A stretch of DNA of 64,000 nt from a bacterium HR40. GTDB lineage: Bacteria > Pseudomonadota > Alphaproteobacteria > Geminicoccales > Geminicoccaceae. Positions within the stretch are counted from its first letter, which is position 1, and each line of letters opens with the position of its first letter. The notes below the pieces were generated by a model that made no database searches, was not told the origin of the DNA, and saw only the letters and a program-made list of their open reading frames with translations. The translations under genes were made by a program, and so were the position numbers. Of the stretch, positions 1 to 64,000 are shown piece by piece. The DNA is taken from contig BEIQ01000004.1 of assembly GCA_002898275.1 (NCBI GenBank), positions 1 through 64,000 of the forward strand, in the 5' to 3' direction.

Positions 1-612
<612 letters not shown>

Positions 613-741
613 GCTGCTGCCTCCCGCAGGGACAAAGCGAACGGCGGCGCGATCCGTCGGGACGCGCCGAGTCGGAGTTGGGAATCGCAGCGCCCTTGCG
701 CAAGATGGCGGCCGACGGGTGAGGAGCAGATGGAGGACGCC

Positions 742-1209
742 ATGGTGAGCGAAACCGCGCTCGCGGCGATGCTGGAAGCGAACTTCGCCCCCTGGGTACG
801 GGCGCTCGGGATCGTCATCGAGGAGCTGCACCTGGATGGGGTGAGTCTGTCGATCGCCGCCACACCGGCCGTCGCCCGGGCGGGTGGCACGCTCTGCGGC
901 CAGGCGACGATGGCGCTCGCGGACACCGCCATGGCGCTGGCCATTGCCCGGGTGACGGGCGGCTTTCCGGCGATGACCACGATCACCCAGACGACGAGCT
1001 TTCTGCGACCGGTTCGGGGGCAGCGGCTCTTCGCCCGGGCTCGCGTGCTGCGGCTCGGGCGCACGCTCGCCTATGGCGAGATCGTGCTGCACGAGGGGGA
1101 GGAGGCGCGGCCGGTGGCTCATGCGACGAGTTCCTACATGCTGCTTGCGGCGGCGACCCCATCCGAGAGCGGAACGGCAGCTGGTGGCGAGAGGCCGCGG
1201 GAGCGGTAG
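742..1209 (+). CDS. PaaI-family hotdog thioesterase
   Basis: A 155-aa single-domain hotdog protein of the PaaI/YbgC-like acyl-CoA thioesterase type. A hydrophobic helix containing [15 protein letters not shown] is followed by the [13 protein letters not shown] strand, the usual layout of this fold with an acidic residue in the central helix. It should hydrolyse acyl- or aryl-CoA thioesters in the cytosol; the substrate cannot be read from sequence. The ATG at 742 is preferred over the ATG at 730 because GGAGG sits 5 nt before it. It is followed by the CBS and PP2C genes on the same strand, with no clear functional link. Confidence 0.85.
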
Positions 1210-1264
1210 CAGCCGAGCGGGTCGCTCCTTACATGATGGAAACGGCCAGCGAGGAGGAAGCGCC

Positions 1265-1699
1265 GTGCCCAGCCGTCCCGTCCGCTCGATCCTGCCGCAG
1301 CGCGCGCTGGTGGCGGGTCCTCCGCAGCTCACCGCCCTCGCCGCGGCACGGTTGATGACCGAGCACTGCTGCGGCAGCGTGGTGGTGCTCGAGGAAGGTC
1401 GACCGGTCGGCATCTTCACCGAACGCGATCTCACCCGCCGGGTGGTCGCAGCCGGCCGCGATCCCGCCACGACACCGCTGTCCGAAGTGATGACACCGGA
1501 TCCCGACACCATCGCCGCCGATGCCTCGGTGGCCGATGCGATCCGGCTGATGGACGAATGTTGCTACCGGCACCTCCCGGTGATCGACAATGGGCGCGTG
1601 ATCGGCGTGCTCGCGCCGGAGGACATTCCGGTGAGCGAGCTGTTGGCGCTCGGCGACGAGCTCGAGGAACGACGCCGGCTGAGCGAACGCATGTGGTGA
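1265..1699 (+). CDS. Tandem CBS-domain protein
   Basis: About 144 aa consisting of a CBS pair and little else. The first repeat contains [39 protein letters not shown]. The second runs from [22 protein letters not shown] to [14 protein letters not shown]. Such stand-alone CBS proteins bind adenine nucleotides and regulate partners or sense energy status. The GTG at 1265 is preceded by GAGGAGG at good spacing; longer upstream reading lies inside the thioesterase gene. The phosphatase gene starts 2 nt after its stop, so the pair is probably cotranscribed and may form one signalling unit (inference). Confidence 0.85.
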
Positions 1700-1700
1700 C

Positions 1701-2420
1701 ATGGCAGCGCAGGCCGTTCGCCCACCGATGTGGGTCGCCCGTTCCCATCCGGGCTGGGTCCGGCAGCGTAACGAGGACGCCTTCATCGGCCGTCCGGAGA
1801 TCGGCCTTTTCGCGGTGGCGGACGGGATGGGCGGACTCGTCGCCGGGGATCGGGCGAGCCGGGCGGCGATCGATGCCCTGGCGCGCATCCCGCCGCAGGA
1901 CACGCTCGTCGGCCTCGACCGCGAGGTCGAACGGGCGCTCACCGCGGTGCACGAACAGCTGCGCGATGCTGTCCTCGAGGTCGGCCCCTGCGGCACCACG
2001 GTCGTCGTCCTGTTGCTTGCCGGCGAGGACTTCCGGGTGCTGTGGTGCGGCGACAGCCGAGCGGGCCGGCTACGCGCCGGTCGGCTCGAATGGCTCACCA
2101 CGGACCATAATCTCGCGGCGCAACTGGTGCGAAGCGGGCGTCTCGCCGACGAGGAGGCGCGGCGTCATCCGCTCGCGAGCCGGCTCACCCGCGCGCTCGG
2201 CTGCTATCCCGAGCTGCAACTCGAGCGCGTAGCCGGCCGCGTCTCGGCGAGCGATCTGTTCCTTCTCTGCACCGACGGGCTCACCGGCGAGCTGCGGGAC
2301 GCGGAGATCGCCTCGGCACTCGCCGGGTCCGATTTGGAAACGATGGCCGACTGCCTGTCGAGGGCCGCACTCGCCGGGAACGCGCACGACAATATCACCT
2401 TCCTCCTGGTGCGACCGTGA
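1701..2420 (+). CDS. PP2C-family serine/threonine protein phosphatase
   Basis: A 239-aa protein with all PP2C (PPM) signatures. RQRNEDAF lies near residue 23, the metal-binding VADGMGG near 45, LLCTDGLTG near 190 and DNITFLLV at the C-terminus. The acidic residues that bind the two Mn/Mg ions are present, so it should be active. It has no membrane segment or sensor domain and is cytosolic. No kinase gene lies nearby. It directly follows the CBS-domain gene and is probably in the same transcript. Confidence 0.93.
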   Translation: MAAQAVRPPMWVARSHPGWVRQRNEDAFIGRPEIGLFAVADGMGGLVAGDRASRAAIDALARIPPQDTLVGLDREVERALTAVHEQLRDAVLEVGPCGTTVVVLLLAGEDFRVLWCGDSRAGRLRAGRLEWLTTDHNLAAQLVRSGRLADEEARRHPLASRLTRALGCYPELQLERVAGRVSASDLFLLCTDGLTGELRDAEIASALAGSDLETMADCLSRAALAGNAHDNITFLLVRP

Positions 2421-2534
2421 TGGCCGCGGAGGGGCTTTCCATTTCGCGGCAATCCTGACGCAGAGTGCTGGCGAGGGCAGATTTTTGTGCTAACACCGGG
2501 CCCCGGTTGAGGCCAGATAGAAGGGGGGCCGACC

Positions 2535-3689
2535 ATGACCGTGCAGTCCGGGATCGACACCATGCCCGCCGCCAAGGGCGAAGGCGCGAGCCGCCGTCGC
2601 TTCCTGAGGTCGGCAGCGGCGACTGCCGCGGCCGCAGGCGCCACGATCGCCATGCCCAATGTCAGCCGCGCCCAGACGGTCACGCTGAAGATGCAAGGGG
2701 CCTGGGGTGCCACCGACATCTTCAACGAGATGGCCATGGAATATGTCGACCGCGTCAACAAGATGGCGGGCGGCCGGCTCAAGATCGAATATCTGGTGGC
2801 CGGGGCGGTGGTGAAGCCGTTCTCCCTCATGGATGCGGTCCACGAGGGGGTGCTCGATGCCGGTCACTGGGTCACCGCCTACTGGTACGGCAAGCATCCC
2901 GCCGCTTCGCTGTTCGGCACCGGGCCGGTGTTCGGCTTCACGGCCCACGAGGGTCTCGCCTGGATCTACAAGGGCGGCGGTCTCGAGCTCTATCAGGAGT
3001 TGCTGCAGAATCTCGGGCTCAACATCGTCGGCTTCTTCTGCATGCCGATGCCCACTCAGCCGCTTGGCTGGTTCAGCAAACCGATCACCAGCCTCAAGGA
3101 CATGCAGGGGATCAAATACCGCACGGTCGGTCTTGCGGCCGAGGTGATGCAGCGGCTCGGGATGTCGGTGGTGCAGCTGCCGGGCGGCGAGATCGTCCCG
3201 GCGCTGGAGCGGGGCGTGATCGACGCCTTCGAGTACAACAATCCGACCTCGGACAAACTGTTCGGCGCGCAGGACGTCCGCAAGGTCTACATGATGGGCT
3301 CCTACCACCAGGCCAACGAGTACTTCGAAATCATCTTCAACAAGACCAAGTTCGACAGCCTGCCCGAGGAGCACAAGGCGATCCTCCGCTATGCCGCCGA
3401 GGCGGCGAATACGTCCAATTACGCCCTCGCCATGGACCGCTACTCGAAGGATTTCATCGTCCTGCAAGAACAGCACGGAGTGAAGGTGTACCGCACGCCG
3501 CAGGACGTGTTCGAGGCGCAGCTCAAGGCTTGGGACGAGGTACTCGCCAACCTCACGCAGGACGCCTTCTTCAAGAAGGTGGTGGACTCGCAGATGGCAT
3601 GGGCGAAGCGGGTCATGGGTTACCTCTTCTACAACCAGGCCGACTACAGGCTCGCCTACGAGCACTACTTCGGTAAGCTGCCGTTCTGA
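2535..3689 (+). CDS. TRAP transporter solute-binding protein (DctP type)
   Basis: A 384-aa periplasmic binding protein of a tripartite ATP-independent transporter. It carries a twin-arginine signal (SRRRFLRSAAAT, residues about 16-27) cleaved near SRAQ. The mature part has the DctP layout, with FNEMAMEYVDRVNKMAGGRLKIE, the GIKYRTVGLAAEVMQRLG lobe and the FEYNNPTSD ligand region. The ATG lies after an AAGGGGGG stretch. The partner genes dctQ and dctM follow directly. The solute is probably an organic acid, but the exact compound is not readable. The neighbouring amidase suggests an amide or acid substrate (inference). Confidence 0.93.
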   Translation: MTVQSGIDTMPAAKGEGASRRRFLRSAAATAAAAGATIAMPNVSRAQTVTLKMQGAWGATDIFNEMAMEYVDRVNKMAGGRLKIEYLVAGAVVKPFSLMDAVHEGVLDAGHWVTAYWYGKHPAASLFGTGPVFGFTAHEGLAWIYKGGGLELYQELLQNLGLNIVGFFCMPMPTQPLGWFSKPITSLKDMQGIKYRTVGLAAEVMQRLGMSVVQLPGGEIVPALERGVIDAFEYNNPTSDKLFGAQDVRKVYMMGSYHQANEYFEIIFNKTKFDSLPEEHKAILRYAAEAANTSNYALAMDRYSKDFIVLQEQHGVKVYRTPQDVFEAQLKAWDEVLANLTQDAFFKKVVDSQMAWAKRVMGYLFYNQADYRLAYEHYFGKLPF

Positions 3690-3779
3690 ACGACCGAGCA
3701 AGCGCCTTCCCGCTGGGCACAGGACGGGGTGGCTGCCGCCACCCCGTCCGCGTGTGCGGCTGGTCAGGGGAGACCTCTC

Positions 3780-4391
3780 GTGGCCCGGATCCTCGACTTC
3801 ATCAACACCCTCAGCACCTGGACCGGAAAGGCGTTCGCCTGGTGCATCCTCATCCTCACCTTCGGGGTCTCGTACGAGGTGCTGATGCGGTACGTGTTCA
3901 ACGCGCCGACGGTCTGGTCGTACGACATCATGTACATGACCTACGGCGCTTTGTTCCTGATGGCCGGACCGTACACTCTGTCCCGCGATAGCATGGTGCG
4001 CGGGGATTTCGTCTACCGTTTCTTCCCGGCACGCGTGCAGGCGGCGATCGATCTTCTTCTGTTTCTGATTTTCTACATGCCGGGCGTGGCGGCTTTGCTC
4101 TATGCTGGCTTTCGCTTCGCCAGCCAGTCCTACCGCTTCGGCGAGACCAGCATGTTCAGCCCGGCGCGCATTCCCGTCTACCCGATGAAGATGCTGATCC
4201 CGCTCGCCGGGGTGTTGCTGATCCTGCAGGGAATCTTCGAGATCGTGCGTTGCGTGCGCTGTCTCAAGGAGGGTGCGTGGCCGCCACGGCCGCACGATGT
4301 CGAGGAGCTGGAGACCGCCATCCTGCACGACCGCGAGGCGCAGGAAAGGCTCGCCGCGGAGGGCTTCCGTGTCGGAGAGATCGGCCGATGA
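3780..4391 (+). CDS. TRAP transporter small membrane subunit (DctQ type)
   Basis: About 203 aa with four predicted membrane helices: FAWCILILTFGVSYEVLMRYVF, IMYMTYGALFLMAGPYTLS, AAIDLLLFLIFYMPGVAALLYA and MKMLIPLAGVLLILQGIFEIV. The C-terminal tail is charged. This is the standard DctQ layout; the subunit scaffolds the DctM channel. The GTG at 3780 is favoured because AGGGGAG lies about 7 nt upstream; an in-frame GTG at 3729 has no convincing ribosome site. Its stop overlaps the dctM start (ATGA), which implies translational coupling. Confidence 0.9.
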   Translation: MARILDFINTLSTWTGKAFAWCILILTFGVSYEVLMRYVFNAPTVWSYDIMYMTYGALFLMAGPYTLSRDSMVRGDFVYRFFPARVQAAIDLLLFLIFYMPGVAALLYAGFRFASQSYRFGETSMFSPARIPVYPMKMLIPLAGVLLILQGIFEIVRCVRCLKEGAWPPRPHDVEELETAILHDREAQERLAAEGFRVGEIGR

Positions 4392-5710
4392 CCGACCCGC
4401 AGATCGCTCTGTTGATGCTCGGGATGTTCATCTTCGTCATCCTGCTCGGCTTTCCCGTCGCCTTCACGCTCGTCGGCATGTCGGTGTTCTTTGGCTTCTA
4501 CGCCATGGGCGACAGGCTGTTGAACCTGCTCGTCCAGAACACCTACGACATCATGGCGAACGACGTCCTCGTCGCCATCCCGCTGTTCTTGTTCATGGGC
4601 TATGTGGTCGAGCGCGCGGACATCCTCGAGCGCTTGTTCGCGTCGATCGAGCTCGCCGCCCGCCGGATCCCGGCATCGATGGCGGTGGCGGCACTGGTCA
4701 CCTGTGCGCTGTTCGCCACTGCGACCGGCATCGTCGGGGCCGTCGTCACTCTCATGGGTCTTCTCGCCCTGCCGCCCATGCTCAAGGCCGGCTACGACCG
4801 ACGGGTTGCCTCGGGCGTCATCTGTGCCGGCGGCACCCTCGGTATCCTCATCCCGCCTTCGGTCATGCTCATCGTCTATGCCGCAGCGTCGGGGATCTCG
4901 GTGGTTCGCCTCTACGCGGGCGCCTTCATTCCCGGCTTCCTGCTCGCCGGCCTCTACGTGCTCTACGTGATCGTGCGGGCGATCCTGCAGCCGGAAATCG
5001 CCCCGCGCATGACTGCCGAGAAGCTGGCGGTGCCGGTCGCCGAGGTCGTCCGGCGCCTCGCCGTGTCGGCGGTGCCGCTCATCGTTCTCATCCTCGCGGT
5101 GCTGGGAGCGATCCTCTTCGGTCTTGCCACCCCCTCCGAGGCGGCGGCGGTAGGGGCGCTGGGCGCGCTCCTGTTAGCCGCGGTCTACCGGGCACTGACG
5201 TGGGATCGCCTGCGCGAGGCGGTCTTCCTCACCGCCCGAACTTCGGCGATGGTCTGTTATCTGTTCATCGGTTCCTGGACCTTCTCGAGCGTTTTCTCCT
5301 ACCTGGGCGGCGACAAGCTGATCGAGGAGTGGGTCCTGTCCCTCGATCTGTCGCCCGTTACCTTCCTCATCGTCGCCCAGCTGATCATCTTTTTGCTCGG
5401 CTGGCCGCTCGAGTGGACCGAGATCATCATCATTTTCGTTCCGATCTTCCTGCCTCTGCTGCCCCACTTCAACATCGATCCCATGATCTTCGGAATCCTC
5501 GTCGCCCTCAACCTGCAGACCTCCTTCATGACCCCGCCGATGGCGATGTCGGCCTACTATCTCAAGGGCATCGCGCCGCCGGAGGTGCAGCTCATGGACA
5601 TCTTCCGCGGCTCCTTGCCGTTCGTGGGCATGGTCATCGTGTGCATGACACTGCTCTACCTGTTCCCGCAGCTCGCCCTGTGGCTGCCGGAAGCGATGTA
5701 CGGGCGCTGA
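4388..5710 (+). CDS. TRAP transporter large permease (DctM type)
   Basis: A 440-aa multi-spanning protein of the DctM/ion-transporter family, the channel subunit of the Na+-coupled importer. Typical stretches are NDVLVAIPLFLFMGYVVERADI, GGTLGILIPPSVMLIVYA and the late LPLLPHFNIDPMIFGILVALNLQTSFMTPPM region. The length fits the family. The ATG at 4388 overlaps the dctQ stop by 4 nt. An amidase gene follows after 7 nt, so transporter and hydrolase are probably one operon. Confidence 0.93.
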   Translation: MTDPQIALLMLGMFIFVILLGFPVAFTLVGMSVFFGFYAMGDRLLNLLVQNTYDIMANDVLVAIPLFLFMGYVVERADILERLFASIELAARRIPASMAVAALVTCALFATATGIVGAVVTLMGLLALPPMLKAGYDRRVASGVICAGGTLGILIPPSVMLIVYAAASGISVVRLYAGAFIPGFLLAGLYVLYVIVRAILQPEIAPRMTAEKLAVPVAEVVRRLAVSAVPLIVLILAVLGAILFGLATPSEAAAVGALGALLLAAVYRALTWDRLREAVFLTARTSAMVCYLFIGSWTFSSVFSYLGGDKLIEEWVLSLDLSPVTFLIVAQLIIFLLGWPLEWTEIIIIFVPIFLPLLPHFNIDPMIFGILVALNLQTSFMTPPMAMSAYYLKGIAPPEVQLMDIFRGSLPFVGMVIVCMTLLYLFPQLALWLPEAMYGR

Positions 5711-5717
5711 ACTGGCG

Positions 5718-7055
5718 ATGAGCACCGAAGATCTGTTGGACTGTCGGGCTGTCGATCTCGCGCGCTGGCTCGCGGAGGGGCGGGTCGAACCGCGGGAGGT
5801 GGTCGAGGCCTGCATCCGGCGCATCGAGGCGAAGGAACCGGAAGTCCGGGCGTTCGCTTTCTTCGATGCCGCCTGGCTCGAGCGGCAGCTCGAGGAACTC
5901 GAGTTCGAGCGGCGGATGGGGCGTCCCAAGGGGCCGCTGTTCGGTCTGCCGGTGGCGGTCAAGGACATTTTCGATACCCGCGACATGCCCACCGAGAATG
6001 GCACGCGGCTGCATGCCGGGCGTCGACCGCTGCAGGATTCGGCGGTGGTGGAACGACTGCGGGCCGCCCAAGCCCTGATCGTCGGCAAGACCGTGACCAC
6101 CGAACTCGCCACCCTCACCCCTGGTCCGACCCGCAATCCCCGCGATCCTTCCCGCACGCCGGGTGGGTCGTCGAGCGGTTCGGCAGCGGCGGTGGCGGCC
6201 GGTATGGTGCCGCTTGCCGTGGGCTCGCAGACCAACGGCTCGGTCATCCGCCCGGCGGCCTTTTGCGGCATCTACGGCATGAAACCGAGCTTCGGACTCG
6301 TGTCGCGGCGCGGCTGTCTCGTCCAGTCCTTCCTTTTGGATCACGTCGGCACCTTCGCCCGTCACCTCGAGGACCTGGCACTGCTCACCGAAGTGCTCGC
6401 GGGCTACGATCCCGCCGACCGGGCGACGAGCCTGCGCGGACCGCTTCGGCTTTACGAGACCTGCACCGCGAGCCCGCCCGTTGCGCCGCGCCTGGCCTTC
6501 GTGCCCGGGCCTGGCTGGCCGCGGGCCGCGGAGACGACGCGGGAGGGGTTGCGCGAGATCGCGGAAGTGCTGGGCGAACGGCTGGTGGCGGTGGAGATCC
6601 CGTCACCCTTCGACCGTATCGTGGAGGCGCACCGCACCATCTGGACCGCGGACATGGCCTGGCATTTCCGCCGCGAGTATGCCGCGGGCCCTGGCGGCCT
6701 CTCGGATGGGCTGCGGGCGATGATCGAAGAGGGGCAGCGGGTGACGGCGTTCCGCTATCACGAGGCGCGCGCCATCCGCGAGACGTGCTCCCGTCAGCTC
6801 GCCGAACTGTTCACCGAGTTCGACGCCATCCTCACCCTGGCGACGCTCGGCGAGGCCCCCGATCTGTCGACGACGGGCGATCCGATCTGCTGCACGCCTT
6901 GGACCTTCCTCGGGCTGCCGGCGGTGACGCTGCCGCTCCTCGAGGGGCCCTCGGGTCTGCCGGTAGGCGTGCAGCTGGTCGGGGCCTTGGGCGACGATGC
7001 GCGTCTGCTGCGCACCGCCCGCTGGCTCGAGACCACGCTTTCGAACCATGCCTGA
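5718..7055 (+). CDS. Amidase signature-family amidohydrolase
   Basis: A 445-aa cytosolic amidase with the Ser-cisSer-Lys triad of the amidase-signature family. The lysine is in GLPVAVKDIFDT near residue 82. The glycine/serine loop is PGGSSSGSAAAVAAG near residue 150, and the nucleophile region is GSQTNGSVIRPAAFCG. The C-terminal PLLEGPSGLPVGVQLVG is typical. It hydrolyses a carboxamide to acid and ammonia. Because it sits directly behind dctPQM, the imported compound or its product is probably its substrate (inference). It is not a confident GatA: no gatB or gatC is present and it is shorter than most GatA. Confidence 0.88.
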   Translation: MSTEDLLDCRAVDLARWLAEGRVEPREVVEACIRRIEAKEPEVRAFAFFDAAWLERQLEELEFERRMGRPKGPLFGLPVAVKDIFDTRDMPTENGTRLHAGRRPLQDSAVVERLRAAQALIVGKTVTTELATLTPGPTRNPRDPSRTPGGSSSGSAAAVAAGMVPLAVGSQTNGSVIRPAAFCGIYGMKPSFGLVSRRGCLVQSFLLDHVGTFARHLEDLALLTEVLAGYDPADRATSLRGPLRLYETCTASPPVAPRLAFVPGPGWPRAAETTREGLREIAEVLGERLVAVEIPSPFDRIVEAHRTIWTADMAWHFRREYAAGPGGLSDGLRAMIEEGQRVTAFRYHEARAIRETCSRQLAELFTEFDAILTLATLGEAPDLSTTGDPICCTPWTFLGLPAVTLPLLEGPSGLPVGVQLVGALGDDARLLRTARWLETTLSNHA

Positions 7056-7070
7056 AAGAAGGAGGAGAGC

Positions 7071-7253
7071 ATGGGCGGCCGCATCGCCGGTATCCTCGCG
7101 ACCCTGGTCTTCGCCGCTTACACCGGCTTTCTCGCCTGGCGGACGGGCTCGCCGGCACTCATGGTGATCGTCGCGGTCACGCTCCTCCTCGCCGTCGTCG
7201 ACCTGTGGCAGACGGAGTTCCTCCGGCGCGAGAACAGCATCCGCCGCGGCTAG
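7071..7253 (+). CDS. Small two-helix membrane protein
   Basis: A 60-aa protein with strong ribosome site GAAGGAGGAGAGC before the ATG, 15 nt after the amidase stop. It has two hydrophobic helices (IAGILATLVFAAYTGFLAW and ALMVIVAVTLLLAVVDLW) and a short basic tail. I do not recognise a family. Spacing suggests it belongs to the TRAP-amidase operon and may associate with the membrane complex, which is inference only. Confidence 0.65.
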   Translation: MGGRIAGILATLVFAAYTGFLAWRTGSPALMVIVAVTLLLAVVDLWQTEFLRRENSIRRG

Positions 7254-7290
7254 AGCGCGGGAGCCGGACGGACTCGGCCGGAGCGGCCAG

Positions 7291-8091
7291 TCAGCGGACG
7301 GCGCGCCGTCGTTCGCTGAGCCACACCCAGAGGCTTGCGAACACCACGGTCGCTAGCACGAACAACACGCCCACGACGTTGATCACGGGCGAGAGGCCGA
7401 AGCGGAAGCGGCTGCCGATCTCGGTCACCAATGTCCAGTCGCCGCCGATCGAAAACACGGTGGTGTTGTAGTTCTCGAACGACTGCAAGAAGGCGATGAC
7501 CGCTGCCGTTGCCGCGGTCGGCGCGAGGAAGGGTAATAGGATACGGCGGAAAAACAGGAAGGCCGAGGCACCGAGATCGTAGGCCGCCTCTTCGAGGGTG
7601 GGGTCGAAGCGTTGCAACCGAGCGAGGAACATCAGCATGGCATAGGAGGCGATGAAACTCGACTGGGCGAGGGTAGCGGTGAATTTTCCGGCCGGCACGC
7701 CGAGTTCGCGCCAGAAAATGAGGGTCGAGATGCCGAGGATGATGCCGGGAGTGAGGATGGGCGAGACCATCACGGCATAGAGGAAGCCGGCGGCACGACC
7801 GCGGAGCTGCTGCAGGACGAGGGCGCCAGCCAGGCCGAGCGGCAGGGAGATCGCCACCACCCCGGCTGCGATGACGAGGGAATGCGCGAGCCCGCGCAGC
7901 AGCCGCTCGTCCTGGAGGAGGGCCGGAAACCAGCGGAGAGTGAAGCCGCCCCATTGAGTGACCGACGGATAGGGATAGTCATTGAAGGCGGCGAGGCTCA
8001 TCACGAGAAGCGGCGCGAACATATAGGCGAGGAACAGAGCCACGTAGAGATCGAGAAGGAAACGTGCGGCTCGCGAGCCGCCGCCGTTCAT
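7291..8091 (-). CDS. Polyamine-type ABC transporter permease (PotC-like)
   Basis: A 266-aa inner-membrane permease with about six helices, of the spermidine/putrescine/2-aminoethylphosphonate type. The EAA loop is EEAAYDLGASAFLFFRRILLP near residue 170. Start at 8091 gives a normal N-terminus and overlaps the upstream permease stop by 4 nt (ATGA). It is the last gene of a four-gene operon, in order binding protein, ATPase, permease, permease. No clear terminator was seen between it and the convergent 60-aa gene. Confidence 0.9.
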   Translation of the reverse strand: MNGGGSRAARFLLDLYVALFLAYMFAPLLVMSLAAFNDYPYPSVTQWGGFTLRWFPALLQDERLLRGLAHSLVIAAGVVAISLPLGLAGALVLQQLRGRAAGFLYAVMVSPILTPGIILGISTLIFWRELGVPAGKFTATLAQSSFIASYAMLMFLARLQRFDPTLEEAAYDLGASAFLFFRRILLPFLAPTAATAAVIAFLQSFENYNTTVFSIGGDWTLVTEIGSRFRFGLSPVINVVGVLFVLATVVFASLWVWLSERRRAVR

Positions 8092-9134
8092 CGCGCGATC
8101 TCCCGGATGCCGACGCGGAACAGGCGCATCACCAGGCCGACGAACACGAGGCAGGCGAGCAGCAGCGAAAAGGCATAGGCCGCACCGATATTCCAGTTGT
8201 TGGCCTCGAAAAACTGGCGGTAGACGAGCTGGCTGAACCAGTCGCCGCCGAGGCCGCGGCTCATGATTTGGGGTACGGAATAGGAGCCGGCGCTGAGCAT
8301 GAAGGTCATGACGCAACCCACCGCTATTCCAGGTCGGGCATGCGGAACGACCACGCGCCGATGCAGCAGCCAGGTGGACGCGCCGAGATCGCGCGCCGCC
8401 TCCACTTGATGCTCGTCGAGGCTCTCGAAGGCGTTATAGAGGGGGAACACCATGAACAGAATGTAGGCATAGACCATCGCCACGAAGGTCGTGAACGGGT
8501 AGGTGAGGAACGGGATCCCGCCGGACTGGCGGTCGACGAGGCCGAGGCGCACGAGCAGCGCATTGAGCAATCCCTCGTAGTCGAAGATCATGAGCCAGGC
8601 ATAGACCCGCAGCAATTCGTTGATGGCATAGGGAATCACGAGGGCGAGGAGGAGGAGCGCCCGACCGCGGCGGCTGCGGGCGCGGGCCGCTGTCCATGCC
8701 ACGGGATAGCAGACGGCCAACGAAAGCAGCGTGACCAGCACCGAATAGGCGAGGGTGCGCAAGAACACTTGGAGGTGCAGCCCGCTCATGCGGGCGTAGT
8801 TGGCGAAACCGTAGACCTTGACGGGCTGTTGCTCGCGCGCCTCGAGAAGGGCGATTTCTTCCCGCAAGCGGGCGATCTCGTCCTCGAGGAGCGGGCGTCG
8901 CTCCACCGGTGCTGCCTGCAGGTCGAGCTCGCGCAGCATCACCTCCTGATAGAGCCGGTCGATGCGCTGGGACAACGCGGTCGCCTGCGGGTCGCGTTCG
9001 AGCCACCACAGCGAGGTCTCGATCATGAAGAGCTGGGGCAACAGCACGAGCCCGAAGACCCAGATCGCGGCGAGCAGCCAGCAGAGGCCCGAGAGCAGTC
9101 GACGATCCAGGGAGGCGAGAGCGCCGCTGCTCAT
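8088..9134 (-). CDS. Polyamine-type ABC transporter permease (PotB-like)
   Basis: A 348-aa inner-membrane permease. The first helix is followed by a periplasmic segment of roughly 100 residues, rich in charged coiled-coil-like sequence (IARLREEIALLEAREQQ). This is longer than in typical PotB. The cytoplasmic EAA loop is HQVEAARDLGASTWLLHRRV near residue 245. The start at 9134 overlaps the ATPase stop by 4 nt. It pairs with the PotC-like permease as a heterodimeric channel. Confidence 0.9.
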   Translation of the reverse strand: MSSGALASLDRRLLSGLCWLLAAIWVFGLVLLPQLFMIETSLWWLERDPQATALSQRIDRLYQEVMLRELDLQAAPVERRPLLEDEIARLREEIALLEAREQQPVKVYGFANYARMSGLHLQVFLRTLAYSVLVTLLSLAVCYPVAWTAARARSRRGRALLLLALVIPYAINELLRVYAWLMIFDYEGLLNALLVRLGLVDRQSGGIPFLTYPFTTFVAMVYAYILFMVFPLYNAFESLDEHQVEAARDLGASTWLLHRRVVVPHARPGIAVGCVMTFMLSAGSYSVPQIMSRGLGGDWFSQLVYRQFFEANNWNIGAAYAFSLLLACLVFVGLVMRLFRVGIREIAR

Positions 9135-10291
9135 CGCTCGTCGGCGAGCGGACCGGGTGGAAGGATGCGGGCGTCGCCGGCCGAGAAGCCGACCTCGACC
9201 TCGGCCGCCAGGGCATGGACATCCCCCTCGTTCAACCACTGCACCTGCAGCCGCTGGCCTTGGCTGGTCTCGATGGTGAACAGCAAAAAGGGCCCTTCGA
9301 AGGCGCGCTCCACCACCCGACCGCGGATGCGGTTATCGTGCCCCGCCGCGGGGCGGAGCCGCTCGGGCCGCACGAACAACAATCCTTCGGCGCCTTCCGC
9401 GAGGTCCTGCGGGTTGCGGGCGCGAAAGTTCCCGAGCGGCGTCTCGGCGAGGCACTCCGTCCCGGCTTTGCGCCGCACACGCGCTGGCACCAGATTGCTG
9501 CCGCCGACGAAGGTGGCGACGAAGGCGGTCGCCGGCTCTTCGTACAGGCGCTCGGGCGTATCGACCTGCTCGATGCGGCCGCGGCGCATCACCGCCACCC
9601 GGTCGGACATGGTGAGCGCTTCTCCTTGGTCGTGGGTGATGTAGACGAAGGTGATGCCCACCCGCCGCTGGATCGCCCGGAGTTCGTGGCGCATGTGCTG
9701 CCGCAGCTTGAGATCGAGGGCCGAGAGCGGCTCGTCCAGCAGCAGCACCGACGGTTCCACTGCGAGGGCCCGAGCGATCGCCACCCGCTGCCGCTGCCCC
9801 CCCGAGAGCTCGGCGGGTTTCTTGTCGGCACTGCCGGCGAGGGCGACGAGTTCGAGCAACGCCTCCGCCCGCCGACGACGCTCGGCTTTGGCAACCCCGC
9901 GCGCCTCGAGGCCGAAGGCCACGTTCTCCCACACGCTCATGAGCGGGAACAGGGCGAGGTTCTGGAAGATCAGCGCCGTCGGTCGGCGGCTCGGCGGAAT
10001 GCCGGCCATGTCGCGTCCGCCAATGAGGATGCGTCCGGTCGTCGGCTTGAGGAAGCCGGAGATCAGGCGGAGAAGGGTGGTCTTGCCGCAGCCCGAAGGG
10101 CCGAGCAGGGAGAAGAATTCGCCGGCGCGGATGTCGAGATCCGTAGGCTCGACCGCGACCAGCCGGTCGAAGCGCATCGACACTCGTTCGAGCCGGACAT
10201 CGAGCCCGTGCAGGCCGGAGGAGCTGACAGCCGGAGCCGGGACCGCGGCTCCGGCCGGAGCGACATCAGAGATTGGTGAGCTTCTCCACAT
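9131..10291 (-). CDS. Polyamine-type ABC transporter ATP-binding protein (PotA-like)
   Basis: A 386-aa ATPase with Walker A GPSGCGKTTLLRLISG near residue 70, signature ELSGGQRQRVAIARALA, Walker B VLLLDEPLSALD and an H-loop histidine in VYITHDQ. A C-terminal TOBE region (residues about 280-380) is typical of PotA/CysA-type proteins. The start is uncertain: the ATG at 10291 lies inside the end of the binding-protein gene (26-nt overlap) and has a weak ribosome site, while conserved sequence begins only near residue 30. It energises the adjacent permeases. Confidence 0.92.
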   Translation of the reverse strand: MWRSSPISDVAPAGAAVPAPAVSSSGLHGLDVRLERVSMRFDRLVAVEPTDLDIRAGEFFSLLGPSGCGKTTLLRLISGFLKPTTGRILIGGRDMAGIPPSRRPTALIFQNLALFPLMSVWENVAFGLEARGVAKAERRRRAEALLELVALAGSADKKPAELSGGQRQRVAIARALAVEPSVLLLDEPLSALDLKLRQHMRHELRAIQRRVGITFVYITHDQGEALTMSDRVAVMRRGRIEQVDTPERLYEEPATAFVATFVGGSNLVPARVRRKAGTECLAETPLGNFRARNPQDLAEGAEGLLFVRPERLRPAAGHDNRIRGRVVERAFEGPFLLFTIETSQGQRLQVQWLNEGDVHALAAEVEVGFSAGDARILPPGPLADER

Positions 10292-11426
10292 ACTGGGCGC
10301 GCAGTTCGGCGAAGAACGGTGTCTGCGGCGGCCACCACCACAGATTGTCGATCGCTGCCTGGTCTGGATAGGCCATGCGGAAGGCCGCTTTGTTCTGTTC
10401 GCTCAAATGCTGATCGGCCCCGACCGCTGCCGAATTGTAACCGGTATTGTTGGCGAACATGCCGCCGATTTCGGGCTGCAAAAGGAAGTTCATGAAGGCA
10501 TAGGCCTGGTCGACATTTTCCGCCCCGGCGGGGATTGCCATGGTATCGAGCCAGGCGAGGCCGCCTTCTTTGGGCATGGTGTAGATCCACTTCGGATCTC
10601 GGTCCCGGTGCAAGAGGATGCCGGTGGTGTCCCAGGTCTGGCCGATGGTGCAGCCGGCATCGGTAAAGGCGGCCGTCGCTTCGGTCGCATTGTTCCAAAA
10701 GGCGCCGATGTTGGACTTGTGCTTGGCGGCGAACTGGAGGCAGGCCTCGAACACCCGCCGGCATTCGGCCTCCGACTCGTAGAGCGCCATGCCCCGCTTG
10801 CTCGGAACCTGGCCCGTGGCATCGAGGTAGATGGCGAGGCTCACGAGGATCGACTTCTGGCGCACCGCGACCTGCTTGGTGAGGCCTTCCTGCCACAGAT
10901 GGCCGTAGGAAAGCTGGCCGTAGGCGAGGCCGGAAAAACGGGAGGAATCGAAGGTGATGGCCTCCGTGCCCCAGTCGAACGGGACGAGATAGCGGCGACC
11001 GCGGTGCGCCGCACCGAGCGTCAGGCTCTGGCGGTAGATCGAGGGAATGACGCGGTCGACCGCCAGCTTCTTCTCGTCGATGGGCTGCAAGAGATTGTCC
11101 TTGTAGTAATTGGGGCCGGTATCGACCGACGGGAAGATGACGTCGAAGCCTTTGCCGCCCGCTGCCCGGAGTTTGTTCTCGCACTCCTCGTTGGAGCCAT
11201 AGGTCGAGAGATTGACCCGGATCCCCGTCGCCTTCTCGAAGGCCTCGCGGATATTGTCCTGGATGTAATCGCCCCAGGCGAAGACGTTGACGACTCCCGA
11301 GGTCGCGAGCGCGTCGCGACGCCGGAGGACGAAGGGGAAGCCGAGGAGGCCGGCGGCACCGCCAGCTAGGGCGAGCTGCAGCGCACGTCTGCGGTCCAAG
11401 CCTCGATCAGCGGCACTCTGGGTCAT
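10266..11426 (-). CDS. Polyamine-type periplasmic binding protein (PotD/PotF-like)
   Basis: A 386-aa substrate-binding protein. The N-terminus contains DRRRALQLALAGGAAGLLG, a twin-arginine-like export signal. The mature part has the family-1 polyamine-binding pattern VVNVFAWGDYIQDNIREAFEKATGI and a late hinge helix. The ATG at 11426 is preceded by GGGAGG. It opens the four-gene ABC operon and lies 117 bp downstream of mmsA on the same strand. Substrate class (polyamine or related amine) is inferred from family. Confidence 0.88.
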   Translation of the reverse strand: MTQSAADRGLDRRRALQLALAGGAAGLLGFPFVLRRRDALATSGVVNVFAWGDYIQDNIREAFEKATGIRVNLSTYGSNEECENKLRAAGGKGFDVIFPSVDTGPNYYKDNLLQPIDEKKLAVDRVIPSIYRQSLTLGAAHRGRRYLVPFDWGTEAITFDSSRFSGLAYGQLSYGHLWQEGLTKQVAVRQKSILVSLAIYLDATGQVPSKRGMALYESEAECRRVFEACLQFAAKHKSNIGAFWNNATEATAAFTDAGCTIGQTWDTTGILLHRDRDPKWIYTMPKEGGLAWLDTMAIPAGAENVDQAYAFMNFLLQPEIGGMFANNTGYNSAAVGADQHLSEQNKAAFRMAYPDQAAIDNLWWWPPQTPFFAELRAQYVEKLTNL

Positions 11427-11543
11427 CGCGACCTCCCGGTAACAGTGGTGGCACGGCAAGCCTGCCCGTTTGCCGCGACAGGCCATGGGCGATCGTGTGA
11501 CGGGATGATGATCGCGTCAATGCGCTTGCCGTTGCTTCACCCC

Positions 11544-13040
11544 TCAATGATGAGTGGGCATGCGGAACTCGGCCGCGATCGCACCCTCCGGCCAACGCGA
11601 GGTGATCGCCTTGAGGCGGGTGTAGAAGCGGATCCCCTCCATGCCGTGGGTATGATGATCGCCGAAGAGCGACCGCTTCCAGCCGCCGAAGCTGTGGTAG
11701 GCGACCGGCACCGGGATCGGCACATTGATGCCGACCATGCCGATGTTGACCATGTGAGCGAAGTTGCGGGCCGTCGCACCATCGCGGGTGAAAATGGCGA
11801 CGCCGTTGCCGTATTCGTGGCGGTTGACGATGTCGACGGCACCCTCGAGGTCTGGCATGCGCACCACCGACAGCACCGGGCCGAAGATCTCTTCCTTGTA
11901 GATGCGCATCTCCGGAGTGACCCGGTCGAACAGGCAGCCGCCAATGAAAAACCCGTTTTCGTAACCTTGCATGCGGAAGTCGCGGCCGTCGACCACGAGC
12001 TCGGCCCCTTCCTTCACCCCGAGGTCGACATAGCGACGCACCCGCTCGAGATGCTCGCGGGTCACGAGCGGTCCCATCTCCACGCCCGGCTCGGTTCCCG
12101 GACCGATGCGGATCTGGCGGACCCGCGGCGCGAGTCTCTCGATGAGCGCATCCGCGGTCTTCTCGCCGACCGGCACCGCCACCGACACCGCCATGCAACG
12201 CTCGCCGGCCGACCCGTAGGCAGCGCCCATCAAGGCATCGACGGCCATGTCGAGGTCGGCATCCGGCATGATCACCATATGGTTCTTCGCCCCGCCCAAG
12301 GCCTGCACGCGTTTGCCGTGCGCGGTCCCCGAGCGGTAGACCTGTTCGGCAACCGCTGTAGAGCCCACGAAGCTCACGGCCGCGATGTCGGGATGGGCGA
12401 GGATGGCTTCGACCGTCTCGCGGTCGCCATTGACGACATTCAAGAGCCCTTCCGGGATGCCGGCTTCGAGTGCCAGCTCGGCGAGCGCCATCGGGCAGGA
12501 AGGATCCTTTTCCGACGGCTTGAGGACGAAGCCATTGCCGCAGGCGACAGCAAGGGGAAACATCCACAGCGGGATCATCGCCGGGAAATTGAAGGGTGTG
12601 ATACCGGCGCACACGCCGAGGGGAAAGCGCTGCGACACGAGATCGACGCCGGTACCTACCTGGAAACTGAACTCGCCCTTGAGCAGGTGCGGTAGCCCGC
12701 AAGCGAATTCCACCACCTCGAGCCCGCGGATGAGCGAGCCGCGGGCATCCTCCAGGGTCTTGCCATGTTCCTCGGTGATGAGCCGCGCGAGCCGGTCGAG
12801 GTTCTTCTCGATCAGCTCCTTGAGGCGGAACATGACGCGGGCGCGGCGGATGGGCGGGGTATCGCCCCAGGCGCGCTGCGCTTCTTTGGCGGCCTGAACG
12901 GCGCGATCGACCTCGGCGGCGCTGGCGAAGGCGACGCGGCCCGTCTGTTCGCCGGTTGCCGGATTGAAGATCGGTCCGAAGCGGCCACTCGTGCCCGCGA
13001 CTTGGCGGCCGCCGATGAAGTGCCCGATATCCTTGCCCAT
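11544..13040 (-). CDS. mmsA: CoA-acylating methylmalonate-semialdehyde dehydrogenase
   Basis: A 498-aa aldehyde dehydrogenase of normal MmsA length. It converts methylmalonate (or malonate) semialdehyde to propionyl- (or acetyl-) CoA with NAD+ in valine, inositol or beta-alanine breakdown. Diagnostic stretches are [54 protein letters not shown] and the catalytic-cysteine motif GSAGERCMA near residue 285. The ATG at 13040 has GGGGAG upstream. The same-strand amine importer 117 bp downstream may feed polyamine or beta-alanine catabolism through it (inference). Confidence 0.93.
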
Positions 13041-13144
13041 CCTTCGCTCCCCGCCTGCTCGCGCAGGTCCCGCGCGTGTCTGCCTGTTCCTCCTCTTAGG
13101 CGCTCCACCCCGCCGCCGTCCAGTGCAGGCCGCCCGACCCGAGG

Positions 13145-13891
13145 TCAGCTCGCTTCCGCTGCGAGGCGCAGGAGTGCCGACTCGAGGCGAGCGAGATCCT
13201 GCGGCCGCGACAGGCGGTGATCCCCATCGCCGACGAGCTCGACGCAGAGGTGCGGCGCTCGCAGCTTGGCGGCGAGCTCGAGCGACAGGGTAAAAGCTAC
13301 GTCCCGGTCGCAGCGTCCGTGCAGGATATGGACGGGGCAGGGTAGTTCGCTCTCCCCTTCCAGCCACAGATGGCGTCTGGCCTCCTCGATGAGTGCCCGG
13401 GTAAAGGCGTAGGGCTCGCCATAGTCCGAGGGCAGGTAGACGATCCCCTCCTGCAGCAAGCGTGTCCGGGTGGGAGCATCGAGACGCTGCCAGACGAGCC
13501 GTTCGGTGAAATCCGGCGCCGGGGCGACGAGGAGCAGGGCGCGGACGCGCTCCCTGCGGGCACGGGCGAGGAGGAGCGCGATCCATCCCCCCATCGACGA
13601 GCCGACGAGCACGAGCGGACCTTGCGTCACGCGATCGACGATCGCGAGCGCGTCCTCGAGCCAGCGGCCGATGGTACCTTCCTCGAAACGACCCGAGGAG
13701 GCCCCGTGACCCCGATAGTCGAAGCGCACGCAAGCGAGGCCCGTGCGAGCGCACAGATGGTCGAGGAATGTCGCCTTGGTGCCAGCCATGTCGGAACGGT
13801 AGCCCGGAAGGAAGAGTACCGTCGGGGATCGGCCGGGCCGGCGGGCGAAGGCGAGATAGCCGCCATCGGCAAGCTCGAGACGTTCGGACAA
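13145..13891 (-). CDS. Alpha/beta hydrolase (ABHD10-like)
   Basis: A 248-aa single-domain alpha/beta hydrolase. The oxyanion region is [16 protein letters not shown], the strand-3 motif is [13 protein letters not shown], and the nucleophile elbow is GSSMGG near residue 100. The acid is in [10 protein letters not shown] and the histidine in GDGDHRLS. The pattern resembles ABHD10-type palmitoyl-protein thioesterases/acyl-glucuronide esterases. I chose the TTG at 13891 because AAGGAGA lies 7 nt upstream and the N-terminus aligns with the family; no in-frame ATG fits. Confidence 0.82.
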
Positions 13892-14059
13892 GGCGGATCT
13901 CCTTCGACAGGGAACGGCGATGGTGTCGGCGGAGTGTCGGGAGCTTCCGGCGTCGCAGGTCCTCGCTCCCTCGCCGCCATTTCCTCTCTTCCTCGGTGAA
14001 ACCGACGGCGGGAAGTCTATCTGGTAGCAGGGAGCTCGTTCGTCGAAGGAGGCTCGGTC

Positions 14060-14299
14060 ATGTTCCGTCTCCCGCAACAGCTCGCGGTCGCCTCGATCCT
14101 CGCGGTATGGCTCGCCGGCTGTGCCACGCCCGATCACAAGACAGCCGAGCGCACCCTCACCGGTGCGGCGATCGGCGCGGCGAGCGGGGCCGCGGTGGGT
14201 CTCGTCACGGGTGGCGTGGTCACCAAGGGGGTGGTCGGCGCGATCGGCGGGGCCGCGGGCGGCTTCGCCTACGACCAGCTGCAAAAGAACAAGCGCTGA
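14060..14299 (+). CDS. Small glycine-zipper lipoprotein
   Basis: A 79-aa lipoprotein. The signal peptide ends in the lipobox LAGC at residues 18-21. The mature part has alternating small residues (AAIGAASGAAVGLVTGG and AIGGAAGG), a glycine-zipper helix pair as found in SlyB/OsmB/YMGG-type envelope lipoproteins. A ribosome site (GAAGGAGG) precedes the ATG. It stands alone, divergent from the hydrolase. Its role is probably in envelope structure or stress, which is inference from family. Confidence 0.82.
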   Translation: MFRLPQQLAVASILAVWLAGCATPDHKTAERTLTGAAIGAASGAAVGLVTGGVVTKGVVGAIGGAAGGFAYDQLQKNKR

Positions 14300-14331
14300 G
14301 ATGGTCGCCGCCGGTCGCCGATAGGCGGGCG

Positions 14332-15174
14332 TCAGCTGGCTTTGGCCGCATGCCGGTAGCATAGCCAATAGACGAGCCCGACGAGAATCCCGCCACCGAT
14401 CATGTTGCCGAGGGTGACGGGCAGCAAATTGTCCAGCACCATCCCGGCAAGCGTGACGCTCTCGGCTCCTCGGATCAGACCCAAGGCGATGAAGTACATG
14501 TTCGCCACCGAATGTTCGAAGCCCAGGGCGACAAAGGCGGAGATGGGAAAGAGGATGGCGAGGATCTTGCCGGTGACGTCGCGCGCCGCAAAGGTCAGCC
14601 AGACGGCGAGGCAGACGAGGACGTTGCAGAGGATGCCGCGCACCAGCGCCTCGACAGGATCGAGGCGGAGCTTGGCCACGGCGATGGCATCGGCGGTGGC
14701 GCCCAGCTCGCCACCGGCGAGGCCGAGGGTGCCCGAGAGATGCACCAAGAGGGCAGTGCCGGCGGCTCCGGTCAAGTTGCCGAGATAGACGATGGCCCAG
14801 TTGCGCAGGAGCTCGCGGGTGGTGATGAGACCGTCGACGCGAGCCATGACGAGGAGGTTGTTGCCGGTAAAGAGCTCGGCCCCGGCTACCACCACCAGCA
14901 CCAGACCCAGGGAGAACGCGATACCGCCGAGCATGCGCGAGGGCCCGAAGCCGAGGCCGTGGAGGGTGAGGACCAGGGTGAAATACATCGCTCCAAAGGC
15001 GATGAAGGCACCCGCCAACACCGCGAGCACGAAGGTGGGCAGGATGGCGAGGCGAGCCTTGGCCACCCCCGCCTGTTCCACGAGGACGGCGATCTGCGCC
15101 GGACGATAGGCATCGATCCCGAGGGCAGCGGCCGCCACCGGAAGCGTGGTGTCGGTCTTTTCCGTTTCCTTCAT
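14332..15174 (-). CDS. Formate/nitrite (FNT) family channel
   Basis: A 280-aa inner-membrane protein with six helices. Family marks are AELFTGNNLLVM and the pore-histidine motif GFEHSVANMYFIALG near residue 205. FNT proteins pass small monovalent anions such as formate, nitrite or hydrosulfide. Its start overlaps the stop of the upstream MFS exporter by 4 nt, so the two are translationally coupled, an unusual pairing. No formate- or nitrite-metabolising enzyme lies next to it, so the anion is unknown. Hydrosulfide is worth considering because fccAB is in the same window. Confidence 0.92.
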   Translation of the reverse strand: MKETEKTDTTLPVAAAALGIDAYRPAQIAVLVEQAGVAKARLAILPTFVLAVLAGAFIAFGAMYFTLVLTLHGLGFGPSRMLGGIAFSLGLVLVVVAGAELFTGNNLLVMARVDGLITTRELLRNWAIVYLGNLTGAAGTALLVHLSGTLGLAGGELGATADAIAVAKLRLDPVEALVRGILCNVLVCLAVWLTFAARDVTGKILAILFPISAFVALGFEHSVANMYFIALGLIRGAESVTLAGMVLDNLLPVTLGNMIGGGILVGLVYWLCYRHAAKAS

Positions 15175-16400
15175 GGGCGATCTCTCCGCTGTCGCGTTGC
15201 CACCGCGCGCGTGGCGCGTGCCACCGTCCAGAGGGTCGCGAGCGCGCTCGTGGCGAGGAACCCCATCATCGGTCGGGCGGTGCCGTCATAGAGGGCGGCG
15301 AGCAGCACACCGATGGTGGCGCCGATCGCGAGCTGCACCGCTCCGAGCAGGCCCGAGGCAAGGCCGGCTCGACTGGCGAACGGGGCGATGGCGCCCGCCA
15401 TGCAACCCGGCAGCACCATGCCAGCCCCGAGGAAATAGGCGAAGGCCGGGGCGACGATCCCAACGGGCGGCGGCAAGCCCCGAACCGTCTCGAGAAAGCC
15501 GATGACACCGGCGAGTGTGCACAGCGTCGCGCCGAGCCGGAGCGTCCGGCCAGGGCCGAGCGGGGCATGGAGACGTCCTGCGGCGAACCCGCCCAGCATG
15601 TAGCCGGCGACCGCGGTGGCGAAGGCGGCGCCAAAGGCAGGCGGAGCGAGCCCGGAGAGCTCGATCAAGACGTAGGGCGAGCCGGAAATGAAGCAGAAGA
15701 TGCCGCTGTAGACGAAACCCGCGGCAAGGGCATGCCAGAAAAAGGCGGGATGGCGGCCGACCTCGAGATAGCCTGAAAGCAAGCGCCGCGGCCGCAGCGC
15801 CAAGGGATCGGGGGCGGGGTTGGTCTCGCCGAGTCGCAGCGCGACCATCGCCAGTACGGCGGCGCCGAAAGCTGCGAGGGCGAGGAAGTTGGCGCGCCAG
15901 CCGAACAGGGCGGTGAGCCAGCCGCCGAGGATCGGCCCCACCATGGGCGCCACCGCCATCGCTCCGGCGAGATAGGAGAGCACGCGTGCCGATTCGCGCG
16001 GGCCCCACAGATCGCGCACCACCGCCCGACCCAACACGGGGCCGGCGGAGGCGGCCATACCCTGCGCCAGCCGCAGCGCGACGAGGCTCGCGATATCGTC
16101 GACGAGGGCACAGGCGAGGCCGGCAACGACATAGAGGCAGAGGCCAGCGAGCAACACCGGGCGACGACCGAAGCGGTCGGAAAGCGGGCCCCAGAGGAGT
16201 TGTCCCGCGCCGAAGCCGAGGAGGAACAACGATAGGGTGAGTTGGACCGTCTCGATGTCGGTGGCGAGGTCGCGGACGATGGCGGGCAGGGAGGGCAGAT
16301 AAAGATCGGTGGAGATCGCCTGGAAGGCGACGAGCGCGGTGAGCAGGACCGCGAGCCCGCCGCCGGACGGCACCGCGAGGTCGCGAGGCGTTTGCCGCAC
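15171..16400 (-). CDS. Bcr/CflA-family multidrug efflux MFS transporter
   Basis: A 409-aa, 12-helix major facilitator protein. The helix-1/loop pattern [24 protein letters not shown] is diagnostic of the Bcr/CflA drug-efflux group, followed by [21 protein letters not shown]. The GTG at 16400 gives a family-like N-terminus; longer in-frame reading is basic and without similarity. It is the first gene of a two-gene unit with the FNT channel (ATGA overlap) and is divergent from iorAB. Confidence 0.88.
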
Positions 16401-16573
16401 CCTGCACTCCGTCGACGAAGTCCGGCGTGCCAGTAGGCGAGGGAGGCAGGGGCTGCAAGCCGGTCTTCGACGACCCGCGGGGATGGGGCCGACATGGGAA
16501 TACGTACCGGATTGCTTCCCGGTGCCGGCGATGCTACCAATCATGCATCATAACAGGATCGGGGAGGCCGAAT

Positions 16574-17029
16574 ATGGGCGTGCGACTCATCGTCAACGGC
16601 CACGAGCACGATCTCGACGTTCCCCCGGAGATGCCTCTTCTGTGGGTGCTCCGTGACGTGCTCGGGCTCACCGGCACCAAGTACGGCTGCGGGATCGCCG
16701 CCTGTGGCGCGTGCACGGTGCATGTGGACGGTCGTGCCGAGCGCTCCTGCGTGCTCGAGGTCGGTTCGGTCGCCGGCAAACGGGTGACCACCATCGAAGG
16801 GCTCGATCCCGCTGGCGAACATCCGGTCCAGCGCGCGTGGCGCGAGATGAACGTGCCGCAATGCGGTTTCTGTCAGACCGGCCAGATCATGCAAGCGGCG
16901 GCGCTGCTGGCGGAGAATCCCAAACCCTCGGACGAGGACATCGTCCAGGCCCTCGATGGCAACATTTGCCGCTGCGGCTGCTACGAACGCATCCATGCCG
17001 CCGTGCGGCTCGCGGCGACGGGAGTGTGA
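16574..17029 (+). CDS. iorA: [2Fe-2S] subunit of an isoquinoline 1-oxidoreductase-type molybdoenzyme
   Basis: A 151-aa iron-sulfur subunit with two clusters. The plant-type ferredoxin motif is [15 protein letters not shown] (residues about 38-52). The C-terminal helical cluster is CGFCQTGQI and [11 protein letters not shown]. This is the IorA/CoxS small-subunit layout; it passes electrons from the molybdenum site. The ATG is preceded by GGGGAGG. It lies 4 nt before the large subunit, with no separate FAD subunit, as in IorAB-type enzymes. Confidence 0.93.
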
Positions 17030-17033
17030 AGCC

Positions 17034-19373
17034 ATGTTGTCCGCTATCCTCGCCCGGAACGGCCATTCGCGCTCCCTCCCGCTGCTCGCCAATGTCAGCC
17101 GGCGCGACCTCCTGAGGGGCACCGTCTCGGCCGGCGCCTTCGTGCTCGCCGCTCGCTTCCTGCCGCCAGAGGCGGCGCAAGCCGCCACCTTCTACCGGGT
17201 CGGCGGCGAGGATATGCCGAACGGCCTCGTGTACGACCCGCATGTGTTCGTCGCCATCGAGCCGGACGGTACGGTGGTGATCGTCGCCCACCGCTCCGAG
17301 ATGGGCCAGGGGGCCCGCACCAGCTTGCCGATGGTGGTGGCGGACGAGCTCGAGGCGGACTGGTCGCGGGTGCGCATCGTCCAGGCTCCCGGCGACGAGC
17401 CCCGCTACGGGAATCAGGACACCGACGGTTCGCGCAGCATGCGCCACCACATCCAATCGATGCGCCATATCGGCGCTTCGGTGCGGCACATGCTGGAACA
17501 GGCGGCAGCGCAGCGCTGGCAGGTGCCGAAATCGGAGGTGCGGGCCGAACTGCACAAGGTGGTGCACCGGCCGACCGGCCGTAGCCTCGACTACGGCGAG
17601 CTCGCCCAGGATCTCAAGGCCATGCCGGCGCCCAGCCGGGAAGAGGTGCAGTGGAAGGACCCCAAGGACTTCCGCTACATCGGCACCGGCAAGATCGCGA
17701 TCTACGATCTGCGCGACATTACCGTCGGCAAGGCGATCTACGCCCACGACGTGCGGGTGCCAGGCATGAAGTTCGCGGTCGTCGCCCGTCCGCCCGTGGT
17801 CGGGGCGAGGATCCGCAGCTATGACGCCAGCCGCGCGTTGGCGGTGCCCGGAGTCGAACGGGTGGTGGAGATCCCGGGCTCCGACATCGGCGCGAAATTC
17901 GCACCCCTCGGCGGCCTTGCGGTGGTGGCCAGCAACACATGGGCGGCGCTCAAGGGGCGCGAAGCGCTCGCCATCGACTGGGACCGAGGCCCGCACGCGG
18001 TCTACGATTCGGCCGAATACGAAAAACGCATGCGGGAGCTCGCTCGCAAGCCGGGCAAAGTGGTCCGCGATCAGGGCAACATCGAGGAGGCCTTCGCCAG
18101 AGCGGCCAAGGTCTTCGCGGCCGAGTACTATGTCCCGCATCACGCCCATGTGACCATGGAGACGCCGGCCGCGGTCGCCGATGTCCGCGACGGGCGGGCG
18201 GAGATCTGGGCGAGCGTGCAGAGCCCGTGGGGAACCCGCCAAGACGTGGCCAAGCTGCTCGGCGTTTCGGCCGACGACGTGACCGTGCACGTGACCCTGC
18301 TCGGCGGCGGCTTCGGACGGAAGTCGAAGTGCGACTACGTGCTCGAGGCGGCTCTCGTGTCGCGGGAGATCGGGGCTCCGGTGCAGGTGCTGTGGACGCG
18401 CGAGGACGATATTCGCCACGGCTTCTATCACACCGTGTCGCTCGAGCGCCTCGAGGCGGCGATCGATTCGGATGGCCGCGTCATCGGCTGGCGGCACCGG
18501 AGCGTCGCGCCGACCATCCTGTCGACCTTCGATGCCTCCGCCCAGCACCAGTTCGACATCGAGCTCGGCATGGGGCTGGTCGACAACCCGTTCGACATTC
18601 CCAACATGCGGATGGAGAACCCGCCGATCGAGGCGCATGTGCGGATCGGTTGGTTCCGCTCGGTGTCGAACATTCCACGGGCCTTTGCCATCCAGAGCTT
18701 CGTCGCCGAACTCGCTCACGAGCTCGGCAAGGACCCGAAGGACTTCTTGCTCGAGCTCATCGGTCCGCCGCGGCACATCGATCCCGTGGCCGCAGGCATC
18801 CAGGACAAACTCTGGAACTACGGCGAATCCCTCGATGTCTACCCGATCGATACGGGCCGGCTCGCCCATGTCGTGCGGGTTGCGGCGGAAGCCATCGGCT
18901 GGGGCCGCAAGCTGCCACCCGGCCACGGTCTCGGCATCGCGGTGCACCGGAGCTTCGTCACCTATGTGGCGACCGCGGTCGAGGTGGCGGTGGACGAGAA
19001 GGGACGGATCTCGATCCCTGTCGTCCATACCGCCATCGATTGCGGCTTTTGCGCCAATCCCGAGCGGGTGAAGTCGCAGATCGAAGGGGCTGCGGTCCAG
19101 GGTCTGACGCTCGCACTCTACGGCAACCTGACCTTCGCGAATGGCGAGGCGCAGCAGAGCAACTACCACGACTATCCGGTGGCGCGACTGTCCGACGCCC
19201 CGAAGGTGGTGCACACCCACATCGTGCCCCATCCCTTCGAGGTCCCGGCCTCCGGTGTCGGCGAACCGGGTGTTCCGCCCTTTGCCCCAGCCCTCGCCAA
19301 CGCCGTGTTCGCTGCTACCGGCAAACGCATCCGCGACCTGCCCCTCGCCAAGCACGATCTGCGGCGCATCTAG
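17034..19373 (+). CDS. iorB: Molybdopterin-binding subunit of an IorB-type dehydrogenase
   Basis: A 779-aa molybdenum hydroxylase subunit with a twin-arginine signal (SRRDLLRGTVSAGAF, residues about 23-37), so the complex acts in the periplasm. Family marks are the Mo-pterin loop GGGFGRKSKCDYVLEAALVS and the C-terminal ASGVGEPGVPPFAPALANA, which holds the glutamate that activates water. Homologues oxidise aldehydes or N-heterocycles such as isoquinoline; the substrate here is unknown. It forms an operon with iorA and ends at a strong hairpin terminator shared with the convergent PQQ module. Confidence 0.93.
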   Translation: MLSAILARNGHSRSLPLLANVSRRDLLRGTVSAGAFVLAARFLPPEAAQAATFYRVGGEDMPNGLVYDPHVFVAIEPDGTVVIVAHRSEMGQGARTSLPMVVADELEADWSRVRIVQAPGDEPRYGNQDTDGSRSMRHHIQSMRHIGASVRHMLEQAAAQRWQVPKSEVRAELHKVVHRPTGRSLDYGELAQDLKAMPAPSREEVQWKDPKDFRYIGTGKIAIYDLRDITVGKAIYAHDVRVPGMKFAVVARPPVVGARIRSYDASRALAVPGVERVVEIPGSDIGAKFAPLGGLAVVASNTWAALKGREALAIDWDRGPHAVYDSAEYEKRMRELARKPGKVVRDQGNIEEAFARAAKVFAAEYYVPHHAHVTMETPAAVADVRDGRAEIWASVQSPWGTRQDVAKLLGVSADDVTVHVTLLGGGFGRKSKCDYVLEAALVSREIGAPVQVLWTREDDIRHGFYHTVSLERLEAAIDSDGRVIGWRHRSVAPTILSTFDASAQHQFDIELGMGLVDNPFDIPNMRMENPPIEAHVRIGWFRSVSNIPRAFAIQSFVAELAHELGKDPKDFLLELIGPPRHIDPVAAGIQDKLWNYGESLDVYPIDTGRLAHVVRVAAEAIGWGRKLPPGHGLGIAVHRSFVTYVATAVEVAVDEKGRISIPVVHTAIDCGFCANPERVKSQIEGAAVQGLTLALYGNLTFANGEAQQSNYHDYPVARLSDAPKVVHTHIVPHPFEVPASGVGEPGVPPFAPALANAVFAATGKRIRDLPLAKHDLRRI

Positions 19374-19399
19374 AACGCCTGCTGCGGCCGAAACGGCAA

Positions 19400-19421
19400 G
19401 GGCCCGGCATCTGCCGGGCCC
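19400..19421. terminator. Bidirectional hairpin terminator
   Basis: A perfect 10-bp stem with a 2-nt loop (GGGCCCGGCA / TGCCGGGCCC) lies between the convergent iorB and the 145-aa secreted-protein gene. Sequence on each side is less GC-rich, with a short T-containing flank after it on the plus strand. Confidence 0.75.
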
Positions 19422-19470
19422 TCGCTTTCGAAGAGCTCCAGTCGCAGCTGGACCATCCTCCGGGCGCTGG

Positions 19471-19908
19471 TCAGCTGCCCTTTCCGGTGATCGTCGCGAT
19501 CAGCGGCAGCGAGACCATGTACATGGACTGCTGTCCCTCGGCATAGCCGATGCGCACGAGCCCGTTGATCACATGGGGTCCCGGCGTCTTCGGGGTCAGG
19601 GGGATGTCGATGACGAGGGTGTCGCCCTCGATCCGTCCGACCACCGATCGCCGTTCGAAGCGGACGGAATCGTCCTGGGTCGAAAACTCGAACGCGCGGT
19701 TGCGGTAGGTGTCGAGGAAGCGGAAGCCTTCGCGCAGGCGGACGCGAACGGTGAGCTGTGCGGGTTCGCCCACCCGAGCGACGACATCGCTGACCTCGAG
19801 CATCCACGGTGGCCCACCCGGCTCGGCCGTCGCCCCGGCCGCGCTGGCCAGCAGGAAGGCCAACGCTGCCCCTACCATCGGGCGGATCCTGGACAAGCTG
19901 CCATGCAT
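19471..19908 (-). CDS. Secreted protein of the PQQ-dehydrogenase module, unknown function
   Basis: A 145-aa protein with a signal peptide (VGAALAFLLASAAGATA). The mature domain reads as an all-beta fold: SDVVARVGEPAQLTVRVRLREGFRFLDTYRNRAFEF, then VINGLVRIGYAEGQQSMYMVS. No cysteines remain in the mature protein and no cofactor motif is visible. The ATG at 19908 has GGAGG upstream. It lies 88 bp downstream of the PQQ dehydrogenase on the same strand and is probably cotranscribed. It could be an accessory or docking protein for the dehydrogenase, on context only. Confidence 0.7.
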   Translation of the reverse strand: MHGSLSRIRPMVGAALAFLLASAAGATAEPGGPPWMLEVSDVVARVGEPAQLTVRVRLREGFRFLDTYRNRAFEFSTQDDSVRFERRSVVGRIEGDTLVIDIPLTPKTPGPHVINGLVRIGYAEGQQSMYMVSLPLIATITGKGS

Positions 19909-19996
19909 GCCGGTCCCTCCTCGTCCACCGGGCGGTGGGCCGGCGCGATCGCACGCCGGCCCCGCCGCGACTTCCGACGATTGCGACCCTCGGGCC

Positions 19997-21721
19997 TCAG
20001 TCGGCCAGCGCGAAGGTCCACACCACCCCACCTTCCGGCACCGACTTGTCCCAGCCCAACAGATTGCTCAGCAACCCTTGCTGGAACTGCGGATCGACAC
20101 CCCAGCCGGCCACCACCGACACGTACTGGACGCCGTCGATCATGTAGGTCGAGGGCGGGGCGATGATCCCGGAGTTGGCCTTGAACGACCACAACTGTTC
20201 ACCGGTGCGCGCGTCGTAGGCGCGGAAGGCGCGGTCGTTGGTGCCACCGGCGAAGACCAGGTTGCCTGCGGTCACCAGGATCGAGCCCCAGTTCATGGAG
20301 TGCGGATAGAGCTCGGTCCACACCTTCTCGCCGGTGGCGATGTCCCACGCCTGGATCTCGCCGAACGACTTCGCACCCTTCACGACGTGGAAGCCGATGT
20401 CCGGGATGTCGACGCCGGTCCACCACTGCCCGGGAACGTACTCTTGGATTTTCCCCTCGAGGCTGCCACAGTGGTTGTCATTGGCCGGGATGTAGAGTCG
20501 GCCGAGACCGGGATGCCAGGCGTCGAACGGCCAGTCCTTTCCGCCCCACAGGCTCGGGCAAAACTCCGCACGCTTGCCGGTGCCCGGGACGCGATCGGGA
20601 TAGTATTCCGGACGCCCGGTCTTCGGATCTATGCTTTTGAAGACATTCTGCTGAACGTACGGCTTGGCGTCCACGAACGATATGGACCCATCCTTGTTCA
20701 GCTCGAGCCAGTAGAGGTAGCCATTTCGAGCTGTCTTGATCAGTCCGTGGATCTTGCGCCCCTTGTACTGGTAATCGGCGACGATCGGGGCGTTCATCTC
20801 GTCCCAGTCCCAAGAGTCGTTCCAGTGGTACTGGAAGTAGCCTTTGAGCTTTCCGGTGTCGGGATCGAGGGCGATGGTCGAGGAGGTGTAGAGATTGTCG
20901 CCGGGGCGCTGGTCGCCGAACCAGGGCGAGGCGTTGCCGGTGCCGAACAGCACCACATGGGTCACCGGATCGTAGACCCCGGGCATCCACACCGAGGCGC
21001 CGCCCCGCTTCCAGTCGTCGCCCCGCCAGGTCTCGCTGCCAGGCTGACCGGGTTCGGGGATGGTGTACGTCCGCCACACCTCCTTCCCGCTCTCGGCATC
21101 GTACGCCGCCACATAGCCGCGCACGCCGAACTCGCCGCCCGAGATCCCCACCATCACCTTGCCGTTCACCACGAGCGGCGCGATGGTCATGTACTGGCCG
21201 ATACGCCAGTCGCCGACCTGGGTCTCCCACACCACTTTGCCGGTCTTGGCGTCCAGCGCCACCAGATAGGCGTCGAGGGTGGCGAGATAGACCTTGTCGC
21301 CCCACAGCGCTGGACCGCGATTGGTGTTGTGGAGTGCGCTGAAGCCCTCGGGAAGTTCGCGCCGGTAGCGCCAGAATTCGTCGCCAGTGCGCGCATCCAG
21401 GGCGATGAGCTGGCTGTTGGGGGTGCTCACGAACATCACCCCGTCGTTGACCAGGGGAGGAGCCTCGTGGCCGGAGTTCACGCCCGTCGAGAAACTCCAG
21501 ACGGGCCGCAGCTTGTGGACGTTCGAGGTGTTGATCTGGGTGAGCTCGCTGTAGCTCCATCCCTCGTAACGGCCGCGGGTCATGAGCCAGTCTTGGGGCT
21601 CGGCCTTGAGCAGCCGTTCCTGGGTGACCGGGGTGTAACTCTTCATCTCCCGCGCCACGGCGGCTCCTGTGGCGAGCAGGAGGCCGAGGCCGGCGAGAAT
21701 GGCGATCCTGGATGTTCGCAT
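19997..21721 (-). CDS. PQQ-dependent methanol/ethanol-type alcohol dehydrogenase, probably lanthanide-dependent
   Basis: A 574-aa periplasmic eight-bladed quinoprotein with signal peptide IAILAGLGLLLATGAAVA. Tryptophan-docking repeats (ALDARTG, ALDAKTG, AYDARTG) recur. Metal-site residues are a Glu in GGEFGVRG, an Asn in GTGNASPW and the catalytic Asp in NDSWDWDEMN. A second Asp two residues after the catalytic one is the mark of lanthanide-using XoxF/PedH enzymes. The usual vicinal Cys-Cys before NRG is absent (ALHNTNRGPALW). The ATG at 21721 has GGGAGCG upstream. The Rieske gene precedes it and a secreted protein follows; no cytochrome c partner is adjacent. Confidence 0.92.
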   Translation of the reverse strand: MRTSRIAILAGLGLLLATGAAVAREMKSYTPVTQERLLKAEPQDWLMTRGRYEGWSYSELTQINTSNVHKLRPVWSFSTGVNSGHEAPPLVNDGVMFVSTPNSQLIALDARTGDEFWRYRRELPEGFSALHNTNRGPALWGDKVYLATLDAYLVALDAKTGKVVWETQVGDWRIGQYMTIAPLVVNGKVMVGISGGEFGVRGYVAAYDAESGKEVWRTYTIPEPGQPGSETWRGDDWKRGGASVWMPGVYDPVTHVVLFGTGNASPWFGDQRPGDNLYTSSTIALDPDTGKLKGYFQYHWNDSWDWDEMNAPIVADYQYKGRKIHGLIKTARNGYLYWLELNKDGSISFVDAKPYVQQNVFKSIDPKTGRPEYYPDRVPGTGKRAEFCPSLWGGKDWPFDAWHPGLGRLYIPANDNHCGSLEGKIQEYVPGQWWTGVDIPDIGFHVVKGAKSFGEIQAWDIATGEKVWTELYPHSMNWGSILVTAGNLVFAGGTNDRAFRAYDARTGEQLWSFKANSGIIAPPSTYMIDGVQYVSVVAGWGVDPQFQQGLLSNLLGWDKSVPEGGVVWTFALAD

Positions 21722-21795
21722 CGTTTGCGCTCCCTGATTGAGGTCCATCGCGGTTGTGCTCCATGGCGGAGCTGCCGGCGTTGGAGCGCCGGTCG

Positions 21796-22389
21796 TTAGA
21801 CCTTGCGGCAGCCCACCCGGCCGACGGGCGGGCCGGCCACCACGAGCCGATCGCCGTCGAGTTGGAGAGGGACCACCGCGAGACGACGCGGAGCCGGGCC
21901 GGCGACCACTGTGGCGCCTGTCGCCGGATCGTACTCCGAGCCGTGGCACGAGCAGTAGAGCGTCCGGTTTTCTGCCTTCCACATGTTCACCGGACAGCAC
22001 TCGTGCGTGCAAATGGCCGAGAAACAGAGGACATCCTCGGCCGCAAAAGGGCGCATGCTCTCCGCGATCGCTGCGGAATCGAGACGGATGACGAGGAGTT
22101 GGTTGAGCCGGTTGGCACTGCGTACCGTGCCATCGGGAGCGACCGGCCAGACGAGATGCTGCGGTCCACCGAGCGGCAGTTCGCTGCGCAGGACCGGGGC
22201 GTTCTTCCTGGGCCCAGCGAAATAGACCAGGCCGTCTCCCGCCTGCGGCTGCTGCCCGGCCGCGTCCTCCGCTGCCATTCCGCTCCGGCGCCGACTGCCC
22301 ACGAGCCAGCCCCAGAACGCGAGCCCCCGGATGAGCAGACCGACGATCTGCCGCCGCCCGGATACCGGCGGGATCTCGTGTCCCGACAT
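21796..22389 (-). CDS. Membrane-anchored high-potential-type Rieske [2Fe-2S] protein
   Basis: A 197-aa protein with an N-terminal twin-arginine-like anchor (SGRRQIVGLLIRGLAFWGWL). The cluster ligands are in CTHECC and CSCHGSEYDP. The extra cysteines of CTHxC and CxCH form the disulfide of bc1-type Rieske proteins. The Ser and Tyr of CHGSxY, which raise the potential, are present. It is the first gene of the PQQ-dehydrogenase unit, and no cytochrome b or c1 lies nearby. It is therefore a candidate electron acceptor for the dehydrogenase rather than a bc1 subunit (inference). Confidence 0.87.
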   Translation of the reverse strand: MSGHEIPPVSGRRQIVGLLIRGLAFWGWLVGSRRRSGMAAEDAAGQQPQAGDGLVYFAGPRKNAPVLRSELPLGGPQHLVWPVAPDGTVRSANRLNQLLVIRLDSAAIAESMRPFAAEDVLCFSAICTHECCPVNMWKAENRTLYCSCHGSEYDPATGATVVAGPAPRRLAVVPLQLDGDRLVVAGPPVGRVGCRKV

Positions 22390-22592
22390 GGTTCCTCCCC
22401 GATCTCCGGAAAAACTAGAACGATATTGCGGGCGGTGTCAACCGCGCGGAACCGGATCGGCGCTCCTCGACCGTGGTCTCCGGGTCGTTGGCGAAGAGCC
22501 TGCGATCGCGCGCGCCGCGGGCGTGCCCCCTTGCGAGGTCCATTCGTCCGTGCCAGTTGCCAAACGGCTGTCATAATCGGGGAGGATGTCCG

Positions 22593-23528
22593 ATGTTCCG
22601 TCAGGCGCTCTTGGTCTCGGCGGTGCTCGCTGTTGCCGCCGGATCGGCCGCTGCAGCCGAACTCCGTTTCATGACCGGGCCGCAGGGTGGCTCTTGGTAT
22701 CCGCTCGGCGGTGCCATCAAGAACATCGTCGAGACGGCCATTCCCGGCACCACCGTTCAGGTGCTGCCCGGTGCCGGCATCGCGAATGTCAAGGCGGTCG
22801 AGGCGGGCAAGGCGGAGCTCGGCTTCGCCAATTCGGTATCGACGGTCGACGCCATCCAAGGCAAGCCGCCCTTCGACCAGCCGGCGCGGCACGTCTGCAA
22901 TCTCGCCACCCTTTACCCGCAGTATTTCCAGATCGTCGTTCTCGCCGATGCCGGCATCGCTACCCCGGCGGACCTGCGCGGCAAGGCGCTCACGACCCAG
23001 CCCAAGGGCAACACGGCCGAGGCCATCACCGCTCATCTGCTCGAGGCCTACGGCATGAGCTACGACGACCTCGCCCAGGTGAGCTTCGGCTCCTACTCCG
23101 ATGGCGTCAATTTGATGAAGGATGGGAACGCCCAGGTCATGACCCTGGGGACCACGGTGCCGGCGAGCGCGATCATGGATCTCGCCACCGCTCGCGCCAT
23201 CCGGCTCATGCCCATCGACGACGACGGGCTCGCGCGCATGCAGCGGCTCAATCCCGGTTATCGGCGGATCGTCATCCCGGCCGGCAGCTATCCGGGGCAG
23301 GACCAGGACGTGCCCACCATCGGCTATGCCACCCATCTCGTCGGGCGCTGCGATCTCGACGAGGGGCTGGTGCACGACATCCTCGCCGCCCTCGTCAGCC
23401 GCATGGCGGATCTCGCCGCTGTCGCCGACGCCATGACCGGTCTCGATGCCGCCGGCATGGCGAAAGACATCGGCGTGCCGCTGCACGAAGGGGCCAAGCG
23501 CTTCTACCGCGAGCAGGGTGTGCTCTGA
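22593..23528 (+). CDS. TAXI-family TRAP transporter solute-binding protein
   Basis: A 311-aa periplasmic protein with signal peptide ALLVSAVLAVAAGSAAA. The start of the mature protein, LRFMTGPQGGSWYPLGGAI, and the GIANVKAVEAGKAELGFANS stretch are characteristic of the TAXI group. The ATG at 22593 has GGGGAGG 8 nt upstream. The fused permease gene follows after 27 nt. TAXI systems take up small acids such as glutamate or alpha-ketoglutarate; the ligand is not predictable here. Confidence 0.93.
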   Translation: MFRQALLVSAVLAVAAGSAAAAELRFMTGPQGGSWYPLGGAIKNIVETAIPGTTVQVLPGAGIANVKAVEAGKAELGFANSVSTVDAIQGKPPFDQPARHVCNLATLYPQYFQIVVLADAGIATPADLRGKALTTQPKGNTAEAITAHLLEAYGMSYDDLAQVSFGSYSDGVNLMKDGNAQVMTLGTTVPASAIMDLATARAIRLMPIDDDGLARMQRLNPGYRRIVIPAGSYPGQDQDVPTIGYATHLVGRCDLDEGLVHDILAALVSRMADLAAVADAMTGLDAAGMAKDIGVPLHEGAKRFYREQGVL

Positions 23529-23555
23529 GCCGTCGCGCGAGTCGGGGAGACGCCC

Positions 23556-25397
23556 ATGAGGAGCGGGTGGGATGCGGTCGCCACGCGGATCGCGCGCTCC
23601 GTCGCCTTTGCCATGGCCGTGTTCCATCTGTGGGTGGGCTTCTTCGGCGTACCCGATGCCCTCGTGCTGCGGCCCGCGCATCTCGGCTTTGCCCTCGTCC
23701 TGGCGTTCCTCGGCTTGTCGGACAAGCCGACTGGGGCATCGGGATGGCGGCGAGCCGCCGATCTGCTCTTCGCCTTTGTGGCGATCGCCGGGTCGGCCTA
23801 TCCGCTCCTCTCGCGCGACTATATCTACAACCGCTTCATTTACGTCGATCCCCTGCGGCCGGCCGACTGGCTCGCGGGAATCGCGCTCGTGGCGGTGCTG
23901 CGCGAAGCGACCCGGCGGGCGGTCGGTCCGGCTTTGCCGCTCACTGCCCTGGCGTTTCTCGCCTACGCCCTCCTCGTCGCCCGTGCCGATCCGGCGGTGC
24001 TTTTGGAGCAGCTCTACCTTTCGACCGAGGGCATCTACGGCATTCCGGTCAGCGTTTCGGCCACCTATGTCGTGCTCTTCGTCCTCTTCGGGGCACTCGT
24101 CGAGCGCACCGGAACCGGTCGGCTGTTCACCGATCTCGCGCTGGCCGTCGCTGGACACAGCGCGGGTGGACCGGCCAAGGTCGCCTGCATCACGTCGGCG
24201 CTCTTCGGTACCGTTTCCGGTAGCGCCGTCGCCAATGTGATGACGACCGGCACGTTCACCATCCCGCTCATGCGGCGGCTCGGTTACCGAGCCGGATTTG
24301 CGGGCGCGGTGGAGGCTGTCGCTTCCACCGGCGGGCAGCTCATGCCGCCAGTCATGGGGGCGGCAGCCTTCATCATGGCCGAGTTCCTCGGCGTCTCCTA
24401 TCTGCGGGTGACGATCTGGGCGCTTCTCCCGGCGCTCCTCTATTATCTCGCCCTTTTTGCCACGATCCATTTCGAATCCCGGCGCGCAGGGCTATCGGGT
24501 CTCGCTCGCGAGCAATTGCCAAGCGCCGTCCAGGCGCTCAGGGATTGGGGTCATCTGGCCCTGCCGCTCGCGGTCGTCGTCGCCCTGCTCCTCGGCGGCT
24601 TCAGCGCCGCCTTTGCCGCGCTCGGCGGCACCGCCGCGGTGGTGCCGGCCGCCCTGTTGCGCGCCACCAGCCGCAGCCAGGTGACCCTCGCGCGGATGGC
24701 GGATGCGCTGATCGCCGGGGCGCGCAACACCGTGAGTGTGGCCCTCGCCTGCGGCTGTGCGGGGATCGTGATCGGTGTCATCACCTTGACCGGGCTCGGG
24801 CTCACCTTCACCAGTCTCGTTGTCGCCCTCGCCCGCGATTCCCTCCTGATCGCCCTGGTTCTCACCATGGTGGCTGGGATCGTCCTCGGCATGGGGATGC
24901 CGACCTCGCCGGCCTACATCATGCAGGTGGCGCTCTTGGTGCCCGCCCTCGTCAAGCTCGGCGTGATGCCGGCGGCTGCACATCTGTTCGCTCTCTATTT
25001 CGCCGTGCTGTCGGCGATCACCCCTCCCGTCGCCCTCGCCGTCTATGCCGCCAACGGCCTTTCGGGAGGCAAACTGTGGGAGACCGGCATGCTCGCGCTC
25101 AAACTCGGCCTCGCCGGTTTCATCGTGCCGTTCATGTTCGTGTTCGCGCCGGCCCTGTTGCTCGAAGGAAGCTGGAAAGACATCCTCCTTTCCTCGACCG
25201 TCGCGATCGCGATGGTGATCGTCTTGGCGGCAGCGCTCGCGGGCTGGGCATGGGGGCCGCTCACCCTCGGGCAGCGTCTGACCCTCGCGATCGCGGCCGT
25301 GGTGCTGACCGTGCCGAAGCCGCTCGCCTATCTCGCCGGGCTGGCGCTCGTCCTGCTCGCCGCGGTCCCGGATCTGCGCCGCCGACGGGCAGGATGA
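23556..25397 (+). CDS. TRAP transporter fused permease (DctQM, 4TM/12TM)
   Basis: A 613-aa membrane protein in which the small (residues about 1-140) and large (about 150-600) TRAP permease parts are fused, as usual for TAXI systems. Marks include VSATYVVLFVLFGALVERTGTG, STGGQLMPPVMGAAAFIMAEF, VLGMGMPTSPAYIMQVAL and LSAITPPVALAVYAANGLSG. It follows its binding protein in a two-gene operon divergent from the Rieske/PQQ unit. Confidence 0.94.
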   Translation: MRSGWDAVATRIARSVAFAMAVFHLWVGFFGVPDALVLRPAHLGFALVLAFLGLSDKPTGASGWRRAADLLFAFVAIAGSAYPLLSRDYIYNRFIYVDPLRPADWLAGIALVAVLREATRRAVGPALPLTALAFLAYALLVARADPAVLLEQLYLSTEGIYGIPVSVSATYVVLFVLFGALVERTGTGRLFTDLALAVAGHSAGGPAKVACITSALFGTVSGSAVANVMTTGTFTIPLMRRLGYRAGFAGAVEAVASTGGQLMPPVMGAAAFIMAEFLGVSYLRVTIWALLPALLYYLALFATIHFESRRAGLSGLAREQLPSAVQALRDWGHLALPLAVVVALLLGGFSAAFAALGGTAAVVPAALLRATSRSQVTLARMADALIAGARNTVSVALACGCAGIVIGVITLTGLGLTFTSLVVALARDSLLIALVLTMVAGIVLGMGMPTSPAYIMQVALLVPALVKLGVMPAAAHLFALYFAVLSAITPPVALAVYAANGLSGGKLWETGMLALKLGLAGFIVPFMFVFAPALLLEGSWKDILLSSTVAIAMVIVLAAALAGWAWGPLTLGQRLTLAIAAVVLTVPKPLAYLAGLALVLLAAVPDLRRRRAG

Positions 25398-25416
25398 GAA
25401 AGCCCCCGTCTTCCCC

Positions 25417-25812
25417 TCACTCGCGGCACGGGAATTTGTCGATCAGCGCGATCAGTGCCAGCTGGCCTACGGTCATCTCGCCCGCCCGGCGATCGAAATC
25501 CGGCTCGAGCCGCAACTTCTCGAGCTGGGAGTCGACCATGGTCCTGAAGTCGTCGATGCTGAGTTCGACGTCGCTCTCGGGCTCGCAGAAAAAACGCGGC
25601 GTTCCGAGAGTTTCGGCGGCCTGATTGGCGATCAGAAGCGCGTCCAAGGCGCCCCAGAGGTAGAGGGACAGTACCGAAGAGTCGACGCCTTCCTTGCGGC
25701 CGAGTTTGATGTCGAGATAGTCCTGGATGGTGAGACTCGCCTGGGCGGGCGTGGCGAGAACGAAGAAGCCACCGAGAAGAGCGGCGAAGAGGAGGTGGCA
25801 ATGACGCATCAT
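25417..25812 (-). CDS. Exported protein resembling the Rap1a/Tai immunity fold
   Basis: A 131-aa protein with a signal peptide (LLFAALLGGFFVLATPAQA). A helical body contains YLWGALDALLIAN and a cysteine pair in FFCEPESDVEL and DKFPCRE. A mid Cys-Pro segment followed by a C-terminal LIALIDKFPC helix recalls the Rap1a/Tai family, which neutralises type VI amidase toxins. I see no toxin or secretion gene here, so an immunity role is only a possibility. Its start overlaps the stop of the upstream anchored protein by 4 nt. Confidence 0.6.
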   Translation of the reverse strand: MMRHCHLLFAALLGGFFVLATPAQASLTIQDYLDIKLGRKEGVDSSVLSLYLWGALDALLIANQAAETLGTPRFFCEPESDVELSIDDFRTMVDSQLEKLRLEPDFDRRAGEMTVGQLALIALIDKFPCRE

Positions 25813-26519
25813 CGCGGTTCTCCGATGTCGGGCCCTTCTTCCATGGCCTTCCGCTCGAGCTCGGCGAGAAGGGCGGTGAAACGGTCGGACGTGCGCTCGT
25901 CCGCGGCGAGGAGGTCCGCGACGAGATCGATGCGTCGAGACCGGGCGGCGAAGGCGACGACCGCTCGCGGTTCGCGGCGGAACCAGGCGAAGAGATCCGA
26001 CCGAAGCCTGGCTTGCGTGGGCGGCTCCAGGAGCTCCCACAACGCGAGCCCGAGCAGCGCGCGCAGGCCGGCGTTGTCCGGATCGAACGGCATGGTACGC
26101 ACCGCCCAATCGAGTGCGCCCGCCGCCTGCAAGCGCTCGCCGGCATCGAGGAGGGTCCGCGCGAGGACGAGCCAGGCATGGCTGTCGGCGGGCGCGCGCG
26201 CCAAGGCGACGAGGAGATGCTGCAGGCCCTCGGCGCGAAGTGGCGCCGCCGCTGCCGGCTCGAGGAACTGGGCGTAGCCGATCTCGACCATGCCGAGCTG
26301 CCGGTGCCAGCGTCCCGCATCGTGCCAGCGGAGGGCCGCCTGCAGGGCGGAAAGGGCGCGGGCAAAGGAGGATTCCGACACCCGCTCCCCGGCGATCAGG
26401 CGGTCGGTGGCGGCTCGTCCGGGCGTTGCCGCCAGTTCGGCGAGGGATCGCGGCAAAGCCAGCGCCAGGAGCACCGCCGCCAGACAGACGAAGGCGAGCC
26501 ACACGGTCGGCCTCGTCAT
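25809..26519 (-). CDS. Membrane-anchored helical (TPR-like) protein
   Basis: A 236-aa protein with one N-terminal membrane helix (VWLAFVCLAAVLLALALP). The rest is Ala/Leu-rich helical pairs resembling TPR repeats: GLQHLLVALARAPADSHAWLVLARTLLDAGERL and DNAGLRALLGLALWELL. I do not recognise a specific family. It is coupled to the exported protein downstream (ATGA overlap), so both probably act together at the periplasmic face. Confidence 0.65.
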   Translation of the reverse strand: MTRPTVWLAFVCLAAVLLALALPRSLAELAATPGRAATDRLIAGERVSESSFARALSALQAALRWHDAGRWHRQLGMVEIGYAQFLEPAAAAPLRAEGLQHLLVALARAPADSHAWLVLARTLLDAGERLQAAGALDWAVRTMPFDPDNAGLRALLGLALWELLEPPTQARLRSDLFAWFRREPRAVVAFAARSRRIDLVADLLAADERTSDRFTALLAELERKAMEEGPDIGEPR

Positions 26520-26540
26520 GCCCTCACCCGCAAAACGAAC

Positions 26541-26558
26541 GGCCGCCCGAAGGCGGCC
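26541..26558 (-). terminator. Hairpin terminator
   Basis: A 7-bp perfect stem (GGCCGCC / GGCGGCC) with tetraloop lies just past the stop of the exported-protein gene at 26583. On the minus strand it is followed by a T-rich stretch (GTTCGTTTTG), so it fits a Rho-independent terminator for that gene. Confidence 0.65.
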
Positions 26559-26582
26559 GTTTCGGAACGGCGAACGCGGATC

Positions 26583-27074
26583 TCAAGACGGGCTCGCCAC
26601 CTTCGCGTAGACCAAGCCGGTCGCCTGCCCCACCACTCTGGGGCGCACCGAGTCTCTGGCGATCAGCAGATAGCTCGAAAGCACCCGTTGTGCCCTCGCC
26701 GATGCCACCAGATCGGGCCGGATCTGGAAAATCACCCACTTCACGGAAGACCCGACGCGCCGGATCGTCAGGCTGATGCCATGGATCCGCGAGGTCGTGT
26801 CGAAGGTCAGCATCCTCTTGCTTAGACCAATGTCGTTCTGGAGAAACCGATTGGCATGGATCGCGAACCGATAATCGCACAAGGGTCTGCAGGTCACGCC
26901 GAGCCCCGCATACACTCTCCGGCCATTGAACCACACGTTCAAGCCGCTTCCTACGCGCTTCAAAAGGACATAATCGGGGTTGGCGACGATCGCCGCCGCG
27001 GCCGGTCCGGACAACCCCACCGCCCCGCCCATCGCCAGGCCTAATGCCACCACGATGCCGAATAGCCGCCGCAT
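26583..27074 (-). CDS. Exported protein of unknown function
   Basis: A 163-aa protein with signal peptide LFGIVVALGLAMGGAVG and cleavage near PAAAA. The mature part is mixed alpha/beta with one close cysteine pair (CRPLC) and basic stretches. No family is recognised. The ATG at 27074 is preferred over the GTG at 27083 because GGGAG lies 8 nt upstream of it. It ends at the hairpin terminator, so it is probably monocistronic. It is the last chromosomal gene before the livH-linked repeat. Confidence 0.6.
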   Translation of the reverse strand: MRRLFGIVVALGLAMGGAVGLSGPAAAAIVANPDYVLLKRVGSGLNVWFNGRRVYAGLGVTCRPLCDYRFAIHANRFLQNDIGLSKRMLTFDTTSRIHGISLTIRRVGSSVKWVIFQIRPDLVASARAQRVLSSYLLIARDSVRPRVVGQATGLVYAKVASPS

Positions 27075-27323
27075 GTCAGACACTCCCGATCCCCACGTCT
27101 GAGTGTGATATTTTGCTAACCCTAGCTCGCCCGACCGTCAACGGGAAAAATCGGGGTAAGTCGCCGACGGAACGAAACCGCAGGTTCAATTCCCCGAGCG
27201 GATCTCCTCGACGGCGAAGATCGTGCGCGAAGGTGCTCTCTCGCTCGAGCTCCGTCGGCAGCGTTGCCAGGAGCGGGTGTCCGGCGGCGCGGACGGACTT
27301 CGGTCGGAATTCCCGCCCGCTCG
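27075..27323. other. Intergenic region left of the livH-linked repeat
   Basis: This stretch carries the promoter region of the minus-strand exported protein. A relatively AT-rich segment around 27100-27125 is the likely site. Nothing else recognisable is present, and no coding sequence with a ribosome site was found. Confidence 0.5.
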
Positions 27324-27502
27324 CCGCCGATGGGGCGATCGGCGCGGGCGAGGGGGGTCGCGGGTGGGGTTGTGGGTCGGCCGGCGCCGTGCTACCAGCG
27401 CCGCCGACCATCGAGCCGGGCCGATGGCGGGGGATCTGCTGCAATTCCTGTTCGCCGGGATCACGGTGGGCGCGATCTACGCCCCGATCGCGCTCGGCTT
27501 TT
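27324..27502 (+). repeat. Left copy of 179-bp direct repeat (livH upstream region plus first codons)
   Basis: This segment matches 33247-33425 at a constant offset of 5923 nt with only two differences, at 27340 and 27485; at both, C here is T in the right copy. It contains about 100 bp upstream of livH and the first 26 livH codons. The similarity continues more weakly to the CGAGCCA at 27514. The right copy belongs to the intact operon, so this is the broken one. Confidence 0.95.
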
Positions 27503-27520
27503 GTCCCGTCTCCCGAGCCA
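27424..27520 (+). pseudogene. Truncated 5' fragment of livH
   Basis: From the ATG at 27424 the translation starts MAGDLLQFLFAGITVGAIYA, identical to intact livH over its first 20 residues. It diverges after a P-for-L change and a 4-nt shortening and ends at CGAGCCA, where island sequence begins. It cannot make a permease. It marks the left boundary of the insertion. Confidence 0.9.
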
Positions 27521-27635
27521 GCTGGAAAAGCTCGGGTTCGGCGCCGAGCACGCCGGCGATCCTGTCGGCGCGAGCGAACGAGGTCCGATTTCGCACCTGC
27601 GTTCTTTCTCTCTCGGTCCATCGTCCCGGCGAGAC

Positions 27636-28232
27636 CTAAGGCTCCGGTTCGCGGGCGGCGGAAGGTTGCCCGCTGCATCCTGCCGTCACGTCCCCAGCGC
27701 ACCCCGATGCATGTCCATTCGGAGGGAGCGGACTTTTTCGGGAGTGCCGCCGCGGGCCAGCTGCCGCCGACGATCGGCGCGATGACGCCGGCGCTCGGTG
27801 TCGCGCTTCCCGCAGAAAGGACTCGATCCTCCGTGCGACCGCCGATGCATCGGCTTCCACCTGGCATTGCCACACCACGATCGTTTTCCACCCGAGGATT
27901 TTCAGTGCCGACAACTTCCGGCGATCGCGCTGGACGTTGGCTGCGAACTTCGCGCGCCAGTAGTCCACGTTGGAACGAGGCATGGTGGCGAGACGGCAAC
28001 CCTCGTGGCGATGCCAGAAGCACCCGTGCACGAAGACGGCGACGCGAGCCCTCCGAAAGACGATGTCAGGGCTGCCGGGCAGGTCGCGGGCGTTCTTGGA
28101 GAACCGCAACCCCAGGGCTCGCAAGCTGCGCTGCACCGACCGTTCGGGACCGGTGTCGCGCCGACCCACCGCTCTCATGATGCGGGAGCGTTCGGGGGTC
28201 GTGGCTGGAGGGCGTTTCGGTTCGCGAACCAT
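27636..28232 (-). CDS. vsr: Very short patch repair (Vsr) endonuclease
   Basis: A 198-aa protein. Residues 1-146 are a Vsr nickase: PERSRIMRAVGRRDTGPE, then LPGSPDIVF with the catalytic Asp56, HGCFWHRHEGC (zinc and active-site residues), and NVDYWRAKFAANVQRD. Vsr cuts next to T:G mismatches created by deamination of 5-methylcytosine and accompanies Dcm-type methylases. Residues 147-198 are a Ser/Arg/Pro/Gly-rich tail not seen in normal Vsr (about 130-150 aa), probably read-through after loss of the original stop. The start lies 58 nt inside the methylase gene. Confidence 0.92.
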   Translation of the reverse strand: MVREPKRPPATTPERSRIMRAVGRRDTGPERSVQRSLRALGLRFSKNARDLPGSPDIVFRRARVAVFVHGCFWHRHEGCRLATMPRSNVDYWRAKFAANVQRDRRKLSALKILGWKTIVVWQCQVEADASAVARRIESFLREARHRAPASSRRSSAAAGPRRHSRKSPLPPNGHASGCAGDVTAGCSGQPSAAREPEP

Positions 28233-29515
28233 GGCTGCGCTCCTCGGAGAAGGGCAGCAAGAGCTGCAAGCGTCACAGCGTACCCGAGAATCGGGGGGAC
28301 CGCGTCGCCGATCCATTTGACCAGTGCCGATTTCTTGGGCGGGCGTCCGGGCGACGGGTGGAAGTCGAACCAGTCCGGAAACCCCTGGAGTCTCGCTGCC
28401 TCGCGGGGCGTGAGCGGGCGTCTCAGGGATGGATGAATGAATCTGCCGCGGCCGGGGGTCACGAAACCCGACGTGATCGTTCCGGCTGGCCGATCCCAGT
28501 ACAGGCGGCCATAGACCGAGGGATAGGTGTGGCCGTCGCGATGGCAGCGTGGTCGGATATCGTCTGGCAGCTCGTACAGATCGTTATCGAACAAATAGTC
28601 GATCCGACGGCGATTCTCGGCCGAGAGCGCCGGCACGGAATCCATGAGCTGATCCGACTCGTTGTCGACCAAGTCCTCGATCGCCCAGCGGACGGTAGCA
28701 GGATCTCGCGCCAAGGCGCTGGCCACTCGCTTTAGATCGACGGCTCCCACTCGAGATCCCACGACGAAGAAGCGCTTGCGGGTTTGAGGCCACCCGAGGC
28801 CGTCTGCAGCGAGAACGCCTCGTGTCGTGGAATAACCGGCATGTTCCAGCAGGGCTACGGCTGTTCCGAGGACGCCGATCCGATCGTTGACGATATCCGG
28901 CACGTTTTCCAAGACGATCGTTTTTGCCCCGATCGCTACAGCCGTGGCCACAGCGTCCAGGTAGAGCAAGTTCCTCGGGTCGTCGCGTCGCGTCCGATTG
29001 TTGAGGTTCGAATGCCCCTCGCAGGGCGGCCCAGCCAACAGAAGATCCACCTCGCCCTGCGCCGCCCGCATCGTCCCGTGCAGCGGTTCCGGATCGTACG
29101 CGAAGCGCGCACGCGCTCCCCAGCCCAGAACTTTGTAATCGACCAAACCGGAAACGTTCGCGCCGAGAGTCCGCTCGGGCCCCAGATTGCGAGCGTAGAC
29201 GGCCAAGGCCTCGGTATCCATGTCGATCGCCAAGCGAACGGTCGGCCGGATCCCGACGGCGAGACAAGCTTCGATGGCACCGAGGGTCAGGCCTCCGCAT
29301 CCACAGAAGACATCCGCGATCGCTACATTCCCTGCCGCCGGGGCCTCGAGTTCGGTGCGCTTTCCGAAAAGATAGGAGCGCCACCATCTCGCCCACGAAG
29401 AGTGTCTACCACCGAGCCCGGACACATCTTCGATCCGACTGTGGAATGCCTTTCCCTCGACGAACAAGGTGCGTCGAACAGCGTGCGCGCGGCTCTCGTA
29501 AGATTCGCGGATCAT
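28175..29515 (-). CDS. DNA (cytosine-5) methyltransferase
   Basis: A 446-aa C5 methylase with motifs in canonical order. Motif I is DVFCGCGGL (residues 68-76), motif IV GPPCEGHS with catalytic Cys165, motif VI ENV (203-205), motif VIII QTRKR and motif X GDAVPP. The target-recognition region lies roughly at 285-350; the recognised site cannot be read. An N-terminal extension of about 65 residues precedes motif I. The start overlaps the upstream unknown gene by 4 nt. Together with vsr it forms the modification/repair part of the island. Confidence 0.95.
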   Translation of the reverse strand: MIRESYESRAHAVRRTLFVEGKAFHSRIEDVSGLGGRHSSWARWWRSYLFGKRTELEAPAAGNVAIADVFCGCGGLTLGAIEACLAVGIRPTVRLAIDMDTEALAVYARNLGPERTLGANVSGLVDYKVLGWGARARFAYDPEPLHGTMRAAQGEVDLLLAGPPCEGHSNLNNRTRRDDPRNLLYLDAVATAVAIGAKTIVLENVPDIVNDRIGVLGTAVALLEHAGYSTTRGVLAADGLGWPQTRKRFFVVGSRVGAVDLKRVASALARDPATVRWAIEDLVDNESDQLMDSVPALSAENRRRIDYLFDNDLYELPDDIRPRCHRDGHTYPSVYGRLYWDRPAGTITSGFVTPGRGRFIHPSLRRPLTPREAARLQGFPDWFDFHPSPGRPPKKSALVKWIGDAVPPILGYAVTLAALAALLRGAQPWFANRNALQPRPPNAPAS

Positions 29516-30276
29516 TGGTCGTCACGGGACGCGATGACAGCTCGCTTCGCCGCATCGGCTTCTTTCGCGACGAGCAGGTACGCACTCTCCTCGTCCAAAT
29601 ACTCGAACAGGACGTTCGGATGCAACCTGCGAAGCCGCTTCGCCAGTTCGCGGATCTCCAGAATACTCAGGGTGGGTCGGTCCGACGATCCGTCGGGGAA
29701 CTGGTAACGCACGAGCGCCCGCACCAGCGAGCGACACATGCCGTAGCCTTGCCGGGACACGTGACTGCGCCAGAAATCCTGGTCGCCGCGTCGTGCCAGT
29801 TCGTACGGGTCGCCCTCGCCTGGTCGGTAACCGGCATCGGCCCGAAGCCACATCCGATAGAGGAGGTTCTCTTTCCCGCTTCCGATGCCGAAGTTCGCGG
29901 CAGCAGCTCTTCCCGCGTCGCCGCCGTGCCGCCAATCCACCAGTTCCCGAAAGCGAAAGACGGCGAGCCAGCTCCAGAACTCGTAATCGGCGAGCATGTC
30001 GGGATCGAAGGGGAGAAGTCGATGGATCTCGGAGCAGGCCTCCGCCTCGAACCGCCCACCCGCTGGATCGCGAAGGCCGAGACGGTTCGGATATCTCGAT
30101 TTTATCCTGTACAGGGCTTCCTCGAGCGCTGGGAGTACGTCCTGTACGTGATCCGTTCCCGCACCGCGAGCTTCCAGAACCTGCTCCTCGGCCGGACTCT
30201 CGCCTCGTCGGAGCGCCTCCAGCGTTTCCGCCGCGTATTTCCACTTGAGCGCGGTGTAACGCATGGTTCGCCTCAA
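29512..30276 (-). CDS. Island protein B, unknown (possible DUF6339-like)
   Basis: A 254-aa soluble protein, mainly helical and rich in Arg, Trp and Tyr. The central part ENLLYRMWLRADAGY followed by DPYELARRGDQDFWRSHVSR looks like a conserved core. I have a weak recollection that it resembles the uncharacterised DUF6339 family. No nuclease motif is obvious. It has 4-nt overlaps with both neighbours, so it is made in step with the GHKL ATPase and the methylase. It may be the restriction or targeting factor (inference). Confidence 0.75.
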   Translation of the reverse strand: MRRTMRYTALKWKYAAETLEALRRGESPAEEQVLEARGAGTDHVQDVLPALEEALYRIKSRYPNRLGLRDPAGGRFEAEACSEIHRLLPFDPDMLADYEFWSWLAVFRFRELVDWRHGGDAGRAAAANFGIGSGKENLLYRMWLRADAGYRPGEGDPYELARRGDQDFWRSHVSRQGYGMCRSLVRALVRYQFPDGSSDRPTLSILEIRELAKRLRRLHPNVLFEYLDEESAYLLVAKEADAAKRAVIASRDDQ

Positions 30277-31202
30277 TGCCTCCTAGCGATCTTCACGATG
30301 CTTCGCCGCGCTTCGGTGGCAGCCTGGGCGAAAGCCCGAATGCTCGCGACGTCTCCCTCTTCCACGTGTCTGCGCAAGGCCTCGAGGGACGCGCCCGTCG
30401 CGCGCGTCACTCTCTCGATCGCCGTGTCCAGCAGGCCGCCTCGTTCCGGGTGCGCAGATGGCTCCAGAGCGCGCAAGCCTCGGAACACTATCTCTGCCAG
30501 GATCTCGGTGAGGATGAGCGACATGACGCCACGTCCATGGTCCGTGTCTTCGGCGGCCGCGAGAGCGTCGTACACGTCGGCTCTCAGACACACTCGGAGG
30601 GCGTCGCCCGGATCGTCGAAGCGCTGATCGAGGTCTTCCGAAATGAAATCGATCCAATAGGCAGTATCTTTCGGAAGTTCCCGTTTGACGAAGTCATCGG
30701 CCGTCCAACGTTCGATGGGAAAGCGTCGGGGAGACGATCTCGGACGTACCGAGAAATCCTTTCGAGCTACCCAATGCCCCTTCAGGAAAGGCTGGCCGCT
30801 TCTCGGCCGGCGATCCTCCCTCAACACCAAGGCCACCGTGGCTTCCACTCCGGTTTTCCACGAAAAGCGCCTCCGCACGTCCGGCGGTACCGTCCAAGCT
30901 TCGGGTGCAGCATCGGGAGCGCTGTGGAATATCAGTTCGCTGCGGTGCAGTCCGAGATCCGCGAGCCTGATGACCAGGGAGAGATCGGACGGAGCCACTG
31001 TACCGGCGACCTCGATCGCCGATCGATCGACCTTCAAGCGGAATTCCGGGCGGATATCGTTGAGTTGCGAAGCGTCGAACGAGGTCGACCCGTCGAAGTC
31101 GCGATCCGGAGACGGACGGAACTGCACGTCGGCCAGACACTCGTCGAGACTCGGAAAGGGCCTGACGATGCGGCTCTCGGTCCGAACCCGATTTCGTCTC
31201 AT
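30273..31202 (-). CDS. Island protein A, unknown
   Basis: A 309-aa soluble protein I do not recognise. The first half is beta-rich (ECLADVQFRPSPDRDFDGST; IEVAGTVAPSDLSLVIRLADLGLHRSE). The second half is helical (DDPGDALRVCLRADVYDALAAAE; GVMSLILTEILAEIVFRGL). No cysteine cluster, P-loop or clear nuclease motif is seen. It sits between the GHKL ATPase and protein B with 4-nt overlaps on both sides, so it is probably a dedicated partner of the ATPase. Confidence 0.75.
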   Translation of the reverse strand: MRRNRVRTESRIVRPFPSLDECLADVQFRPSPDRDFDGSTSFDASQLNDIRPEFRLKVDRSAIEVAGTVAPSDLSLVIRLADLGLHRSELIFHSAPDAAPEAWTVPPDVRRRFSWKTGVEATVALVLREDRRPRSGQPFLKGHWVARKDFSVRPRSSPRRFPIERWTADDFVKRELPKDTAYWIDFISEDLDQRFDDPGDALRVCLRADVYDALAAAEDTDHGRGVMSLILTEILAEIVFRGLRALEPSAHPERGGLLDTAIERVTRATGASLEALRRHVEEGDVASIRAFAQAATEARRSIVKIARRH

Positions 31203-32995
31203 ACCCGCACCTCGCTCGGCTGAACTTCAACGATGACCTTTACCGACCAGCCGGCGTCGTAGGGTCCGCTTCGCAATGCGAAGGCGAGCCACTCGTCTTT
31301 GCAGAGCGCAGCGCGGAACTCGGGTTCGGTAGAGGCCTCCCGAGGTACTTCGGCCTGCGCGCATTCGATGGTCACTGGAAGGAGTTCGTCCTCGCTCCCG
31401 CGATCGTCCTTGAGCACCGGGACCCGCACCCGAACCACGGCATCCAAGCGGTCGTTCTCGGCGTCGGCCCGGAGCTTGAGGGCCACCTTCGCGCATGTCT
31501 CGACTTCGCCGGAGGATGCCGGGCGCTGCACAGGCCCTTCGCGGAAGCGGATCTCCACCGGTTCGCTCTCGGGTTCGCGCCGATCTCCGTCGCGCAGGTT
31601 CGGTCGCAGCAGCGTCGCCAGTTGGGTTTCGAGAAACTGCAAGCGGCGTTCTTCGCGCGGCTTCGGCGGGGTCGCTTGCGTCTGGAATTTTCGCATCTGG
31701 TCCTTCAGCCGCTTGAGCACGTCGCGGACGACGTCCTTGGCGGTCTGCGCGTCGCCTTCGGCGGTATTGAGCCGCTCGCAGTTGGGATCCCAGCGGTCGT
31801 GATTCGGTGGCTCCGACAGCTTCAGGATCCCATCGATGTCCAAAGCGGCGACGAACACGCCGACGGTCGGCGGTACCGAGCGGCCGAGGGGTGCATACTG
31901 AACGACCATTTTGGGCGAACGAAGAAGCGCTACGCATCCTACTTTGTCTTCGGGAAACTCTTCGACGATATCCTCGCTCAGCAACACGAAAGCGTATTCG
32001 CCTAGCGCGAGTCCCCGCAGCCGGTTGAACCTGTCGCGCCTCTGGTGGGGCCCCATGGGTTCGGCGCGCCCTACCGCGAGCGAATAACATTCGATGAAAG
32101 GAAGCAAGTCCGACCGCCGCTTCGGCTGAGGGTAGTGCGTCTCTCCAGCGGTTTCGACTTGTACTTCCAGTTCGTGATCGATCAACCTCGGCCACCACCA
32201 GTCCTCGATCGCCGTCAGCAGCGGTCGATGGTCCCGCAAATCCGAATCCACGATGAGGATCGACGTACCGTGCTCGCCGCGCCTGCGAGGCCGGAAGCCG
32301 AGGCGTTCGGCCAATTGGTGCGCATCCTCGTCGCGCAGCGGGTCGACCACCAGCGGGTTCCTCGAGCGGGGAACCCCGAACCAGGCGCGTCCGGTCCATT
32401 GTTCCCCTCGGAATTCATGGGCTTGGAGATACGCGCACCCCATCAGTCGGGCGGTAGCGCCTGTCTCGTCCGGCTCGAACGAACTGTAGGCGACGATCGT
32501 GCAGATGCGCGAATTCAACGACAGGGCGGATTTCCCGTAGCCGTACGATCCACCGGTTCGCGCGCCCTCGAGAATCTTGGCGGTGTCCCCGAGGGACAAA
32601 AGCAGGCGATAAAAGTGGGATGTCCGGGTATGGGGGTCGCCGCGGAGCCCGACCGTACCGTAGTCTTCCACGAACACCAGAGACAGCGGCTGCGACGTGC
32701 TCGCGAGACAGTTATCCCGTCGGACTTTCAGTGACGAGAGTCGCTCGTGGAAAGATCGCTCGAGTTGCAGGTCGGCGAGGAAGCGCTGCCTGTCAGCGCC
32801 TTCCAGGTTCACGATACGGAAAACCACGCGCACCCGTCTCTCGCCTTCTTTCGCGGCATCGCACGAATTCTGGATCGCCTCGCGCGCGAGCTCGACTGCA
32901 GGGCTCGGTCCCTGGAGGGTGTTGACGAACGCATGTCCGGTGGCACCGCCCATCGGTCCGACGGGCTCGAAAATCCACTCGAACGCTTCTGCCAC
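31199..32995 (-). CDS. GHKL-fold ATPase (MORC/MutL-like) of the defence island
   Basis: A 598-aa protein with a Bergerat ATP-binding fold in its first 170 residues. The N-box is REAIQNSCDA (Glu39, Asn43, Asp46), G1 is EDYGTVG (Asp111, Gly113, Gly116) and G2 is GGSYGYGKSA (148-157). The rest (about 200-598) is unrecognised, with a helical stretch near VRDVLKRLKDQMRKF and a beta-rich C-terminus. GHKL ATPases of this kind are known beside Dcm and Vsr genes as prokaryotic MORC-type components. The GTG at 32995 has GGGGGAG 8 nt upstream. It is the first gene of the operon. Confidence 0.85.
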   Translation of the reverse strand: MAEAFEWIFEPVGPMGGATGHAFVNTLQGPSPAVELAREAIQNSCDAAKEGERRVRVVFRIVNLEGADRQRFLADLQLERSFHERLSSLKVRRDNCLASTSQPLSLVFVEDYGTVGLRGDPHTRTSHFYRLLLSLGDTAKILEGARTGGSYGYGKSALSLNSRICTIVAYSSFEPDETGATARLMGCAYLQAHEFRGEQWTGRAWFGVPRSRNPLVVDPLRDEDAHQLAERLGFRPRRRGEHGTSILIVDSDLRDHRPLLTAIEDWWWPRLIDHELEVQVETAGETHYPQPKRRSDLLPFIECYSLAVGRAEPMGPHQRRDRFNRLRGLALGEYAFVLLSEDIVEEFPEDKVGCVALLRSPKMVVQYAPLGRSVPPTVGVFVAALDIDGILKLSEPPNHDRWDPNCERLNTAEGDAQTAKDVVRDVLKRLKDQMRKFQTQATPPKPREERRLQFLETQLATLLRPNLRDGDRREPESEPVEIRFREGPVQRPASSGEVETCAKVALKLRADAENDRLDAVVRVRVPVLKDDRGSEDELLPVTIECAQAEVPREASTEPEFRAALCKDEWLAFALRSGPYDAGWSVKVIVEVQPSEVRV

Positions 32996-33073
32996 GTTAG
33001 AGACTCCCCCGTCTGCATGTCGCGGACTGGTCGCGTCGGCGCCCGTTCCTCGAAATCCCGTTCGACGCACGCC

Positions 33074-33103
33074 ACTATGTTCGCAGGAAATGACCGATGG
33101 CAA
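33074..33103 (-). promoter_or_regulatory. Candidate sigma-70 promoter of the island operon
   Basis: Read on the minus strand, TTGCCA (5 of 6 to consensus) is followed after 18 nt by CATAGT (4 of 6). The -10 ends about 80 nt upstream of the GHKL start. It lies inside the inserted segment, so the island brings its own promoter. Confidence 0.45.
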
Positions 33104-33125
33104 GGCGGGTCCAGCTGCTGCCGCG

Positions 33126-33206
33126 CGAGCCACGCGATCGATCCCGCCCGAAGCGGCTGCGCGATGTCGGGTGGCATGGGCACGGTGTTCGCCGCGGGAG
33201 CCGGAG
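33126..33206 (+). pseudogene. Diverged internal fragment of livH at the right island border
   Basis: This segment aligns with intact livH at 33441-33521 (offset 315) without gaps. CGAGCCA is shared, the next 36 nt are about 61% identical, then 27 nt (33169-33195) are identical. In frame it reads RASHAIDPARSGCAMSGGMG against SASHVINFAQGEFVMLGGMG in LivH. In the 36-nt part 12 of 14 differences are transitions. It continues the livH copy that breaks off at 27520 on the other side of the island. Confidence 0.8.
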
Positions 33207-33246
33207 TGTCTGCGCCGAGGAGTCGCCCTTCGGCTCCCCGGCTTCT

Positions 33247-33425
33247 CCGCCGATGGGGCGATTGGCGCGGGCGAGGGGGGTCGCGGGTGGGGTTGTGGGT
33301 CGGCCGGCGCCGTGCTACCAGCGCCGCCGACCATCGAGCCGGGCCGATGGCGGGGGATCTGCTGCAATTCCTGTTCGCCGGGATCACGGTGGGCGCGATC
33401 TACGCCCTGATCGCGCTCGGCTTTT
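33247..33425 (+). repeat. Right copy of 179-bp direct repeat (livH upstream region and 5' end)
   Basis: This matches 27324-27502 with two differences. It supplies the leader and first 26 codons of the intact livH. The leader is very G-rich and holds no recognisable -35/-10 pair; any promoter in it would be duplicated on both sides of the island. Confidence 0.95.
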
Positions 33426-34222
33426 CTCTCGTCTACAGCGCGAGCCATGTGATCAACTTCGCCCAGGGCGAATTCGTGATGTTGGGTGGCATGGGCACGG
33501 TGTTCGCCGCTGCCGCCGGATTGCCCCTGCCGATCGCCGCCCTCGCGGCCCTCGTCCTCGCCGTCCTCGCGGCCATGGGCCTCGAGCGCTTGGCCATTCA
33601 CCCGGCGCGGGACGCCGGGCTCACCGGGCTCGTCATCGTCACCATCGGCGCATCGATCCTCATCCGCGGCCTCGCGGGCATCGTCTTCGACCGCAACTTC
33701 CACACCCTGCCCGCTCTGAGCGGCGACGCCCCCTTGCTCGTCGCCGGCGCCACCTTGCATCCCCAGGCCCTCTGGATCCTCGCCGCTACCCTCCTCGTCG
33801 CCCTCGCTCTGTGGCTGTTCTTCGCCCGAAGCCTGACCGGCAAGGCGATGCTCGCCGCCGCCGTCGACCCGCTCGCCGCGGAGCTTGCCGGTATCGACCC
33901 GCGCCGCGTGGTGCTGTGGACCTTCGCGCTGGCCGGGGGCCTCGGAGCCCTCGCCGGTTTTCTCGTCACCCCGCTCGCCCAAACCCACTTCCAGATCGGG
34001 GTGCTGCTCGGATTGAAGGGCTTCGCCGCGGCGATCGTGGGTGGCCTCGGCTCGGCACCGGGAGCGATGGCCGGCGGGCTCGTCATCGGCCTCGTCGAGC
34101 AGCTCACGGCCGGCTATCTGAGCTCGGCCTACAAGGACGCCGTGGCCTTCGTCGTCATCGTCCTCGTGCTGTTGCTCCGCCCGAGCGGGCTGTTCGGCAC
34201 GCGCGCCATCGAGCGGGTCTAG
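33347..34222 (+). CDS. livH: Branched-chain amino acid-type ABC transporter permease LivH
   Basis: A 291-aa inner-membrane permease with the LivH opening (FAGITVGAIYALIALGFSLVYSASHVINFAQGE) and the GLKGFAAAIVGGLGSAPGAMAGGLVIGLVEQL region before the last helices. The ATG at 33347 lies inside the 179-bp repeat, so the island insertion left this copy whole. livM follows after 5 nt. No binding-protein gene (livK) is present on either side, which is unusual for this operon type. Confidence 0.93.
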   Translation: MAGDLLQFLFAGITVGAIYALIALGFSLVYSASHVINFAQGEFVMLGGMGTVFAAAAGLPLPIAALAALVLAVLAAMGLERLAIHPARDAGLTGLVIVTIGASILIRGLAGIVFDRNFHTLPALSGDAPLLVAGATLHPQALWILAATLLVALALWLFFARSLTGKAMLAAAVDPLAAELAGIDPRRVVLWTFALAGGLGALAGFLVTPLAQTHFQIGVLLGLKGFAAAIVGGLGSAPGAMAGGLVIGLVEQLTAGYLSSAYKDAVAFVVIVLVLLLRPSGLFGTRAIERV

Positions 34223-34227
34223 CGAGG

Positions 34228-35169
34228 ATGGACGGCGCCCGTTCTCGCCTCTTGGGCCTCGCGATCTTAGCCCTGGTCCTCGCGGGGCTGCCGCTCACTT
34301 TCACCAACAGCTTTTGGTACGACGTCGCGATCCACAGCGGGATCAGCGCGATCGTCTGCGTCGGTCTCAATCTCCTGATCGGTTACGCGGGCCAGATCAG
34401 CCTCGGCCATGCCGCCTTTTTCGGGATCGGCGCCTATGCGTCGGCGATCTTGACCGGCAGCTGGCGCTGGCCCGCTGAGCTCGCGCTCTTGGCCGGGCTC
34501 GCGCTCTCGGGCGGGCTGGCCCTTCTCGTCGCGCGGCCGATCCTCGCCCTGCGCGGCCACTATCTCGCCATGGCCACTCTCGGTCTCGGCATCATCGTGT
34601 CGATCCTGCTCAACCAGGAGATCCGCCTCACGGGTGGTCCCGATGGCATGCCGGTCCCGGGTCTCGTGCTCTTCGGCTTTCCCGTGCGTGGGCCGCTCGT
34701 CTGGTACGCGCTCGTCGCCGTCTCGCTCTTTATCGTCACCCTCTTGGCCCTCCATCTCGTCGACAGCCCCATCGGCCGAGCCCTGCGGGCCGTGCACGGG
34801 TCCGAGCTCGCCGCCCGCGCCTGTGGCGTCGACAGCACTCGGCTCAAGGTCCTGGTGTTCGTGCTCTCGGCCATGATCGCGAGCTACGCCGGCTCCCTCT
34901 TCGCCCACTTCTCGGGTTGGCTGACCCCGGCCGAGGCCGAGTTCATGCGCTCGATCGAATTCGTCACCATGGTGGTGCTAGGCGGCATGGCCTCGACCTT
35001 CGGCGCCATCGTCGGCGCCGTCGTGCTCACCGCGCTGCCGCAATTCCTCACCGTCTTTCACGATTACGAGCATGTGGTGCTGGGCCTCGCCCTCGTCCTC
35101 GGCATGATCTTCCTGCCGCGCGGCGTCGTGCCGGAGCTCGCCCGGCGCCTCGGCTGGAGGGCGCTGTGA
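34228..35169 (+). CDS. livM: Branched-chain amino acid-type ABC transporter permease LivM
   Basis: A 313-aa permease with the LivM marks GLNLLIGYAGQISLGHAAFFGIGAYASAIL, the ALRGHYLAMATLGLG loop and EFVTMVVLGGMASTFGAIVGA. It pairs with LivH to form the channel. The ATG at 34228 follows GCGAGG closely. Its stop overlaps the GTG start of livG (GTGA). Confidence 0.94.
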   Translation: MDGARSRLLGLAILALVLAGLPLTFTNSFWYDVAIHSGISAIVCVGLNLLIGYAGQISLGHAAFFGIGAYASAILTGSWRWPAELALLAGLALSGGLALLVARPILALRGHYLAMATLGLGIIVSILLNQEIRLTGGPDGMPVPGLVLFGFPVRGPLVWYALVAVSLFIVTLLALHLVDSPIGRALRAVHGSELAARACGVDSTRLKVLVFVLSAMIASYAGSLFAHFSGWLTPAEAEFMRSIEFVTMVVLGGMASTFGAIVGAVVLTALPQFLTVFHDYEHVVLGLALVLGMIFLPRGVVPELARRLGWRAL

Positions 35170-35954
35170 GCCTCCTCGAGGTCCAGCATCTCGCGAAGAG
35201 CTTCGGCGGCGTGCGGGCCCTCGACGGCGTCTCCTTTTCCCTCGACGCCGGCCGCGTGCACGCGCTCATCGGACCGAACGGGGCGGGCAAGACCACCCTC
35301 TTCAACCTGATCACCGGAATGCTCGCCCCCACCTCGGGCCGGATCTTCTTCCGCGGCCAAGAGGTGACCGGCCTGCCGCCGGAGGCGCTCGCCGCCCTCG
35401 GTATCGCCCGCACCTTCCAGAACCTCCAAGTGTTCCTCGATATGACGGTGCGCGAGAACGTGCTCGTCGGTTGCCATCTGCGCCTCGAGCGGCGGCTCCA
35501 TGCCTGCCTGTTGCGCACCCCCTCGCTTCGCCGCGCCGAACGCGAAGCGCGCGAGCGGGCGGATCGACTGCTCCGGGAGCTCGGTTTGGATCGTTATGCC
35601 GAGGCCCGGGCGGATAGTCTACCCTATGGTGCCCTGAAGCGGCTCGAGATCGCCCGCGCTCTCGCCGCCGAACCGGTGCTGCTGCTGCTCGACGAACCGG
35701 CGGCCGGCTGCAACGAGCGCGAGACAGCGGAGATCGGCGAGCTCCTGCGAAGCGTCGCCCGCGGTGGTCCGACCGTGCTCCTCGTCGAACACGACATGCG
35801 GCTCGTCATGAACCTCGCCGAGCACATCCTGGTGCTCGACCACGGGCGACTCTTGGCCGAGGGGCCGCCGGAGCGGATCCGGCGGGATCCCCAAGTCATC
35901 GAAGCCTATCTCGGCCGACATGGGCAGGTGACGGACGGTGTTGCTCAGGGTTGA
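35166..35954 (+). CDS. livG: Branched-chain amino acid-type ABC ATPase LivG
   Basis: A 262-aa ATPase with Walker A GPNGAGKTTLFNLITG (near residue 36), the IARTFQNLQVF Q-loop region, Walker B LLLLDEPAAG and LLVEHDM. The signature reads LPYGALKRLEIARALA, with YG where most ABC proteins have SG; this is normal for LivG. The GTG at 35166 overlaps the livM stop. It works with LivF on the LivHM channel. Confidence 0.94.
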   Translation: MSLLEVQHLAKSFGGVRALDGVSFSLDAGRVHALIGPNGAGKTTLFNLITGMLAPTSGRIFFRGQEVTGLPPEALAALGIARTFQNLQVFLDMTVRENVLVGCHLRLERRLHACLLRTPSLRRAEREARERADRLLRELGLDRYAEARADSLPYGALKRLEIARALAAEPVLLLLDEPAAGCNERETAEIGELLRSVARGGPTVLLVEHDMRLVMNLAEHILVLDHGRLLAEGPPERIRRDPQVIEAYLGRHGQVTDGVAQG

Positions 35955-36642
35955 GGGTCTCGCCACGCACTATGGCCGCATCCGCGCCCTCGAAGGCGTC
36001 AGCCTCACCGTTGGCGCTGGCGAACTCGTCACCATCGTCGGAGCCAACGGTGCCGGCAAGACGACGCTTTTGCGCACGATTTCCGGCCTTCGTCCGGTCA
36101 CGGCTGGCCGCATCCGCTTCGACGATCGCGACATCACGCATCGGCCGGCGGCCGAGCGGGTGCGGCTCGGGATCGCCCAGGTGCCGGAGGGCCGGCGCGT
36201 ATGGGGCCCGATGTCGGTAGAAGACAATCTCCTGCTCGGGGGCTGGACTCGCCCGCGCGGCGAACTCGCGACCAGTCTCGGCGAGATCTACGCGCTCTTT
36301 CCCCGTCTCGCCGAACGTCGCCGTCAGCCGGCGGGCTCGCTTTCCGGAGGCGAGCAACAGATGCTGGCGATCGGCCGCGCGCTCATGGCCAAGCCGCGGC
36401 TTCTGTTGCTCGACGAACCCAGCATGGGGCTCGCTCCCCGCTTGGTCGAGACGATCTTCGCCACCATCGCCGATCTCCGCCAGCGCGGTACCACCATCTT
36501 GCTCGTCGAACAGAACGCCTTCGCCGCCCTTTCGCTCGCCGATCGCGGCTATGTGCTGGAGTCGGGCCGCGTCGTGCTGGAGGGGCCGGCGGCGGAGTTG
36601 CTCGCCGACCGCCGGGTGCAAGCCGCCTATCTCGGCCTGTGA
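35938..36642 (+). CDS. livF: Branched-chain amino acid-type ABC ATPase LivF
   Basis: A 234-aa ATPase with Walker A GANGAGKTTLLRTISG, Q-loop IAQVPEGRRVW, signature SLSGGEQQMLAIGRAL and Walker B LLLLDEPSMGLAP followed by LLVEQNA. Length is normal. The GTG at 35938 overlaps livG by 17 nt; a TTG at 35941 is an alternative. It closes the livHMGF operon and faces hemW. Confidence 0.93.
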   Translation: MLLRVEGLATHYGRIRALEGVSLTVGAGELVTIVGANGAGKTTLLRTISGLRPVTAGRIRFDDRDITHRPAAERVRLGIAQVPEGRRVWGPMSVEDNLLLGGWTRPRGELATSLGEIYALFPRLAERRRQPAGSLSGGEQQMLAIGRALMAKPRLLLLDEPSMGLAPRLVETIFATIADLRQRGTTILLVEQNAFAALSLADRGYVLESGRVVLEGPAAELLADRRVQAAYLGL

Positions 36643-36658
36643 GGGGTGGCCTTTTGCC

Positions 36659-37879
36659 TCAAGCGAGGATGTCGACGAGCAGCCGGTCGAGCATGAGCAT
36701 ACCGCGCGGGCTCGCCCGCAATTTCTCCCCTCGGAGTTCGAGCAGACCGGCCGCCGCGTACCGCTCGATCGCGCCGACGTCGAGGAAGGAGAGCGCATGG
36801 CCGCCGGCGAGGGCAGCGAGGCGGTGCAGGTCGACGCCCTCGGCGAGGCGCAGCGCGAGCAGCAGATATTCCAGCGCTTGGGCGCGAGGCGAAAGCTGCT
36901 CCTCTTCGACGGTGCCGTGGCCTTGCCGCTCCACCCGGCTCAGCCAGCGCTCCGGTAGCCGCTCGGTGCGGGTTGCCACACGGCTGCCGGCCCAGCACAA
37001 CCGTCCGTGGGCGCCCGGGCCGATCCCGACATATTCGCCATAGCGCCAATAGACGAGATTGTGTCGGCACTCCTCCCCGGGGCGAGCGTGATTGCTCACC
37101 TCGTAGCGAAAGAGCCCGGCCCGCGCCGCTTCCTCTTCCGTCGCGAGCCACAGCTCCGCCTGCCGCTCTTCGCAGGGTAGCGCGAGCTCGCCGCGCCGCC
37201 AGAGGGTGAAAAACCGCGTTCCCGGCTCGATCGTCAGCTGATAGCAGGACAGATGACCGGTGCCGAAGGCGAGCGCCTGGCGCAGCTCGCTCCGCCACGC
37301 CTCGACCGTCTGTCCGGGCCGCCCGCAGATGAGATCGAGGTTCACTCGGGAAAAGCAGGAAAGCGCCGTTTCGACCGCCCGTCGCGCCTCCGCCGCATCG
37401 TGCAGGCGACCGAGAAAGCGCAGGGCGAGATCGTCGAGGGATTGCACGCCGAGCGAGACCCGATTGACCCCCGCTGACGCCAGCGCTCGAAACTTCGCCG
37501 TCTCGACCGAGCTCGGATTGGCCTCGAGGGTGATCTCGATCTGCCCCTCGAAGGGCCAATGCATCTCGGCGCGCTCGATCACCGCCGCCACCGTTTCGGG
37601 CGGCATGAGGGAAGGGGTGCCGCCGCCGAAGAAGATCGAGCGCAGGCGCCGCCCCGGCGTGCGGGCAGCGAAATGGTCGAGTTCGGCGAGGAGCGCGCGG
37701 CGAAAACGCTCTTGCGCCACGCCCTGCCGGACGTGGCTGTTGAAATCGCAGTAAGGGCACTTGGCGAGGCAAAAGGGCCAGTGCACGTAAAGGGCGAAGC
37801 CAGGATCGCCAGGGCTTTCCGGCTCCGTTCCAGGCAGGCGGTCGGCGGTCGCGGGCGAGGCGATGCGCATGACCGCCAT
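36659..37879 (-). CDS. hemW: Radical SAM heme chaperone HemW
   Basis: About 406 aa. The start of the core, FALYVHWPFCLAKCPYCDFNSH, holds the CxxxCxxC cluster of radical SAM HemW-type proteins, followed by IFFGGGTPSLM and the TIEPGTRFF region; the C-terminal HemN_C-like domain follows. HemW inserts heme into respiratory proteins and was formerly annotated as oxygen-independent coproporphyrinogen oxidase. Start is at 37879 or the in-frame ATG at 37870; neither has a strong ribosome site. It is divergent from nnr with about 66 bp between. Confidence 0.9.
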   Translation of the reverse strand: MAVMRIASPATADRLPGTEPESPGDPGFALYVHWPFCLAKCPYCDFNSHVRQGVAQERFRRALLAELDHFAARTPGRRLRSIFFGGGTPSLMPPETVAAVIERAEMHWPFEGQIEITLEANPSSVETAKFRALASAGVNRVSLGVQSLDDLALRFLGRLHDAAEARRAVETALSCFSRVNLDLICGRPGQTVEAWRSELRQALAFGTGHLSCYQLTIEPGTRFFTLWRRGELALPCEERQAELWLATEEEAARAGLFRYEVSNHARPGEECRHNLVYWRYGEYVGIGPGAHGRLCWAGSRVATRTERLPERWLSRVERQGHGTVEEEQLSPRAQALEYLLLALRLAEGVDLHRLAALAGGHALSFLDVGAIERYAAAGLLELRGEKLRASPRGMLMLDRLLVDILA

Positions 37880-37945
37880 ATGGGCGGATCCGACCCGTCC
37901 GGAAAGCGGCAGCGATCCTAAGAGGTCTGCCGCGTCCGGCAGCGA

Positions 37946-39481
37946 GTGCGGATGTCGCTGGCGATATGCGGGGGAGTCTCGGGCGTGCTCGAGGATCGCG
38001 ATCTCGGACTGCTCACACCGCGGGCCATGAGCCGAGTCGATCGGGCTGCGATGAGCGCCGGCATTCCCGGCATCCGGCTCATGGAGAACGCCGGCCGAGC
38101 GGTGGTACGCGAGATCGTGAAGCGCTTTCCACCCTCGCGCACGCTCGTCCTGTGCGGGCCCGGCAACAACGGCGGCGATGGCTTCGTCGTCGCCCGCCGA
38201 CTGCGCGAGCTGGGCTGGCCGGTACGGCTCGCCTGCCTCGTGCCCGTCGCTCGCCTTTCGGGCGATGCGGCGCTCGCGGCGGCGCGCTGGCCGGGACCGG
38301 TGGAGCCATTTGCCGGGCTCGATCCCGGACGGGCCGAGCTCGTCGTCGACGCCATTTTCGGAGCGGGCCTCGCGCGCGAGGTTGCGGACGAGGCGGCGCG
38401 AGCGATTCGCAAGGTGACCGAGCGCCGGCTGCCAGTGGTGGCAGTGGACGTGCCGAGCGGCGTCGACGGGGCGAGTGGCGAGGTGCGGGGGACGGCATTC
38501 CGGGCCTGTCTCACGGTGACCTTCGTACGGGCGAAACCAGGCCATTTCCTGTTGCCCGGAAGGCTCCTGCGGGGCGAGCTGGTGGTCTCCGACATCGGCA
38601 TCGACGATCGATGGGTGCGCGCCGAGGACGAGGGTCTGCGCCGCAGTCATCCGCGACTGTTCCGTCACCTCCTGCCGGCGCGCACGCCGGAAAGCCACAA
38701 ATACCGCTTCGGTCATCTCTATGTGGTGGGCGGACCGAAGGCGACGACCGGTGCGGCCCGACTCGCGGCCCTCGCCGGACTGAGGGTCGGAGCTGGCCTC
38801 GTGAGTGTGCTGTGCGAGGCCGATGCCCTCGAGGTCTACGCCTGTCAGCTCACCACCGTCATGACCAAGCCCTTTGCCGACGAGACCGAATTCCGTGCCC
38901 GCATCGCGGATCCCCGGATCAGTGCCTTTGTCTTTGGGCCCGGCGCGCAGATCTGTCCGGCAACCCGCGCCCGGACGCTCGAGCTCCTCGCGAGCGGTCG
39001 ACCGGTGGTCCTCGACGCCGATGCCCTCTCGGTGTTCGCCGATCGACCGGCGACACTTTTCGCCGCCCTTCGCCCCGACTGCGTGCTCACTCCCCACGAT
39101 GGAGAGTACGCCCGCCTGTTCGGCTGCCGTGGCTCGCGCCTCGAGCGCGCCCGCGAAGCCGCCCGCCTGAGCGGTGCGGTGGTCCTGCTCAAGGGCGCCG
39201 ACACGGTCGTCGCGGCTCCCGACGGCCGCGCGGTTATCCAGGATGAGGCGCCGCCCACCCTTGCCACCGCTGGCACCGGTGACGTCCTCGCCGGTATCCT
39301 CGGTGGCCTGCTCGCCCAAGGGGTACCGGCGTTCGAGGCAGCCGTAGCGGCGACCTGGATCCATGCCCAAGCGGCTGCTCGCATCGGCCGGCCGCTCATC
39401 GCCGAGGACCTCCCCGCGGTGTTGCCGGAAGTCTTGGCCGCTCTGTTGTCGCCACCGGAAGGGATCGGGCTCCCCCGATAG
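37946..39481 (+). CDS. nnr: Bifunctional NAD(P)H-hydrate epimerase / ADP-dependent dehydratase
   Basis: A 511-aa metabolite-repair enzyme. The N-terminal half is the YjeF epimerase (LMENAGRAVVREI; CGPGNNGGDGFVVARRL near residue 72; VDAIFGAGL; VDVPSGVDG). The C-terminal half is the ribokinase-like dehydratase (PESHKYRFGHLYVVGG; TLATAGTGDVLAGILGGLLAQG near residue 440). It repairs hydrated NADH and NADPH. The start is uncertain between GTG 37946, ATG 37952 and a GTG near 37985; the family normally begins close to TPRAMSRVDRAAM. Confidence 0.93.
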   Translation: MRMSLAICGGVSGVLEDRDLGLLTPRAMSRVDRAAMSAGIPGIRLMENAGRAVVREIVKRFPPSRTLVLCGPGNNGGDGFVVARRLRELGWPVRLACLVPVARLSGDAALAAARWPGPVEPFAGLDPGRAELVVDAIFGAGLAREVADEAARAIRKVTERRLPVVAVDVPSGVDGASGEVRGTAFRACLTVTFVRAKPGHFLLPGRLLRGELVVSDIGIDDRWVRAEDEGLRRSHPRLFRHLLPARTPESHKYRFGHLYVVGGPKATTGAARLAALAGLRVGAGLVSVLCEADALEVYACQLTTVMTKPFADETEFRARIADPRISAFVFGPGAQICPATRARTLELLASGRPVVLDADALSVFADRPATLFAALRPDCVLTPHDGEYARLFGCRGSRLERAREAARLSGAVVLLKGADTVVAAPDGRAVIQDEAPPTLATAGTGDVLAGILGGLLAQGVPAFEAAVAATWIHAQAAARIGRPLIAEDLPAVLPEVLAALLSPPEGIGLPR

Positions 39482-39661
39482 CCCGGCACTTCCACTTTTG
39501 GGAATGGCTGGAACTTCGGTCGGTCTCGTGTAGGGAGAACCCGGCGCGCCGGACGTTGCAGGTAAGGCTCGGACCTGCCGGGAGCCGACCGCGTCGCAGG
39601 CGCTTGGCTGGCTGCGCTCGGACGGCCTGGTCCGGCCGGATGGACCACAGGTGAGGCGTGC

Positions 39662-42517
39662 GTGCTCGACAATGCCCTCATGGTTGCCGTGCTCGATACG
39701 GCCCCCACGGCGGTTCTGGTGGTGGAAGCCGCGAGCGAAGAAGCCGTCGCGCCCCGGATCCTCCGGGCGAACATGCGCGTCCGTGCCCTGCTCGGCCATC
39801 ATCCGCACGAACTCTGCGGTCGCAGCCTGCGGGTGCTGCGCCCGCGCGGGCTCGAGAGTGGCCGTTTTCGCCCACTGCTCGAAGCGCTGCGCAACGGCCG
39901 GCCGGCGACACTCGCCCTGCCTTTCAGGACCGCCGATGGCGCCAGCCGTCCGCTGCGGGTGGACATCGCACCGCTCGCCGGCAGCCGGCGGCACTGGGCG
40001 TTGTGGCTCGAGCCGCTCGCTCTGCCGGCCCTGCCCGAGCCGCGCCTCATGCCTACGCCGGCGCATTTCGCCGGGCTGACGCGCGGTCTGCTCTACGTCC
40101 AGCGTCTCGCCGAAAACGGGGCCTTGACCCTCGAATGGGCCGATCCCCGGCTTCCTGGGCTGCTTGCTGCAGCTGCCGACGCTGCCATCGATCTCGCCGC
40201 GCGGATCGCCCCCGAAGATCGACGCATCCTGCTCGGCCGACAGCAACAGCTGTTGCGGGGCGAGACGGTAACCGTACGCTACCGGCTGCGTCGCGACGAC
40301 GGCAAGTTCGTCGAAGTGGTGGACCGAGCTCGTCCCTTGGATGACGGCAGCGGACTCATCGTCGGCGCTTGCGGGGTGCTCGAGCCCCCCACGGAGCCGG
40401 AGGCGATGGCCGGCTTCGACCCTTTGCGCTGGGCGACGATGCTCGCGAACGCGTTGCGCGAGACCGTGATCGTCAGCGATGGCGACGGGATGGTGAAGGC
40501 GGCTGCGGTCTCGCCCTCGGAGCCGCTCGCCGAACGCCTCCGGGAGGCGGCAGGTCGCGATCTCGCCGAACTGCTGCCGCCGACCGCTGCGGACCTGCTG
40601 CTCGAGGGCATCGAGCGAGCGATTGCCAGCGGCGACATCGAGCGCGTGAGTCTCACCCTCGCCGAGAAAGCCGGGTCCGGGCGCTTCGACGCGGCGGTGA
40701 TCGCTCTCGATCGCGAACATGCGCTCGTCGTGCTGCGGCGAGAGCGGGCGGCCGGCGGGCCGGCGGCAAACGGCCGAAGCGGCCTTGCCGAGGGGCCCGT
40801 CGCATGGTGGCGCGGTGCGGGCGAGAACGCACCGCGCGCCGCCCACCGCTGGCGTCTCGCCCTTCTCGACCGGGTCGCCGATGGGGTGATCGGGACGGAC
40901 GACGACGGCCGCATCCTCTGGCTCAACCGTTCGGCTGAGGTGATTTTCGGCTATCCGGCCGACGAGTTGCTCGGCCGTCCTTTCGATCTGTTGCTGGCGG
41001 CCTCCGACCGGCGGCCCGCGAGTTTCCGCGCCCTCGTCGAGGAGATCCGGGGCGAGCCCACGGGCCAAGCCGAGGCCGTCGGTCGCCGGCGGGATGGCGA
41101 AGCCATCCCCATCGAAATCTTCGCCGCGCCGGTGGAGCTGCCACCCGGGGGTTACGCCCTCACCGTACGCGACATCACCGTGCGGCGGCAGACCGAGGAA
41201 GCGGTACGCGCGCTCGCCTACTACGACCCCCTCACCGGTCTGCCCAACCGCCTCCTGTTCCACGATCGTCTGGGCCAGGCCATCGAGCGCGCCCGCCGCA
41301 ACCGGCAGTTCCTAGCGGTCATGCTGGTGGACCTCGACCGCTTCAAGCTCATCAACGATTCCCTCGGGCTGCAGGCGGGGGACGCCATGCTCAGAGCCGT
41401 GGGCGAACGCCTGCGCGAATGCCTGCGCAAGAGCGACACGGTGGCGCGGCTCGGCGGCGACGAATTCATGGTCCTGCTGCACGGCATCAATGGTGCCGAA
41501 GCCGCCGCCAAGGTGGCGCAGAAGTTGCTCGATGGCCTCAAGGCGCCATTTCGCATCCACGGTGACGAACTCGATACCAGCGCCTGTATCGGGATCGCCA
41601 TGTATCCGCACGACGGCACCGATCCCGACGTGCTCATCAAGAACGCCGATGCCGCGCTCGGTCGCGCCAAGGAGCAAGGCCGCAACCATTATCAGTTCTA
41701 CACTGTCGACATGAATGCCGCTGCTTTCCAGCGGCTCATGTTGGAAAACCGATTGCGGCGGGCCCTCTCTCAGGCGGAGTTCGTGGTCTACTACCAGCCG
41801 CAGGTCGACCTCGAGACGGGAACGGTGGTCGGTGTCGAAGCGCTCTTGCGATGGCTGCATCCCGACCACGGCATGGTGCCACCGGCCGAATTCGTGCCCC
41901 TCGCCGAGGAGACGGGCCTCGTCGTTCCCATTGGCGAATGGGTGCTCGAGACCGCTTGCGCCCAGGTGCGAGCCTTGCACGAGCGCGGGTTCGCCGCGCT
42001 GCGCCTGTCGGTCAACCTCTCCGCGCGGCAGTTCCAGCAGCGGGATCTGGTGGCCCGCATTGGCGAGACCCTGGCGCGCCTCGACTTTCCCGCCGCCCTC
42101 TTGGAGCTCGAACTCACCGAGAGTGTCGTCATGCGCGAGGCGGAAGAGTCGGTGCAACGGCTGCGCGAGCTCACCGCCCTCGGGGTGCGGCTCGCTCTCG
42201 ACGACTTCGGCACCGGCTATTCTTCGCTCGGATACTTGCGCCGCTTCCCGATCCGCAGTCTCAAGATCGACCGCACCTTCATCCACGATATCGCTACGGA
42301 TCCGACGAGCGCCGCCCTCTGCCGGGCGATCGTCGCTCTCGGCCGCAGCCTCGACCTCAGAGTGGTGGCGGAAGGGGTGGAAACGCGGGAGCAGCTGCGA
42401 CTCGTGCGAACCTTCGGATGCCACGAGATGCAAGGCTATCTCTACAGCCGCCCGGTGCCGTGGGGCGAACTGCTCGCCCTTTTGGAGCAGGGAAGGAGGC
42501 TCGCCGAGGAGAGTTGA
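39662..42517 (+). CDS. PAS-containing GGDEF/EAL cyclic-di-GMP enzyme
   Basis: A 951-aa cytosolic signalling protein without membrane helices. An N-terminal region of about 390 residues holds probable sensory domains (PAS-like near 8-130 and 140-260). A clear PAS follows (LLDRVADGVIGTDDDGRIL, about 400-505). The GGDEF domain (about 515-680) has an intact LGGDEF and the RKSD inhibitory site placed as RxxDxxxRxGGDEF. The EAL domain (about 690-940) has EALLRW and DDFGTGYSSL. Both cyclase and phosphodiesterase sites look intact. GTG start at 39662; 180 bp without a gene precede it. Confidence 0.94.
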   Translation: MLDNALMVAVLDTAPTAVLVVEAASEEAVAPRILRANMRVRALLGHHPHELCGRSLRVLRPRGLESGRFRPLLEALRNGRPATLALPFRTADGASRPLRVDIAPLAGSRRHWALWLEPLALPALPEPRLMPTPAHFAGLTRGLLYVQRLAENGALTLEWADPRLPGLLAAAADAAIDLAARIAPEDRRILLGRQQQLLRGETVTVRYRLRRDDGKFVEVVDRARPLDDGSGLIVGACGVLEPPTEPEAMAGFDPLRWATMLANALRETVIVSDGDGMVKAAAVSPSEPLAERLREAAGRDLAELLPPTAADLLLEGIERAIASGDIERVSLTLAEKAGSGRFDAAVIALDREHALVVLRRERAAGGPAANGRSGLAEGPVAWWRGAGENAPRAAHRWRLALLDRVADGVIGTDDDGRILWLNRSAEVIFGYPADELLGRPFDLLLAASDRRPASFRALVEEIRGEPTGQAEAVGRRRDGEAIPIEIFAAPVELPPGGYALTVRDITVRRQTEEAVRALAYYDPLTGLPNRLLFHDRLGQAIERARRNRQFLAVMLVDLDRFKLINDSLGLQAGDAMLRAVGERLRECLRKSDTVARLGGDEFMVLLHGINGAEAAAKVAQKLLDGLKAPFRIHGDELDTSACIGIAMYPHDGTDPDVLIKNADAALGRAKEQGRNHYQFYTVDMNAAAFQRLMLENRLRRALSQAEFVVYYQPQVDLETGTVVGVEALLRWLHPDHGMVPPAEFVPLAEETGLVVPIGEWVLETACAQVRALHERGFAALRLSVNLSARQFQQRDLVARIGETLARLDFPAALLELELTESVVMREAEESVQRLRELTALGVRLALDDFGTGYSSLGYLRRFPIRSLKIDRTFIHDIATDPTSAALCRAIVALGRSLDLRVVAEGVETREQLRLVRTFGCHEMQGYLYSRPVPWGELLALLEQGRRLAEES

Positions 42518-42592
42518 GGCGAAGGACCGGAAAGCGAGCGGGCAGGGGCGATCGGACCCCAGCAGAGGCGGGGGAAGCCGGCAAGAAGCAAA

Positions 42593-42614
42593 GGCCCCGG
42601 CACGAGCCGGGGCC
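42593..42614. terminator. Bidirectional hairpin terminator
   Basis: A 9-bp stem (GGCCCCGGC / GCCGGGGCC) with a 4-nt loop lies between the convergent GGDEF/EAL gene and the sugar-binding-protein gene. AAGCAAA precedes it and CGCTTCT follows, giving modest T-rich flanks in both directions. Confidence 0.72.
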
Positions 42615-42643
42615 GCTTCTCGGTCACGCCGAAAGATCAGGCT

Positions 42644-43648
42644 TCAGCCGCCGATGCAGGTGTCGATGTTCTCGGGCGTGCACACGTCGAGACCGGTATA
42701 GTTGATCTCGGGGACGTTCTTGCCCTCTTTGAGGTCCTTCAAGATGAACATGGCACGGTAGCCCATCTCGAAGGGGCGCTGGCCGACTTGGCCGAGCGAC
42801 AGTCCCTCCCGCAGCAGCTCGAGCTGCACGGGCAGCGTGTCGGCGACCACGAGCGCGAGCTTGCGGCTTTGGATCCGCTCCTTGTACTTGCTCGCGACGT
42901 TGCGGTAGGCCTGGGGCAGGAACTGCGGGAAGCCGCCGGTCGGCACGAAGGCATCCAGGTTCGGATATTTGGCGAGGATGTCCTCCATCTGGTTGACGGC
43001 CCGCTGGAAATCGTCGTCGGTATAGAGCGGGCAGCCGTCGACTTCGGTCCAACCGTTCTGCCCGGTCAGGCGCACCCCGGGAGGCGAATCGCTCTTCTTG
43101 CCCGAGAGGGTGTCGCGGATGCCCTGCATGCGCTGGTTGTGATTGTCGGCTGCAGCGCCACCCGATTGGATACAGATGGTTCCGCCGTTCGGCTTGTATT
43201 TCTGTACGAGCTTGGCGAGGTTGACACCGATCTCGTAGTTATTGGTGCCGACGTAGGCGATCCTCAGGCCATGATCTTTGGCCATGAGGTCGGCATCGAA
43301 GGTGATGACGGGGATGCCGCTATTCTTGTTGCGTTCGAGGACGCGGGCGACGGCAGCGGCATTGGACGGCGACACGGCGATGCCGTCGACCTTCTTGGCG
43401 AACAGATCCTGGAGGATCTGGATCTGCTCCTCGCCACCGCCGTGCTCGGGCGGACCGATGTAGACACATTCGACCTTGCCACCGAGTTCCTTTTCCGCCT
43501 TCTTGCAGCCATCGCGGCTCTGGTCGAAGAACGGATTGTTCATGTTCTTCGGCACGAGGGCGAAGGTATAGTCCGCCGCGCCGACTTCGCCCGATGTGGC
43601 AGCTGCCAGCGCGACGGCGGCAACCCAACCCAAACCCAGTCGCTTCAC
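42644..43648 (-). CDS. Sugar-type ABC transporter periplasmic binding protein
   Basis: A 334-aa protein of the ribose-binding type I fold. Signal peptide LGWVAAVALAAATSGEVGA is followed by YTFALVPKNMNNPFFDQSRDGCKKAEKELGG, a typical pentose/hexose binding start, and GIAVSPSNAAAVARVLER. Sugar class is inferred, perhaps fructose-like by operon form. The GTG at 43648 has AAGGAGG 6 nt upstream, a strong site. It is the last gene of an ATPase-permease-binding protein operon. Confidence 0.9.
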   Translation of the reverse strand: MKRLGLGWVAAVALAAATSGEVGAADYTFALVPKNMNNPFFDQSRDGCKKAEKELGGKVECVYIGPPEHGGGEEQIQILQDLFAKKVDGIAVSPSNAAAVARVLERNKNSGIPVITFDADLMAKDHGLRIAYVGTNNYEIGVNLAKLVQKYKPNGGTICIQSGGAAADNHNQRMQGIRDTLSGKKSDSPPGVRLTGQNGWTEVDGCPLYTDDDFQRAVNQMEDILAKYPNLDAFVPTGGFPQFLPQAYRNVASKYKERIQSRKLALVVADTLPVQLELLREGLSLGQVGQRPFEMGYRAMFILKDLKEGKNVPEINYTGLDVCTPENIDTCIGG

Positions 43649-43703
43649 GTTTTTCCTCCTTGTCAACCGAGCCTCCCGACCCTTGCCGCCCGCGACGGAG
43701 GCG

Positions 43704-44933
43704 CTAGTCGCGAGCGCGTCCGCGGACCTTCTGCAGAAGGACCGCGAGAACGATGAAGATGCCGACGAATGTCCCCTGCCAGTTGGCGTCGACTCCGGCC
43801 ATCAGCAGACTGTTGCGGATGACTTCGATGAGCGCCGCGCCGATGAAGGCCCCATAGGCACCGCCCTCGCCGCCCATGAGATTGGCGCCGCCGATGACGG
43901 TCGCGGCGATGACCCGCAGCTCCCATCCCTGGCCCATGGCGTTGAGGGCCGAACCGGCCCAGCTGACGCTCAGGACCGTCGCGATCGCGGTCATGAGACC
44001 GCTGACCACATAGGCCTGGAACTTGGTCCGCTCGACCGGCACGCCCGTGAGGCGGGCGGCATTCTCGTTGCCGCCGATGGCGTAGAGCCAGCGGCCCCAG
44101 GAGGTGAAGTTGAAGACGAAGCCGAAGAGCGCGGTGAGCGCCACCAGCACCCACACGGGATTGGCGATTCCCAGGACTTGCCCGCCGCCGATCCAGTAGA
44201 AGGTGTTGGCGTCGGGTCCGAAGTCGTAGATCATCTTGTTCTGCGACAGCACGATGGCGAGCGAACGGGCAGCTGCCAGCATACCGAGGGTGACGACGAA
44301 GGCGGGAAGGCCGAGGTGGGCGATCAGCACTCCGTTGATGGCGCCCAGCACCGCGCCCGCCACGAGGCCGACGAGTGTGGCGACGATCCAGATGCTACCG
44401 GGCGGGAGAACGAGCCAGGCGACGTGCTCGGGCTGGACGGCGAGGGCTGCCGCGACATAGGCCGAAAACAGGGCGGCGAGGCCCGCCCAGAGAGCGGCGC
44501 TGCTGCCGAGCGCGAGGCGAAAGACGAGGACGGCGAGGGCGGTGGCGACGAGGATCGCCCCCCAAGCGACGAGACCCGTTCCCGAGGTCGGGATCGGGAT
44601 GGGGATGGCGCTGGCCTGGAGCACGAGGCCGATCAACACTCCCACGAAACCCATGATGGAACCGACGGACAGGTCGATGCCACCGGTCAGGATGACGCAG
44701 GTCATTCCCAGCGCCATGATGCCGATGAAGGCGAAGTTGCGGGTGACGTTGAAGAAGTTGTCGGTGGTGGGAAAGGCGTCCGGTTGCAGCCAGGACATGA
44801 CGAGGCAGATGACCACCAACGCCACCGTCACCCAGAACGGCTGGCTCTGGAACACCCGCTGCAGGAAGGTGCGCTCCTGCAGCGACGTCACCTCGTCGAT
44901 CGCCACTCTGGCCGCGGTCCCGCGCGTCGACAT
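43704..44933 (-). CDS. Sugar-type ABC transporter permease (RbsC/FrcC-like)
   Basis: A 410-aa inner-membrane permease with the RbsC-family stretches FIGIMALGMTCVILTGGIDLSVGS, LPAFVVTLGMLAAARSLA and GGNENAARLTGVPV, and MGGEGGAYGAFIGAALIEVIRN near the end. An extra hydrophobic insertion around residues 110-180 makes it longer than RbsC, as in FrcC-type permeases. The ATG at 44933 lies 10 nt after the ATPase stop. Confidence 0.91.
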   Translation of the reverse strand: MSTRGTAARVAIDEVTSLQERTFLQRVFQSQPFWVTVALVVICLVMSWLQPDAFPTTDNFFNVTRNFAFIGIMALGMTCVILTGGIDLSVGSIMGFVGVLIGLVLQASAIPIPIPTSGTGLVAWGAILVATALAVLVFRLALGSSAALWAGLAALFSAYVAAALAVQPEHVAWLVLPPGSIWIVATLVGLVAGAVLGAINGVLIAHLGLPAFVVTLGMLAAARSLAIVLSQNKMIYDFGPDANTFYWIGGGQVLGIANPVWVLVALTALFGFVFNFTSWGRWLYAIGGNENAARLTGVPVERTKFQAYVVSGLMTAIATVLSVSWAGSALNAMGQGWELRVIAATVIGGANLMGGEGGAYGAFIGAALIEVIRNSLLMAGVDANWQGTFVGIFIVLAVLLQKVRGRARD

Positions 44934-44943
44934 CGCAAAGTCC

Positions 44944-45684
44944 TCAAGCGGTCTCGATGGCACCGGTGATGAGCCCGGTCACCTCTTCGGGCGAGCTCCG
45001 CGCGATCGGCTTGTCGGCGACCTTGAGGCCGCGACGCAGCACGACGATGCGGTCGGCCACGGCGAAGACGTCGGGCATACGGTGGCTGATCAACACCACG
45101 GCATGGCCGGTGTCGCGGAGCCGACGGATGAGGTCGAGCACTTCGGCGACCTGGCGGACACTGATCGCCGCCGTGGGCTCGTCCATGAGCACGAACTTCG
45201 GGTCCGACAGCCGGGTGCGAGCGATCGCCACCGCCTGCCGCTGTCCGCCCGACATCATGCGCACCACATCGCGCGGTCGAGTCTCGCTCTTGAGCTCGCG
45301 AAACAGCTCGGCCGCACGCTCGTACATGCGGCGATAGTCGAGAATGCGCAGTGGCCCGACCTGGCGGTAGAGTTCGCGGCCGAGGAACACGTTCTCGGCG
45401 GCGGTGAGGTTGTCGCACAGGGCGAGGTCCTGATAGACGACTTCGATCCCCTTCTCGCGCGCGTCCTTGGGCTCGGAGAAGTGCTGGGGTGTACCGTCGA
45501 TGACGATCTCGCCCGAGGAAGGGGGGAAATTGCCGGCGATGATCTTGACGAGTGTCGACTTGCCGGCGCCATTGTCGCCCATGAGACCCACGACCTCGCC
45601 GGTCCGCAGCGTGAGATCCACCCCGCGGAGCGCCTCGATCGCACCGAAATGCTTGGTGATCCGCCGCAATTCCAGGACGGACAT
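44944..45684 (-). CDS. Sugar-type ABC transporter ATPase, single domain (FrcA-like)
   Basis: A 246-aa ATPase with Walker A GDNGAGKSTLVKIIAG, Q-loop VVYQDLALCDNLTAAENVFLG, signature MMSGGQRQAVAIAR and Walker B FVLMDEPTAAIS, and an H-loop in VLISHRM. Unlike RbsA it has one nucleotide-binding domain, as in FrcA. The ATG at 45684 has GGGAGG upstream. It is the first gene of the importer operon. Confidence 0.92.
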   Translation of the reverse strand: MSVLELRRITKHFGAIEALRGVDLTLRTGEVVGLMGDNGAGKSTLVKIIAGNFPPSSGEIVIDGTPQHFSEPKDAREKGIEVVYQDLALCDNLTAAENVFLGRELYRQVGPLRILDYRRMYERAAELFRELKSETRPRDVVRMMSGGQRQAVAIARTRLSDPKFVLMDEPTAAISVRQVAEVLDLIRRLRDTGHAVVLISHRMPDVFAVADRIVVLRRGLKVADKPIARSSPEEVTGLITGAIETA

Positions 45685-45770
45685 CGAGCCTCCCGCGAAC
45701 TCCTCGGTGGGCAACCATACACGCGCGCGACGGCCCGTAAAGGGGCTGGCCGGAAGGGGCCGCTGCCGCT

Positions 45771-46808
45771 ATGGCGGGCCGCGGATGGCCATGTCTCGCA
45801 GGGAAGGAGCCGGTGTCGGCGGCGTTCCCGCTTCCGCGACTGCCCGAATGGTGCTGGTCCGGCGAGCTCCCAGGTGTGCTCGAGCTCGCGGCGGCGCGAC
45901 CGGGACCGCACGTAGCGATCTTCGCCCTCGTGCACGGCAACGAGCCGGCGGGCGCGGCGGCCCTCCTGCAGCTCTGCGAGCTCGGCATCCGCCCGGCACG
46001 CGGCCGGCTCACCCTATGTTTCGCCAATCCTCAGGCCTATGCGGCCTACGATCCGAGCCGGCCGGCGCAGGCCCGCTTTCTCGACGAGGACCTCAATCGG
46101 CTGTGGGACGACAACCTGCTCGACCGTCCGGCGGCGAGCCGCGAGCGCGCGCGGGCCCGACAGTTGCGGTCGCTGGTGCGACAGGTGGACTTCCTGCTCG
46201 ATCTCCACTCGATGCAGGTGCCCGGAGAACCGCTGCTGCTCTGCCATCCCACCGCCAAGGCCGTGGCCTTCGCCCTGCGGCTCGGGATCCCGGCGACGGT
46301 GGTGAGCGATCCCGGTCACGAGAGCGGCCGGCGGCTCATCGACTACAGCGCCTTCGCCGATCCCGAACGGCCGGGGATCGCTCTGCTGCTCGAGGCCGGC
46401 TGCCACCGGCAGCGACGGACCGTCGAGACCGCCCTCGCGGCGGTGCTGCGCTTTCTCGATGTCTGCGGCATCCTCGATCCCGCCGATGCCGCCCGCTTCG
46501 CCCCCCGTCCCTGGGGTAGAGAGCCCCGTCTCGTGCGGGTGGAAGAGCGGGTGACGGTGCGCCGCGGTCCGTTTCGGCTCGTCGAGCCAGCCGCAAGCCT
46601 GCGCATCGTGCCGCGTGCCGGGACCACCATTGCCTTCGATGGCGGTCGAGCGGTGCGGACCCCCTTCGACGACTGCGTGCTCCTGCTGCCAGCGCCCTCG
46701 GCCCCACCAGGTCACACCGCCCTCCGGCTCGGGCGGCTCGCCCGGCCCGTCGCCGCGCTCACACGGCCAGGCGCCGAGCCAGGTTCTGCGTCGGCAGCTC
46801 GACGTTGA
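45771..46808 (+). CDS. Succinylglutamate desuccinylase / aspartoacylase-family zinc hydrolase
   Basis: A 345-aa M14-like zinc carboxypeptidase-fold protein. The zinc ligands are in LVHGNEPAG (His and Glu near 55-58) and LLDLHSMQ (His). A C-terminal beta region carries RVEERVTVRRGPFRLVEPAASLRI. It should remove an acyl or amino-acyl group from a small N-acyl substrate; the substrate is unknown. Start 45771 (ATG) or GTG 45813. Its last 50 nt overlap the end of minE on the other strand. Confidence 0.85.
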   Translation: MAGRGWPCLAGKEPVSAAFPLPRLPEWCWSGELPGVLELAAARPGPHVAIFALVHGNEPAGAAALLQLCELGIRPARGRLTLCFANPQAYAAYDPSRPAQARFLDEDLNRLWDDNLLDRPAASRERARARQLRSLVRQVDFLLDLHSMQVPGEPLLLCHPTAKAVAFALRLGIPATVVSDPGHESGRRLIDYSAFADPERPGIALLLEAGCHRQRRTVETALAAVLRFLDVCGILDPADAARFAPRPWGREPRLVRVEERVTVRRGPFRLVEPAASLRIVPRAGTTIAFDGGRAVRTPFDDCVLLLPAPSAPPGHTALRLGRLARPVAALTRPGAEPGSASAARR

Positions 46809-47040
46809 CTTCGAGAATCGAACAGTCCGGTCCGCGTTCGAAATCGATCTTCACCCGTCCGGGATCGACCTCGACATATTTGCGGATGACGTCGAGCAGT
46901 TCGCGCTGCAGGAGCGGCAGAAAGTCGGGGCCGACGCCGCCGCTGCGATCGAGGGCCACCAGCACTTGCAGGCGCTGCTTGGCTGTCTCGGCGGAAGAGG
47001 TGCGCCGCCGCGCGAGACGGAAGAACTCGAGAAGCCTCAC
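46759..47040 (-). CDS. minE: Cell division topological specificity factor MinE
   Basis: A 93-aa protein. The N-terminal membrane-targeting/MinD-binding part reads RLLEFFRLARRRTSSAETAKQRLQVLVALDR and the C-terminal dimer domain LPLLQRELLDVIRKYVEVDP. It stimulates MinD ATPase and restricts the MinCD inhibitor to the poles. The GTG at 47040 overlaps the minD stop (GTGA). Its 3' end overlaps the convergent aspartoacylase-family gene. Confidence 0.93.
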   Translation of the reverse strand: MRLLEFFRLARRRTSSAETAKQRLQVLVALDRSGGVGPDFLPLLQRELLDVIRKYVEVDPGRVKIDFERGPDCSILEVNVELPTQNLARRLAV

Positions 47041-47852
47041 GCACTCCTCCTCAAGAGCCAGTCGACCAGGCCGCGTCGCGGCGGCTGCACGAAGCGCAGC
47101 GGCAGGTCCTGGCCGAGCAACCGTGCCACCGCGTCCTTGTAGGCTTCCCCCGCCGGGGACTTCGGTTCCAGCACCACGGGAATGCCGAGGTTCGAGCACT
47201 GCAGCACCGCCGGATCGTTGGGAATCACCCCGAGCACCGGAATGGCGAGGATCTCGACCACGTCCTCGAGCTTGAGCATGTCGCCCCGCTGCACCCGGTC
47301 CCAGTCGTAGCGGGTGAGCAGCAGGTGCTGTCGGACCGGCTCCAGCCCCTCTTCCGCCCGCTTCGAGCGGGAATTGATGATGCCGAGGATGCGATCGCTG
47401 TCGCGCACCGAAGACACTTCGGGGTTGGTCACGACGACGGCCTCGTCGGCAAAATATAGGGCCATATAGGCGCCCTTCTCGATGCCGGCAGGACTATCGC
47501 AGATGATGTATTCGAACTCCTGCTTGAGCTCCTCGATCACCCGCTCGACCCCCTCGCGGGTGAGGGCATCCTTGTCGCGGGTCTGGGACGTCGGTAGGAT
47601 GTAGAGCCCTTCTACCCGCTTGTCCTTGATGAGCGCCTGGTGGAGGCGGATGCCGTCGTTGATGACGTTGATGAAATCGAAGACGACGCGCCGCTCCACC
47701 CCCATGATGAGATCGAGGTTGCGCAGGCCGACGTCGAAGTCGATCACCACCGTGCGGTGCCCGCGCATGGCGAGGCCAGTGGCGAGGGCAGCGGCGGTCG
47801 TGGTCTTGCCGACGCCGCCCTTGCCGGACGTGACGACGATGACCTTGGGCAA
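47037..47852 (-). CDS. minD: Septum site-determining ATPase MinD
   Basis: A 271-aa deviant Walker ATPase: VIVVTSGKGGVGKTTTAAALA, VIDFDVGLRNLDLIMGVERR, ICDSPAGIEKGA and the C-terminal amphipathic membrane helix near RGLVDWLLRR. Length equals that of characterised MinD. The TTG at 47852 is chosen because GGAGGAG precedes it and the protein begins LPKVIVVTSGKGG; no suitable ATG exists. It recruits MinC to the membrane and oscillates with MinE. Confidence 0.95.
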   Translation of the reverse strand: MPKVIVVTSGKGGVGKTTTAAALATGLAMRGHRTVVIDFDVGLRNLDLIMGVERRVVFDFINVINDGIRLHQALIKDKRVEGLYILPTSQTRDKDALTREGVERVIEELKQEFEYIICDSPAGIEKGAYMALYFADEAVVVTNPEVSSVRDSDRILGIINSRSKRAEEGLEPVRQHLLLTRYDWDRVQRGDMLKLEDVVEILAIPVLGVIPNDPAVLQCSNLGIPVVLEPKSPAGEAYKDAVARLLGQDLPLRFVQPPRRGLVDWLLRRSA

Positions 47853-47917
47853 GAGCTTTCTCCTCCAGCGTTGCGGTTGCCATGTTCGCCTGCCGGACCG
47901 CAGCAACGACCCGGCGT

Positions 47918-48646
47918 TCAGCCGTCGACGGGTTCCACCACGATCCGCCGGCCATCGTGGCGCACCCGCACCCGCCGTCCGCGCAGCCGCGGATCGAGTT
48001 CCTCGGCCACGAGGTAGGTGCCGGCGACCGCCACCAGCTCGGCCTCGAAGCGATCGCAGAAGATCATGGCACCCTCGTCTCCCTCGATGCCGGCGAAGGC
48101 TCGCCCGCGCAACGGGGCATAGACGTGAATATGGCCGACGGCGGCGATCTCCGCACCGTGACCGACGGGTGCCGTGACCACCAAGTCCCCCTCCGGGGCG
48201 ACGATCTGCTGGCCACCGCGCACCGGCCGATCGACCACCATCGCCGCGCCGCGCGACCCTCGCGCGGCTGGCTGCCCGGCAGTCGGCGGTGCCGGTCGCT
48301 CCTGGCCAGCGGCGAACACCGCGAGCCCTGCTCGTCGCGCCGCTTCGCGCCAGCGCTCGTCGGCGTTCTGCACCCCCACCACCCGCAATCGCAGCCCGCC
48401 CAGGGCCTCCACCAGCGCCGCGAGATCTCCGGGCTCTTTTCCGGAAAGCGGGGCAAGGTCGAGCAGGATCGGCGCGTCGCGGTAGAAATCGGGGGCGTAG
48501 GCCACCTTCTCGCGGAGTCGCTCGAGGAGATCGGGCGCCTGAGGTGCCAGCAACCGCAATACCAGCAGCGTCTGCATGCAACCGCGGATCTGGAAGGGCA
48601 GGCGCCGGGCATCGGCATCGGCGGCGACAGAGGGCTCAATGGGCAC
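47918..48646 (-). CDS. minC: Septum site-determining protein MinC
   Basis: About 242 aa. The N-terminal FtsZ-inhibiting domain starts at LPFQIRGCMQTLLVL. A linker rich in Ala/Pro is followed by the beta-helical C-terminal domain (RPVRGGQQIVAPEGDLVVTAPVGHGAEIAAVGHIHVYAPLRGRAFAGIEGDEGAMIFC). The GTG at 48646 has GGAGG upstream; a GTG at 48688 would add 14 residues without a good site. It leads the minCDE operon, with 65 nt before minD. Confidence 0.92.
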   Translation of the reverse strand: MPIEPSVAADADARRLPFQIRGCMQTLLVLRLLAPQAPDLLERLREKVAYAPDFYRDAPILLDLAPLSGKEPGDLAALVEALGGLRLRVVGVQNADERWREAARRAGLAVFAAGQERPAPPTAGQPAARGSRGAAMVVDRPVRGGQQIVAPEGDLVVTAPVGHGAEIAAVGHIHVYAPLRGRAFAGIEGDEGAMIFCDRFEAELVAVAGTYLVAEELDPRLRGRRVRVRHDGRRIVVEPVDG

Positions 48647-48779
48647 GTCGGCCTCCAACGACAGCGATCCGACCGTCAGGGCCCGCACGAATCGGCTTGT
48701 AGTCGAATCGTCGTCGACCTACAAGATCTTGGGGTTCATTGCACGGGCCTGTGTTCGAGCCACGGTTGCATCCGGTCCT

Positions 48780-50153
48780 CTAACCGATAGTCATGGCCGG
48801 GTCGAGACCCGGCGCGAGGACCTCCTCGTCGGCGATCCAGCGGGCGAGGGCAGCGAGCGCTCGCTCCACCAGCACCCGCTTGCGAGCGGCGCGCGGCACC
48901 TCCGCTGCGAGCGGCGGGAAAAGGCCGAAATTCACGTTCATCGGCTGGAAGGTGTCGGCGGTGGCGTCGCCCGTGACATGGGCGAGCAGGGCGCCGTGAG
49001 CGGTCTCGCGCGGGGGCGGCGCGAGTCGGCGACCGCGCAGCTCGGCGAACGCGAACAGAGCGGCGAGCAGGCCGCAGGCGGCACTCTCCACGTAACCCTC
49101 GACCCCGGTGATCTGGCCGGCGAGGCGGACCTGGGGCGCACCCTTGAGACGCAGCTCGCGGTCGAGGACCCGCGGGCCGTTGACGAAGGTGTTGCGGTGG
49201 ATGCCGCCGAGCCGCGCGAATTCCGCCCGCTCGAGACCCGGGATGGTGCGGAAGATCCGCAGCTGCTCGGCGTGGCGGAGTTTGGTCTGGAAGCCGACCA
49301 TGTTCCAGAGCGTGCCCAGGGCATTGTCCTGGCGCAGCTGGACGACCGCCCACGGCCGGCGGCCGGTACGAGGGTCCACCAGCCCGACCGGCTTCATCGG
49401 CCCGAACCGCAGCGTATCGACCCCGCGTGCCGCCATCACCTCGATCGGCAGACAGCCTTCGAAAAAGGGCGTGTCCTTCTCCCAGTCGTGAAACGACACG
49501 GTATCGGCAGCGCGCAGAGCGGCGACGAACGCCTCGTACTGAGCGCGATCGAGCGGGCAGTTGATGTAGTCGGTCCCACTGCCGGCCGGCCCCGTCTTGT
49601 TCCAGCGCGACTGCATCCAAGCGACGGAGAAGTCGATGCTGTCGCGGTAGACGATGGGGGCGATGGCATCGAAAAAAGCGAGCTGGTCTTCGCCCGTCAC
49701 CTGACGGATGGCGTGGGCGAGAGGGGGCGAGGTGAGCGGACCGGTAGCGATGATCCACAGGTCCTCGCCGGGAGGCGGCAGGGCATCGACAGGCTCGCGC
49801 CGGATCTCGATCCGCGGATGTCGCGCGAGGGTGCGCGTGACGGTCTCGGCGAAGCCGTCGCGATCCACGGCGAGTGCCGCACCGGCGGGCAGACGGTGAC
49901 GATCGGCGGCCCACATGACGAGCGAGCCGAGCTGGCGCATCTCGGCGTGCAGCAGGCCGACGGCGCTCGTGCTGGCGTCGTCGGAACGAAAGGAATTGGA
50001 GCAGACCAGCTCGGCGAAGCGATCCGTGCGATGCGCCTCGGTGCTGCGCACCGGCCGCATCTCGTGCAGGACGACCGGCACGCCGCGCCGCGCCAGCTGG
50101 AAAGCTGCCTCGGAGCCGGCGAGACCACCGCCGACGACGTGCACGCACCGCAT
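48780..50153 (-). CDS. trmFO: Folate/FAD-dependent tRNA (uracil-54-C5) methyltransferase
   Basis: A 457-aa flavoprotein that forms ribothymidine at position 54 of the tRNA T-loop, using methylenetetrahydrofolate. FAD-binding [14 protein letters not shown] is at the N-terminus. The cysteine motifs are [10 protein letters not shown] (near 52) and [14 protein letters not shown] (near 225). [11 protein letters not shown] lies near the end. The ATG at 50153 begins directly before the FAD motif. It is separated from minC by about 130 bp. Confidence 0.95.
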
Positions 50154-50636
50154 GCTGCGTTCGTTCCCGCAGGGCACCACCGGGCTGGATATGGACACCT
50201 GCGGGCGTCGAGCAAGCGCGTGCAACCGAGAGGCGAGACGCCATCGCCCCCCCGACCTCGCTCGGGCGCCGGCGCCGGTGGCCGGCCCGCCACGGGCACG
50301 AGATCTTGCAAGCATTGCGGCCGGTGGCGGGCGTTCGCGCGGCGACTCCGGGGGCGCCAGGAAGCCGATCCCGGTGCGCCCGGAAATTTCGCGCGAGGGT
50401 GGAAGGAGGGTTCTGCTGACCGCCGACGACCGGGGACGGTGCCGCCTGCCACGTCGACATGCATGTATCTGCACGTGTCTCTCCCCGAGTTTTTCAAGTA
50501 TTTCTCGAAGCCCGCGCTGATTTTTACTTTTTATCGTCGAGAGAAGCCCCTTGCAATCCCGATCGACCTTGCTAAATCCGCTTCGCCACGAAAGTCCCCG
50601 AGGCTTCCGGAGGCAGATCCCCGATAGGAGGCCGCC
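50154..50636. other. Intergenic region between divergent trmFO and kamA
   Basis: About 480 bp without a supportable gene on either strand. The half near trmFO is very GC-rich. The half near kamA (about 50480-50580) contains A/T runs (GATTTTTACTTTTTATCG) and a weak promoter-like pair, TTGCAA at 50550 followed by TAAATC 16 nt later. The beta-lysine operon promoter is probably there. No known riboswitch pattern was recognised. Confidence 0.5.
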
Positions 50637-51926
50637 ATGTTCGAGACCCTCACCGAAACCGAGCCCGAACGCCCGCCCAGTCCCGTCGCGGCCCTGGTCG
50701 CTGCTCCCCGCCTGCCGACCCCGCTCGAGGAGAGGAGCGCCCGGCGTCGCCCACGGTTCCCGATCGCGCCCGAGCGGCGGGCGTTCATGAAGCGCCACTT
50801 TCCGGAAGCCAGCGAAGAGGAATGGAACGACTGGCGATGGCAGGCTCGCCATCGCATCCGCACCCTCGCTCAACTCGAGCGTTTGTTCGTGCTCTCCGAC
50901 GACGAGCGGGCGGCGGTAGCCCGGCTCTCGGGTGGGCTGCCGGTCGGCATCACGCCCTATTACGCCTCCCTCATGGGGCGCGAGGATCCCCAGGAGCCGC
51001 TCCGCCGCACCCACATCCCGGTCGGCGACGAGTTCGTCACGACCCCGGGGGAGGCGGCGGATCCGCTCGGCGAGGATCATGACACGGTGGTGCCCGGCCT
51101 CGTGCACCGCTACCCCGACCGGGTGCTGTTCCTCGTGACCGGCTTCTGCTCCACCTACTGCCGCTACTGCACGCGCTCCCGGGTGGTGGGGCATGCCGGC
51201 GGCGAGTATCACTTCTCCCTCGCCCAGTGGGAGAAGGCGCTCGCCTGGATCGAGGACCATCCGCAGATTCGCGACGTGCTGCTCTCCGGCGGCGACCCGT
51301 TGACCTTGGGCGAGGACCGGCTCGACTGGTTGCTCGGCCGCCTTCGCCGCATCCGCCATGTCGAGTTCGTGCGCATCGGGACCAAGGTCCCCGTGGTCCT
51401 GCCGCAACGCATCACCCGCGAGCTGTTGCGGGTCCTGCGCCGGCACCGGCCGATATGGATGAGTCTGCATTTCACTCATCCCGCCGAGCTCACCCCGGAG
51501 ACCGCCGAAGCCTGCAGCCGCCTCGCCGATGCCGGCGTGCCGCTCGGCTCGCAAACGGTGCTCTTGCGCGGCATCAACGACGACGCGGCGGTTCTCAAGC
51601 GGCTCTTCCACGGCCTGCTGCGGCTGCGGGTGCGACCCTATTACCTCTACCAGTGCGATCCGATTCGCGGCTCCGCCCATTTCCGTACCCCGGTGGACAA
51701 GGGGCTCGAGCTGATGGCGGCGTTGCGCGGGCACACCACTGGTTATGCGGTGCCGACCTTCGTCGTCGATGCCCCGGGCGGCGGCGGCAAGATCCCGCTG
51801 TTGCCCGATCCGGTGGTCGGGCGCGACGGTGCCGACCTGCTCTTGCGCAACTTCGAGGGCGGGGTCTTCCGCTACCCGGATCCGGAAGGCCAGCTCGGCC
51901 GCCAGCTGGACGGAGAGCGGAGGTGA
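50637..51926 (+). CDS. kamA: Lysine 2,3-aminomutase (radical SAM, PLP)
   Basis: A 429-aa enzyme that interconverts L-lysine and L-beta-lysine. The radical SAM cluster is [10 protein letters not shown] near residue 164. The PLP lysine is in [12 protein letters not shown] near residue 382. The acidic residues that hold the substrate side-chain amine are present in [15 protein letters not shown] and [10 protein letters not shown]. Full KamA length argues against the shorter EF-P enzyme EpmB. The ATG at 50637 has TAGGAGG upstream. It leads a five-gene operon and overlaps the next start (TGATG). Confidence 0.93.
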
Positions 51927-52930
51927 TGCGCATCGGCCTCACCTTCGATCTCCGCGACGACTATCGCGCCCTCGGTTTTTCCGAGGAAGAGGTGGCGGAG
52001 TTCGACAGCCTCGAGACCATCGCCGCCATCGAGGCCGCGCTCGTCCGACTGGGTTTCGAGGTCGAGCGCGTGGGCCGGCTGCAGGCATTGCTCGAGCGGC
52101 TGGTCCAGGGCGAGCGCTGGGACCTCGTCTTCAATATCTGCGAGGGTCTGCATGGCCGCTCCCGCGAGGCGCAGGTGCCAGCCTTGCTCGAGGCCTTCGG
52201 CATTCCCTACACCTTCGCCGATCCCCTCACCTGTGCGCTCACCCTCGACAAGGCGATGGCGAAGCGGGTGATCCGCGACGCCGGCTTGCCGACAGCGCCC
52301 TTTGCGGTGGTGAGCGATGTCGCAGAGGTGGCGGGCATCGATCTGCCGTTGCCGCTCTTCGCGAAGCCTGTGGCCGAGGGGACGGGCAAGGGAATCGGGC
52401 CGCGCTCGCGGGTAGAGAGCCGAGACGAGCTCGCCCAGGTGGTCCGCGAGCTGCTGGCTCGCTGGCGGCAACCGGTGCTGGTAGAGACTTGGCTTCCGGG
52501 GCGGGAGTTCACGGTGGGCATCGTCGGCACCGGGGCGGAGGCCCGGATCGTGGGGGTGCTCGAGGTGGTGCTGCGCGCGGAGGCGGAGCCGGCGGTCTAC
52601 TCCCTGCACAACAAGGAACAGTGCGAGGAGCTCGTCGATTACCGGCTGGTCGACGACCCCGAGGCGCGGGAGGCGGCGCGCGTCGCGCTCGCCGCTTATC
52701 GGGTGCTCGAGGCACGCGATGCCGGTCGGGTCGACCTCCGCTCGGATGCCCGAGGCCTCCCGCACTTCCTCGAGCTCAATCCCCTCGCCGGGCTGCACCC
52801 GACCCATTCGGATCTTCCGATCCTCGCCACGCTCGCCGGCTGGTCCTACGACCAGTTGATCGGCGCGATCGTCGAATCCTGCCTCGCGCGCACCGGGTTC
52901 GGGCGGAGGGCGATGCTCGCAGCGGAATGA
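51926..52930 (+). CDS. ATP-grasp ligase 1 (D-Ala-D-Ala ligase-like) of the beta-lysine operon
   Basis: A 334-aa ATP-grasp enzyme. The N-terminal lobe has [30 protein letters not shown], the Ddl-like substrate region. The central lobe carries [16 protein letters not shown], and the metal-binding end is [18 protein letters not shown]. It should form a carboxylate-amine (peptide-like) bond via an acyl phosphate. True Ddl is unlikely because it lacks murein gene context and sits between kamA and a second ligase. The ATG overlaps the kamA stop by 1 nt. Confidence 0.88.
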
Positions 52931-52934
52931 CGCG

Positions 52935-53897
52935 ATGCCGGAGATCCGGCAGCCGGCGCGGGTCGTCGTTCTCCACGCGGCGATCCCGCCCGGCGCACCT
53001 CCCGACGAACGGGACAGCCTGCTGCAGGCAGAGGCGGTATCCGAATGGCTGCGCGAGCTCGGCCACGAGGTCCGCTGCCTCGCTCTCGACCTCGATTTGC
53101 GACCGCTTGCCGATCTCGCTGGCAGCGGACAGGTCGCGGTCAATCTGGTGGAGACCCTGGAGGCTGACGGCCGCCTGGCTGCGGCTGTCGCTTTCGCCCT
53201 CGAGCGGTTCGGCGTGCCGTTCACCGGCGCCCGTGGCAGCGCCCTCGCGGCCACCACCGACAAGCTCTTGACCAAGCGTCTTTTGCGCGCGGCCGGCATC
53301 CCCACACCGGACTGGATCGAGAGCGCCGACGAGCGGCCGAATGGCGGCCTGTGGATCGTCAAGCCCCGCTTCGAGGACGCCTCCATCGGCATCGGCCCGG
53401 ACGCGGTGCGCGAGGCCGTGCAGGTTCCGCTCGCCCTCGCGCGAGGTCGGGGAGCTCTCTTTGCCGAACGTTACGTCGAGGGGCGCGAGTTCAATCTCTC
53501 GCTCCTCGAGCGGAGCGGCGAGCCGCACCTCTTGCCGCTGGCGGAGATCGACTTTTCGGCCTTCCCGCCGGGACGACCCAGAATCGTCGACTACGCCGCC
53601 AAATGGGATCCCAGCTCCTTTGCCTACGCCCACACGCCGCGGCGCTTTCTCGACCCGCGGGCCGAGCCGGAGCTCGCTCGCCAGCTGCGGGAGGTGGCGC
53701 TGCGCTGCTGGCAGCTCTTCGAGCTTTCGGGTTACGCCCGCATCGACCTTCGGGTCGACGGCGCGGGGCATCCCTTCGTGCTCGAGGTCAACGCCAACCC
53801 CTGCCTTTCCGCCGATGCCGGCTTCCTCGCCGCAGCCGCCGAGGCGGGGCTGTCGCCGCCTGAGGTGATGCAGGCGCTTCTGGATGCCGCCCGCTGA
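52935..53897 (+). CDS. ATP-grasp ligase 2 of the beta-lysine operon
   Basis: A 320-aa ATP-grasp protein, distantly similar to ligase 1 but shorter and more diverged. The nucleotide lobe reads GLWIVKPRFEDASIGIG and the metal/acyl-phosphate site FVLEVNANPCLSADAGF. The N-terminal lobe has VNLVETLEADGRLAAAVAFALERFGVPFTG. Two consecutive ligases suggest a product with two new amide bonds or two alternative acceptors (inference). It begins 4 nt after ligase 1 and overlaps the fusion gene by 1 nt. Confidence 0.87.
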   Translation: MPEIRQPARVVVLHAAIPPGAPPDERDSLLQAEAVSEWLRELGHEVRCLALDLDLRPLADLAGSGQVAVNLVETLEADGRLAAAVAFALERFGVPFTGARGSALAATTDKLLTKRLLRAAGIPTPDWIESADERPNGGLWIVKPRFEDASIGIGPDAVREAVQVPLALARGRGALFAERYVEGREFNLSLLERSGEPHLLPLAEIDFSAFPPGRPRIVDYAAKWDPSSFAYAHTPRRFLDPRAEPELARQLREVALRCWQLFELSGYARIDLRVDGAGHPFVLEVNANPCLSADAGFLAAAAEAGLSPPEVMQALLDAAR

Positions 53898-56179
53898 TGT
53901 TCCGCATCCGCAAGGTCCTCGACGATACGACCCCGCAAAACCGTTTGGTGATCGCCGAGGCCCAGGCGATCCTGCGCTCGCAGTTCTCCGGCATGCCCGC
54001 CGAAGACATCGAGAAGCTGCCGGAGCTGCTGCGCGACCCCCTCAAGCACCGGTTCCGCACCGTCCTCTTCGTGGCCGAGGACGCGCGCGAACGGGTGCGC
54101 GGGGTGGCGGTGCTGATGCATGCCCCGGATCTCGACTTCTGCTTCCTCGACCTGCTCTCGGCGGCACCGGGGCGGACCGGGAGCGGGATCGGCAGTGCGC
54201 TCTACGAGCGCGTGCGGGAGGAGGCGATCGCACTCGGCGCGGTGGGCCTGTTCTTCGAGTGCCTGCCAGACGATCCGGCGCTTTGCCCGGATCCTGCGCT
54301 GCTCCGACAGAACCGCGAGCGGCTCAAGTTCTACGAGCGCTTTGGGGCCCGGCCGATCGTCGGCACGCGCTACGAGACTCCGGTCCGGCCGACCGATACC
54401 TGCCCGCCCTATCTCGTCCTCGACCCTCTGGGCCGTCCCGAGTTGCCCTCGCGCGATCGGACACGCGCCATCGTGCGGGCGATCCTCGAACGCAAGTACG
54501 GCCGCCTGTGCCCGCCCGAATACATCGACATGGTCGTGCAATCGATCCAGGACGATCCGATTCGTCTGCGGCCACCGCGCTACATCCGCCGCACCACCGC
54601 CTCCCCGCGTCGGCCCCTGCTACCGGAGCGCATCCCGCTCGTCCTCAACATGAACCACGAAGTCCACCATGTGCGGGAGCGGGGCTATGTCGAAGCGCCG
54701 GTGCGGATCCGATCGATCCTCGGCGAGATCGAAACCACGCAACTGTTCGAGCGGGTGCCGGCCCGGCGGTTCGGCGAGCGGCACATCCGAGCGGTGCACG
54801 ACGGCAGGCTCGTCGACTATCTGGAGCGGGCCTGCCGCGAGGTGGGGGAGGAGAGGCTCCTCTATCCCTACGTCTTTCCGGTGCGCAACATCTCGCGTCT
54901 GCCGCGCGAGCGATCGGTGCTCGCCGGTTACTGGTGCATCGACACCTTCACGCCGATCAATCTGCGCTTCTTCATGGCGGCCCGCGCCGCCGTCGACTGC
55001 GCCTTGACCGCTGCCGATCTCGTGCTGCAGGGGGCGCGCTTCGCCTATGCTCTGGTGCGACCGCCGGGCCACCATGCGGAGCGGCGGACCTTCGGCGGCT
55101 TTTGCTATTTCTGCAATGGCGCGATCGCCGCCCACTATCTCTCGCGCTACGGGCGAGTGGCGATCCTCGACATCGACTATCATCACGGCAACGGCCAGCA
55201 GGATATTTTCTACCACCGAAACGACGTCCTTACGGTGTCCATCCACGGCCATCCGAGTTTCGCCTATCCCTATTTCACCGGCTTTCGCGACGAAACCGGC
55301 ATCGGGCCCGGCACCGGCTTCAATCTCAATTTCCCGCTTCCGGAGAAAGTGTCGCCCGAGAAATATCTCGAGACGCTCGATGCGGCGCTCGCCCGCATCC
55401 GCCGTTTTGCCCCGGATTGGCTCGTGTTGTGCCTCGGGTTCGACACCGCCAAAGGGGATCCGACCGGGACCTGGTCGAACACCGCGCGCGACTTCTTCCG
55501 CATCGGCCACGCCATCGGCAGCCTCGGCTTGCCGACGGTGATCGTCCAAGAGGGCGGCTATCGCATCGCCACCCTCGGCACCAATGCCCGCAACTTCTTC
55601 CTCGGTCTCGCCGAGGGCGGCCATGTCGCCAAGCCCATCGCAGCTCGGCCGCGGCAGCGGCGATCGACGCCGGCCATCGACCTCTCGCAGCTGACCTTCC
55701 GCGATACACTGGCGCCGGAGGACGAGGCGCGGGTACGGGCGCTGGTCGCCGACGGCATGTTTCGCCCCGAAGAGATCGAGATTGCCGTCGAGCTCGTGCG
55801 GGAGGCCCGGACGCGGGGCAGTGCCGCCTCGGGATATTGGTTCCTGTTCGTCGAGCACGAGGGCCGGATGTTGGGCTATGCGTGTTACGGACCGATCGCC
55901 GGTACCGACGGCCGCTTCGACCTCTATTGGATCGCCGTCGATCCGCAGATGCGCGGTCAGGGCATCGGCCGGCTGCTGCTCGCCGAGGCGGAGCGGCGGA
56001 TGGCAGCCTGTGGGGCGAAGCGGATCTACGTCGAGACCTCGTCGACCGAGCTCTATCGGGCGACGCGGCGATTCTACGAACGAGCGGGCTATCGTCGCGC
56101 CGCCCTGCTGCCGGACTTCTACCGCACCGGCGACGGCAAGGTGATCTACATGCGCGAGCTTCCGGCTGCGGAACGCTAG
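53897..56179 (+). CDS. GNAT-HDAC-GNAT fusion protein
   Basis: A 760-aa protein with three domains. An N-terminal GNAT acyltransferase-like domain (about 1-190) has RTGSGIGSALYERVR near 93. A class II HDAC/acetylpolyamine amidohydrolase domain (about 250-595) carries RPPGHHAE near 388, DIDYHHGNG near 424, FDTAKGDP near 514 and the catalytic tyrosine in EGGY near 551. A C-terminal GNAT (about 610-755) has MRGQGIGRLLL near 684. All zinc-binding and catalytic HDAC residues are present. Acylation and deacylation in one chain suggests protection and deprotection of an amine intermediate (inference). Confidence 0.9.
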   Translation: MFRIRKVLDDTTPQNRLVIAEAQAILRSQFSGMPAEDIEKLPELLRDPLKHRFRTVLFVAEDARERVRGVAVLMHAPDLDFCFLDLLSAAPGRTGSGIGSALYERVREEAIALGAVGLFFECLPDDPALCPDPALLRQNRERLKFYERFGARPIVGTRYETPVRPTDTCPPYLVLDPLGRPELPSRDRTRAIVRAILERKYGRLCPPEYIDMVVQSIQDDPIRLRPPRYIRRTTASPRRPLLPERIPLVLNMNHEVHHVRERGYVEAPVRIRSILGEIETTQLFERVPARRFGERHIRAVHDGRLVDYLERACREVGEERLLYPYVFPVRNISRLPRERSVLAGYWCIDTFTPINLRFFMAARAAVDCALTAADLVLQGARFAYALVRPPGHHAERRTFGGFCYFCNGAIAAHYLSRYGRVAILDIDYHHGNGQQDIFYHRNDVLTVSIHGHPSFAYPYFTGFRDETGIGPGTGFNLNFPLPEKVSPEKYLETLDAALARIRRFAPDWLVLCLGFDTAKGDPTGTWSNTARDFFRIGHAIGSLGLPTVIVQEGGYRIATLGTNARNFFLGLAEGGHVAKPIAARPRQRRSTPAIDLSQLTFRDTLAPEDEARVRALVADGMFRPEEIEIAVELVREARTRGSAASGYWFLFVEHEGRMLGYACYGPIAGTDGRFDLYWIAVDPQMRGQGIGRLLLAEAERRMAACGAKRIYVETSSTELYRATRRFYERAGYRRAALLPDFYRTGDGKVIYMRELPAAER

Positions 56180-56181
56180 GC

Positions 56182-56562
56182 ATGGCTGGCGAGGGATGGC
56201 TCGAGGTACGGGTGGTCCCGGGGAAGGGGCGCGGAGTGTTCCTGCGGGCGGCAGTCGCTGCCGGAACCGTGCTCGAGAGCGCGCCGGCGCTCGAGCTCGA
56301 CGCCGAGGATCTGGCGCGACTGGAGGGGACGGTCGTCGAGGACTACCAGTTCGCCCATCCCGAGGATCCGGAGCGTGGCTGTCTGATCTTCGGCCTGGCG
56401 AGCCTCCTCAACCACTCCGACCAGCCGAACGTCGAGCTGCGGTGGGAGAAGCGGGAAAGAGCGGGGTGGTTCGTGTCGATGGTCGCGCTCGTCGACCTGC
56501 CGGCTGGAGTGGAGCTGCTCTATCGCTACCGCTGCCCGCCATGGTTCCCGGTCGTCGAATAA
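56182..56562 (+). CDS. Small SET-domain protein (lysine methyltransferase-like)
   Basis: A 126-aa protein that is essentially one SET domain: VPGKGRGVFLRAAVAAGTVLE, then LASLLNHSDQPNVELRW (SAM-binding NHS motif), and the C-terminal LLYRYR with the catalytic tyrosine position. SET enzymes methylate lysine amino groups of proteins. Here it follows the fusion gene by 2 nt and is the last gene of the beta-lysine operon. The substrate could be a protein, or a lysine-like small molecule (speculative). Confidence 0.85.
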   Translation: MAGEGWLEVRVVPGKGRGVFLRAAVAAGTVLESAPALELDAEDLARLEGTVVEDYQFAHPEDPERGCLIFGLASLLNHSDQPNVELRWEKRERAGWFVSMVALVDLPAGVELLYRYRCPPWFPVVE

Positions 56563-56788
56563 CACAAGCATAACGTAAATCTGGCATCATTTCTGCGACC
56601 CGATGTTGATTTCGTCCGCACCCCGGACAGATCTGGGGATCGGAAAGTCGGCTCGCTGATCAAGAGAGTTTGAATATAAGCGCACCCTTATTTTGTCTTG
56701 CGTTCGTCCGGAACGATGGTAGGAGTCCCGGACACCGGGTCATCGCCCTCAGGCGGAAGGGGGATCGGCGGACGGGGAAGCAAGAGCT

Positions 56789-57106
56789 ATGTCCACTGTC
56801 GGCACCGCGGCCGTGATCCTGTCGCTCGTGGCGGTTGCGGCACCGGCCTTGGCCGGTGATCCGGAGTATGGCGCCTATCTCGCATCGGAATGTTTCGCCT
56901 GTCATCCAAAGGGTCAGCCGGTGGGCCCGATGCCGCCACTCCATCTGTTGCCGCGCGACTACATCGTTCAAGCTCTGCGCGAGTACCGGGCCGGTACACG
57001 CGACAATTTGGCGATGTCGCTCGTAGCGCGGAACCTGAGCGACGAGGATATCGAATCGCTCGCGGACTACTTTCAGGTGATGTCAGCTCAACTGGGAGGA
57101 AGGTAA
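56789..57106 (+). CDS. fccA: Monoheme cytochrome c subunit of flavocytochrome c sulfide dehydrogenase
   Basis: A 105-aa periplasmic cytochrome with signal peptide AAVILSLVAVAAPALA. The single heme site is CFACH (near residue 35) and a probable axial methionine lies in DNLAMSLVARNLSDEDI. It accepts electrons from the FAD subunit, whose gene starts 2 nt downstream. It is one heme domain, as in small FccA forms. The 226 bp upstream hold an AT-rich patch near 56670-56700 that may be the promoter. Confidence 0.88.
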   Translation: MSTVGTAAVILSLVAVAAPALAGDPEYGAYLASECFACHPKGQPVGPMPPLHLLPRDYIVQALREYRAGTRDNLAMSLVARNLSDEDIESLADYFQVMSAQLGGR

Positions 57107-57107
57107 G

Positions 57108-58385
57108 ATGAGCCTCACCACGACACGACGCCAGCTGTTACGCACCGCAGCCGTTGTGGCGCCGGTATGGGTTGCCGCGCCCGGGGTGCTGCGCGCCCAG
57201 GCCAAGCCACGAGTGGTGGTGGTGGGTGGCGGACCAGCCGGGACGACGGTGGCCAAATACGTGGCGCGCGACAGCGAAGGCAAAGTGGCAGTAGCCCTGG
57301 TCGAGCCCAAGGAGAGCTACACCACGTGCTTCTATGGCAATCTGTATCTCGGCGGGCAGCGGACGTTCGACTCCATCACGCACAACTATGTGGAGCTCGT
57401 CCGCAAGTATGGCGTCGCGCATTATCGCGACACGGCGGTCGCCGTCGATCCGGCGACCAAGAAGGTGCGCTTGGCCAGTGGTCGCGAGCTCGCCTACGAC
57501 CGGTTGGTGGTCGCTCCCGGTATCGATATCCGCTACGATAGCATCGATGGCTACAGCGAAGAGGCGGCGGCGGTAATGCCGCATGCCTGGCAGGCGGGCG
57601 AGCAGACCGCCTTGCTCAAGGCCCAGCTCGAGGCGATGGAAGACGGCGGCCTGTTCATCCTCGCTTCGCCGCCCAATCCCTATCGCTGCCCACCCGGGCC
57701 CTACGAGCGGGCCAGCATGATCGCCTGGTACTTCAAGCAGCACAAGCCGAAGTCGAAGATCCTCATCCTCGACGCCAAGAAGCAGTTCAGCAAGCAGGAT
57801 CTCTTCCTCGAGGGCTGGAACCGCCACTATCCGGGCATGATCGAATGGGTGCCGGAGGAACTCGGCGGCACCGTGGAAGCGGTGGATCCGGCGACGATGA
57901 CGGTGGTGGCGGGCGGCGAGAAGCACAAGGCGGCGGTCGCCAACATCGTGCCGGCCCAGCGCGCGGGCTTCATCGCCCGGGCAGCAGGGCTCGCCAACGA
58001 CAGCGGCTGGTGCCCGGTCGAGCCCGGCACCTTCAAATCGAAGCTCCAGCCGGACATCTTCGTGCTCGGCGATGCGGCGATCGCCGCCGACATGCCGAAG
58101 TCGGCCTTCTCGGCGAACAGCCAGGCCAAGGTGGTGGCGATGGTGATCCGGCACGAGCTCACCGGGAGCAAGCTGTTCGAGCCACGCCTGCGCAACACTT
58201 GCTGGAGCTCGATCACCGACAAGGACACGGTCAAGATCGGCGCCAATTACCGGCCGACCGAGGCGAAGCTCGAGGCCTTCGACAGTTTCGTGAGCAAGGT
58301 CGGCGAGAGCGACGAGCTGCGCGCCCAGACCCGCGCCGAGGCGGACGCCTGGTACGATAGCATCGTCCAGGACATCTTTGCCTGA
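57108..58385 (+). CDS. fccB: FAD subunit of flavocytochrome c sulfide dehydrogenase
   Basis: A 425-aa flavoprotein exported by a twin-arginine signal (TTRRQLLRTAA). FAD binding is at VVVVGGGPAGTTVAKYV, and the redox cysteine motif lies in ESYTTCFYGNLYLGG. CPPGPYERASMIAWYFK and the C-terminal NTCWSS region also match FccB. It oxidises sulfide to sulfur (polysulfide) in the periplasm and passes electrons to FccA. No sox genes are adjacent. Confidence 0.93.
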   Translation: MSLTTTRRQLLRTAAVVAPVWVAAPGVLRAQAKPRVVVVGGGPAGTTVAKYVARDSEGKVAVALVEPKESYTTCFYGNLYLGGQRTFDSITHNYVELVRKYGVAHYRDTAVAVDPATKKVRLASGRELAYDRLVVAPGIDIRYDSIDGYSEEAAAVMPHAWQAGEQTALLKAQLEAMEDGGLFILASPPNPYRCPPGPYERASMIAWYFKQHKPKSKILILDAKKQFSKQDLFLEGWNRHYPGMIEWVPEELGGTVEAVDPATMTVVAGGEKHKAAVANIVPAQRAGFIARAAGLANDSGWCPVEPGTFKSKLQPDIFVLGDAAIAADMPKSAFSANSQAKVVAMVIRHELTGSKLFEPRLRNTCWSSITDKDTVKIGANYRPTEAKLEAFDSFVSKVGESDELRAQTRAEADAWYDSIVQDIFA

Positions 58386-58479
58386 TCCCGAGGCCGTGCG
58401 CGCCGGTGGCCGGGGTGGAGCCATCTGCCCCGGCCGCCGGCTTGCCGCTGGCAGGGCGGGCGACTAGATCGGGCGCCGC

Positions 58480-58567
58480 GGAGGGATGGCCGAGTGGTCG
58501 AAGGCGCACGCCTGGAGAGCGTGTAGGGGGCAACTCCTCGCGGGTTCGAATCCCGCTCCCTCCGCCA
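58480..58567 (+). tRNA. tRNA-Ser (anticodon GGA)
   Basis: The acceptor stem GGAGGGA pairs with TCCCTCC, with discriminator G and encoded CCA. The anticodon stem CACGC/GCGTG encloses loop CTGGAGA, giving anticodon GGA (reads UCC/UCU). A long variable arm (TAGGGGGCAACTCCTC) marks a class II serine tRNA. The T-arm has GGTTCGAATCC. Confidence 0.97.
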
Positions 58568-59016
58568 GCCGGAGTGACCTGGCGGTGGCCCGAGGGGCAG
58601 GGGAGAGCAGCCGCGATCCCCGCCGTTGCGCGGCGGGCGGAGCCGACAGCGCGCGAGGGGCGGAGATCGAGCCGCTCGTGCAGGCGGCGAGGGGCCAGGG
58701 GCACCGATCGGTGTTCCGCGGCACGCCCTCGGGGAGCGAGTGGGCGCCATGCCGGGATCCGCGTTCCGAGCGCCGGAGCGTGCGCCCACGGAACGGTCAG
58801 GGTCGCGGTTCCTGCCGGTTGCTCGGTCGCTCCGGAATGCGCAGCGGCTCTCGGATTCTCGAGCGGAGCGTGTCGTGCGGCGCGCTCGCCGGTCCATGGC
58901 GAGGCGATCGCTCCCGTCGGCCGAGCCGCGTCGGCGCGAGGCGGCGGGCGAGATTCCAGGGGATCGCCGAGGATCGCGCGCGTTGACCCCAGGAACCTTC
59001 TCTCGTAAAGCGTGGA
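58568..59016. other. Intergenic region between tRNA-Ser and the cobalamin riboswitch
   Basis: About 450 bp without a supportable gene. A GC-rich hairpin (CCCGCCG/CGGCGGG, 58619-58637) lies about 50 nt after the tRNA and may help end its transcript, but it lacks a T tract. Nothing else was recognised. Confidence 0.5.
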
Positions 59017-59154
59017 CCGACGGTGAACGGGAATCCGGTGCGAAACCGGAGCCGCCCCTGCGACTGTGAGGGAGCGTGCCTTCGCCACGAGGCCACTGGA
59101 GGGATCCGGGAAGGCGGTGGAGGAAATCTCCCGAGCCAGGAGACCGGCCGTCGG
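59017..59154 (+). promoter_or_regulatory. Cobalamin riboswitch
   Basis: A P1 stem CCGACGG/CCGTCGG (59017-59023 with 59148-59154) closes the element. Inside are the conserved AATCCGGTGCGAAACCGG and CCCCTGCGACTGTGA segments, GCCACTGG, and the B12 box GAGCCAGGAGACCGGCC at 59133-59149. Downstream, GGGGC/GCCCC (59171-59185) can form a hairpin directly before the ribosome site GGAAGGAG. This points to control of hupE translation by adenosylcobalamin. Confidence 0.93.
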
Positions 59155-59199
59155 ACGTGCAATTCCGGAAGGGGCAGCGGGCCCCTGGAAGGAGCGACC

Positions 59200-59790
59200 A
59201 TGTTGCCGCGCGTTGTTCTCCTCTCTAGCCTCCTTTGGGTTGCCGCCACCGCCGCCTACGCCCACACTGGCGTCGACGCTGCAGGTGGATTCGGCCATGG
59301 CTTCGCTCACCCATTGACCGGGAGCGACCATGTCCTCGCCATGCTTGCCGTTGGCATGCTCGCCTTCGCCAGCGGTGGCCACGCCCGTTGGTCGTTGCCC
59401 GCTACCTTTATCGGCGGCGCGCTGGTCGGTGGGCTCCTCGGCGCGAGCGGCCTGCTGCTCCCCGCGCTCGAACCCATCCTGGCCCTCTCGGTGCTCGCGC
59501 TCGCCGGACCGCTCGCGACCGCCCTCACCCTGCCCTCCCGCTCGATGCACGCGGCAGTAGCCGGCTTCGGGCTCTTCCACGGGATGGCGCACGGAGCGGA
59601 GATCCCGGTCGACGCCCCGGGATGGGCCTATGGGATCGGCTTCCTTTTGGCGACAGCGCTCCTCCATGCTGCGGGCTCGTTCGCTGCCTTCGCCCTCGCG
59701 GACGCTTGCGGCCGAGGGAGGGTCGCCCTGCGCGCGACGGCTGTCTTCATGGCGATCGCCGGCGGGATGCTCTTCCTCGAGCGGTTGTGA
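59200..59790 (+). CDS. hupE: HupE/UreJ-family metal permease, probably cobalt uptake
   Basis: A 196-aa membrane protein with signal/helix 1 (LLSSLLWVAATAAYA), then HTGVDAAGGFGHGFAHPLTGSDHVLAMLAVG, the histidine-rich metal motif of HupE, and GFGLFHGMAHGAE. About six further helices follow. Family members carry nickel or cobalt. The cobalamin riboswitch immediately upstream indicates cobalt for B12 synthesis, since no hydrogenase or urease genes are near. ATG start with GGAAGGAG. Confidence 0.9.
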   Translation: MLPRVVLLSSLLWVAATAAYAHTGVDAAGGFGHGFAHPLTGSDHVLAMLAVGMLAFASGGHARWSLPATFIGGALVGGLLGASGLLLPALEPILALSVLALAGPLATALTLPSRSMHAAVAGFGLFHGMAHGAEIPVDAPGWAYGIGFLLATALLHAAGSFAAFALADACGRGRVALRATAVFMAIAGGMLFLERL

Positions 59791-59966
59791 CGCGGCCGTC
59801 GGTGCCTGCGGCATCCGACCCGGTTGGCTCGGACGCCTGCGGGTCCTCCTCGCGGACACGGGACGGACGTTGCCCATCGCCGTGGAGGGTCGGCGCCCAG
59901 CGTGTCGTCTGGCGCGCCGCGACGACGGCCATATATGGATCCTCGCTCGGGAAATTCGGCAGAGGC

Positions 59967-60662
59967 ATGGCCGTGGACGCGACCATTTCGGACGCCGTGG
60001 CAGCGAAGGACTCGGCGGAGACGTTGCAGGAGCGGGGCCGGCAGCTGTTCGCTCTGCCGGTGCGTTTCCTACTGGGTGTGGCGCGGCAGGACCAGCTGCC
60101 CGACGCGGAGCTTCCGGAAGTCGCGATCTGCGGCCGCTCCAACGTGGGCAAGTCGAGTCTCCTCAACGCCCTTGCCGGACGACAAGGTCTCGCGCGCACC
60201 TCCAAGACGCCGGGGCGCACCCAGGAGCTCAATTTCTTCGATGTCGGTGGCAGGCTGCTGCTCGTCGATCTGCCTGGCTATGGCTACGCCGAGGCGCCGA
60301 AGGCCAAGGTCGAGGCCTGGAATCGGCTCGTCCGAGACTATCTGCGCGGCCGCCCCAATCTCGCTCGCGTCCTGGTTCTCGTCGACGGTCGCCACGGCCC
60401 CAAGCGCGCCGACCTCGAGATCCTCGAATTGCTCAAGGACGCCGCTGTCGCTTGGCAGCTCGTGCTCACCAAGGCCGATCTCCTGCGGCCGGCCGAATGC
60501 AGCCGTCGGCTCGCCGAGATGGAGGAGTTCGTCCGCCAGCGCGCTGGAGCCCATCCGCGAGTGCTGGCGACCAGTGCCCGCAAAGGCAGCGGCATCGCGG
60601 AGCTGCGTGCCGCGCTTGCCGAATTGGTCGACAGCCTGCGCCGGGCGGAGGAGGTGGGATGA
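59967..60662 (+). CDS. engB: Ribosome biogenesis GTPase EngB/YsxC
   Basis: A 231-aa GTPase with G1 GRSNVGKSSLLNAL, G2 region KTPGRTQELNFF, G3 DLPGYGYA, G4 TKADLL and G5 ATSARKGSG. It assists large ribosomal subunit assembly. The N-terminal stretch before LPEVAICGRSN is about 50 residues, somewhat longer than in E. coli. Start ATG 59967 has a weak ribosome site (CAGAGG). The 176 bp upstream hold nothing recognised. Confidence 0.92.
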   Translation: MAVDATISDAVAAKDSAETLQERGRQLFALPVRFLLGVARQDQLPDAELPEVAICGRSNVGKSSLLNALAGRQGLARTSKTPGRTQELNFFDVGGRLLLVDLPGYGYAEAPKAKVEAWNRLVRDYLRGRPNLARVLVLVDGRHGPKRADLEILELLKDAAVAWQLVLTKADLLRPAECSRRLAEMEEFVRQRAGAHPRVLATSARKGSGIAELRAALAELVDSLRRAEEVG

Positions 60663-60723
60663 GGGGCGGCGCGGAGCTGCTCGGCCTCGCCGGCGCGGCC
60701 GGGCGCGCATGGCGGGGGTGGGG

Positions 60724-61653
60724 ATGAGGCTTCTGTTCTTTTTCCACGAGGCGGCCCTGCGTCACGATCCGGGACCGGGCCATCCCGAGAATGCCGGACG
60801 GCTTCGCGCCATCCTGCGCGAACTGGAGCAGGCACCGATTGCCGGTCTCGAACAGCGGGAGGCGCCGAGGGCCAGCCTGGAGCAGCTCCACCGGGCCCAT
60901 CCCGCGCCCTATCCGGAGAACGTTCTCGCCTTCGAGCCGCAGACAGGCTTCCGCCGCCTCGATCCGGACACGGTGATGTCGCCCGGATCGGGCGAAGCGG
61001 CACTGCGGGCGGCAGGTGCCGCCTGCGCTGCGGTCGATGCGGTGCTCGCGGGCGAGGCGAAGCGCGCCTTCTGCGCCATGCGGCCGCCCGGCCACCATGC
61101 CGAGCCGCAGCGGGCGATGGGCTTTTGCCTCTTCAACAACATCGCGGTCGCGGCGCTCCATGCCCGCCATGCCCATGGGATCGGCCGCATCGCCATCTTC
61201 GACTTCGACGTCCATCACGGCAATGGCACCCAAGCGGTGTTCTGGAGCGATCCGCACACCCTCTACGCCTCCACCCATCAATGGCCGCTCTATCCGGGCA
61301 CCGGTCGCGACCACGAGACCGGGGTGGCTGGCAACATCTTGAACCGCACCTTTGCTCCCGGTACCGGCTCCGCCAAGTGGCGGGCGGTGGTCGAGGAGGA
61401 CATGCTGCCGGCGATCGACGCGTTCGCCCCGGAACTCATGTTGATCTCGGCAGGCTTCGATGCCCACAGGGAGGATCCCTTGGGCGGCATGCGGCTGGTG
61501 GAAGAGGATTTCGCCTGGATCACCGAGAGGCTCGCCGCGCTCGCCGACGCCCATGCGCAGGGGCGGGTGATCTCGGTGCTCGAGGGGGGATACGACCATC
61601 GGGCGCTGGCCGCGAGCGTGCGGGCGCATCTCGAGGCGCTGGCTGCGCAGTGA
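60724..61653 (+). CDS. HDAC-family zinc deacetylase
   Basis: A 309-aa single-domain enzyme of the histone deacetylase/acetoin-utilisation family. MRPPGHHAE, FDFDVHHGNGTQAVFW, ISAGFDAHREDPLGG and the catalytic tyrosine in LEGGYDH are all present, so it should be active. The target may be an acetylated protein or a polyamine-like small molecule. The ATG at 60724 has GGGGTGGGG upstream; an in-frame ATG at 60709 is possible. It stands among housekeeping genes, apart from the HDAC fusion at 53.9-56.2 kb. Confidence 0.92.
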   Translation: MRLLFFFHEAALRHDPGPGHPENAGRLRAILRELEQAPIAGLEQREAPRASLEQLHRAHPAPYPENVLAFEPQTGFRRLDPDTVMSPGSGEAALRAAGAACAAVDAVLAGEAKRAFCAMRPPGHHAEPQRAMGFCLFNNIAVAALHARHAHGIGRIAIFDFDVHHGNGTQAVFWSDPHTLYASTHQWPLYPGTGRDHETGVAGNILNRTFAPGTGSAKWRAVVEEDMLPAIDAFAPELMLISAGFDAHREDPLGGMRLVEEDFAWITERLAALADAHAQGRVISVLEGGYDHRALAASVRAHLEALAAQ

Positions 61654-61669
61654 AGCGGGGAGAAGCAGC

Positions 61670-61954
61670 ATGGCGGGTCAATCGGCAGCGGACGGCGGGC
61701 CGGCGAACGCGGAAGCCGAGCGGCCGTTCGAGACCATGAGTTTCGAGGAGGCCCTGGCCGAGCTCGAGGCGATCGTCCAGAAGCTCGAGCGCGGCCAACT
61801 CGACCTCGAGGCATCGATCGCCGCCTACGAGCGTGGCACCCGGCTCAGGCGGCACTGCGAAGAGAAGCTGCGGCAGGCACAGCTGCGGGTGGAGAAGCTC
61901 GCTCTCGATGCCGCAGGGGAAATGAAGCTCGAACCCTTCGCACCGACCGAATGA
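61670..61954 (+). CDS. xseB: Exodeoxyribonuclease VII small subunit
   Basis: A 94-aa protein with the XseB core MSFEEALAELEAIVQKLERGQLDLEASIAAYERGTRLRRHCEEKLRQAQLRVEKL. It binds the XseA nuclease, which is not in the window. Its stop overlaps the ATG of the prenyltransferase (ATGA), the common xseB-ispA-dxs order. Confidence 0.95.
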   Translation: MAGQSAADGGPANAEAERPFETMSFEEALAELEAIVQKLERGQLDLEASIAAYERGTRLRRHCEEKLRQAQLRVEKLALDAAGEMKLEPFAPTE

Positions 61955-62844
61955 ACACCTCCGATCTCACCGCCCGCCTGGCGGCGGTGGTCTGTGCCGT
62001 CGAGGCCGAGCTCGCCCGGCTTTTGCCCGAGCCCCACGGCCGCGAGGCGTCGCTCCTCGAGGCGATGCGCTGGGCGGTGCTAGGTGGCGGCAAGCGCTTC
62101 CGGGCGTTCCTCGTCTGCGCCACGGGCGAGCTCTATGGTGCCGATGAGGCGGCCTGTCGGCGCGTGGGCGCTGCTGTCGAGTTGCTCCACGCCTATTCGC
62201 TCGTGCACGACGATCTGCCGGCGATGGACGACGCCGAGCTGCGCCGCGGCCGGCCGACGGTGCACCGAGCGTTCGACGAGGCGACGGCGATCCTCGCCGG
62301 GGACGCCCTGCAGGCGCTCGCCTTCGAGGTGCTGGCGCGGGAGGATTGGCCGGCAAGCGCGGAGGTGCGCATCGAGCTCGTGCGCGGGCTCGCCGAGGCC
62401 GCCGGTTCTCGCGGCATGTGCGCGGGCCAGGCGATCGATCTCATTGCCGAGCGCGAGTCGCTCGATCTCGCCGAGACCGCTCGCCTGCAGCAGCTCAAGA
62501 CCGGCGCGCTCGTCGCGTTCTCGGTCGACGCCGGAGCGCTCCTCGGTGCCGCCCCGCAAACGGAACGCATTCCGCTTCGCCGCTTCGCCCAAGCTCTCGG
62601 GCTCGCCTTCCAGATCCGGGACGATATCCTCGACGCCACGTCCGATGTCGCCACCCTCGGCAAGGACGTGGGTCGCGACGCCGACGCGGGTAAGGCGACG
62701 TTCGTCTCGCTGCTCGGTCTCGATGGTGCCCGGGCCGAGCTCCTGCGCCTCAAGCAGCAGGCGGCGACGATCCTGTCCGAGCTGCCGCGCGACACCGCCC
62801 TGTTGCACGCCATTTTCGATTGGGTCACGATGCGGCAGACGTGA
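61951..62844 (+). CDS. ispA: Short-chain polyprenyl diphosphate synthase (farnesyl/geranylgeranyl)
   Basis: A 297-aa prenyltransferase with the first aspartate-rich motif in [20 protein letters not shown] (near residue 86), the second in FQIRDDILD (near 222), and the lysine GGGKRFR near residue 48. It condenses isopentenyl diphosphate with allylic diphosphates. The two residues between the aspartates of the first motif suggest a farnesyl-type bacterial enzyme. It lies between xseB and dxs in an isoprenoid operon. Confidence 0.93.
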
Positions 62845-62869
62845 CCGCTCGCATGTCCGCGGACCCGGG

Positions 62870-64000
62870 ATGATCGACACGCCCCTCCTCGACCGGATTC
62901 ACGACCCAGAGGACCTGCGGCAGTTGCCGCGGGAATTGTTGCCCCAGCTCGCCGACGAGCTGCGGCGCGAGACGATCGATGCGGTCTCGGTCACGGGTGG
63001 TCATCTCGGTGCCGGCCTCGGGGTGGTAGAGCTGACGGTGGCCCTCCACTATGTCTTCGACACCCCGCGCGACCGCCTGGTCTGGGACGTCGGGCACCAG
63101 TCCTACCCCCATAAGATCCTGACCGGCCGGCGTGATCGCATCCGCACCTTGCGCCAGGCGGGCGGGCTTTCCGGTTTTACCCGTCGCAGCGAGAGCGTGT
63201 ACGATCCCTTCGGCGCCGGCCACAGCTCGACGTCGATCTCGGCCGGGCTCGGCATGGCGGTTGCCTCCCAGCTGCAGGGGCGGCCCCGTCACGTCATCTG
63301 TGTGATCGGCGACGGGGCGATGAGCGCTGGCATGGCCTACGAGGCCATGAACAATGCCGGCGCGATGAAGGCGCGGCTCATCGTCATCCTCAACGACAAT
63401 GACATGTCGATCGCTCCTGCGGTCGGGGCGATGAGCGCCTATCTGTCGCGGATCGTGTCGTCGGGGGCCTATCGCAGCTTCCGGCACATCGCCAAGCAAC
63501 TCGCCAGCCATTTTCCCAAGCGCCTGCGGCAGGCTGCCGAAAAGGCGGAAGAATACGCTCGCGGGCTCGCCACCGGCGGCACGCTCTTCGAAGAGCTCGG
63601 TTTCTACTATGTGGGGCCGATCGACGGGCACAATTTCGATCACCTCTTGCCGGTGCTCGAGAACGTCCGCGACATGCCCGAAGAGGGGCCGGTGCTCGTG
63701 CATGTGGTGACCCAGAAGGGCAAGGGCTACCCGCCGGCGGAGGCGGCCGAGGACAAGTATCACGGGGTGGCGAGTTTCGACGTCGTCACCGGCCGTCAGC
63801 ACAAGAAGACGGCGAACGCTCCGACCTGGACCCAGGTCTTCGCGGAGGCCTTGATCGACGAGGCGCGCCGTGACGCGCGCATCGTCGCGATCACCGCCGC
63901 CATGCCCTCCGGCACCGGCCTCAATTTGTTCGCCAAGGAGTTCCCGGAACGCTGCTTCGACGTCGGCATCGCCGAACAGCACGCGGTCACCTTCGCAGCG
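62870..64000 (+). CDS. dxs: 1-deoxy-D-xylulose-5-phosphate synthase, N-terminal part (cut by window edge)
   Basis: The first 377 residues of the thiamine-diphosphate enzyme that starts the MEP isoprenoid pathway. Present are [40 protein letters not shown], the ThDP motif [18 protein letters not shown], and [23 protein letters not shown]. The pyrimidine domain begins at the edge with [19 protein letters not shown] start about 26 nt after ispA. Confidence 0.97.

What the first reader, a model, noticed from the sequence alone, without database searches (positions are those of the whole stretch)
27636..32995. Compact GHKL ATPase / A / B / Dcm / Vsr operon: a candidate new anti-phage or epigenetic system
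Seen: five minus-strand genes overlap (4 nt, 4 nt, 4 nt, then 58 nt), so they are made as one unit. The first has intact N-box, G1 and G2 motifs of a GHKL ATPase; the last two are a C5 methylase and a Vsr nickase. Known: MORC/MutL-like GHKL proteins have been described computationally beside Dcm and Vsr in restriction-modification-like loci, often with further helicase or nuclease genes. Inference: proteins A (30273-31202) and B (29512-30276) would have to supply target recognition or cleavage here, because no helicase, Z1-type ATPase or obvious nuclease is present.
Basis: partly seen in the sequence, partly recalled or inferred. Interest (0 to 1): 0.85.

Follow-up and report, generated by a model that had tools for sequence, protein, structure and literature searches.

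The report
Nuclease-free methylase-linked GHKL ATPase cassette
This is a five-gene cassette, found sporadically across many bacterial phyla, that pairs a DNA-marking enzyme with a MORC/MutL-like ATPase and two uncharacterised helper proteins; it probably protects cells against foreign DNA, yet it carries no recognisable enzyme for cutting up that DNA, and nobody has tested it.

Summary
Five intact minus-strand genes lie in one tight operon: G (paraMORC2-like GHKL ATPase), A, B (DUF6339), M (C5 methylase) and V (Vsr). The set is a real, mobile, conserved system. Starting from G alone, I mapped 97 loci across bacteria and haloarchaea: A in 89, B in 88, M in 84, V in 63.

Parts of it are already on record, untested. 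PADLOC catalogues G-A-B as candidate PDC-M33. A larger relative (Z1 ATPase + DUF4420 nuclease + methylase + three genes) appears to be the 'type I' candidate of Nat Commun 2022;13:5731.

What is new: the G tree separates three lineages. The window lies in a 'short' clade (21 rows, SH-aLRT 99) with a fixed methylase subtype and no linked Z1 or DUF4420. Neither occurs anywhere in the window's genome or in 9 of 11 other short-clade genomes. In relatives, the place upstream of G holds either Z1-DUF4420 or a newly seen ~75-aa protein, never both. B is fused to a methylase domain lacking its catalytic cysteine in Streptomyces.

A (Ig-like sandwich plus helices) and B (all-helical) look non-nucleolytic. 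Best reading: a methylation-guarded defence system without its own nuclease. New variant of a predicted kind.

The parts
31199..32995 (-). G: paraMORC2-like GHKL ATPase, 598 aa, GTG start; N-box E39/N43/D46, G1 111-119, G2 GGSYGYGK 148-155, ExxxH motif E395-H399 (SEPPNHDRW)
   Evidence: PADLOC PDC-M33A E=3.8e-23
30273..31202 (-). A: 309 aa, no Pfam/NCBIfam family; predicted Ig-like beta-sandwich (about residues 14-156) followed by a helical C-terminal part; family of about 93 members recovered by profile iteration
29512..30264 (-). B: DUF6339 (PF19866) protein; ATG start at 30264 preferred over TTG 30276; all-helical model, pLDDT 95.9; family-wide conserved W96, R111, R136, R140, R170, R204 (numbering of window:29512-30261, which starts one codon after that ATG)
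28175..29515 (-). M: C5-cytosine DNA methylase, 446 aa, all catalytic motifs intact, GPPCEGHSNL subtype (closest PADLOC model DruM)
27636..28232 (-). V: Vsr-type mismatch nicking endonuclease, conserved Vsr blocks intact
27321..27522 (.). Left copy of a 202-bp direct repeat: upstream region plus truncated 5' end of a livH-type permease gene
   Evidence: 193 of 202 identical to the right copy
33244..33445 (.). Right copy of the 202-bp direct repeat, overlapping the start of the intact livH-type gene (33347-34222, +)

Best explanation
The cassette is a methylation-guarded defence system. M methylates cytosines in the host's own DNA. G-A-B forms an ATP-gated complex that recognises DNA lacking this mark and blocks it. 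G is a MORC/MutL-like clamp; A is an Ig-like adaptor; B is a helical subunit that couples the complex to methylase-type DNA reading. V repairs the T:G mismatches that arise from deaminated 5-methylcytosine. In a large related lineage the same complex works with a Z1 ATPase and a DUF4420 nuclease. The window's lineage has neither, so here G-A-B most likely acts without its own nuclease: either by clamping or condensing the DNA so that it cannot be transcribed or replicated, or by calling in a host nuclease. Shown: the anatomy, the conservation, the subtypes, the absence of nuclease and helicase families. Inferred: complex formation, sensing of the mark, defence role, mode of inhibition.
For: G-A-B-M linkage from G-only searches: A 89, B 88, M 84, V 63 of 97 loci. 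All short-clade loci with enough downstream sequence carry M, always of the GPPC[QE]GHSNL-like subtype wherever that motif is covered. B is fused to a C5-methylase domain lacking the catalytic PC motif in four Streptomyces loci that also carry a second, intact methylase. Patchy horizontal spread: nearest relatives in Acidobacteriota and Verrucomicrobiota at 62-66% identity, near-identical copies in a gamma- and a betaproteobacterium. Defence-gene company: cassette in or beside type I hsd genes, and Thoeris ThsA, MADS, type I, II and IV restriction genes in the flanks of short-clade loci. Related Z1/DUF4420-bearing operons carry MzaC/MzaD-like parts. A and B lack nuclease families.
Against: No functional test exists. 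No structure of a G-A-B complex was modelled. Absence of nuclease motifs rests on family searches and models; an unknown nuclease chemistry in B (conserved Arg/His/Asp residues) is not excluded. Two of 11 tested short-clade genomes hold an unlinked Z1-DUF4420 pair. The flank survey had no matched control set.
Confidence: 0.55

Rival explanations
1. Vsr is the effector: the MutL-like G with A and B recruits and activates Vsr to nick unmodified DNA, making the cassette a nicking restriction system.
For: Vsr is intact and linked in 63 of 97 loci. MutL stimulating Vsr in E. coli is established knowledge. Vsr is the only nuclease in the window's operon.
Against: Six short-clade loci with at least about 4 kb of sequence downstream of G have no Vsr (L039, L040, L042, L043, L048, L049). 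Vsr accompanies many C5 methylases as a repair partner, and its place and strand vary freely while G-A-B stays fixed.
Confidence: 0.12
2. A selfish or regulatory modification module, not defence: M marks the genome and G-A-B reads the mark for gene regulation, or kills cells that lose the cassette.
For: The cassette is mobile (direct repeats; trees). Methylase-linked addiction is established for R-M systems.
Against: Defence-island company and defence-type relatives. A regulatory role would not explain the patchy, cross-phylum distribution.
Confidence: 0.2
3. A remnant: the window's operon is a decayed Z1-DUF4420 system that lost its ATPase and nuclease and is no longer functional.
For: Z1 and DUF4420 lie just upstream of G in the long lineage, and the window has only 248 bp between G and the repeat.
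Against: The short form is one well-supported clade, 21 rows, SH-aLRT 99, spanning Pseudomonadota, Acidobacteriota and Verrucomicrobiota. All motifs and frames in the window are intact. The third lineage (PDC-M33 type) mostly lacks Z1 and DUF4420 too. The own genome and 9 of 11 others lack both families.
Confidence: 0.07
4. B or A is itself a nuclease of an unrecognised kind, so the cassette is a compact restriction-modification system.
For: B has strongly conserved polar residues in the short clade (D162, R165, S166, H167, R170, R204, K208), and its fold has no clear PDB match.
Against: The family-wide invariants of B are mainly Trp and Arg with no acidic/Lys or His pair. A has almost no conserved polar residues. 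No profile match to any nuclease.
Confidence: 0.06

Closest known systems
PADLOC candidate PDC-M33 (A, B, C), PADLOC-DB 2.0.0
   Same: Same three-gene core GHKL-A-DUF6339; the Priestia homologues match all three models over full length and the window's G matches PDC-M33A
   Different: The window's A and B do not match the M33B/M33C models; methylase and Vsr are not part of the models matched here; the G tree puts the window in a separate clade. The candidate is untested as far as the library shows
Predicted 'type I' defence system of Nat Commun 2022;13:5731 (PMC9523054): Z1 + DUF4420 + C5 methylase + three genes, with DNA repair endonucleases
   Same: Same methylase class and Vsr association; its three unnamed genes are very probably G, A and B (our long lineage; identity of the genes inferred from the text, figure not held)
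   Different: Two of the three stated core genes, Z1 and DUF4420, are absent from the window, its genome and most of its clade
paraMORC2 GHKL family in R-M-like loci (Iyer et al. 2008, PMC2292703)
   Same: GHKL motifs, ExxxH motif, neighbourhood with cytosine methylases and Vsr
   Different: The text describes neighbourhoods with SFII helicases and RE-fold nucleases; it does not describe A or B or a helicase- and nuclease-free paraMORC2 operon
Mza (MzaABCDE, Gao et al. 2020)
   Same: The Z1 and DUF4420 proteins of the long relatives match MzaC and MzaD
   Different: The window has no MzaC/MzaD-like gene; G, A and B match no Mza model
VcSduA / paraMORC3 Shedu (PMC12137116)
   Same: A GHKL ATPase required for phage defence
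   Different: There the nuclease (DUF4263) is fused to the ATPase; here none is found

Membership tests
paraMORC2 (Iyer 2008) | Intact GHKL ATP-binding motifs | tested here: met
   N-box, G1 and G2 aligned and conserved across distant homologues
paraMORC2 (Iyer 2008) | Strongly conserved ExxxH motif C-terminal to the GHKL domain, in the S5 domain | tested here: met
   E395-H399 in the window; pattern in 90 of 95 G sequences; its place inside an S5 fold was not tested
paraMORC2 (Iyer 2008) | Lacks the MORC-specific GhXhhpXXRhl motif | tested here: met
   No match in G
paraMORC2 (Iyer 2008) | Sequence clusters with the original paraMORC2 proteins | not tested
   Their sequences are not given in the text held
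PADLOC PDC-M33 | PDC-M33A (GHKL) | tested here: met
   E=3.8e-23, partial, profile 24-233 of 627
PADLOC PDC-M33 | PDC-M33B and PDC-M33C | tested here: inconclusive
   No direct match of window A and B, but both are homologous by profile to Priestia proteins that match M33B and M33C
Nat Commun 2022 type I candidate | Z1-domain protein | tested here: not met
   None in operon or genome; the control genome C. glutamicum rang
Nat Commun 2022 type I candidate | PD-(D/E)XK DUF4420 protein | tested here: not met
   None in operon or genome; the same search finds it in long-lineage genomes
Nat Commun 2022 type I candidate | C5 methylase plus three further genes | tested here: met
   M, G, A and B present; that the three further genes are G, A and B is inferred
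Classical type II R-M | Linked site-specific restriction endonuclease | tested here: inconclusive
   No REase family match in the operon; an unrecognised nuclease is not excluded
Mza | Mza protein models | tested here: not met
   No Mza model among the matches shown for G, A, B or V (for M only the best 25 of 60 methylase models are listed); Z1 and DUF4420 (MzaC and MzaD-like families) absent
Shedu type with paraMORC3 | DUF4263 nuclease domain on the GHKL protein | tested here: not met
   No Pfam domain found in G, E up to 1
Anti-phage defence system | Protects cells against phage | not testable with these tools
   Needs plating assays

The most novel reading that the evidence does not exclude
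A bacterial counterpart of MORC/DNA-methylation silencing: an ATP-gated MORC-like clamp that, guided by A and B, traps or condenses DNA lacking the host's cytosine mark and so silences invading DNA without cutting it. Z1-DUF4420 or the small S protein are interchangeable add-ons in other lineages.
Probability: 0.22. Interest if true: 0.88.

Novelty: new variant of a known kind. Interest (0 to 1): 0.62.

Why it matters
Restriction-like systems are expected to cut. Here a conserved, horizontally spread clade keeps the methylase and a MORC/MutL-type ATPase complex but has no recognisable nuclease or translocase in the operon apart from the repair enzyme Vsr, nor a Z1 or DUF4420 gene in most of the host genomes. 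Either it blocks DNA by clamping, which would link bacterial defence with eukaryotic MORC silencing, or it contains a nuclease of an unknown kind. The small genetic unit (about 5.4 kb) makes both directly testable, and natural long, short and S-gene variants provide controls.

Tried and rejected
(1) A or B as a known nuclease: Pfam, NCBIfam, PADLOC and PDB sequence searches gave nothing except DUF6339 for B. Foldseek and VIA-align gave only an Ig-like/FnIII-like sandwich for A (best Z 7.8, 111 residues, rmsd 3.5) and no clear match for B (best Z 5.1); absence of a match is not proof of a new fold. (2) An unlinked Z1 or DUF4420 in the own genome: none. The DUF4420 control set was silent, so long-lineage genomes were added as positive controls and rang. 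(3) The small upstream gene S in the window: no match. (4) A functional replacement of A-B in Limisphaera (L032): G and V remain, but the Schlafen-type helicase gene has also removed A, B and the N-terminal third of M, so I read it as a broken locus. (5) Viral contigs: a scan with G found no relative; the phage collection gave one short unannotated contig. (6) A plain orphan Dcm-Vsr pair next to unrelated genes: rejected by the conserved G-A-B-M order and the B-methylase fusion. (8) An empty-site comparison was started but the nearest relatives are only 58-69% identical at livH, so the upstream regions were not compared.
Full report
Observation. Five intact minus-strand ORFs occupy 27636-32995. 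G/A and B/M overlap by 4 nt, and M/V by 58 nt from the Vsr ATG at 28232. The A/B overlap of 4 nt depends on a TTG start; the ATG at 30264, which fits the homologues, gives an 8-nt gap. GHKL motifs, methylase motifs and the conserved Vsr blocks are intact. Island GC is about 63-64% against about 67-70% in the flanks, and the island lies between two copies of a 202-bp direct repeat (193 of 202 identical) that contains the 5' end of a livH-type permease gene; the gene itself is intact to the right. This points to horizontal acquisition.

Identity of the parts. G has no Pfam or NCBIfam match but matches PADLOC PDC-M33A (E=3.8e-23). It carries E395-x3-H399, a pattern conserved in 90 of 95 homologues and described as the hallmark of paraMORC2 (PMC2292703); it lacks the MORC motif. 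A has no family. B is DUF6339, just below the Pfam cut-off in the window and above it in relatives. M is a C5 methylase of the GPPC[QE]GHSNL subtype, nearest PADLOC model DruM. V is Vsr (TIGR00632).

Is it a system? In a 398-genome sample of the same phylum, drawn without regard to A, B, M or V, G homologues occur in 11 genomes. All 10 others have a C5 methylase within the stretch fetched (up to 18.5 kb), seven have Vsr, and most have A and B. A scan of GTDB contigs with a G alignment gave 315 candidate relatives, of which 80 loci were kept. Together with plasmid hits this gives 97 mapped loci: A in 89, B in 88, M in 84, V in 63. Two of these rows are loci fetched twice (L020=L038, L024=L046). 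In many loci G/A and A/B overlap by 4 nt.

Subtypes. Most of the rest carry two genes upstream of G: a Z1-domain protein (PF10593, MzaC-like) and a DUF4420 protein (PF14390, MzaD-like, PD-(D/E)XK). A maximum-likelihood tree of G separates a long clade (59 rows, SH-aLRT 100), a short clade with the window (21 rows, SH-aLRT 99) and a third group that includes the PDC-M33 type. The short label needs one change on the tree against 19 in shuffles. The short clade spans Pseudomonadota, Acidobacteriota and Verrucomicrobiota; the window's nearest relatives are Pyrinomonas methylaliphatogenes, bacterium HR41 and Limisphaera (62-66% identity), while L035 and L040, from different classes, are nearly identical. 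Whole-genome searches found neither Z1 nor DUF4420 in the window's genome nor in 9 of 11 other short-clade genomes, with long-lineage genomes as positive controls; two have an unlinked pair, and one of the nine has a sub-threshold Z1-like match. So the nuclease and ATPase are not simply elsewhere.

A further gene. Seventeen rows (16 distinct loci) of the short and third lineages, and none of the long loci, have a conserved ~75-aa helical-looking protein (here called S) as the first gene of the operon, just upstream of G or of a Vsr gene preceding G. No Pfam family reaches its cut-off. The window and Pyrinomonas lack it. The upstream place is therefore held by Z1-DUF4420, by S, or by nothing.

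Links between B and the methylase. In four Streptomyces loci DUF6339 is fused to a C5-methylase domain whose catalytic PC motif reads LPRVK or similar, while a separate intact methylase follows. A dead methylase domain is most easily read as a DNA reader. This is the best available hint that B connects G-A to DNA recognition.

Structures. B: pLDDT 95.9, all-helical, no clear PDB match (best VIA Z 5.1 over 65 residues). A: pLDDT 91.5, Ig-like/FnIII-like sandwich over about residues 14-156 (best Z 7.8, 111 residues, rmsd 3.5), then helices. Weak matches do not establish function, and missing ones do not show a new fold. In the short clade B has conserved D162, R165, S166, H167 and R170, so an unknown activity is not excluded.

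Mechanism. M marks self DNA; G-A-B senses unmarked DNA and acts on it using ATP; V repairs deamination damage. Shown: gene content, intact motifs, linkage, subtypes, missing nuclease families. Inferred: everything about action. Because six short-clade loci with usable downstream sequence have no Vsr, Vsr is unlikely to be the obligate effector. With no other nuclease or translocase in the operon, clamping or condensation by the MORC-like ATPase, or recruitment of a host nuclease, are the remaining simple options.

Defence context. Pyrinomonas and Limisphaera carry the cassette in or next to type I hsd genes, and flanks of short-clade loci hold Thoeris ThsA, MADS components and type I, II and IV restriction genes. 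There was no matched control for this survey.

What is known. The G-A-B trio is PADLOC candidate PDC-M33: Priestia proteins match PDC-M33A, B and C over full length. The long form matches the text of the 'type I' candidate system in Nat Commun 2022;13:5731 (Z1, PD-(D/E)XK DUF protein printed as DUF4220, cytosine methylase, three further genes, associated with DNA repair endonucleases); that its three further genes are G, A and B is my inference. Searches of the open-access library for DUF6339 and PDC-M33 gave no paper, and no paper found describes a test. The short, Z1- and DUF4420-free form is not described in what I could read.

Verdict. Real, conserved, mobile; a new variant of a predicted defence kind, with an open and testable mechanism.

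Noticed in passing
L033, L034, L035, L036, L037, L038, L040, L041, L044, L047, L050, L005, L006, L026, L027, L029: 5' end of the operon: A conserved ~75-aa protein (core like MRDKR..FVELGEARV.KA.QMLRLIGNLSN..NYEYS.EDA.KI) is the first gene of the operon and never occurs with Z1-DUF4420. No known family reaches its cut-off.
   Followed up: partly
L080:10820-12679, L094:10829-12679, L096:8470-10329, L108 (B-methylase ORF ending at 12678): DUF6339 fused to a C5-methylase domain that lacks the catalytic PC motif, followed by a separate intact methylase gene (Streptomyces).
   Followed up: partly
L032:9445-11289: In Limisphaera a Schlafen-group-3 helicase gene with a PD-(D/E)XK-like N-terminal region replaces A, B and the N-terminal third of M, between G and the rest of M.
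   Followed up: partly
L031 around 7550-15076; L032 around 6700-14244: The cassette interrupts type I restriction (hsd) genes, leaving HsdM or HsdR pieces on its two sides.
   Followed up: partly
L003, L093, L097: Two G (A-B) cassettes lie on either side of a single methylase gene (haloarchaeon and picocyanobacteria); in L093 and L097 one is of the long lineage and one of the third lineage.
   Followed up: no
window 27321-27522 and 33244-33445; 33118-33218 and 33433-33533: Nested direct repeats of a livH 5' region at the island border; the left copy is a truncated gene start, the second pair is a degenerate 101-nt duplication (76%).
   Followed up: partly
L024/L046 (Paracoccus sanguinis): A decaying copy of the cassette: methylase split into two ORFs and G shortened at its N-terminus.
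   Followed up: no
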